From: Verrucomicrobiota bacterium
GTDB lineage: Bacteria > Verrucomicrobiota > Kiritimatiellia > UBA8416 > SLMC01
NCBI GenBank assembly: GCA_030018915.1
Contig: JASEHE010000008.1
Location: 1 to 34,383 of the forward strand
Length of the DNA stretch: 34,383 nucleotides
Direction: 5' to 3'
The notes beneath the pieces are model-generated. The model did no database searches and was not told the origin of the DNA. It saw only the letters and a list, made by a program, of their open reading frames with translations. Position numbers and translations under genes: made by a program. Numbering within the stretch: position 1 is the first letter of the stretch; each line of letters opens with the position of its first letter. Below, in pieces: positions 1 through 34,383 of the stretch.

Positions 1-77
1 TACCCATGACTCCAGCGCGGGCTTGCCCCTTTTACCTCAGCAGGCATCCCGCCGCGGGATGCCTGCTGAGTAGTTAC
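1..77 (-). mobile_element. Terminal segment of an IS66-like element (or other repeat), truncated by the window edge
   Basis: The reverse strand from 77 reads GTAACTACTCAGCAGGCATCCCGCGGCGGGATG..., identical to 34351-34383. Its GTAA start matches the 5'-GTAA terminus typical of IS66-family inverted repeats. The junction falls exactly where the glycosyltransferase homology ends. Confidence 0.5.
36..70. repeat. Perfect 15-bp-arm hairpin CTCAGCAGGCATCCC-GCCGC-GGGATGCCTGCTGAG
   Basis: Read directly: arms 36-50 and 56-70 are exact reverse complements around a 5-bp loop. Confidence 0.95.
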
Positions 78-1371
78 CATCCTGAACCCATTTCCTTCCC
101 CAGTAGCGCGCCAGCAGCTTCAGACGCAACAGCCGATCAATTCGTTCCTTCGAGATCCGCGCCGGGCACGCGAGCCACGAGCGCAGCAGCAACCCCACGG
201 CCCTCGGGCGATCCCCGCGGCCGAACGCCATCCACGACGCCGAGAAGTACTGCTCGGCCAGAGCCCGCCGCCGCAGCGGCCTCAGCCGCGCCAGCGCCCC
301 GGCCGCCCCGTACGCCTTGTCCAGCACGCGCAGCACCTCGGGCAGAAACCGCCGGTCGTCCATGCTCAGGCTGCCCGGCCGCCGCCGCTGCCGGGCCAGC
401 GCGCGCCCGATTTTCGCCACGCGGCCGCGGGCCGCCACCCGGATCCACAGATCGTAGTCCTCCGGGCCCCGGAACCGCTCGTCGAACCCGCCCGCCTCCT
501 CCAGCGCTCTCTTCCGGATCAGCACCGTGGACGTCGCCACCGGGTTGGAGACGGCGAGTTCTTCCAGGGGAAGCAAATGGAAGGCTGGATGCCGGATGCC
601 GTCGGACGGCAAAGAAAAGGCTGAAGGCTGAAGGCTGAAGGCTGAATCCGGAGATGTTGAACCCCGCGCTTCCTCTTCCATTCCGTCTTCAACATTCGAT
701 ATTCGATGTTCGACATTCTCCGCAGCCTTTTTCTTTCCTTCAGCATTCAGCATTCCGCATTCGGCATCCTCTACTTCCCCGCACCACATATCCACCTCCG
801 GATGCTCCGCAGCCAGCGCGAGTTGCAGCGCCAGCTTGCCTGGCAGCCACGCGTCGTCCGCGTCCAGGAACGCGATCCACTCCCCGCGCGCCTCCCGGAT
901 CCCCCGGTTCCGCGCCGCCGCCGGGCCGGCATTCGTCTCCGGTCGTATCAGGCGGAGAAGCGTGTCGGAGTATCGGGGTGTCGGAGTATCGGGGTGTCGG
1001 AGTGTCGTGGTGTTGGAGCGTCGAGGGTAGAAGGTGGGAGGTGGGGGGTAGCCGGTGGTCGGTGGTCGGTAGTCGGTGCGTGTCGGGTCAGCTTCTGCTG
1101 CCTCGGCGATCTTCTGTTCGGACTCTTCTCTTTCTTGTTCCCTTCCACCTTCCACCTCACACCCAACACCTGACACCTTCTCCAACACTTCCTCGGCGGT
1201 CCCATCCGTCGAGGCATCGTCCACCACGATCACTTCGACCCCGGCAACGTCTCGGGCGGCCACGGATTGCAACGCCACGCGAATCGTGGCTGCGGCGTTG
1301 TAGGCGGGAATGATCACGCTCACCGGTGGTTTGTAGGATTGGTTCATTCGCTGATTTGATGATTTGTTCAT
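37..1371 (-). CDS. Glycosyltransferase family 2, 3' end disrupted by the terminal repeat and containing low-complexity in-frame insertions
   Basis: SVIIPAYNAAATI...VIVVDDASTDGT...GPAAARNRGI...WIAFLDADDAW motifs. The last residues (NYSAGIPRRDAC) are encoded by the terminal repeat. Confidence 0.85.
   Translation of the reverse strand: MNKSSNQRMNQSYKPPVSVIIPAYNAAATIRVALQSVAARDVAGVEVIVVDDASTDGTAEEVLEKVSGVGCEVEGGREQEREESEQKIAEAAEADPTRTDYRPPTTGYPPPPTFYPRRSNTTTLRHPDTPTPRYSDTLLRLIRPETNAGPAAARNRGIREARGEWIAFLDADDAWLPGKLALQLALAAEHPEVDMWCGEVEDAECGMLNAEGKKKAAENVEHRISNVEDGMEEEARGSTSPDSAFSLQPSAFSLPSDGIRHPAFHLLPLEELAVSNPVATSTVLIRKRALEEAGGFDERFRGPEDYDLWIRVAARGRVAKIGRALARQRRRPGSLSMDDRRFLPEVLRVLDKAYGAAGALARLRPLRRRALAEQYFSASWMAFGRGDRPRAVGLLLRSWLACPARISKERIDRLLRLKLLARYWGRKWVQDGNYSAGIPRRDAC
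617..769. repeat. Heptamer repeat arrays inside the GT2 ORF
   Basis: (AAGGCTG)4 at 617-646; ATTCGAT/ATTCGAT/GTTCGAC around 693-718; TTCAGCA/TTCAGCA/TTCCGCA/TTCGGCA at 739-769. Confidence 0.9.
962..1182. repeat. Mosaic of octamer and heptamer tandem repeats inside the GT2 ORF
   Basis: Octamers GGAGTATC/GGGGTGTC/GGAGTATC/GGGGTGTC/GGAGTGTC..., then GTCGGTG heptamers (1051-1080), a GCGATCTTCTGTTCGGACTCTTCTCT module, then CCTTCCA heptamers. Confidence 0.9.
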
Positions 1372-1390
1372 TCGTTGATCGGATCATTCG
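1336..1390. repeat. Octamer array spanning the start codon and N-terminus of the GT2 gene
   Basis: GGTTCATT CGCTGATT TGATGATT TGTTCATT CGTTGATC GGATCATT; encodes MNKSSNQRMNQS. Confidence 0.85.
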
Positions 1391-1482
1391 CCCGGCGGAC
1401 TGGCCGATGCGTTGCGGGACGCCAACGCTGCTGCCCGCCTCGGAGTTGCGAAATGCGCGGGCAAACAGCAAGCCGGAACGCC

Positions 1483-1514
1483 CCAATCAACCAATCGTCG
1501 AATCAACGAATCAA
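1483..1514. repeat. Octamer tandem array (4 units)
   Basis: CCAATCAA CCAATCGT CGAATCAA CGAATCAA. Confidence 0.9.
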
Positions 1515-1559
1515 TAAGGAGAGGCTGGGGATCCTCCGAAAAACGTCCGCGCGCCTTCT

Positions 1560-1967
1560 CTAGGCGCCCGGCGACGGCAACACGGCCTTGATGGCCTCAA
1601 TCAACTTCCTCACGTCGGCCAGTCGTCCAGAGACCGTCTCCCGATCCAAGATCGCGTCGTCCTCATAGTCGGCCTCGGTCCGAGCCTCGAACGCCTGTTG
1701 AAGGGCGCGTCCGTGACAAGCGTCAAACTGCCCCGTCCGAACGCAATCCGCATGGAAAAAACTGATCACTCCCTGATGCTTGGCAAAGACCTTGCCCTGC
1801 GACAGCGCAAGCGCCGACACGGCGTGAAAAGCGGCGTAGTATGTTCGATCGGCCGCACCACGCAGCGATCCCCGATCCAGGAGTGCAAGGGCGTCCGACA
1901 GAGCCTCGTCAGCATTCGCCAAACGCAGCCGAACCACGGACTCTCGTTCCTCAGGAGACGGCGTCAC
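1560..1967 (-). CDS. HEPN-domain protein (UPF0332-like), putative toxin-side partner of the adjacent nucleotidyltransferase
   Basis: LRLANADEALSDALALL...AADRTYYAAFHAVSALALSQGKVFAKHQGVISFFHADCVRTG...AFEARTEADYED. Probable GTG start overlapping the upstream TGA. Confidence 0.75.
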   Translation of the reverse strand: MTPSPEERESVVRLRLANADEALSDALALLDRGSLRGAADRTYYAAFHAVSALALSQGKVFAKHQGVISFFHADCVRTGQFDACHGRALQQAFEARTEADYEDDAILDRETVSGRLADVRKLIEAIKAVLPSPGA

Positions 1968-2293
1968 AACAGAACTCCATCGCTCAAGACTCTGGCCCGA
2001 AAAGGAGTCAGGAACCTCCGCGCGCCGTGCATCCTGCCGCACAGGTCATAGTGCACGTCCAGGATCACCCGGTTCCGACCGGACAGGTCCACGGTGATGT
2101 CCGCCACTCTGTCGCGTTCATCCGACGCGAGCCTGACAGATGTCTCCAGGAGGAGGTCATAGTCGGAATCCATCGCGGCCTCCACCCGGGCCCGGCTTCC
2201 GAACAGGTAGATCGCGTGCAGTTTCGCTCCGAGCAGAGAGCGAACACGCTGAGCGAACTCCTGAACCACGCCATCTCCGACTGTCGCATTCAT
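1964..2293 (-). CDS. MNT-type nucleotidyltransferase
   Basis: GS-X10-DXD motif: FGSRARVEAAMDSDYDLLLE; immediately upstream of and overlapping the HEPN gene. Confidence 0.8.
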   Translation of the reverse strand: MNATVGDGVVQEFAQRVRSLLGAKLHAIYLFGSRARVEAAMDSDYDLLLETSVRLASDERDRVADITVDLSGRNRVILDVHYDLCGRMHGARRFLTPFRARVLSDGVLL

Positions 2294-2336
2294 ATCATTC
2301 TCCGGCGCAAATAGTAAGCCCGACGCGCCTCCCGGG

Positions 2337-4133
2337 TCAAGCGCCGATCTTCTCTCCCATCACGGCCTCGTACATCGAGATATACCGTCCCACCACGGCC
2401 TCTTTCGAGAACACTTGCGCCGCCCGTTGCCGGGCCATCCGGCCCGCTTCCTTCAGCAACGCCGGCTCCTTCCGGAGCTGCTCCAGCGCCCCGGCCAGCG
2501 CGCCGGGCCGGGTCATGTCCACAACCCATCCCCCGGGCAATCGCTCCAAGGCACGCGGATTCTCTTCCCCGTTCCCCATTTCCAGTTTCCAGTTCCCAGC
2601 TTCACTTCTCATGATCCACCGCATGACCGGGTGCCCGCGCGAGATCAGGGGCAGCCCGCAGGCCGCCGCCTCCAGGAAAGCGATCGGCATCATCTCGAAC
2701 AGGGCCGCGTGCACAAACACGTCCGCTGCAGCCAGCAGGCCAGGCATGGCCTCGCGCGGCCGGTCCCAGAGCAGCACGATCCGCTCGCCCGCCTTCTCCC
2801 GCGCTTCATCCGCCAGCCCCGCAGTCTCCGGGGTGGACGCGCCGACCAGTAGGAGTGTCGGAGTGGAAGGTGGAAGGTGGAAGGTGGAAGAGGCAACTGC
2901 CTTCTTCGCGTTCTCCACGATTTGCTGTTCCGATTCTTCTCTTCGTCTTCCACTCTCCATCCTCCTCCTCCTCCCACCTCCCACCTCTTCCCCTCCTGAC
3001 ACCTGACACCTGACGCCTGACACCCGTCCGCTGACTATTGATGACTGCTCACTTTCCCGCTCGGCCGCCGCAAACGCCGCGAATTCGCCGATCAGCCAGT
3101 CCACCCGCTTATGGTTCCGCTTCAGCGCTCCAACCGCAATCGCGACAAACGCGTCGTCACTGATGCCCAGTTCGCTCCGGACGGCCAGCCTCGCCTCCGG
3201 ATCGGGCTTGAATCGCTCGACGTCCACGAAGTTGGGGATCGAGAACCAGAGCGTCGGAGTGGATGGTAGAGTGTGGGACGTGGAAGTTGGAACGTGGGAT
3301 ATGAAACCCCGAACGTCTCTTCCACCTTCCACATCTCGGCCCTTTCTATCTGAACCCCGAACCCTGAACCCCGAACCCTCAGGCCGGCGCGCCTGCTCAA
3401 GATGCCAAGGCGCCAGGTGCTGTACAAACTCGAGCCGCCCGATGAACTCCGCGGGTTCCTCGGTCCCGTGCGCCAGTATCTCGCGGGTCCGGACGAGCCC
3501 GAGTCTCCGGAACTTCCGGCACCAATACGCCAGCATTGGGTCCTGCGCGTGGAGAATATCGAAGCCGCCCCGCCGCAAACGCGGCCACAGCCGCCACCAG
3601 AACGAGAACTGTTCCCAACCGTACGCCGACTTCAGCCCCCAGCGCCAGGCGAATCCCGGCGTCACTCGCGCCAGCGCCCGCGCAAACCGCCCATCGCGTT
3701 TGAAACAGCCCAACGGGATGATCATTGGAGAAGAAAGGGATGGAGGATGAAGAATGAGGGATGAAGCTGGGGACGGAAAAGAGGAGTCCGAATGGGCCTC
3801 TCTGGACACCGCGCGCTGATCACTCATCCGCGCCCATTCATCCTTCGCGTCCTCTGCGATCTTCCGCGAAGATTCTTCTCTTTGTTCTCTGCCGCTTCCC
3901 GAACTACGAACACCGACAACCGACAAACGATTGCCGACTCCCGGCGCCTGACAGCTCTCCCCCGACACCTGACACCTGAAACCTGAAACCTGCTTGCCCT
4001 CTTCGACTTTTCCCCCGGCGAACAGCGTCACGTCCACCCCCCGCTCCGCCAGCGCTCGCGCCGTATCCGCGGCCCACGTCTCAATGCCCCGCGCCACGTG
4101 CCCCAATCCCGAACTGGCAATGGCAATCTTCAT
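2337..4133 (-). CDS. Glycosyltransferase family 4 with several in-frame low-complexity insertions
   Basis: MKIAIASSGLGHVARGIETWAADTARALAERGVDVTLFAGG...; C-terminal RPREAMPGLLAAADVFVHAALFEMMPIAFLEAAACGLPLIS. Start overlaps the upstream stop as ATGA. Confidence 0.8.
   Translation of the reverse strand: MKIAIASSGLGHVARGIETWAADTARALAERGVDVTLFAGGKVEEGKQVSGFRCQVSGESCQAPGVGNRLSVVGVRSSGSGREQREESSRKIAEDAKDEWARMSDQRAVSREAHSDSSFPSPASSLILHPPSLSSPMIIPLGCFKRDGRFARALARVTPGFAWRWGLKSAYGWEQFSFWWRLWPRLRRGGFDILHAQDPMLAYWCRKFRRLGLVRTREILAHGTEEPAEFIGRLEFVQHLAPWHLEQARRPEGSGFRVRGSDRKGRDVEGGRDVRGFISHVPTSTSHTLPSTPTLWFSIPNFVDVERFKPDPEARLAVRSELGISDDAFVAIAVGALKRNHKRVDWLIGEFAAFAAAERESEQSSIVSGRVSGVRCQVSGGEEVGGGRRRRMESGRRREESEQQIVENAKKAVASSTFHLPPSTPTLLLVGASTPETAGLADEAREKAGERIVLLWDRPREAMPGLLAAADVFVHAALFEMMPIAFLEAAACGLPLISRGHPVMRWIMRSEAGNWKLEMGNGEENPRALERLPGGWVVDMTRPGALAGALEQLRKEPALLKEAGRMARQRAAQVFSKEAVVGRYISMYEAVMGEKIGA
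2863..2890. repeat. Perfect (GTGGAAG)4 heptamer array within the GT4 ORF
   Basis: Four exact consecutive copies read directly. Confidence 0.95.
2996..3023. repeat. (CTGACRC)4 heptamer array within the GT4 ORF
   Basis: CTGACAC CTGACAC CTGACGC CTGACAC. Confidence 0.95.
3351..3378. repeat. (YGAACCC)4 heptamer array within the GT4 ORF
   Basis: TGAACCC CGAACCC TGAACCC CGAACCC. Confidence 0.95.
3961..3992. repeat. CCTGACA/CCTGAAA heptamer array within the GT4 ORF
   Basis: CCCGACA CCTGACA CCTGAAA CCTGAAA CCTG. Confidence 0.95.
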
Positions 4134-4855
4134 CGCTTCCTGTGCGCCAGCAGCAGCAGATGGTCCCCGAAATGGCGGTAGAACCAATGCGCGGTCTTCC
4201 GCTGGAAAGCCAAGTCCGTCGTTGCCCCATGGCGGTGCGCGCGCATGTACATGGTGTCCCAGAAGTCCACCGCGCAGCCCATCCGCTCGACGGCTCTGGC
4301 CAGCGCCGCCGGCGCCAGCGCCGTGATCATGTCGCAGTCGGGGAAGACTTCCCCGTCGAGCCGGGGCTCGAGGTGCCGGCAGACTTGCCCGCTGAGCCGG
4401 TCCAGTGCGAGCCGCGCGCCCGCCAACACGGTCTCCACCGCTCGAACGGCCCGACGCTTGTCCAGGCGCAGATCCAGCGAGAACGCCAGCGGCGCGGAAA
4501 CCAGGATGAACCCGCCGGGCCGGGTGATCCGCGCCATTTCGCGCAGGACCGCCATGGGATCCCAGACATGCTCCAGGACCTCGAACGCATAACAGCCGGC
4601 CACGTGTTCGTCTTTCATGGGGAGATTCTCGGCGCCAGCGCGCGCGAATTCGACATCCAGTCCCACGCGCGCTTCCCGAGCAATTTCGATTGCCTGCGCC
4701 GAGATATCGAATCCATGGATTCTGGCGACCCGCCCCGCCAGACTGGCCACAGTTCCTACCCCGCAGCCGACATCCGCGTAGACTTCGCCGCTCCGAATGA
4801 GAGAGAGCAGGAACTCGACTTGCGGCGCGCGGATCTCGTTTGACTGCCACCACAA
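4130..4855 (-). CDS. Class I SAM-dependent methyltransferase
   Basis: EVYADVGCGVGTVASLAG (motif I), CYAFEVLEHVWDPMAVLREMARITRPGGFILVSAP. Apparent start is TTG. Confidence 0.8.
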   Translation of the reverse strand: MWWQSNEIRAPQVEFLLSLIRSGEVYADVGCGVGTVASLAGRVARIHGFDISAQAIEIAREARVGLDVEFARAGAENLPMKDEHVAGCYAFEVLEHVWDPMAVLREMARITRPGGFILVSAPLAFSLDLRLDKRRAVRAVETVLAGARLALDRLSGQVCRHLEPRLDGEVFPDCDMITALAPAALARAVERMGCAVDFWDTMYMRAHRHGATTDLAFQRKTAHWFYRHFGDHLLLLAHRKR

Positions 4856-6227
4856 CCAGCGACAGGCCGGGCCACGGAATCAACCGATCCGCCAGGCGAA
4901 AGAGAGGAACCAGCATGTCAAAACACTTGAGTTGCCAGCGCCCCAGCGTCTTGCGCCTCAGGACGCGGGAATTCAGGAACCATCCGATGACGCCCGCCTT
5001 GTTCAGAGTGAGCCTCGATTCGACCTGGAACCCGGCGTCCTCCAGTTCTCCACGGAAGATGTCCTTGTTGTATCTGCGAAAATGCCCGATCGCCTTGTCC
5101 ACGGACCCGAACAGTGACGGCAAGTTGGGCACAACGAACACCGCGCGCCCCCCGGGTTTCAGAACGGCCAGGATATTCTTCAAGCATGCCGTCTGGGCTT
5201 CGGTGTGCTCCAGAACATTCGAACACAAGACTGAGTCAACCATGGAAATCTCCGGCGGCGGAAGGGTCACATCCCATTCCACCACTTGAATCCTCCGCCG
5301 GCCTATGAAAGCATTTCGGAGTACACGGAGGTATTCGGGGTCCGACTCGGCGGCAATGACCCGGCCGGTCCCCATCAGCGCCCTCACGTTGTTCCCGATC
5401 CCGGCGCCCACTTCCAGAATGATTCCTTTCATGTGCGGCCGAACCACGTCCATCAGCCATTCCGTGAAGCGTGACGCCTGTTCCATGCTTCGAAGAGTGA
5501 TCTCGCCGTAGCTGCCATCGTACAGGTCGTCAATGAAGAAGTACTTCAGAATGACCCATCCGGTCTGCACCGCGTCCCATGCGCCAATCTTCTTGCCTTC
5601 GGAATAAGTCCGCCCGTTGTAGTTGACGGCGGTTTCAAATATCCTAAGTTTCCGTTTCGCGATCTTGGCCGTGATCTCCGGTTCGAAGCCAAACCGGTCG
5701 GAACGGATCGGTATGGTCTTGAGCACGCTCATGCGGAAGGCCTTGTAGCCGGTTTCAATGTCAGTCAGGTTCAAGTCGGTCAACATGTTCGAAAACGTCG
5801 TCAGGAACCTGTTGGCGACACCGTGCCAGAAAAAGAACACGCGCCGGTACTGTGCCGAGGCGAAGCGGGACCCATAAACCACGTCGGCTTCATTCTCTAT
5901 AAGCGGCGTCAGAAGGCGCTCGTAGTCGCGGGGATCGTACTCCAGGTCGGCGTCCTGAATGATGGCATAGTCCCCGCCAGCCGCCCGGATTGCCGTGCGA
6001 ACCGCTGCTCCTTTGCCGAGGTTTGCCGGGTGGCGCAGCGCGCGTATTCGCGGATCTTTCCGGGAACAGGCTTCCAGGATTTCCAGGGAGCCGTCCGACG
6101 ACCCGTCGTCAACCGCAATGATTTCCCGGTCCATGCCTTCCGGCAGTGGCGCGGCCAGCGCCCGATCGAGTATGTCCTCAATCGTGGAGGCTTCGTCGTA
6201 CACAGGCATGAGGATGGATAGTTTCAT
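4836..6227 (-). CDS. Bifunctional glycosyltransferase family 2 / class I SAM methyltransferase
   Basis: MKLSILMPVYDEASTIEDIL...IIAVDDGSSDGS...YAIIQDADLEYDP (DPM1-like), then ILEVGAGIGNNVRALM...SVLCSNVLEHTE...LKPGGRAVFVVPN. Family homology ends near LSLVVVAVKR; the ORF has no stop there. Confidence 0.85.
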
Positions 6228-6601
6228 GGTGTTTCCGGTCCAATCGGACTATCGTTGTTCCTTGAATCCGGCGCTGTGGCCCGTTCCAGCGCCGCCGTCG
6301 CTTCTCCGGGAAGCAGCAGAAGAAATTCGTCCCGTTCGAGCGCCACGTCCCAACCGCGCGCCTTCCACACGCGAACCACCTCGTCGGTCCGCCGTCCGCC
6401 GAACCCCACCTCCGCGTACAATCCGCCTTCCCGCACCAGGCAGTCCAGTACCCCGACCCGCAGATCGTCGGCCTTGCCGCTCGCGGCGGTCATGGCGTGG
6501 TAGGCCTGGCTCGCGGCATGGAGGCGCTTCAGCGCCGGCGCCACCGACGCCCGGTCCGGCGCCCCGGGAAACCGCCTGGCCGGCATGTGCGCCAGTCCCA
6601 T
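6224..6601 (-). CDS. Small hypothetical protein
   Basis: 125-aa ORF whose end abuts the start of the downstream gene; no family recognised. Confidence 0.35.
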   Translation of the reverse strand: MGLAHMPARRFPGAPDRASVAPALKRLHAASQAYHAMTAASGKADDLRVGVLDCLVREGGLYAEVGFGGRRTDEVVRVWKARGWDVALERDEFLLLLPGEATAALERATAPDSRNNDSPIGPETP

Positions 6602-6624
6602 GGGTCACTCAAGTCGAGATCCCT

Positions 6625-7009
6625 TCAGAACAGCCGGTACTTCACAATACACTAGGCCGCCCGAAAGCCGTCGCGCCAAGTGATCTTCTTCCTTTGTTCG
6701 TACCCGCAGCCATGGCGCGAAATGGGCGCCTCGTATATCCTCCGCCGTCTTCCGCGCGTTGCCTTCGCGGTTATTTCCACCTCAAACCCGAATCGATTCT
6801 CCTTAAGTTCGATATTCTGCGGGACCCCTCGGCGGAAGACCTTATAACAGATTTCGATGTCCGACAAGTTCAGGTCTGTCATCCGTGGAGCCGTCATCAA
6901 CGATGATCAGTTCCTTTTCCATTCCCGGATCACTGGCCCACACCCTGGCCGTAATCGCTTCCAAGGTTTCAGCATCGTTATAGACAGGCATCACAATGGA
7001 CAGTTTCAT
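6625..7009 (-). pseudogene. Internally deleted GT2 (DPM1-like) remnant
   Basis: N-terminus MKLSIVMPVYNDAETLEAI...[10 protein letters not shown] joins, with a frame change, to [19 protein letters not shown]...[10 protein letters not shown]...[11 protein letters not shown] further frameshift leads to CIVKYRLF*. The middle, including the DAD region, is missing. Confidence 0.85.
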
Positions 7010-7072
7010 GGCCCCGCTGGCCACCTGATCCGACTTCACGCGGCAGATGTCCCCATGGTCATGCGCGTCTCC

Positions 7073-8878
7073 TTACTTCTTTCTGATGACAAACTCGTTC
7101 ACGCCTTCCGGGACGCGGCAGCGCATGAACGGCACCGGGTCGTCCAGGACGCGCTCGGGCTCCAGGTTGACTCCTCGATCCGCAGCCAGCCAGGACGCAT
7201 AGTGCAGTTTCAGGACCAGGATATTCGTCTGGACCTGGCTGACGTCAATGCGGTCGTAGTCGGCCCGCACAACGGCCTTTCCGGAAAGTACAAGCGACGG
7301 CTCGGCGCCGAGCACGCGAAACAGGTTGTACCCCGCGCTTTCCTTCTCCAGCACGAAGAGCGCCTCGTTCCTGCGGGCCAGCTCTTTCCATTCCGAGCGG
7401 GCGAACAGAGCGTATTCGACGGCATAGTGACGAAAGTACAGGGCAAGATCACTGCCTGTCCAACGTCCGACCTCGCGGCCAAACAGCCGATCGTCCCACA
7501 TGGAGGCAAAACCGTGCTTCACGAACGCCGCCTGCCCCAGTCCGCCGATCACGGGTTTGCCGGTGAAATAGGGGGTCACCCGGCCCAACTGCACATCGTC
7601 GCAGAGGATACGTCCCTGCAGAGGCAGACGGTCAATCATCCGGAGTGCTTCCCATCGCGCGCCGCTCAACTCGGTCCCGCCCCTCCGTCCGGCCCGGTCC
7701 AGCAAGTAGCCCGCGAACTCAGGGAGAAGGATCAGCGCCACCAGGAGCGCGGCGACGCGGATCCGCCACGACGATTCCTTGACCACGCGCGCGATCCACA
7801 CCAGACACTCGGTCATCGGCGCCAGTAGCAGCACGGCGCCGGGCAGCACAAAACGGTAGGGCTGCAGCGCGGCCAGAGGCCCAAGGGAGGAACCGCTGTA
7901 GGCGAAGACCAGGCAGGCCAAGCCGCCGACGCCCATGACGGAGAGGGCCCGGTTCGCGCGCCAGCACAGAATCGAGCCGCCCACCCCCAGAACGACAGCC
8001 ACATGGTACAGGAATGTCCGGTCAAACGGGTGGCGGTAGACGCGGTCTGAGAAGACATCCATAACCAGATTTCTCCAATTGCTCTCGAAAAACTTCTCGG
8101 GCCGGGGCACACAGTCCCCGAGGTTGCGCAGCAGAGGAATCAGCCACCAGGCGGCGACGGCAACAAAGACGGCGGCCGCTGTCCCCATCGCCAGCCAATA
8201 GCCAGGACACGCGGATCGCTTGCCATTCAAGACAGCCGCCGCCGCAACCGGCACGAGACCGGCAACGAACGCCGCCGGGTGCGTGTAGAAGATCAGGCCG
8301 GCCACCAGGCCCGCTGCGGGAGCGAGCAGCGCCCAGGATCTGCCCGACAAGGCATTCCAGACACTGGCGACCAGCACCGGGACAAGGCAGGCTGCAGCCG
8401 GGAAGAAGACGTTGCCAAAGCCCCAGAAATAGGCGATCTGCGTATCCAAATGCCAGTAGAGGAGCAACACGAGGAGCAGAAGTGTCCAGCGTCGCCTGTC
8501 GGGGAACAGGGGCCTGAGTCCGAACCAGGCGACCAGGGGAGCGAGCAGGGCTACGCCCGTGATCGTCAGATAGAACAGGGCAGGCAGAGGGATGAATGGC
8601 GCCAGGCTGTGGATCACGCTGTAGGCCTTGTTGCCCACGCTGTTCCACAAGCCAACAGGGTAGCCCGCCATGAAGCAGGGATCATACCCAAATACTCCTT
8701 GGACTTGCGATCCTCCGTGGGCGGTCGCGAAGTAGTGCCACACGTCGCCGCGAAGAGGGATTTCTCCCCGGAGAAGGAGCGAGGGCGGATACTCGCGCAG
8801 GACAAGCGCGATGTGCGCGAGCATGACGCATGCAACAAGCAAGGCGCCGCGTGAGAATCGATTGAGGATTGCCTTCAT
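7073..8878 (-). CDS. Large multi-pass integral membrane protein (601 aa)
   Basis: Many hydrophobic segments (ALFYLTITGVALLAPLVAWFG, WTLLLLVLLLYWHL, AAAVFVAVAAWWLIPLL) with a soluble C-terminal part. Confidence 0.75.
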   Translation of the reverse strand: MKAILNRFSRGALLVACVMLAHIALVLREYPPSLLLRGEIPLRGDVWHYFATAHGGSQVQGVFGYDPCFMAGYPVGLWNSVGNKAYSVIHSLAPFIPLPALFYLTITGVALLAPLVAWFGLRPLFPDRRRWTLLLLVLLLYWHLDTQIAYFWGFGNVFFPAAACLVPVLVASVWNALSGRSWALLAPAAGLVAGLIFYTHPAAFVAGLVPVAAAAVLNGKRSACPGYWLAMGTAAAVFVAVAAWWLIPLLRNLGDCVPRPEKFFESNWRNLVMDVFSDRVYRHPFDRTFLYHVAVVLGVGGSILCWRANRALSVMGVGGLACLVFAYSGSSLGPLAALQPYRFVLPGAVLLLAPMTECLVWIARVVKESSWRIRVAALLVALILLPEFAGYLLDRAGRRGGTELSGARWEALRMIDRLPLQGRILCDDVQLGRVTPYFTGKPVIGGLGQAAFVKHGFASMWDDRLFGREVGRWTGSDLALYFRHYAVEYALFARSEWKELARRNEALFVLEKESAGYNLFRVLGAEPSLVLSGKAVVRADYDRIDVSQVQTNILVLKLHYASWLAADRGVNLEPERVLDDPVPFMRCRVPEGVNEFVIRKK

Positions 8879-8885
8879 CCGTCTT

Positions 8886-10058
8886 TCAAGCCTCGGCGGT
8901 CAACGCATCGGAGAAGTATCGCCGGTAGTCCCGGAACATGCGGTCAAGCGTAAAGTCCTGCAGCCATCGCTGGTGCGCGGACTCGCCCATCCGCGCCCGC
9001 ATCGCCGGATCGCTCGCCACCCGAACGATTGCCTCGGCGACCTCGCCGGGCTGCTGAGGATCCACGAGCATTCCCTCCCGCCCGTCCGCGACCACCTCCG
9101 GGATGCCGCCCAGGCGACTGGCGATGATCGGCTTGCCGCGGCTCATGGCCTCCAACAGTACCAGGCCGAAGGCCTCCGGCTCAATGGAAAGCAGCACGCC
9201 CACGTCGCAGCCGTTGAAGTAGCGGGCGCCATCCTGCCTTTCGCCCAGAAACACCACGGAGTCCGTCAACCCCAGTTCGGTGACCAGCCGCTCGCGCGGT
9301 GCCCGCTCCGGCCCGTCGCCAACGAGGAGAAGCCGGAGAGATGACTGATCACTTCCCTTCTTCCGCTCTTCTCCCGCCGCCGGCTCTCGGCGCAGATCAA
9401 GCGCGGCCCGCCACGCGTACAGCAGCTCCCGGTGCCCTTTCCCCCGGACGAATCGCGCCACGCAGACGAAGTCCACGGTCCCTGCCGGCCTGGCCGGGTA
9501 GTCGTCCGGCATTGTCCGGTCCGGCGCCGCGATGCCGTGATGGATGACCGTGCCCTGGATCCGGCGCGCGCCCAGCTTGCGTTCCCATTGCCGCTTGAGC
9601 GCCTCGGAGTTGAAGATGACGTCCGACACGGAACGCCGGCATGCCCTCTCGACCATCCGCCTGACCCAATGCCGGGCGCGCTCGTCCTGGCCTGGACGCG
9701 TGTGGGCAACGGCCACGATGCGTGAGAAGGGGAGAGCCAGTCGAACGGCGGTCGGAAGGGTCTCGCAGCCAAACTCGTTGACGAGGATGAGACGGCGCCG
9801 CAGCCCGACATGTTGCCTGCGGACCTGCCGCCACTCCCGCGCGAGGGTCCGGAGATATCCGAACAACAGGCGGAGAGCCTTCCCGTCCCTGGATCCCCTG
9901 CGGGCCGTTGCCTCGGCTCCATGCGCAGGCGCCCTCTCGCATATCTCGACGACTGCTCCGCCATCCCGGGGCCAGAGACCTCGCAGGGAGTTGACATAGG
10001 TCCCGACCCCGGAAGCAGCATGCAGAGCCCCAGCCCGGACTATGAGAACAGCAGTCAT
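8886..10058 (-). CDS. Glycosyltransferase family 4
   Basis: FVCVARFVRGKGHRELLYAW...LLLVGDGPER...VVFLGERQDGARYFNGCDVGVLLSIEPEAFGLVLLEAMSRGKPIIASRLGGIPEVV. Confidence 0.9.
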   Translation of the reverse strand: MTAVLIVRAGALHAASGVGTYVNSLRGLWPRDGGAVVEICERAPAHGAEATARRGSRDGKALRLLFGYLRTLAREWRQVRRQHVGLRRRLILVNEFGCETLPTAVRLALPFSRIVAVAHTRPGQDERARHWVRRMVERACRRSVSDVIFNSEALKRQWERKLGARRIQGTVIHHGIAAPDRTMPDDYPARPAGTVDFVCVARFVRGKGHRELLYAWRAALDLRREPAAGEERKKGSDQSSLRLLLVGDGPERAPRERLVTELGLTDSVVFLGERQDGARYFNGCDVGVLLSIEPEAFGLVLLEAMSRGKPIIASRLGGIPEVVADGREGMLVDPQQPGEVAEAIVRVASDPAMRARMGESAHQRWLQDFTLDRMFRDYRRYFSDALTAEA

Positions 10059-10144
10059 GTCCGCGCAATGACCAACACACCCCACTCACGCCGACAGGCA
10101 GGTCCTGTCCACGGCCCCGGCACAAAACACCCTTCCCTTCGGCA

Positions 10145-10921
10145 GTGCTTTTCGCTACTCTCGGCGGCGCCGTGACAACGGGAGACCCACACACGCCGTA
10201 TCACAGCCAGTATGGCCAGGACGAGTATCTTGACACGGAGGTCTTCCTGGGCCTCGAGAACGGCTTCTTCTTGGATATCGGCGCCCACGACGGAGTGACG
10301 TTCAGCAACACGCTCTTCTTCGAAGAGCGCCGCGGCTGGAAGGGCATCTGCGTCGAGCCAAACCGCCAGTGCTATGAACTGCTCACCCAGAACCGCCGCT
10401 GCGCCTGCGTTCTCGGCTGCGTATCCAACCACGCCGGCAAGGCGAAGTTCTGGGAGGTCTCGGGGCCGTCGTCGTCGCTCAGCGGCATCCCCGGCAAACT
10501 CCACCTGCGGCACAGGGAGCGGATCCACGCCGAGACCGGCGAACGGGGCGGCAAGATCGAGGAGATCGAGATCACCTGTCTTCCCCTGGAAGCTCTGCTG
10601 CGCCAATACGCCATCGCGCGCGTCCACTACTGCAGCATCGACACCGAAGGCGGCGAGCTGGACATCCTGAACACCATCGACTTCTCGACGCGCCGAATCG
10701 ACATCTTCACGGTCGAAAACAACTACGGGGACACGCGCATTCGCCGTTTTCTCGAACAGCGGGGGTACCGCCTTCTCCGCGCCGATTGCGATGAAGTCTA
10801 CCGGCGCGTGGACCCCTTCGAGATCTCCTGGAAGGAGCGCCTGGCGCCGCAGGCCGTCCGTCTGTACCGCCGCCTGCTCAGGCGGCTCCATCGCGGTTGG
10901 GCCGGACCAACCGCCCAATAG
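10145..10921 (+). CDS. FkbM-family methyltransferase
   Basis: SQYGQDEYLDTEVFLGLENGFFLDIGAHDGVTFSNTLFFEERRGWKGICVEPN...VHYCSIDTEGGELDIL. The true start may be an internal GTG. Confidence 0.88.
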   Translation: MLFATLGGAVTTGDPHTPYHSQYGQDEYLDTEVFLGLENGFFLDIGAHDGVTFSNTLFFEERRGWKGICVEPNRQCYELLTQNRRCACVLGCVSNHAGKAKFWEVSGPSSSLSGIPGKLHLRHRERIHAETGERGGKIEEIEITCLPLEALLRQYAIARVHYCSIDTEGGELDILNTIDFSTRRIDIFTVENNYGDTRIRRFLEQRGYRLLRADCDEVYRRVDPFEISWKERLAPQAVRLYRRLLRRLHRGWAGPTAQ

Positions 10922-10933
10922 CGTACGGTCCGG

Positions 10934-12631
10934 TCAACGCCCGACGGCCCGTCGAACGGCGCGGCGCCACTCGTGCCAGAGCCCGGAGATATGTCCCGCG
11001 ATCCCCGACCGGACAAGCCGATCTTCGATTGCCCGACCGGCAAGCACGTTGACGCGGCGCGCCAGGGATGCGAGCGCCCACCAGAAAGACCGCGTCACGG
11101 ATCGCGCGGATCGCGGGTACCTTCCCGTGTCCTGGAGACTCCGGATGGCCACGTTGCCGGCGGCGATGGAGAAGCGCAGGCGCGCCATTTCTCTCGCCGA
11201 AAGCCGCGAGGATGGGATCATGTGCATGGCTGTCAGCGCCGGGGCATACCAACTCTCCCATCCTTGCCTCACGATGCGCCACGCCAGTTCCATGTCCTCG
11301 CCTGAGCCCAGTTGCCCGGCAATCCGGCCGCTGGCGACGAACTCCTCCGTCTCATAGGCCAGCATGGCCGGCAGGGCCCGCACAGCCGTGCCGCCGCCGC
11401 ACGGCTGCTGCACCATTCGCCCGGGCAGATCCACAGCCTTCTCCGTCTGATCCATGTAGTCCCGCACCCCGTACATCCACCTCACGCGATCCCAGCATGT
11501 TGGCAGGGGGCCCGGAGTCTCCACGTCAATCCGGCCGCAGACAATCCCGGCCTTCTCGTGGTCCGCGAAGAACCGCAGGCAATTCTGAATCCAGTGCTGA
11601 TCCAGGACTATGTCATCATCCAGAATCCCCAGAATCCTCCCCCGGGCCTCCCGGGCCGCGCGGCGGCGGGCAGAGAAACTGCCCTGGCGTTCTTCTCTCA
11701 CGATTTTTGTGTCGCAGGGGATCCGGCTGACGAATGAACGAACCTTCTCCAAGGACGAGTCATTGCTGTTATTGTCAACCAGAACGACTTCCCACTGCTC
11801 GCGGCGGACTCCCCGTTGTTGCGCGAGCCCATCCAACACCCGCTCGATCCTTTCCCCGGCGTTGCAGACAGTGAGACACACCGAAAAATCCCGCTCCCAG
11901 CGGACTTTCAAGCCACTGACGTCGTGATGCTTGCCCCGGTGCGCGTAGATTACCTGATCCGCACTCATGGCCAGGCCCCGGAATTCGCCGAACACCTCCC
12001 AGGGACGCTTCTGGCAGTTGTGCCGGACGGCCAGGACCGAGTAGATGCTCCGATCGTGGCGGTGGTTCTCGTGGGGCCCGCAGACGATATCCGGGTTCTG
12101 CCCGAACTCGTAGGCCTCGTCAATCAGCCCTTGGTACCGCCCCCCTGCCGCGTACCCCAGTATGCCTGAACAGAGCTGCCGGCCGGAACGTTCCTCCGTC
12201 GTCGCCTGCATGAGTTGAAAGGCCCGCTCGTGGGTCCAGCACGCGTTTGCGTGTTCATCCTGTACCAGGAAGATGCCGTCTGCCGCGAGCTGCCCGAAGA
12301 TGACGCCCAAACTTCGCGCCGGCATGGCGCCGGCGTCCAGCCAGAGCACGAGCGAACCATGTTCGCCCGCAAACTTGACCGCTCCGGTCTTGTACGCGTG
12401 CTGCCCGGGATCGAGGTAGCCGGAAAAGAATGAGTCCACGGCAGGAGGGTACGCGCGGACTTCAACCTTCTCGCACCGTCTCAGAAGACGCTTCTGCCCC
12501 TCGGTCAACCCGAGGTCGTAGATTAGAATTTTGTCTACGACGTCGTACGACGTCCGGTGCACCCCAGCCAAGAGGGTGAGCCCCGCTTTGAAGTACTTGC
12601 TGTTAAACGAAGTGACCAGGACGTTGGACAT
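10934..12631 (-). CDS. Two-domain glycosyltransferase: N-terminal DUF1647/GT8-like domain plus C-terminal GT2
   Basis: N-terminus LVTSFNSKYFKAGLTLLAGVHRTSYDVVDKILIYDLGLTEGQKRLL...LVLWLDAGA. C-terminus FSVCLTVCNAGERIERVLDGL...VVLVDNNSNDSS...GRILGILDDDIVLD. Confidence 0.8.
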   Translation of the reverse strand: MSNVLVTSFNSKYFKAGLTLLAGVHRTSYDVVDKILIYDLGLTEGQKRLLRRCEKVEVRAYPPAVDSFFSGYLDPGQHAYKTGAVKFAGEHGSLVLWLDAGAMPARSLGVIFGQLAADGIFLVQDEHANACWTHERAFQLMQATTEERSGRQLCSGILGYAAGGRYQGLIDEAYEFGQNPDIVCGPHENHRHDRSIYSVLAVRHNCQKRPWEVFGEFRGLAMSADQVIYAHRGKHHDVSGLKVRWERDFSVCLTVCNAGERIERVLDGLAQQRGVRREQWEVVLVDNNSNDSSLEKVRSFVSRIPCDTKIVREERQGSFSARRRAAREARGRILGILDDDIVLDQHWIQNCLRFFADHEKAGIVCGRIDVETPGPLPTCWDRVRWMYGVRDYMDQTEKAVDLPGRMVQQPCGGGTAVRALPAMLAYETEEFVASGRIAGQLGSGEDMELAWRIVRQGWESWYAPALTAMHMIPSSRLSAREMARLRFSIAAGNVAIRSLQDTGRYPRSARSVTRSFWWALASLARRVNVLAGRAIEDRLVRSGIAGHISGLWHEWRRAVRRAVGR

Positions 12632-12990
12632 GAGAGGAAGGTTACATGGGTGTCAAGAGTGACAGGTTACACACGGGGACAAGGCACAGAGCGCAGCAAG
12701 CCGCATGACGCAAACCGGCGTTTGCCGTCCGCCGTCATGCGACTTTGCCCAAAGTGGCATCCCAGGTTCGTCGCGATCTCCTCCGGCTTCAGAACCACAT
12801 TCGCGAAGAATCGCCCCTGATCGTCTTCGTAGGCGAAGGAGTCGAGATCGAACCGGTCGCGGAGCAAAAGGATTTCATGCCTCGATCTTCAGTTCCCGGG
12901 CTCCGAATCGCAAGTGGCGTCGGCACACCCGAGGCCGGAACGCCCCCAATCAACGAACGATCGAATGTGCCGATCCCAGACTTCCCATCT

Positions 12991-13011
12991 TTCAGCATTC
13001 AGCATTCAGCA
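12991..13011. repeat. (TTCAGCA)3 heptamer array containing the stop codon of the GT10 gene
   Basis: Three exact copies; the minus strand reads GAATGCTGA = E C stop. Confidence 0.95.
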
Positions 13012-14021
13012 TTCTCCCCCTCCCTCTTCTCCAGCACCCGATGCCGCATCACCAGCAAGCGCCGGATCAGGGGGTTCCTCACCAACGCGCGCCGGATTTG
13101 TTGGCTTCTCCGCGTCCAGTACGCCCGGCGCATCTGCTTCAGCAGCCGCCGCGCGGTGCGGCGAAACCGATCCTTCCCGGCAATCGGCTCCGCCGGGCCC
13201 TCGAAGATGCGGGCAAACTGCGCCAGCACGTTCTCGGGCTTGATATATTCGTTCACCCGGTTGCCGACATAGCACGGCTGCCGTAGATACTCCAGATACA
13301 GGGCATCATCCTGATCCACCTTCGCCACGCGCTCGACCAGGGCATCCGGGCCGTCAAAGTCGGTTGCGTTGACGAAGCTGCGCGGGTTGAAATCCCGCTC
13401 GACCAGTGGGTTGCCCCAGTAGATCGGCACGCAGTGCGCCTGCATGGCCTGGAACAGCTTCTCGGTCGTGTAGCCAGGATGCGACTGGTTCTCGAAGGCG
13501 ATCGCAAACTTGTGCGCCCGCATGAACGCCAGCTTGTCGTCCACCGGCCCGCCCACGTTGTTCAGGAACCGCCCGCCCGAATCTACGGTCTTGTACTGCG
13601 ACAGCTTGTGAAAAAACTCGATCCGTTCCTTTCCGCGCGGGTTCGACACGACAAAGCAGCAGAACTTCGTCTTCTCCGCCAGCACTCTCGCGGGATCGAA
13701 CCCCGGCGGCTGTATCAGCTCCGCCGGATCCCCATACAGCGCGTAGTGCGGCAGCCGGTAGTGCCCGGGCCGGTCCGTGAACTCGAAGTCGAACGAGTAG
13801 TCGCACTCGTCCCAATCCGGCTCGATGCACTCGCCGGTGTAGAAGATCCGAATCCCGCGATGCTTGCGGTATTCCGTGCCGAAGGTCGAGTAGATCAGGT
13901 AGTCCGGCTGCTCGCCGATCGCGAGGTCGTAGCGCGGGCTCAGCAGCCGGACAAAGTAGTTGTCGCGCTTGTCAAAACCCGGCCAGAAATCGGAAAAATT
14001 GAGCTTGATGGCCGGCATCAT
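12999..14021 (-). CDS. GT10-like alpha-1,3-fucosyltransferase family protein
   Basis: FYTGECIEPDWDECDYSFDFE...KFCCFVVSNPRGKERIEFFHKLSQYKTVDSGGRFLNNVG...KFAIAFENQSHPGYTTEKLFQAMQAHCVPIYWGNP. Confidence 0.88.
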   Translation of the reverse strand: MMPAIKLNFSDFWPGFDKRDNYFVRLLSPRYDLAIGEQPDYLIYSTFGTEYRKHRGIRIFYTGECIEPDWDECDYSFDFEFTDRPGHYRLPHYALYGDPAELIQPPGFDPARVLAEKTKFCCFVVSNPRGKERIEFFHKLSQYKTVDSGGRFLNNVGGPVDDKLAFMRAHKFAIAFENQSHPGYTTEKLFQAMQAHCVPIYWGNPLVERDFNPRSFVNATDFDGPDALVERVAKVDQDDALYLEYLRQPCYVGNRVNEYIKPENVLAQFARIFEGPAEPIAGKDRFRRTARRLLKQMRRAYWTRRSQQIRRALVRNPLIRRLLVMRHRVLEKREGENAEC

Positions 14022-15193
14022 GACACACTGCCGCGGTCGCCGACCGTCCGGGCGGAGGGCGGCCAGGGACATTCCAAGTGCCCCATCAACTGCCTCGCTG
14101 TCGAGAAACCATCCACGCTGAACTCCGGGGACCACCTGAACCCGCGAAGCGCCTGGCGCAGCAACAGGCCGGGCTGCTCGCGCAGCGCCCGGCCGACGTT
14201 CCGGAGAAAACGCGCCGGCGCCCGCCGCGCCACGTTCCCGTACAACGCAAAGCCGTCGTGATAGAGACTGCGCTGTACCTCGAGGATCTTCTCCCGCCAA
14301 CCCGCGACGCGCTTCCATTCCGCCGGGATTCCGGATGCCGGGTCGTCCAGCACGCTCTCCAGCGATAGGAGGATGTTGCGGTCGTAGTACTGCTCCCTGC
14401 ATTGCGCGCTGGCCTGCGACCCGTGCAGGCGCCAGGTGGCCAGTTTGTCCGGCACGTAGGCAATGTCCGAGACCAGGCAGGCGCGCAGTTGCCACTCGTG
14501 GTCCGCCGCCACGCCGCGGTCCGTCCGGAACAGCCCGATCCGGCCCAGCAGGCGCCGGCGAAACAGCACAGCGGTCATGGTGACCCAGACAATGCCCAAG
14601 CAGGCATGGACGATGAACTCGGTCCGCCCGTCCCGCGCGTGCGGCACGCTCATCCACTCGCCGTAGAACTGGCGGGGATGCTTGTTCAAGTCGAGATCCA
14701 AAGTCTTGCCCTCCGCGTCAATCACCCGGTAGTCGCAGACGGCGATGTCCATGGGTCGAGGGTCGGGGGTCGAGGGAGAAGAGGATACTGGGTCCCGGAT
14801 GCTGGATTCTGGGCGCTGATCACTCTTTCCTGACACCTGACACCTGAACCCTGAACCCCGAACCCTTCCCTTCTCCACAGCCTCTATCGTCCGCTCCAGC
14901 AGCGGCGGCTCACACGTATCATCCGCGGTCGCGATGTACACGAACTCGCCCGTCGCCCGCCTCAGGCATTCGTTCCAGCCCGCGTACGCCCCTTCCCGCG
15001 GCACCTGGTGCAGCCGCACCTGCGGATCGGCCCGGAACGTCTCCAGGAACTCCCACGAGCCGTCTGCCGAGTGGCTGTCGCACACGATCAACTCCCAGTC
15101 CTTCAGCGTTTGCGCCAGGATGCTCTCCATCCGCGGCGCCAGGAACGGCCGGGCGTTCAGGCAGGGCAGGCAGATGGAGACGAGCGGGGGCAT
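14018..15193 (-). CDS. Glycosyltransferase family 2 with an in-frame low-complexity insertion
   Basis: VSICLPCLNARPFLAPRMESILAQTLKDWELIVCDSHSADGSWE...GEFVYIATADDTCEPP...; TGA overlaps the start of the downstream GT10 gene. Confidence 0.88.
   Translation of the reverse strand: MPPLVSICLPCLNARPFLAPRMESILAQTLKDWELIVCDSHSADGSWEFLETFRADPQVRLHQVPREGAYAGWNECLRRATGEFVYIATADDTCEPPLLERTIEAVEKGRVRGSGFRCQVSGKSDQRPESSIRDPVSSSPSTPDPRPMDIAVCDYRVIDAEGKTLDLDLNKHPRQFYGEWMSVPHARDGRTEFIVHACLGIVWVTMTAVLFRRRLLGRIGLFRTDRGVAADHEWQLRACLVSDIAYVPDKLATWRLHGSQASAQCREQYYDRNILLSLESVLDDPASGIPAEWKRVAGWREKILEVQRSLYHDGFALYGNVARRAPARFLRNVGRALREQPGLLLRQALRGFRWSPEFSVDGFSTARQLMGHLECPWPPSARTVGDRGSVS
14830..14864. repeat. Heptamer array within the GT2 ORF
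   Basis: CTGACAC CTGACAC CTGAACC CTGAACC CCGAACC. Confidence 0.95.
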
Positions 15194-15284
15194 GGGAGCG
15201 GGGGGAGAGAGTTACAGGTTACAGCAGTTACATGGGTTACAGGTTTCAGGGCTACCGGAGGCAACTCGATCCTGGATGCCGGAT

Positions 15285-15312
15285 ACTGGAGACTGGAAAC
15301 TGGAGGCTGGAG
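15285..15312. repeat. (RCTGGAR)4 heptamer array, intergenic
   Basis: ACTGGAG ACTGGAA ACTGGAG GCTGGAG. Confidence 0.95.
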
Positions 15313-15343
15313 GGCGCCGACAAAACTACGAGGTGAACTGTCG

Positions 15344-15970
15344 TCAACCGAGTCGAACAACTACGCCGTCAACTTTGTCGCGCCTCGCCGGAGTCTCCGA
15401 TCGCGGCAGGCCAGAGGCCCACCGCCAGACGGGAGTGACCAGTATCCTGTGCTGCCCGTTGCGAATGATCTTGTACCCGCCGGGCTGCGCGGTCACCTGA
15501 ACGGCCGGCACCGACAGCGACTCCTGAAACTTGATCAAAGCCGGCGAAGGATGTTCGTCCGCCAGCTTGGCTTCCACAAGCAGGATCGGCGCCCGCGCTC
15601 GCGCCGGCAGGAAATCGACCTCCTGCTTCTCCTTGTTGCGAACATAGTGCAGAGAGAACGATCCCAGGCCCAGGTCATTCCAGGTGGAGACCGCCCGGAT
15701 CAGTTGTCGCGTGTATCCGTTGCTCCACCGCCTCCACGCCGTCTCCCTGCCCGACAAATACGGCTCCGGGAATCCGCTGAGCCCGCAGAGGTTGTCCCAT
15801 GTCTCCTGGGTTCCCTCGCCAGGGGCCGAGTCGGCCAGTGACGGATCGTTCGGGAATTCGTCCAGGGTCCGGCGTTTCCCGCCCAATTCCGCCAACGTGA
15901 ACGACCACAGGTGGAAGAGATCATAGCGCCCGGCGAGAGAGTCGCCGCCGTGTTGGCGAAATATAGTCAA
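15344..15970 (-). pseudogene. Remnant of an AAA ATPase / DUF4143 protein, missing the Walker region and an internal segment
   Basis: FRQHGGDSLAGRYDLFHLWSFTLAELGG...LSGFPEPYLSGRETAWRRWSNGYTRQLIR is directly joined to AVSTWNDLGLGSFSLHYVRNKEKQEVDFL (DUF4143-like end). Confidence 0.65.
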
Positions 15971-16042
15971 GACTATTTTGCAGTTTGCTGCAATATAGTC
16001 ACCGGCCCTAGACAGCCCATGAATTCGATCATCAGAGGTCGG

Positions 16043-17536
16043 CTATTGCTGGGCCTGTCCTTTCTCGTTGGACCGACGCGTCACCCCGATCCACCACGAG
16101 CCAATCTTGGTCAACGGGGTCAGGAACTGCCGGAGTTCTTCCTCCCCAACGACGTAGTAGACCTCGTCGTCCCAGCGCATTTCGGGGCGGTACTTTATGT
16201 GTTCGCATCGGTAGGATCGCCCCCTGAACGCGTTGTTGTAGCCTGTCGACAGGTTCACCGCGGGCTCCCAGAAGATCTCCCAATCCTTGGTGACACAGAT
16301 TACGCCGGTCACGCCCCTTTCCTGAAAGAAGGCGTCGAACGCCTGCGACACCTTCGCATCCCTGCTATTCCGTTGCGCCTCCGCGACAAGGAAGCGACGC
16401 ATGGGGCGATGCGCAGGAAAGAGCGCCAGTTGAACAACCGCTGCGGCCAGACCAGCGACGAGAAGAGTAGGGCGAATCCATTTCCCATGCCGGTCCCAGG
16501 TCTCCCATAGGTAGTCGAGGATGAGGAGCCCCGATAGTCCCATCGTGCTCACAGGCAGGAAGACATAGCGGGGGAAGAAATAGGGCCAGGCGACAAGCGA
16601 GCCAACGTAGGGGCCCGAGGTCAGGAGCAAGATGAACCCGGCCATCAGCCGCCAGTCCAAGGTCGCACCGTCCTTGAGTCGTCCGCCGATGTGAAAGGCC
16701 AGGATTGCGCTCGCCAGAACGCCCGCCAAGGCCAACGGCCAGCCCAGAGACATATCGGCGAACCGGAGCAGGCCGGACGGACCGAGACTGGGCTTCCCGA
16801 ACATCGCGCCGTAGGTCTCGCCGCTCATCTTCACGGCCATGACCAAGAGCCCCATCACAACGGCATAGACCCCGAGGGCAATCCGCCGGGATCGCCCCTG
16901 ATGGCACAGGACCAGGAACGGCGCGTAGAGAAGACAGTGCTCCTTGGCGCCCAGGAAGAGAATGGACAGGGCAAGAGCGGCCCAGGAACGCCGGTCGAGC
17001 AGCAGGATCCCCAGGCTGATCAGCAGAAAGAAGAAGGAGTATCCTTCCTGAGGGCTTAGGCGGCCAAACACGTCGACCCCCAGACGCCTAGCGCGGATGA
17101 GCATGAATGTGAGGAGAATGCCAAGCAGGATGCCTTCGGATCGCCGCCGAGCCCCGACATACGCCAGAAACAGAAAAGGCACAAGATACAGGGCGATGCG
17201 CTCGGCATGATGCCATGCCGAGCGCCTTGGCAGAAAGACGTTCTCCAGACTCCGGACCAGCCAGAAAGACGGACGTACCCGGCCGCACTCCAGGAAATCC
17301 CTGCCAATGGCGGACACCGGGTTCCGCACTGCCTGAAGATCGTACGGATCGTCAATAATGGAGAAATGGTCGACCCCTGAAGCGGCGGGCAGCGCAGGCA
17401 ACAGATTGCCTCCGAAATAAACAAGTGAGAACGAGAGGAGAAGCCCGACCAGCAATGGCCTTTGTTCGCGGAACCGGCGGGGAGACTGTCGCACTCCCCC
17501 CACCCCGACTTCCTCGGAAACAATCTTTGTAGTCAT
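16043..17536 (-). CDS. Multi-pass integral membrane protein
   Basis: LLVGLLLSFSLVYFGGNLLPALP...ALALSILFLGAKEHCLLYAPFLVL...WPLALAGVLASAILAF. Likely start MTTKIVSEE. Confidence 0.75.
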   Translation of the reverse strand: MTTKIVSEEVGVGGVRQSPRRFREQRPLLVGLLLSFSLVYFGGNLLPALPAASGVDHFSIIDDPYDLQAVRNPVSAIGRDFLECGRVRPSFWLVRSLENVFLPRRSAWHHAERIALYLVPFLFLAYVGARRRSEGILLGILLTFMLIRARRLGVDVFGRLSPQEGYSFFFLLISLGILLLDRRSWAALALSILFLGAKEHCLLYAPFLVLCHQGRSRRIALGVYAVVMGLLVMAVKMSGETYGAMFGKPSLGPSGLLRFADMSLGWPLALAGVLASAILAFHIGGRLKDGATLDWRLMAGFILLLTSGPYVGSLVAWPYFFPRYVFLPVSTMGLSGLLILDYLWETWDRHGKWIRPTLLVAGLAAAVVQLALFPAHRPMRRFLVAEAQRNSRDAKVSQAFDAFFQERGVTGVICVTKDWEIFWEPAVNLSTGYNNAFRGRSYRCEHIKYRPEMRWDDEVYYVVGEEELRQFLTPLTKIGSWWIGVTRRSNEKGQAQQ

Positions 17537-17564
17537 GACGGAAATGCGGGAGGCGCCGGAATCG

Positions 17565-17753
17565 TCAACTGCCCCGCGCGGCGAGTTCGTGGCAGGCACG
17601 CGCGAAACCACTCGCCGCAGCATCCCAAGTGAACCTGCGCGCTTGCGCCTCCCTTTTCGCCACCGCATCCCGACGCCTACCGACCGCGAGCGCTGCCTCC
17701 AATGCAGCGCCAAACTCGGCATGGGAGTCGGGGTCAAAGTAGTGCGTCGCCAT
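17565..17753 (-). pseudogene. C-terminal fragment of a GT4 glycosyltransferase
   Basis: ATHYFDPDSHAEFGAALEAALAVGRRRDAVAKREAQARRFTWDAAASGFARACHELAARGS aligns by eye with YYFDPRSPGEFRLALERAI...FSWDGTAQGFAQACREIGGA of the 19055-20182 GT4. Confidence 0.75.
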
Positions 17754-17913
17754 ACTCTAGATATGAATCTTCGCAAGCCCAAATCGGGCCGGCAATCCAT
17801 GGCGGCGTCATCCGCGATTCCGGCCCATCGGCCGGCAACGGCCGGGCGTTCCGACGGGGCAGGCAGATGAATCGAACAACTACGCCGTCAACTTTGTCGC
17901 GCCTCGCCGTCTC

Positions 17914-18354
17914 TCAATTGCCCAGTTCGGGGGAGAGATAGGCGCCGATCCGCGAAACGTATTTCTCGAAATCGCCGAGCCTGGACTGAAGGATGCCCCA
18001 GATCTCCTTGGCATCGAGGTCCCAATAGCGATGAACCAGACGATTCCGGAAGCGCGCCATCTTGCCGAGTTCCACGGCAAACTCCGGGTCCAGAATTCCG
18101 GATTCCCCCAGCACCTTGAACGTATCGGCATAGTCTTCCGGACACCGAAACCCTTTCCTCGAAATCACGTGGTTTGCTATGTCAATGGAGGCCTCAATGC
18201 CCGCGATGAAACTGTACTTGGCGCTGCCCTGTTTGTGTACATCCCTGATAAACTCCCCCTCCGGCAGTCGCGCCAGTTCACCGAGAATGCTCAGCGACTC
18301 CCGAATCGAGCCGATCAGTTTCTCGATTCGTTCGTTGTCGATCGATTTGCTCAT
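17914..18354 (-). CDS. hepT: HepT-like HEPN RNase (DUF86)
   Basis: KMARFRNRLVHRYWDLD contains the R-X4-H-X-Y motif; adjacent to a nucleotidyltransferase. Confidence 0.85.
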   Translation of the reverse strand: MSKSIDNERIEKLIGSIRESLSILGELARLPEGEFIRDVHKQGSAKYSFIAGIEASIDIANHVISRKGFRCPEDYADTFKVLGESGILDPEFAVELGKMARFRNRLVHRYWDLDAKEIWGILQSRLGDFEKYVSRIGAYLSPELGN

Positions 18355-18761
18355 GCCACGACCTCTCGGAGATACTCCTGCCGTCTCGGACGGAAATCGA
18401 AGTACTCGACCCGCGTCAACGATTCGAACTCGGCCCGGGCGTCGGGATCGCCGTCCAGAACAAGCACGCCGGAAGAAACGACCCGATATCGAAAACTCAA
18501 CGGCGCGTCGTTCAGCACATGGACATCCACTTTGTGCCCGATCAATGCCTCCAGATCCATCTCCAGAGGGATCGCAAAGCCCAGGAGCAATCTTCCCTGG
18601 CCGGCAAGCCGGTCATAGACCGCCGGCTCGATGAACAACGCGATGTCAATATCCCGAAAGATTCCCGGCCTCAGAGCGGATCCGTGGAGATAGGCAAAAA
18701 GTATCTCGCGACACCGGGACAGTCCGGGTTGAATACCACGAACAAGTTCTTCCCGAATCAT
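18351..18761 (-). CDS. mntA: MntA-like nucleotidyltransferase antitoxin
   Basis: YLHGSALRPGIFRDIDIALFIE nucleotidyltransferase motif; 4-bp overlap with hepT. Confidence 0.8.
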   Translation of the reverse strand: MIREELVRGIQPGLSRCREILFAYLHGSALRPGIFRDIDIALFIEPAVYDRLAGQGRLLLGFAIPLEMDLEALIGHKVDVHVLNDAPLSFRYRVVSSGVLVLDGDPDARAEFESLTRVEYFDFRPRRQEYLREVVA

Positions 18762-19054
18762 GGGGTGACCTCGATCCTCAGTATTTGACCGGAAGATAGC
18801 GAAGGGAACAAGAAAAGAATCGTCGCCAGACTGCCGGGCACTTCGCTCGCGGGGCGGAAGAGCGGAACGGAGGCGGAAAGAACTACCACGCTTGCCGTGA
18901 ACTGCCACGCGCGACAAGTTCGTGGCAGCCACGCGCGAAATGCCAGCAACAGCCGGGCGTTCAGACGGGAATCCAACGCCCGCTTGCTGCCGGGGCGTTC
19001 TCCGCCCGAAGAAGCCCTCTTCGTCCAGCGTCGGCGCGCAGAACGCCGAGCGAG

Positions 19055-20182
19055 TCATGCGCCACCGATTTCCCGGCAGGCTTGAGCGAACCCTTGCGCA
19101 GTCCCGTCCCAAGAGAATAGCGCCGCTTGATTCCTTCGCCGCTCCACCAGGTCTTGGCGCCGACCATCGGATATAGCCCTTTCGAGGGCGAGCCGAAATT
19201 CCCCGGGCGATCGAGGATCGAAATAGTACGCGGCATCCCCAGCAACCTCGGGCAGTGACGCAGCCATGGAACAAACCACGGGACTCCCCATGCTCAACGC
19301 TTCTGCCACAGGTATGCCGAACCCCTCATAAAGAGAAGGATGGACCAGGGCCGAACACGTAGCATACAGGTTCGCCAGTTCCGTATCCGTCGGACTTGTG
19401 AGGAATCTCACCCGTCGAGGGATAAGCTGGTCCCAGAGCCTGATGTCACACTGCTCCAGCCGTCTTGCCCCGGCAACAACGAGATCATACTCCGAGAACT
19501 GGCTGAACCCACGGCTCCCCAGACATCTTGCGACAAACGAAAAGTTCTTGTACGCAGTCCGCCAGTCCCCCACATACAGCAAAAACGGCTTGGTTGGAGC
19601 ACCGTGCCCGGCGCCGTTCCTGACCGCGCCGCGCAACCGCTCTGAAAATCCGGCGGGATAGACTACACGGCATTTCCCTTCGGGAACCTTGAGTAGGCGG
19701 ATCACGTCGCGCCGGGTATTCTCTGAGATGCAGAGGATCACGCTCGCACGCCCAAGGGCAATCGCCTTTTTCCGGGTGATCTCCTTGCGTTCAGACACGG
19801 CAAAATCGGCCGGAAACAGTTCATGAATCATGTCATGGGCGACACAGAAACTGGGGCATCGCACCGGCGGGTGACTGTAGTATGTGGGGTGGAACACGTC
19901 CGCTGAACGGGTCCGCCAGTAAGCACTCGCGATCCAGCCATCGCATATCCCCGAGACCGCGCGCCAAAGCCGCCAGGGCCGAAAGCGAGGGACGGCAGGC
20001 ACTCTCTTGACCCCGGGAATCCAGGCATGCAGTTGGTTTAATGGGCCTGACGACCGCATCAGGACCTGCACAGAGATGCCGTCTCCCAGGACTGCAAGCC
20101 TCGGAAGGATCTCGGAGTAGATTCGGGAAATCCCCCCTTGTCTTTGAAGGACGAAGACCTCGCCATCGATAAGAAGCCGCAT
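19055..20182 (-). CDS. Glycosyltransferase family 4
   Basis: FLLYVGDWRTAYKNFSFVARCLG...VRFLTSPTDTELANLYATCSALVHPSLYEGFGIPVAEALSMGSPVVCSMAASLPEVAGDAAYYFDP. Confidence 0.92.
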   Translation of the reverse strand: MRLLIDGEVFVLQRQGGISRIYSEILPRLAVLGDGISVQVLMRSSGPLNQLHAWIPGVKRVPAVPRFRPWRLWRAVSGICDGWIASAYWRTRSADVFHPTYYSHPPVRCPSFCVAHDMIHELFPADFAVSERKEITRKKAIALGRASVILCISENTRRDVIRLLKVPEGKCRVVYPAGFSERLRGAVRNGAGHGAPTKPFLLYVGDWRTAYKNFSFVARCLGSRGFSQFSEYDLVVAGARRLEQCDIRLWDQLIPRRVRFLTSPTDTELANLYATCSALVHPSLYEGFGIPVAEALSMGSPVVCSMAASLPEVAGDAAYYFDPRSPGEFRLALERAISDGRRQDLVERRRNQAALFSWDGTAQGFAQACREIGGA

Positions 20183-20228
20183 GCGACACCGCGACGACGA
20201 AACCGTGGGCAGAAACCGTATCTTCCTG

Positions 20229-21017
20229 TCAGATCAGTGGTTTCCCCGTGATTCGCTCGTAGTCCAAGGTGACCAGAGATGGCCGACGCACGAATCGATT
20301 CACAACGAGATCAAACAAAACCGGGTGTCTCAAGATCAGCCTGAACCGACTTGCGGATACAGGCCGTTCCGTCAGCAGATGCACGCAAACGCCATCGCTG
20401 CAGAGATGCAGGCCGTAGCCGGCGGCGAGAACGGCGAGCGAACGCATGGTGAACAACGAGACGTGTCGGCCATGCTCCAAATCGTAGTACCACCACTCAC
20501 CGGGACCAGGGTTGTGCCGGGGAACAAGGGCGGTGGTGAGGAACACATTCCGGGTTAGACGCAAGATGCGGTCCAGTTCCTCCCGAGGGCTGCTGAGATG
20601 CTCGACCACTTCGATCGCCGTCACGCCGTCGTAGCGCGTCCCCCCGGACACATCCCCATCAAAACCCCGCGCAAAGATGTTCCTGCAGTACTTGTCGTAC
20701 CACCAGAAACCCAGGCCGTAGTCTCTCATCATACGAACCAGAAGCCCGTTTCCTCCTCCGAAATCCAGGAAATGCCCGTCCGGCTGCAGCAGCAGCGAGA
20801 AGACAAGTCTGCACGCCCTCGACACCTCGCGGTTTCGCTCGACACATCCCGTGTCGCTGGGGTCTGGGCCGTCTGGGTGGGCATTATCCAGCCAGAACGG
20901 CTCATCAACCTGTATGAACCCGCAGTGTGTACACCTGAAGTAATGGGCCTCGTGGGTTCCGAGTACTTTAGCGCAGCCAAAGGGGGCGCTTGTCTGTGCG
21001 CAAATCCGACAAATCAT
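20229..21017 (-). CDS. Class I SAM methyltransferase with N-terminal Cys pairs (zinc-ribbon-like)
   Basis: MICRICAQ...FRCTHCGFIQVDEP...FLDFGGGNGLLVRMM...YDGVTAIEVVEHL. ATGA overlap with the upstream gene. Confidence 0.85.
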   Translation of the reverse strand: MICRICAQTSAPFGCAKVLGTHEAHYFRCTHCGFIQVDEPFWLDNAHPDGPDPSDTGCVERNREVSRACRLVFSLLLQPDGHFLDFGGGNGLLVRMMRDYGLGFWWYDKYCRNIFARGFDGDVSGGTRYDGVTAIEVVEHLSSPREELDRILRLTRNVFLTTALVPRHNPGPGEWWYYDLEHGRHVSLFTMRSLAVLAAGYGLHLCSDGVCVHLLTERPVSASRFRLILRHPVLFDLVVNRFVRRPSLVTLDYERITGKPLI

Positions 21018-21949
21018 TCCAAGAGCCTCCCGATCGCGCGGCTCACGAGCCTCATCATGCTTGCCTTGTATCCCTTGCTGAAGCGTATGCCGTAGTGAAA
21101 GGCTTCGGTGTGGCGGTCGGCTCGGTTGTCCCGCAGAACCGCAGGCGGATGACGGAGGGGAAAACTCAGGGAGTCCAACCGCATGGCCGGACGCGCTCCA
21201 GCCGCTGGGTCGAAATGTGTGCCGCCCTCGTTGAGCCCCAGATTTGCCACCAAGTTCGCGTTTGGCGTTGCGGCAACACCCCCATTCTGCCAACACGCAA
21301 AGACCCATTGGTAGTCCCATGTGTCCACCGCGCCTTGAACGGTGCAGTCAAACACTTTGCGCCAGTAGTCCACCACGCCGGGGTCGCCCAGCCTAGCGCT
21401 GAGCCAGTCCGTTGACCGCAGGCCATGCCACTTGGACATCGCGACATCGTAGGCTCTCCAAGCCCTTCGCCAAGTTGCCCATCCCCAAACGTGGCAATAC
21501 CGCGAAAAGTAGTAACTGTGCTTCCCCAGCAGTTTCCCGTCCTGGAAATTGCAGCCTCCAATATGCATGACCCGGTTGTCATCGCCATACCGATCGAGCA
21601 ACTCTTCACAGAAACGGAAGAAACTCGGGTCAGGCAGGCAGTCATCCTCCAGAATGATGGCCCGTTCCACGCGTTCGAATACCCAATCCAGTCCACTGGA
21701 GACACGCAATCGGCAACCAAGGTTCTTGTCCGCAAAGTTGACGAGCAACTGACAAGGCCAGCTTGCCCGGCTGACCAGGCTTCGAACCTGCCTGCAAGCG
21801 GCCTCATCCTCCGGACAGCTCGGGCCGTCGGCGACCACAAAGAGTTGGGGCGGTTGCGCCTTAGTGATTTCCTCAAATACACGTTCCGTGAGATCCGGAC
21901 GCCGGTAGACGAAGAATGCTACGGGGGTTCTCAATGTCGCCGTACTCAA
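21014..21949 (-). CDS. GT2-like nucleotide-sugar transferase (HlpA-like)
   Basis: TPVAFFVYRRPDLTERVFEEI...LFVVADGP...RAIILEDDCLPDPSFFRFCEELL...YCHVWGWATWRRAW. Confidence 0.85.
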   Translation of the reverse strand: MSTATLRTPVAFFVYRRPDLTERVFEEITKAQPPQLFVVADGPSCPEDEAACRQVRSLVSRASWPCQLLVNFADKNLGCRLRVSSGLDWVFERVERAIILEDDCLPDPSFFRFCEELLDRYGDDNRVMHIGGCNFQDGKLLGKHSYYFSRYCHVWGWATWRRAWRAYDVAMSKWHGLRSTDWLSARLGDPGVVDYWRKVFDCTVQGAVDTWDYQWVFACWQNGGVAATPNANLVANLGLNEGGTHFDPAAGARPAMRLDSLSFPLRHPPAVLRDNRADRHTEAFHYGIRFSKGYKASMMRLVSRAIGRLLE

Positions 21950-21956
21950 CTATGTT

Positions 21957-23003
21957 CTATTTGGAGTCACTGCCCGGCGGCCGTCGCCTATTGAGCCACG
22001 CCCCGCAGACAATCCATTCCGCCGCTATCCTCAGGATTTCCCACCAACGCCTGCCCATCTCCTCGGCCAACCCCCCTAAGTATGCCCGCCTTCCTTCATC
22101 GTAGATCGTGTGAACCGACGGCGCCTCCGGATCCCCATACATCCGCGCGAGTTCTTGGGCCCGGGCGTAGTGCGCGCGCGCGGATTGCAGACTCCTCCTC
22201 GCTTCCCCCAGCAGATGAGTCACATATGTATTCAACGCCCCTTCATGATATTGGAGCAGCGAGGGGATGGTTCTGTCGTGGTTTTCCAGGAGCGCCCGGC
22301 TCTGCTTGAAATTCCAGGCTGCTCTTTCCAGAGGAGAACGCATCCCGTAGAAGGAATTCGGATGGAGTCGGTAGACTCCCATAAATCGATTGAGTACCGC
22401 ACCCTTCCCGCGCTCCAGCATCCAAGCCCACATCCCGAGATCTCCGGCACTAGTATTGGCCGAGAACCAACTCGCCAGGGCTCGCCGTCGCCAGACTACG
22501 GCCAACGTGACTAGCAGATACGGGTCCAGGAAGTTGCGGAAGTCCACCTCGATCCATTCTCGATCCCCAAAGACTCGATCCCATTGATCCCCGGCCTCGA
22601 CCAGTCCAGACTTCTCGGTGTGACAACGATGGGCACAGAGCGCGTATTCGGGGCGACTGTCGAGGAAATCAACTTGAGTCTGAAGCTTTTCAGGATCCGT
22701 CCAGTAGTCATCGCCCTCGATCGCGGCTATGTAGTCCCCGCGGCAGGACTGCAGAGTGCGTCTCGCGTTCTCTTGGGCCCCCAGATTCCGCGCCTGCAGC
22801 AACAGACGGATTCTCCCCGGATAGCGCTGCTCCAGATCCAAAACAATCTTGCGTGTCGCATCCGCACTGCAGTCCTCGCCTATGACCAGTTCATAGTCAA
22901 AGCCAGTTCTCTGCATCATCACGCTCTCCACAGCCTTTCGGATGAAAGACTCGTGGTTGCAGGTGATCATGTAGACACTAATTTTGGGCGCCGGAGTCGG
23001 CAT
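21957..23003 (-). CDS. Glycosyltransferase family 2
   Basis: ISVYMITCNHESFIRKAVESVMMQRTGFDYELVIGEDCSADATRKI...GDYIAAIEGDDYWTDPEKLQTQVDFLD. Confidence 0.92.
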   Translation of the reverse strand: MPTPAPKISVYMITCNHESFIRKAVESVMMQRTGFDYELVIGEDCSADATRKIVLDLEQRYPGRIRLLLQARNLGAQENARRTLQSCRGDYIAAIEGDDYWTDPEKLQTQVDFLDSRPEYALCAHRCHTEKSGLVEAGDQWDRVFGDREWIEVDFRNFLDPYLLVTLAVVWRRRALASWFSANTSAGDLGMWAWMLERGKGAVLNRFMGVYRLHPNSFYGMRSPLERAAWNFKQSRALLENHDRTIPSLLQYHEGALNTYVTHLLGEARRSLQSARAHYARAQELARMYGDPEAPSVHTIYDEGRRAYLGGLAEEMGRRWWEILRIAAEWIVCGAWLNRRRPPGSDSK

Positions 23004-23031
23004 GCGATTCTGGCTGATATGGGATCCCCGA

Positions 23032-24252
23032 TTACTCTGTCGCCCCGGCCACATCCCTCCGAGCAATACAACGCCTGACTTCGTCGCCATGCTCGACTGC
23101 GGTCTGCAATATTCCGCAGATTCTCTCGATGTCGGTCCCTTGAATACTAGTCCCGGTCGGGAGGGTCAGGACCCGCTCGCAGAGACGCTCCGTGTGCGGC
23201 AATTGTCTGCCGACACCAGGGAGGATGGAGCGATACGGCTTCGTCCGGTGGCAACCGGGGTAGAAGTAGCGGCGGGCAAACACATTCTCGGCGTGCAACA
23301 CCTGCAGGAGATCATCCCGCGCCAGACGAGTCTGGTCATCATCCACTTCTATGACCACATACTGATAGTTGCAGCGTTCCTGCTCATTGTAAGCGATGCA
23401 CCGCAGGCCCGGTATATGGCCCAAGCATTGCTGATACGCGCGGTAATTGAGACGGTTTGCGTCAACAAACTCATCCATCTGCTCCAGTTCGGTCAATCCC
23501 ATGGCCGCTGAAACCTCCGACATCTTGCCGTTGGTGCCGATGTCGATCACGGTATCGTAGCCAGCGAACCCGAAATTCTTCATCAAGCGAACCCTGGCAG
23601 CCAAATCGTCGTCATTGGTTGTAACGGCGCCGCCCTCGAACGCATTGAGGAACTTGGTGGCGTGAAAACTGAAGACTTCTGCTGCGCCGAAGTTGCCAAT
23701 CATCCGACCATTGCGCGAACAGGCAAAACCGTGAGCAGCATCGAAAAGGAGCTTCAGGCCGCGACGTTGGGCAATCTCGCTCAATTCCTCGATTGCGCAG
23801 GGGCGTCCCCAGACATGGACGCCGACGATGGCCGTGGTGCGAGGCGTGATCAGCGCTTCCACCTTGGCCGGATCGAGGTTGTGAGTGGCGGGATCCACAT
23901 CGCAGAATACCGGCGCGATGCCCTGCCAAAGCAACGCATGGGCTGTGGCAATAAAGGTAAAGGAGGGGACTATCACCTCCTCCCGCAAACCCAAGGCGCG
24001 CGCGGTGATTTCCATCGCCACGGTGGCATTGCACATGGCGATGCAGTGCTTGACGCCAAGGAAGGCGCCAATGCGTCGTTCGAATTCTTGAACATACTGG
24101 CCGTTGTTCGTCAACCAGCGACGGTCCAACATGTCGTTGAGCCGTCGGAGCAGAGCGTCACGATTCCCAACATTGGGACAGCCCACGTGGCGGGGTTCGC
24201 GGAACGCCGGTTGTCCCCCGGCAATAGCAAGGTCGTCAACCGCTCCAGACAC
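23032..24252 (-). CDS. DegT/DnrJ/EryC1/StrS-family sugar aminotransferase
   Basis: EVIVPSFTFIATAHALLWQGIAPVFCDVDP...LLFDAAHGFACSRNG...FSFHATKFLNAFEGGAVTTND (PLP lysine region). Confidence 0.92.
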   Translation of the reverse strand: MSGAVDDLAIAGGQPAFREPRHVGCPNVGNRDALLRRLNDMLDRRWLTNNGQYVQEFERRIGAFLGVKHCIAMCNATVAMEITARALGLREEVIVPSFTFIATAHALLWQGIAPVFCDVDPATHNLDPAKVEALITPRTTAIVGVHVWGRPCAIEELSEIAQRRGLKLLFDAAHGFACSRNGRMIGNFGAAEVFSFHATKFLNAFEGGAVTTNDDDLAARVRLMKNFGFAGYDTVIDIGTNGKMSEVSAAMGLTELEQMDEFVDANRLNYRAYQQCLGHIPGLRCIAYNEQERCNYQYVVIEVDDDQTRLARDDLLQVLHAENVFARRYFYPGCHRTKPYRSILPGVGRQLPHTERLCERVLTLPTGTSIQGTDIERICGILQTAVEHGDEVRRCIARRDVAGATE

Positions 24253-24509
24253 AAACCCTTCCCTGTCCCGCCAAGTGCCAGCCTGGTTTCCGTCTCTTGA
24301 ACGCTTGCCCTGGCACGCCTACCACGGTGCTGTTGGGCGGCACGTGCTCGACAATCATGCTCCCCGCCCCGACTATGGACCACTCACACCACTTCAATCG
24401 TTCGCTCATGTTAGGGCCAGTCCCGACAAACCTGGTTGCAGACATCACAGACGTCCTGCACCTCTCTGGCGAATCCCCCGGCCCAAATGATGACTATCTT
24501 CTTTGTCAT
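24236..24509 (-). pseudogene. Internally deleted NeuD/PglD-like acyltransferase remnant
   Basis: From the ATG at 24509: MTKKIVIIWAGGFAREVQDVCDVCNQ (PglD-N-like); in another frame downstream ...WSIVGAGSMIVEHVPPNSTVVGVPGQAFKRR (left-handed beta-helix C-terminal end). Confidence 0.8.
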
Positions 24510-24603
24510 TTGAGAGTGATAGCCAGCCACGCCGCAGCCCACCGGTCGCAGTGACTATTGGCCGCTACCCTCTCGATAGCCGAAGCTATCGCCGTCACGC
24601 CAG

Positions 24604-26952
24604 CTAAAGAATCAGTCCTCTTACCAGCCGGCTTTCGTCAAGCCCCAGCGCCCGAAACGCCCCGCAGATGGCGGGAAAAGCTTGGACGGCTGCAATGACA
24701 ACAGGAATGCCGGATTCAAGAAGGGCTGCCGGCGAGAGGATATTGTGCCCGAGAAACCGTCCGCCAATCTTGGATGGCGTATCGTCCACCAGGAAAGCGA
24801 TCTTAACGCGCTTGAAGAAGGCTGACCTTTCTATCAAGTGCTTGGCCTGCCACCCCGCTCCCCATATTGCCACAGCCTCGCAGTCGGCCGGATTCGCCCA
24901 AGCATGGGTGAGGTTCAACTCAGCAAGCTTCGATTCAATGACCCGTCCCTCGTCCTCCCGGATCTCCCAAAGCCTTGCCCTGGCCAGATCGTCAAGATAT
25001 ACAACGCGGAATCCGGCGTCGCATGCCAGCCCGTAGAGGACGATCATGGCCGTCACCACATCGACAGGAACGGTTTCCTTCTTGAAGTCATAGCTGATCT
25101 GGATATTGCACCCGGCCAGGCGCCGGCGACGCAGGAGTGCCCCAAAAGCCATGACCTCATCCAACGAACTGTTCGCCTCGATGAATACATACTTGATCGT
25201 CACCTGGCCGGCGTTTGCCGCGGCGTATCGTTCCAAGTTAGCCAAGCAGTCCGTCAATCGCCGTCGGCCGTGCACCCGTGCATAGGTGTCTTCAGTGCCT
25301 GCATCAAGGCTGGTAACCACTGATCCGCGGCCTTCGCACAGCAGTTGATGCACAGTCTCGGAGAATACGACTGCATTCGTAAACACCCTTTGGTGGGCAT
25401 GTGGCAACGCGGCAGAAAGTCTCCTGACCAGATACTTGAACCGGCCGTCCAGCACCGGCTCCCCCCCTCCCAAAACCACCAGCCCGCAGTTGTCCAGAGC
25501 CTTCTCCTCCAGCAAATCGTCTATGAGCGCACCGACATCATATTGGGCGCCCACACCGCCATAGTAGACCTCGCTGCAGTATGAACACCGCAGATTGCAG
25601 ACCGAATGATACTCCAGCGACAAGTACCGGACATCCACACGTCTCACGGGGCCCCAGTCCTTGAACTCCAGAAAAGGACAGCCCTCGCACCCAGTTGGCT
25701 CCCCGCTGTTGATCCTGTCAAGCAGTCGCTGCTTTGCCTCAAGGATATTTCGGGCGACGAATTGGCCAGAACCACTGTTGTTTGTATCAAGCAGGCAGAC
25801 GTCGCCGCGCATCCGGCCGTCAACGAAGAAGCGTTTGCAGCATGCTCTGATTTGGGTGGGCGCCAGAAAGAGCGAGCCATGCAGGTCGCTGCAACTCCAA
25901 CTCTTCGTGATGACCTCGTCCATGTGCTCCTTGATGGCCTTGCCTTTCCCTGCGCAGTCCAAACGGCTGTCGCCCATCACCTTGAGAAAATGCTCCGCGA
26001 TCATCTGATACTTCGTCCTTAGCGCGCATCCGGCAAGCCCCTCGGGTTCTCTGTTGAACTCCTGATAGCCTCGATAGAGGGTTGCATAAAGCACGGCAGC
26101 TTCTTCCGCTGAGCGCGACAACCGATAGATCTCCCGGACTCTTGTGGCCAGGACACCGGTCAAGCCGGTTTGATAGAACCGCGGAAACTCTCCCAAATCA
26201 CCGTGGACGCGATCCGTCAGGGATTGTCGGATTTCTTTCCAGGCGCGCATGAAGCCGCGGATGTGCGCCTCTGAGATTGTGCCGACAATCGAGCCATCCC
26301 TCCGCCGCTTCAGATACAGGATCTCGGGAAGGTAGCGGATTCCCCGGGCATGCCAGTATACCTTGAAGAGGTAGTCGACGTCTTCGTGAAACCCCATGGC
26401 GAACCGAACCTTGTTCCGCACGATCAGCGACCTGCGTATCGCCGCATAGATCACAGATCCATCCATTCGCAGAGACAAGTAGCGCTTGATCAGCTCTCGT
26501 TTCTGCAGAGCGAACGAAGCATGATCGCGCCGCCCTGTCGCCGAGCGAGCAGGATCGTGAAGGTCAACGGAAGAGCAATGCGCCCAGTTGAAAACCACGA
26601 CATCAACGGGGGCTGCGCCGCGTGCGGCCAGGAATGCTTGCAGTGTCTCCAAGGCCTGGGGGGCAAGCCAATCATCGCTGTCCACGAACAATACCCAACG
26701 GCCGGAGGCCCTGGACAGCCCAATATTCCTGGCAATGCCAGGGCCCTGATTGCGGGCCGTCCGTGTCACGATCATGTTTCCGCGTTGACGGGCAAACCGG
26801 CTCGCGACCTCAAGCGTGGAGTCCGTGGAGCAATCGTCCACGAGTATCACCTCGAAATCCTCCGGGCTCAGACTCTGCCCGAAGACGCTTTCCAGACAGG
26901 GACCCACAAAGGCTTCCGCGTTATATGCCGGGACGACTACGGAAAACTGCAT
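24604..26952 (-). CDS. Three-domain protein: GT2 glycosyltransferase, radical SAM (CX3CX2C), C-terminal Rossmann-like domain
   Basis: FSVVVPAYNAEAFVGPCLESVFGQ...VILVDDCSTDST...WVLFVDSDDWLAPQ; EYHSVCNLRCSYCSEVYYGG with GGGEPVLD; CEAVAIWGAGWQAKHLI...IAFLVDDTPSKIGGRFLGHNILSP. Confidence 0.88.
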   Translation of the reverse strand: MQFSVVVPAYNAEAFVGPCLESVFGQSLSPEDFEVILVDDCSTDSTLEVASRFARQRGNMIVTRTARNQGPGIARNIGLSRASGRWVLFVDSDDWLAPQALETLQAFLAARGAAPVDVVVFNWAHCSSVDLHDPARSATGRRDHASFALQKRELIKRYLSLRMDGSVIYAAIRRSLIVRNKVRFAMGFHEDVDYLFKVYWHARGIRYLPEILYLKRRRDGSIVGTISEAHIRGFMRAWKEIRQSLTDRVHGDLGEFPRFYQTGLTGVLATRVREIYRLSRSAEEAAVLYATLYRGYQEFNREPEGLAGCALRTKYQMIAEHFLKVMGDSRLDCAGKGKAIKEHMDEVITKSWSCSDLHGSLFLAPTQIRACCKRFFVDGRMRGDVCLLDTNNSGSGQFVARNILEAKQRLLDRINSGEPTGCEGCPFLEFKDWGPVRRVDVRYLSLEYHSVCNLRCSYCSEVYYGGVGAQYDVGALIDDLLEEKALDNCGLVVLGGGEPVLDGRFKYLVRRLSAALPHAHQRVFTNAVVFSETVHQLLCEGRGSVVTSLDAGTEDTYARVHGRRRLTDCLANLERYAAANAGQVTIKYVFIEANSSLDEVMAFGALLRRRRLAGCNIQISYDFKKETVPVDVVTAMIVLYGLACDAGFRVVYLDDLARARLWEIREDEGRVIESKLAELNLTHAWANPADCEAVAIWGAGWQAKHLIERSAFFKRVKIAFLVDDTPSKIGGRFLGHNILSPAALLESGIPVVIAAVQAFPAICGAFRALGLDESRLVRGLIL

Positions 26953-27075
26953 GAATCCACTCCCGGGAATTCCCCCGACAAGACGGACACACATCTAAAC
27001 CCCCGGCCACACCCCCAGGCGCCCGTCAAGTTCTCACCAGGCACAAAGGATAGCCATCCCACAAGGCCTATCGTC

Positions 27076-27369
27076 TTACTTCGGAAGGCTGGCGCTCTTG
27101 GCAGCCATCTTGCTCATGATGATCGAAACAAGCCCGCCGACCGTTCTGAAGTCGGAAGATTGTATGTCGGCGTTCAGGATTTCGATATTGAACGCCGACT
27201 CTATTTCCACAAGGAACTTGGTGATCTCAATCGAGTCGACATAGCCGGAGTCAAAATAGTTGAACGTGTCCGCCTCAACACCACCCGGCAGGCGAGCCTT
27301 CCTCTCGACCAACCGCAGCACGAACGCCCTGGCGGATTCCCTTGTGCACATCCCCGGTGATGAACTCAT
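27076..27369 (-). CDS. Acyl carrier protein
   Basis: NYFDSGYVDSIEITKFLVEIESAFNIEI contains a DSI phosphopantetheine-site motif. ATGA overlap with the upstream gene. Confidence 0.85.
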   Translation of the reverse strand: MSSSPGMCTRESARAFVLRLVERKARLPGGVEADTFNYFDSGYVDSIEITKFLVEIESAFNIEILNADIQSSDFRTVGGLVSIIMSKMAAKSASLPK

Positions 27370-28520
27370 GCCTTCGGACTCCCGACAGCCTGCCACGCCC
27401 TGGACCTGAACGACGCGACCATAGCCTCAAACAACTCGATCCCCTCTGCAGCCAATTCGCAGCCAAATACCTCTTCGGACTCCCACCGACCCTTTGCCTT
27501 GTGCTGCTGCCGACAATCCGCAATATCGGAGTATAGGTTCGCAAAAGCTTCAATGAAGCCAGCTGGATGCCCCGCCTTGAAGCGACCATAGCGCGACATC
27601 GCCGCAACGTCTACTGCGGATGATGCTCGATCAACGACCTGTCGCCGTCCGTCTGCAAAACACAACAGCAAATCTTCGGGACAGCACTGCAACCATTCCG
27701 CCGAAGCTTCCGACCCGTAGATTCTCAATCTCAGTCCGTTGCGGTGCCCCAGGGCGGATTTGCTGAACCACATCTGCCCTCGAATGTCATCCGAGTACCG
27801 GCACAGACACGTCACATTGTCGATCACGTCAAACGCACCGTAGCGGGCTTGCTCCGCAACGACCTCGATAGGCCTGCTCCCTGTCAGGTAGTGAACCAGG
27901 TGGTGAAGATGTGCCGCCAGATCCAGGTAGACCATCGGAATCCGGCCATCCAGAAGTCGCCAGGCCTGAGGGGCGAGTTTGTTGCCCTGTGCGTCCACCC
28001 TGCGGAACCCCTCCTGCGGCATCTCTACCTGAAAATGCAGAATCCTTCCCAGAACTCCCTTGCGAACAAGACTCCGCAACTCGCGAACCATTGGATAGCC
28101 AGAGTAGTTGTAGGTGATCACCAAGAACCCATTTCGCGCCTTCTGAGCCTGCTGAATCTGCCGGACCTCGGCGCTGTTGCCCCCCAGGGCCTTTTCACAA
28201 ATAACCGGCATTCCCTCCATCAGACATCCCGTGACGATTTCGCAGTGTGTCGGAGTTGGCGCAAGTACGACCACAGCATCCATCTGATCTTTCTCATTCA
28301 GAATCATCTCCTGCCACCGAGGGTACACGCGGGGAGAGGGAACGCCGTAGGCACGCGCGGTCTTCACGTTCGTCTTCCATTCCCTGCTGAAGCATCCGGC
28401 GTCTAGAGACCACCGCTTGTCCATCATGCACGCACAGGAATGGGCATACCCAATGCCGGAATGGACGGATCCGCCGATGAATCCCAACGACAACCGGCCA
28501 GGCTCAAGCTCTCTCTGCAT
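27366..28520 (-). CDS. Gfo/Idh/MocA-family oxidoreductase
   Basis: LSLGFIGGSVHSGIGYAHSCAC...DAVVVLAPTPTHCEIVTGCLMEGMPVICEKALGGNSAEVRQI. Confidence 0.88.
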   Translation of the reverse strand: MQRELEPGRLSLGFIGGSVHSGIGYAHSCACMMDKRWSLDAGCFSREWKTNVKTARAYGVPSPRVYPRWQEMILNEKDQMDAVVVLAPTPTHCEIVTGCLMEGMPVICEKALGGNSAEVRQIQQAQKARNGFLVITYNYSGYPMVRELRSLVRKGVLGRILHFQVEMPQEGFRRVDAQGNKLAPQAWRLLDGRIPMVYLDLAAHLHHLVHYLTGSRPIEVVAEQARYGAFDVIDNVTCLCRYSDDIRGQMWFSKSALGHRNGLRLRIYGSEASAEWLQCCPEDLLLCFADGRRQVVDRASSAVDVAAMSRYGRFKAGHPAGFIEAFANLYSDIADCRQQHKAKGRWESEEVFGCELAAEGIELFEAMVASFRSRAWQAVGSPKA

Positions 28521-28536
28521 GATGGTCTCCTGATGT

Positions 28537-30063
28537 CTACGTCCCGGCAAAACGCGCCACGAGTGCCTGCTTCATCGTCTTGCCGATACTGTTTTTCGGC
28601 AGCTGATTCACAACGAAAACTCGTCGGGGCTGCTGGAAATCAGCCAGGGTCCGCCCACAGTGAATTCTCAATGCGCGCTGGTCAAATGAACGGGCGTCCC
28701 GGGGGACGACCGCCACGGCAACAATCTCTCCCAGGCGATCGTCCCGCAGCGGGAAGGCAGCGCATTCGGCAACCGACGAATGCTCCATCAGGGTCAATTC
28801 AACGTCTGCCGGATAGACGTTGATGCCCCCGGTAATGATGATGTCTTTCTTCCTCCCGAGGAAGTAGAGATAGCCGTCCTTGTCCAACTTGCCAAGGTCG
28901 CCGGTCCGGAAGTAACGGCCCCACATTGCATCACGTGTCATGTCGGCGCGTTTGTGGTACCCGGCGAACATCATTGGGCTGCTGCACACGATCTCCCCAG
29001 CCGCTCCCGGCTCAACAACCTGGTCGTTGTCCCCCAGTATCTTGATGTCGACCCCGGCAATAGCCTTACCAACGGATTTGGGTCGGGTCTTCGCGCCATC
29101 CGCATCTAGATCCGAGGCGATTGCGATCTCCGAGGTCCCGTAGCACTCATGGAACCGGCAGCCCAGCGCTTCGATCAGTCGTCTCTTGACCGCGCCCTCA
29201 AGCAGCGCGGATGAGGACACAATACACCGCAGGCTATCGATCGACTGAGAACCCCCGGCCGTCAACGCCTCGCTGATCTGCCGAAGCTGAGTAGACACCG
29301 CGATGGTGAAGGTCACGCGCTGGTCTCTGACACAAGACAACCATGCCGACGGAGAAAACTTGGCCATCAGAATCGATGTCCCCCGGGTCAACATTGGGAT
29401 AAGGACGAGCCGCTCCGCCAAGGAATGATACAGAGGAGTTGCCGCGAGAACCCTGTCCTCAGCAGAAACGCCGTAGAGATCCGCGGCGGCTCGAGCCCGC
29501 TCAAACTTGACTCTCTGGGTCAGAACGATCGGCTTCGGGTCCCCTGTCGCGCCTGAAGTCATGGTCAGTATGAACGGGTCATCATCCCGCGCCCCCAGAT
29601 CGGCGGCCCCGCCGCGCGGCGGGGCCTCAGGCAGACTCCCAGGGAAGCCCATGCTTGCCCGCTCCCCACCAATTTCGAGCCACACACCATCCACAAAGGA
29701 GAACTCGCCAAGGCGCGATGACGTCAAGGCTTCAAGAGCATCTGACGATCCCACCACGTGCTTCACATCCGCGGCCCTGAACGCGCGGGCGACCGCCGGC
29801 GGCGGCAGAGAGGAGTTCAGGGGCACAAGCACGACCCCCAGGCGCGCGGCTGTCAACATGAGGACGACGAATTCGACGCCATTCGGCAGCAGGACGCCAA
29901 CATGCTCTCCCCTCCTGACTCCCCGGCGAACCATCAGCAGCGAGCAGCGGCTCACCAGGTTCGCGAGTTCCTCGTAGGTCATGCTCGTGCCCTCACACCA
30001 GATGGCACGCTTTCCCGGGCTCATCCGCGCAGCCGACTGGAATGCATGGGTGATCAAGGTCAT
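28537..30063 (-). CDS. AMP-forming acyl-CoA/acyl-ACP synthetase (ANL superfamily)
   Basis: FILTMTSGATGDPKPIVLTQ, ECYGTSEIAI, YFRTGDLGKLDKDGYLYFLGRKKDIIITGGINVYPADVE, PKNSIGKTMK. Confidence 0.93.
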   Translation of the reverse strand: MTLITHAFQSAARMSPGKRAIWCEGTSMTYEELANLVSRCSLLMVRRGVRRGEHVGVLLPNGVEFVVLMLTAARLGVVLVPLNSSLPPPAVARAFRAADVKHVVGSSDALEALTSSRLGEFSFVDGVWLEIGGERASMGFPGSLPEAPPRGGAADLGARDDDPFILTMTSGATGDPKPIVLTQRVKFERARAAADLYGVSAEDRVLAATPLYHSLAERLVLIPMLTRGTSILMAKFSPSAWLSCVRDQRVTFTIAVSTQLRQISEALTAGGSQSIDSLRCIVSSSALLEGAVKRRLIEALGCRFHECYGTSEIAIASDLDADGAKTRPKSVGKAIAGVDIKILGDNDQVVEPGAAGEIVCSSPMMFAGYHKRADMTRDAMWGRYFRTGDLGKLDKDGYLYFLGRKKDIIITGGINVYPADVELTLMEHSSVAECAAFPLRDDRLGEIVAVAVVPRDARSFDQRALRIHCGRTLADFQQPRRVFVVNQLPKNSIGKTMKQALVARFAGT

Positions 30064-30106
30064 CTTGAGCCTCGCATGGATACGCCGTCAGCAGACCGCA
30101 CGGCTC

Positions 30107-30781
30107 TCAGGGCGACAAGCGACCGAACTTCAGGAACGACTTGCTATCCAACCGAAACGGTTGGCCGGGTTCTGAAAGATAGACCTCATTGTCCCTCGTG
30201 TTCCTGTTGACGAGAGTGTTGGCGGCAAGGAAGTTGCGGGCGCCGAGACGGACCCCTTGCCCCAGACAGGAATTGACGCCGAAGAAGCAACCAGGTCCCA
30301 CCTGACAGCCACCCGCAATCGACACGCCTGCGTTGATCCAGTTCCACGGGCCGATGGTGCAGTCATGGCCAATGTTCACGTTGCCGCAAACGAATGTTCC
30401 CTGGCCGATTTGACTCCCCGGATGAATCGATGAGTGTTCGAGAATGATGCAGTTGTCTTCGATGACGACATCGTCATGGGCACACACGGATTCGTGGACA
30501 AAGCGGGCGAAGGAGTAGCCCTTCCCGTACGCCTCCATGCACTTCTTCTCGCGGAGTTCATTCATATCGACAAATCCCATCGCGATGAGCATTCTGTTCT
30601 CGCTTGGAGTGAAGGTCTCCTGAACCGTGCTGAACGGCACAAGAGGGAGCCCACAGAACGTGGATGCGCCCTCCGCGATGCGCGAATCGTCCACGGTGAA
30701 CCCGCGGACCTCCATGGTGTGCCGCGCGTAGGAATAGACAACTCTTGCCATAGCGCCGTTTCCATAGATGACAGTGCTCAT
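30107..30781 (-). CDS. NeuD/PglD-like sugar acyltransferase (left-handed beta-helix)
   Basis: VIYGNGAMARVVYSYA...; SSIHPGSQIGQGTFVCGNVNIGHDCTIGPWNWINAGVSIAGGCQVGPGCFFGVNS hexapeptide repeats. Confidence 0.85.
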   Translation of the reverse strand: MSTVIYGNGAMARVVYSYARHTMEVRGFTVDDSRIAEGASTFCGLPLVPFSTVQETFTPSENRMLIAMGFVDMNELREKKCMEAYGKGYSFARFVHESVCAHDDVVIEDNCIILEHSSIHPGSQIGQGTFVCGNVNIGHDCTIGPWNWINAGVSIAGGCQVGPGCFFGVNSCLGQGVRLGARNFLAANTLVNRNTRDNEVYLSEPGQPFRLDSKSFLKFGRLSP

Positions 30782-31929
30782 TGCGGTCTTGCTGAGGCAA
30801 AGAGGATAGTCTCTTGGCCGTGCACACTGAAATGATCGAAGTAGAACGAGTACCCCGCCTGTAGGCCATCCAAATACTCCGGTATGGTCAGGATGTCTTC
30901 TTCCTTGTGGTATGCCGAAATCGCAAGCCGGGGTTTGAATCGCAGCAGCGTTCTTTGGGCGCCCCGAAGCGCCTGCATCTCCGAGCCTTCAATATCCATT
31001 TTGATGAAGTCAACTCTCGACAAGTCATGCCGCGAGACGAGGTCATCAACAGACAGCGTCTTGACGGACAACGTCGCGGGGTCGCCTTGACCTGCCAGAC
31101 GGGTTCCTGGGCCTGCAGGGGCAAAGGCCACATCCTTGTCGCTCACTTCACCCATGGCTCGCTCAATCACATGAATACGTCGCCCTATTTCGGGATTCAT
31201 TTCGACGTTCTTCTTCAATACATCGAGGTTCTCAGGATCGATCTCGAAGGAGTAGACACGCCCCTTCGTGCCGGCTTGATCCGCAAAGTCAAGCGCCGTG
31301 TCCCCCCAACATGCACCCCCTTCGACAATAATGTCTTCGGGCAGCACCCGCACCGTCACACCTCCCCGCCTATAGTCGTAGGGCCGAAGTCCAAACACGT
31401 GCCGCGCGCCGCCCACGGGACTGTAGACATGAAGCTGCCGCTCCCGCCCCAAAACGCCTGTCTTCACGAGCCGCCAACGCGACCCGATCAACAACTCTTC
31501 CACCCCTCGTGCACGCCTCTGATCATCCGCGCAATCTGCCCAAAACTGGTCCGTATTCAGCCGCATCCGCGCGTGACGCGGACCAAGGATGCGAAACGTC
31601 AGGACATCCAGCAGAATGCGACGTGAATACTCATCGCCCAAGAGGAACCACAGCCGCTCATATCGTCCCCGTGCTTCGCAGATTTCCTCAAGCCGATTTG
31701 CGGCCCGCGGGATTGAGAAATGGCGGGCTGCCCAGCCTCTCTTCCCTGCCCATGCCTTGATCGTCATCTTTGTCCACGTCAGGAGCGAACTGGGCTTCGC
31801 GGGACTGCACGTCGCAAGATCCCATGTCTGCGGCACATATGCGTAGATGCATTCAAAGACACGTGACAAAAGCCGTTGCAGGAATGCGCCTCCCGACAGA
31901 TCCCCGAGTGATTCCAGATGAGCATTCAC
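30778..31929 (-). CDS. FkbM-family methyltransferase with N-terminal extension
   Basis: IIVEGGACWGDTALDFADQAGTKGRVYSFEIDPENLDVLKKNVEMNP...VDFIKMDIEGSEMQALRGAQRTL. GTGA overlap with the upstream gene. Confidence 0.88.
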   Translation of the reverse strand: MNAHLESLGDLSGGAFLQRLLSRVFECIYAYVPQTWDLATCSPAKPSSLLTWTKMTIKAWAGKRGWAARHFSIPRAANRLEEICEARGRYERLWFLLGDEYSRRILLDVLTFRILGPRHARMRLNTDQFWADCADDQRRARGVEELLIGSRWRLVKTGVLGRERQLHVYSPVGGARHVFGLRPYDYRRGGVTVRVLPEDIIVEGGACWGDTALDFADQAGTKGRVYSFEIDPENLDVLKKNVEMNPEIGRRIHVIERAMGEVSDKDVAFAPAGPGTRLAGQGDPATLSVKTLSVDDLVSRHDLSRVDFIKMDIEGSEMQALRGAQRTLLRFKPRLAISAYHKEEDILTIPEYLDGLQAGYSFYFDHFSVHGQETILFASARPQ

Positions 31930-33314
31930 TCGAGACCAGCCCCGCGTTCCGTGCACCACTCCAACCGGGGACGAACCACCCCCGGATACTTGCCGTGCCA
32001 GAAACCACGCCGATGTCCTTCCGCAACATGGAAAGTCAGGATGTCAGGGTATTGATAGAGGGTGGCCGCCCCATCTTCAACTACCTGCAGAGACACCCGA
32101 TAGGTCGAGTCGTTGAGAAGACCGGCTGGAATTCTCAGTCTTTCTCTCACTTCGCCCACGTCTCGCGCCTTGGGGACGCATCCTGTGGCGAAGGCGTGGA
32201 CGCCTTCAGATGTGCGGAAATGGGCCGTGAGGTTCAGGACGGATTCCGGCCTGCGGTTCCAAACAACGAAGAGGATATCGAACGGAGTATCCACGTTGAT
32301 AATACTGGACGCAGATCCAGTGACCGGGCTGATCCCCGCTGACAATACCCGTATGCGATCATTTCCGGGTGCCGCCTCGATGTCGTCCCATGAGCGCGCG
32401 GCGGGTGGGCCAACCGTCGCGCGAAGATAGTTCTCGATCGTCGTGCTCGCCTCCCCGTCCTCCGCAACAATCCCCGCATCGAGGCACAAGACCCGCCTGC
32501 ACAGTCCTCTCACGGCCGTCATGTTGTGGCTCACAAATAGTACGGTCCGCCCTTCTCCGGCCACACTTTCCATCTTGCCCAGACATTTCTTCTGGAATGC
32601 CGCGTCCCCCACTGCCAGGACTTCGTCTACCAGCAGGATTTCCGGGTCGAGGTGGGCGGCCACGGCGAAGGCGAGGCGGACGTACATGCCGGAGGAGTAG
32701 CGCTTGACCGGCGTGTCAATGAACTTCTCGATTTCGGCGAACGCAACGATCTCGTCGAACTTGGCCGCGATCTCCTTGCGCTTCATGCCCAGGATCGCGC
32801 CGTTGAGAAAGATGTTCTCCCGGCCGGACAATTCGGGATGAAACCCCGTTCCGACCTCCAGCAGGCTGCCCACCCGGCCCCGCAGCACGGCCCGGCCGCT
32901 CGTCGGCTCCGTGATCCGACTGAGAATCTTCAGCAGCGTGCTCTTCCCCGCCCCGTTCCGCCCGATGATCCCCAGCACCTCCCCCCGTTTGACCTTGAAC
33001 GAGACATCCTTCAGCGCCCAGATCCCGTCAGAGGAGGAATCTTGAACAGAAGATCGCAAAGACCGCCAAGTTCCGCGCGGCGCGGCTTCCGGCGCCCCGG
33101 TTTCCTGAACTCCGCGTTCTTTGCGACCTTGGTGTTCAATTCGGTCCGGCTTTCTTCCCGCGTTCCCTATCTGCCCCATCTCCTCCGCAGGATCGCGGCC
33201 GCGCAGCCGGTGCCACCAGCGCTCCGCGCTCTCCCGCAGCGTTGTCGCCCCGATCACGCCCAGCCGATACCGCTTGGAAAGCCTTTCGACCGAAATGATT
33301 ACATCATCGGACAT
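31926..33314 (-). CDS. wzt: Polysaccharide ABC transporter ATP-binding protein (Wzt-like) with C-terminal carbohydrate-binding domain and an in-frame insertion before Walker A
   Basis: VISVERLSKRYRLG...IWALKDVSFKVKRGEVLGIIGRNGAGKSTLLKILSRITEPTSGRAVLRGRVGSLLEVGTGFHPELSGRENIFLNG...YSSGMYVRLAFAVAAHLDPEILLVDEVLAVGD. Confidence 0.92.
   Translation of the reverse strand: MSDDVIISVERLSKRYRLGVIGATTLRESAERWWHRLRGRDPAEEMGQIGNAGRKPDRIEHQGRKERGVQETGAPEAAPRGTWRSLRSSVQDSSSDGIWALKDVSFKVKRGEVLGIIGRNGAGKSTLLKILSRITEPTSGRAVLRGRVGSLLEVGTGFHPELSGRENIFLNGAILGMKRKEIAAKFDEIVAFAEIEKFIDTPVKRYSSGMYVRLAFAVAAHLDPEILLVDEVLAVGDAAFQKKCLGKMESVAGEGRTVLFVSHNMTAVRGLCRRVLCLDAGIVAEDGEASTTIENYLRATVGPPAARSWDDIEAAPGNDRIRVLSAGISPVTGSASSIINVDTPFDILFVVWNRRPESVLNLTAHFRTSEGVHAFATGCVPKARDVGEVRERLRIPAGLLNDSTYRVSLQVVEDGAATLYQYPDILTFHVAEGHRRGFWHGKYPGVVRPRLEWCTERGAGLE
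33036..33150. repeat. Imperfect inverted-repeat element inserted in frame in wzt
   Basis: CTTGAACAGAAGATCGCAAAGACCGCCAAGTTCC (33041 on) is imperfectly reverse-complementary to GAACTCCGCGTTCTTTGCGACCTTGGTGTTCAAT (about 33113-33146). A direct copy of the first arm lies at about 33329-33365. Confidence 0.75.
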
Positions 33315-33436
33315 GACAATTGGAAGAAACTTGAACAGAAGATCGCAAAGACCACCAAGTTCGGCGCGCGACGCGCCGGTGTTCGCCATGCGCCCTCACC
33401 GCGATTGTGCTCGCCCCCCGGGATTCGCTACTCTTC

Positions 33437-33808
33437 TCAGAAGGCAACATCGTCGTCCGCGCCACGTAGAATCAGTCTGCTGATCCCCTTCACCAATTGT
33501 GCCTCATGGAAATTGATCAAAAGCCCGAGTGGAGTATTGAGCAACTTCATATAACTCAACAACTGGGCCTTGTGAACAGGCAAAATCCGCTCAACGGCCT
33601 TGATTTCAACAATCAGATAGTCGTCAACATAGACATCCGATCGCAGCGGCTGATCGAACCGCATCCCCTTGTATTCAACTGGAACGACTAATTGATTGAC
33701 AGCGGGAATATTCCGAAGCCCTAACTCCCGCATCAGACACTTCTCGTATATCTCTTCAAGGAGGCCCGGGCCTTTGACACGGAGGGCTTCTACGGCGGCC
33801 CCAATCAC
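33437..33808 (-). CDS. GxxExxY protein (PD-(D/E)XK-like), probably N-terminally truncated
   Basis: GPGLLEEIYEKCLMRELGLR...VVPVEYKGMRFDQPLRSDVYVDDYLIVEIKAVERILPVHKAQLLSYMKLLNTPLGLLINF. GTG start, with an in-frame TAG just upstream. Confidence 0.85.
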   Translation of the reverse strand: MIGAAVEALRVKGPGLLEEIYEKCLMRELGLRNIPAVNQLVVPVEYKGMRFDQPLRSDVYVDDYLIVEIKAVERILPVHKAQLLSYMKLLNTPLGLLINFHEAQLVKGISRLILRGADDDVAF

Positions 33809-33853
33809 CTGCTCCGTCTACCGGTTCGCCCTTTCAAAGTTCCTGTGCGTATT

Positions 33854-33947
33854 CCGCGATGATCCGGACACTGAATCCGCGATCATTCCGGACACCGAAT
33901 CCGGGACGTGTCCGGACAGTGAATCCGGGACGATACCGGACAGTTTT
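33854..33947. repeat. Four tandem 23-24 bp repeats, likely the transposase-binding end of an IS21-family element
   Basis: CCGCGATGATCCGGACACTGAAT / CCGCGATCATTCCGGACACCGAAT / CCGGGACGTGTCCGGACAGTGAAT / CCGGGACGATACCGGACAGTTTT, just upstream of istA. Confidence 0.8.
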
Positions 33948-34040
33948 GGGGCTTGACCGGAATGGGAAGCGGAGAAGAGTAGCGACGCTGGATAACTGAG
34001 ACGTATCGTTTCGCCTTTCTACAACAGAAAGGAGAGACGA

Positions 34041-34350
34041 ATGTCCAGAAAGCAGTTGTCCATGCGTAAGATCAGTGAAGTAGCGAGGCTGAATGCCTCG
34101 GGGTTGAGCATCCGGCAGATTGCGCGCAGTTGTAATGTGGCGCGCAGCACGGTGGCCGAATACCTGGAGCGGCTGGAGGCCAGCGGACTTGGGTGGCCTC
34201 TGCCACCGGAACTGACGGAAGAGGAATTGGAGGTCCGGCTCTTCCGGCAGGCCCAGACGCGCGGGCGGGATCTGGATCGTCCGGTTCCCGAGTGGCCCAA
34301 GACCCACAAGGAGCTGCGGCGGCAGGCCGTGACGCTGAAGCTGCTGTGGG
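34041..34350 (+). pseudogene. istA: IS21-family transposase IstA N-terminal part, interrupted at 34351
   Basis: MSRKQLSMRKISEVARLNASGLSIRQIARSCNVARSTVAEYLERLEASGLGWPLPPELTEEELEVRLF...WPKTHKELRRQAVTLKLLW, with AAAGGAGAGACGA upstream. It is followed by NYSAGIPRRD encoded by the terminal repeat. Confidence 0.88.
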
Positions 34351-34383
34351 GTAACTACTCAGCAGGCATCCCGCGGCGGGATG
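34351..34383 (+). mobile_element. Second copy of the IS66-like terminal sequence, truncated by the window edge
   Basis: GTAACTACTCAGCAGGCATCCCGCGGCGGGATG is the exact reverse complement of 45-77. Confidence 0.5.

Follow-up and report, generated by a model that had tools for sequence, protein, structure and literature searches.

A conserved fusion of a GT2 glycosyltransferase and a radical SAM domain in bacterial and phage glycan gene clusters

The window, the whole 34,383-nucleotide stretch of Verrucomicrobiota DNA analyzed here, encodes a protein that joins four domains, namely GT2 glycosyltransferase, Cys-rich, radical SAM, and Rossmann-like. The fusion is genuine and lies in a single frame: on the minus strand, frame 24604-26994 is uninterrupted over 796 codons. 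Because homologs align from the Met at 26952, we take that Met to be the right start, as the preliminary description had done, and the likely protein is 782 amino acids long. Residue numbers are those of the 796-residue frame. We give about an even chance to the reading that the enzyme has two activities and belongs to a mobile cassette for making and attaching an N-acylated 4-amino-4,6-dideoxyhexose (viosamine/Fuc4N type), with the radical SAM domain and a Gfo/Idh oxidoreductase altering the sugar. The features of the window are collected in Table 1.

Table 1. Parts of the fusion and its neighbors in the window
Feature	Position	Strand	Basis
GT2 - Cys-rich - radical SAM - Rossmann-like fusion, 782 aa	24604..26952	-	Met common to homologs
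GT2 (GT-A) glycosyltransferase domain, residues 15-340	25975..26952	-	Pfam, conservation, Foldseek
Cys-rich domain, residues 365-455; five invariant Cys, putative auxiliary Fe-S site	25630..25902	-	
Radical SAM core, residues 456-680; CX3CX2C at 466/470/473, GGGEP at 509-513	24955..25629	-	
Small Rossmann-like C-terminal domain, residues 700-796	24607..24897	-	Model, conservation, 3nkl match
DegT aminotransferase, nearest DesI (dTDP-4-keto-6-deoxyglucose 4-aminotransferase), 529 bits vs cut-off 650	23032..24252	-	
Acyl carrier protein, VDSIE phosphopantetheine site; open frame from 27396	27076..27366	-	
Gfo/Idh/MocA oxidoreductase; E119-K120, D210, H214 conserved; most constant partner of the fusion	27366..28550	-	
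AMP-forming acyl ligase	28537..30063	-	Pfam
NeuD-type left-handed beta-helix acyltransferase	30107..30781	-	
FkbM methyltransferase, same cluster	30778..31959	-	Pfam
Wzt/TagH-type polysaccharide ABC-exporter ATPase	31926..33389	-	

Homologs were collected in two steps. With residues 365-796 as the query, the fusion was recovered from three phage contigs, and the resulting alignment then gave five phage contigs in total plus 21 loci in named genomes. The fusion occupies a single frame in the window, in 19 of these 21 loci, and in the five phage contigs (one copy is cut at its 5' end), 25 loci altogether; such homolog counts are lower bounds, as the scans rely on short peptide patterns. The single-frame copies show about 30 to 51% identity. 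Hosts include Accumulibacter, Rhodocyclales, Acidobacteria, Poribacteria, Saganbacteria, Planctomycetaceae, Alphaproteobacteria, Prodigiosinella, Colwellia, Methylophaga, Pseudoalteromonas, Helicobacter, Prochlorococcus, and others. In an Arcobacter locus (L092), the contig end cuts within the GT2 part. We also considered whether the fusion could have arisen from a frameshift, from chimeric assembly of the contig, or from reading through two genes that are in fact separate. Apart from the odd architecture, only the Prochlorococcus locus (L087), in which the GT2 and radical SAM parts are two adjacent open reading frames (ORFs), favors such an artifact. Against it, the same single frame with its domain boundaries kept recurs in loci of unrelated organisms and phages, and because 24 independent copies carry the same fusion, we regard an artifact as refuted, with practically no chance of being right.

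Within the phylum of the window, the fusion was found in 1 of 388 genomes, that of the window itself. This sporadic presence suggests horizontal transfer. When plasmid and phage records were searched with the C-terminal part as the query, no match was found, and plasmid matches to the full-length protein covered the GT2 part only. The preliminary description had not recognized the architecture as characterized. In the literature on radical SAM enzymes with flagellin or polysaccharide glycosylation, of which few subscription journals were covered, we likewise found no description of it, yet it is not a one-off, being a conserved and horizontally scattered family. In another genome of the phylum (G046), a relative of the Cys-rich and radical SAM part stands alone, without a GT2 domain. 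It is one of several radical SAM genes in a glycan cluster (L095, contig C24, 2220-13914), where a GT4-like protein also ends in a similar Rossmann-like domain.

The preliminary description had read one ORF as GT2, radical SAM, and Rossmann-like domains, and Pfam matches, structural models, and the 24 further copies bear this out. AlphaFold modeled the whole fusion with a pLDDT of 87 and a pTM of 0.80, and residues 356-796 with 89 and 0.89; none of the listed Foldseek matches spans the entire fusion. Domain searches placed both catalytic parts above the curated Pfam cut-offs. The front half matched Glycos_transf_2 (PF00535) over residues 18-169 (E 2.1e-35, 122.6 bits vs cut-off 23.3). In the 26-sequence alignment, D105, D107, and D108 of the DxD metal site and HED 203-205 are nearly invariant. 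Foldseek matched this half to TarS, RmlT, and TarP, with an E value of 8.5e-18 for TarS and RmlT. By Pfam score, DxD site, and fold, this is a GT2 domain of the GT-A type.

Residues 464-603 matched Radical_SAM (PF04055; E 5e-11, 43.4 bits vs cut-off 29.5). The motif CNLRCSYC supplies the CX3CX2C cysteines C466, C470, and C473 and is followed by GGGEP. CX3CX2C is present in 25 of the 26 sequences, and residues 509-511 (GGG) and P513 are invariant in all of them. Together with the fold, these results place the core in the radical SAM superfamily, as had been proposed from the motif. The exception is a Siccirubricoccus copy (L084, 10001-12301) with a degenerate motif, in which C466 and C470 are lost (HSVRDLQRGYC) while the frame is still open; the neighboring NeuD and ligase genes of that locus are fragmentary. 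Foldseek matches of the back half included the radical SAM enzymes SkfB, PFL-activating enzyme, SuiB, BlsE, and DesII. BlsE and DesII (the latter at E 3.5e-5) act on sugars; SkfB, which ranks first by structure, is a peptide enzyme. In the viral library, the back half matched stand-alone phage radical SAM proteins, for example from KVP40 and phi-pp2.

Extra cysteines ahead of the core, also pointed out earlier, proved to be invariant. C368, C385, C386, C436, and C439, as well as C629, are kept in 26 of 26 sequences, and the five upstream residues are as constant as those of a putative Fe-S site would be. The Cys-rich domain had no Pfam match even at an E value of 10. Candidate families were rejected: hhalign to the SPASM alignment gave a nonsignificant 2% probability for SPASM/twitch membership (SPASM half-against-half, as a control, gave 99.8%). 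The twitch proteins of NF033640 (N_Twi_rSAM) resemble the fusion in having a Cys-bearing domain ahead of the radical SAM core, but the fusion scored 25.9 bits against their cut-off of 170, and the match was limited to the core.

The last 100 or so residues form a confidently modeled alpha/beta domain in which G712 and G714 are invariant across the 26 sequences. Part of this domain is missing in the phage versions. It matched the Rossmann domain of the solved structure 3nkl weakly (E 0.006) and no Pfam family, with no PglD_N match at an E value of 10. Thus, the Rossmann-like assignment of the preliminary description holds, while the likeness to NeuD/PglD that it also proposed is weakly supported.

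All-against-all comparison of neighboring genes over the loci identified a conserved cassette. The Gfo/Idh/MocA family is present in 21 loci, mostly less than 400 bp from the fusion and with the same conserved residues as in the window; it was not found in L080, L086, and L087. It shows modest coevolution with the fusion (Mantel r 0.34, p 0.013). DegT is present in 19 loci, and that of L088 passes the curated cut-off for dTDP-4-amino-4,6-dideoxygalactose transaminase (507 vs 375). The loci fall into two types that are clustered on the fusion tree. One has NeuD, AMP-ligase, and acyl carrier protein (ACP) genes (the window, L067-L070, L072, L074-L076, L082, and L084), and the other has a 394-amino-acid ATP-grasp protein (L073, L077-L081, L083, L085, L088, and L090-L092), so that the two sets replace one another between loci. 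The AMP-ligase/ACP/NeuD module and the ATP-grasp ligase each activate a carboxylate, and the simplest common role would therefore be acylating the amine made by DegT; an exchange of this kind is expected if both serve amine acylation. Near the fusion, L072, L077, and L081 also encode a B12-binding radical SAM protein.

The exchange bears on another substrate, which had been offered as an option in the preliminary description. The radical SAM domain could act on an ACP-carried acyl group before its attachment to the sugar, and in the window, in the phages, and in several bacteria the fusion does have ACP and AMP-ligase genes next to it. About a dozen loci, however, have the fusion with the ATP-grasp ligase instead of that module. 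Since these loci have no ACP beside the fusion, an ACP-bound substrate is disfavored, and we consider it very unlikely.

The window had been read as a glycan cluster, correctly: it lies in an ABC-transporter cluster with the Wzt-type exporter ATPase and many glycosyltransferases. Flagellin, FliD, FliA, Maf, and GT41 were absent from the window. Several other genes there deserve mention. Between the fusion and DegT, the minus strand at 24199-24603 holds remnants that resemble the two termini of a NeuD-type acyltransferase and lie in different frames (KIVIIWAGGFAREVQDV ... IVGAGSMIVEHVPPNSTVVGVPG), suggestive of a decayed second copy, and a 70-amino-acid ORF without a Pfam domain. A HepT-like ribonuclease and a Polbeta nucleotidyltransferase (MNT/HEPN toxin-antitoxin type) lie within the glycan cluster at 17914-19274 (minus strand). 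Also on the minus strand, 2337-6227 encodes a 1,296-amino-acid protein with GT2, methyltransferase, and GT4-type domains, and 7073-8878 and 16043-17800 encode proteins of 601 and 585 amino acids with no significant Pfam or NCBIfam match.

Other settings differ. Seven bacterial loci (L075, L079, L080, L083, L086, L089, and L090) have flagellin, FliD, Maf, or FliA genes in the vicinity of the fusion and by gene content look like flagellin-glycosylation islands. Phage contigs L067-L070 carry DegT, RmlB, NeuD, AMP-ligase, Gfo/Idh, ACP, the fusion, a methyltransferase, and an NGT/GT41-like protein glucosyltransferase (352 bits to NF049992, under its cut-off of 1000) in a cassette of 11 to 12 kb (L067, 1611-13209; L068, 708-12136; L069, 2-11903; L070, 1771-12972). 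PHROGs tail or endolysin genes are close by in L066, L067, L069, and L070. As the window has a Wzt-type exporter without flagellin or GT41, the same enzyme probably serves different acceptors in different genomes.

Protein glycosylation raises the alternative of a radical SAM domain that acts on the protein acceptor, changing a side chain in flagellin or in a phage protein to which the fused GT2 domain then adds the sugar. In its favor, peptide-modifying enzymes (SkfB, SuiB, and PFL-activating enzyme) are among the nearest solved structures, protein glycosylation is the setting of several loci, and the phages carry the NGT-like GT41. We nevertheless judge it unlikely, given that the window is a Wzt-type polysaccharide cluster in which no flagellin was found and that the constant neighbors are sugar-building partners, chiefly Gfo/Idh, and not one protein substrate.

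The architecture, how well it is conserved, the cassette, and its settings in the genomes are established; for the 4-amino sugar reading, we infer the identity of the sugar, the order of the steps, and the radical reaction as follows. DegT would make the 4-amino sugar, and its amine would be acylated by the AMP-ligase/ACP/NeuD module or, elsewhere, by the ATP-grasp ligase. The GT2 domain would transfer the sugar to a growing glycan, the acceptor being an exported surface glycan in the window genome, flagellin in several others, and perhaps a virion or host protein in the phages. Before or just after transfer, the radical SAM domain would take a hydrogen from the same sugar, which would be oxidized, deoxygenated, or epimerized, and the neighboring Gfo/Idh/MocA enzyme would carry out the matching NAD(P)H hydride step. 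Counting for this model are the 25 fusion loci with conserved GT2 and radical SAM motifs and confident structural models, Gfo/Idh and DegT as frequent partners (21 and 19 loci), the DesI-like DegT of the window, RmlB in the phages, the interchange of the two acylation sets, the seven flagellin-type loci, the pathway logic in common with the viosamine island described below, and the adjacent Prochlorococcus ORFs. Counting against it, the resemblance of the radical SAM core to sugar-acting enzymes is distant and its top match is SkfB, Gfo/Idh coevolves modestly and was not found in three loci, and glycan clusters of any kind commonly contain DegT and glycosyltransferases.

The cassette resembles the viosamine island of Pseudomonas syringae (vioA, vioB, acp, vioM, vioT, vioR, and vioS), which puts an N-acyl-4-amino-4,6-dideoxy sugar on flagellin (PMC3927599). 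There, a dTDP-4-N-acyl-amino sugar is made via DegT, acyltransferase, and ACP, then methylated and transferred by VioT (PMC3927599). The two share a 4-aminotransferase, an acyltransferase, ACP, a methyltransferase, and a dedicated glycosyltransferase, and DegT, hexapeptide acyltransferase, and ACP do occur together in the window. What sets the cassette apart from the island is its AMP-ligase or ATP-grasp enzyme, the additional Gfo/Idh, the fusion of a radical SAM domain to the transferase, and its further occurrence in phages and polysaccharide clusters. No KAS III or ketoacyl reductase was recognized beside the fusion; among the Pfam matches of the window neighbors, the AMP-ligase was found instead.

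In aminoglycoside pathways, AprD4 and AprD3 are a radical SAM dehydratase and an NAD(P)H reductase. The likeness is that a radical SAM enzyme and a dehydrogenase are paired on one sugar; the dehydrogenase partner is a different one, and there is no fused glycosyltransferase. Desosamine biosynthesis has an aminotransferase of the same type, DesI, beside a CX3CX2C radical SAM enzyme, DesII, which deaminates or dehydrogenates a dTDP sugar (PMC11434129). The fusion could accordingly be imagined as a DesII-like deaminase that removes the 4-amino group installed by the DesI-like aminotransferase, with Gfo/Idh reducing the 3-keto product. Of the curated families, DesI comes nearest to the window's DegT; DesII, which has the CX3CX2C motif too, is one of the Foldseek matches and also dehydrogenates TDP-quinovose (PMC11434129). 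We find deamination quite unlikely, however. The DesII family model (TIGR04426) had no match in the genome of the window even at an E value of 10, and the acylation genes of the cassette would be pointless were the amine removed. DesII also differs from the fusion in being a separate protein with a single Fe-S cluster and no fused glycosyltransferase.

Returning to a radical SAM domain that alters an acylated amino sugar, a bolder and more speculative version, which we hold only tentatively, is that the fusions may form a new class of radical-SAM glycosyltransferases. The radical domain would remodel the sugar where it is transferred, so that its final form would not have to occur as a free nucleotide sugar, and phages would use the whole cassette plus the protein glucosyltransferase to decorate their particles or the host surface.

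To our knowledge, most known examples of radical SAM enzymes that act on sugars come from antibiotic pathways. A conserved fusion with a glycosyltransferase would put radical chemistry into flagellin, surface, and phage glycosylation in several phyla. Several hosts are isolates (Prodigiosinella, Pseudoalteromonas, Colwellia, and Methylophaga), so the chemistry could be read from purified flagella by mass spectrometry. CCKRFF together with CX3CX2C would serve as a marker for predicting unusual glycans. The fusion family points to an unstudied route by which flagella, cell surfaces, or virus particles may acquire unusual sugars.
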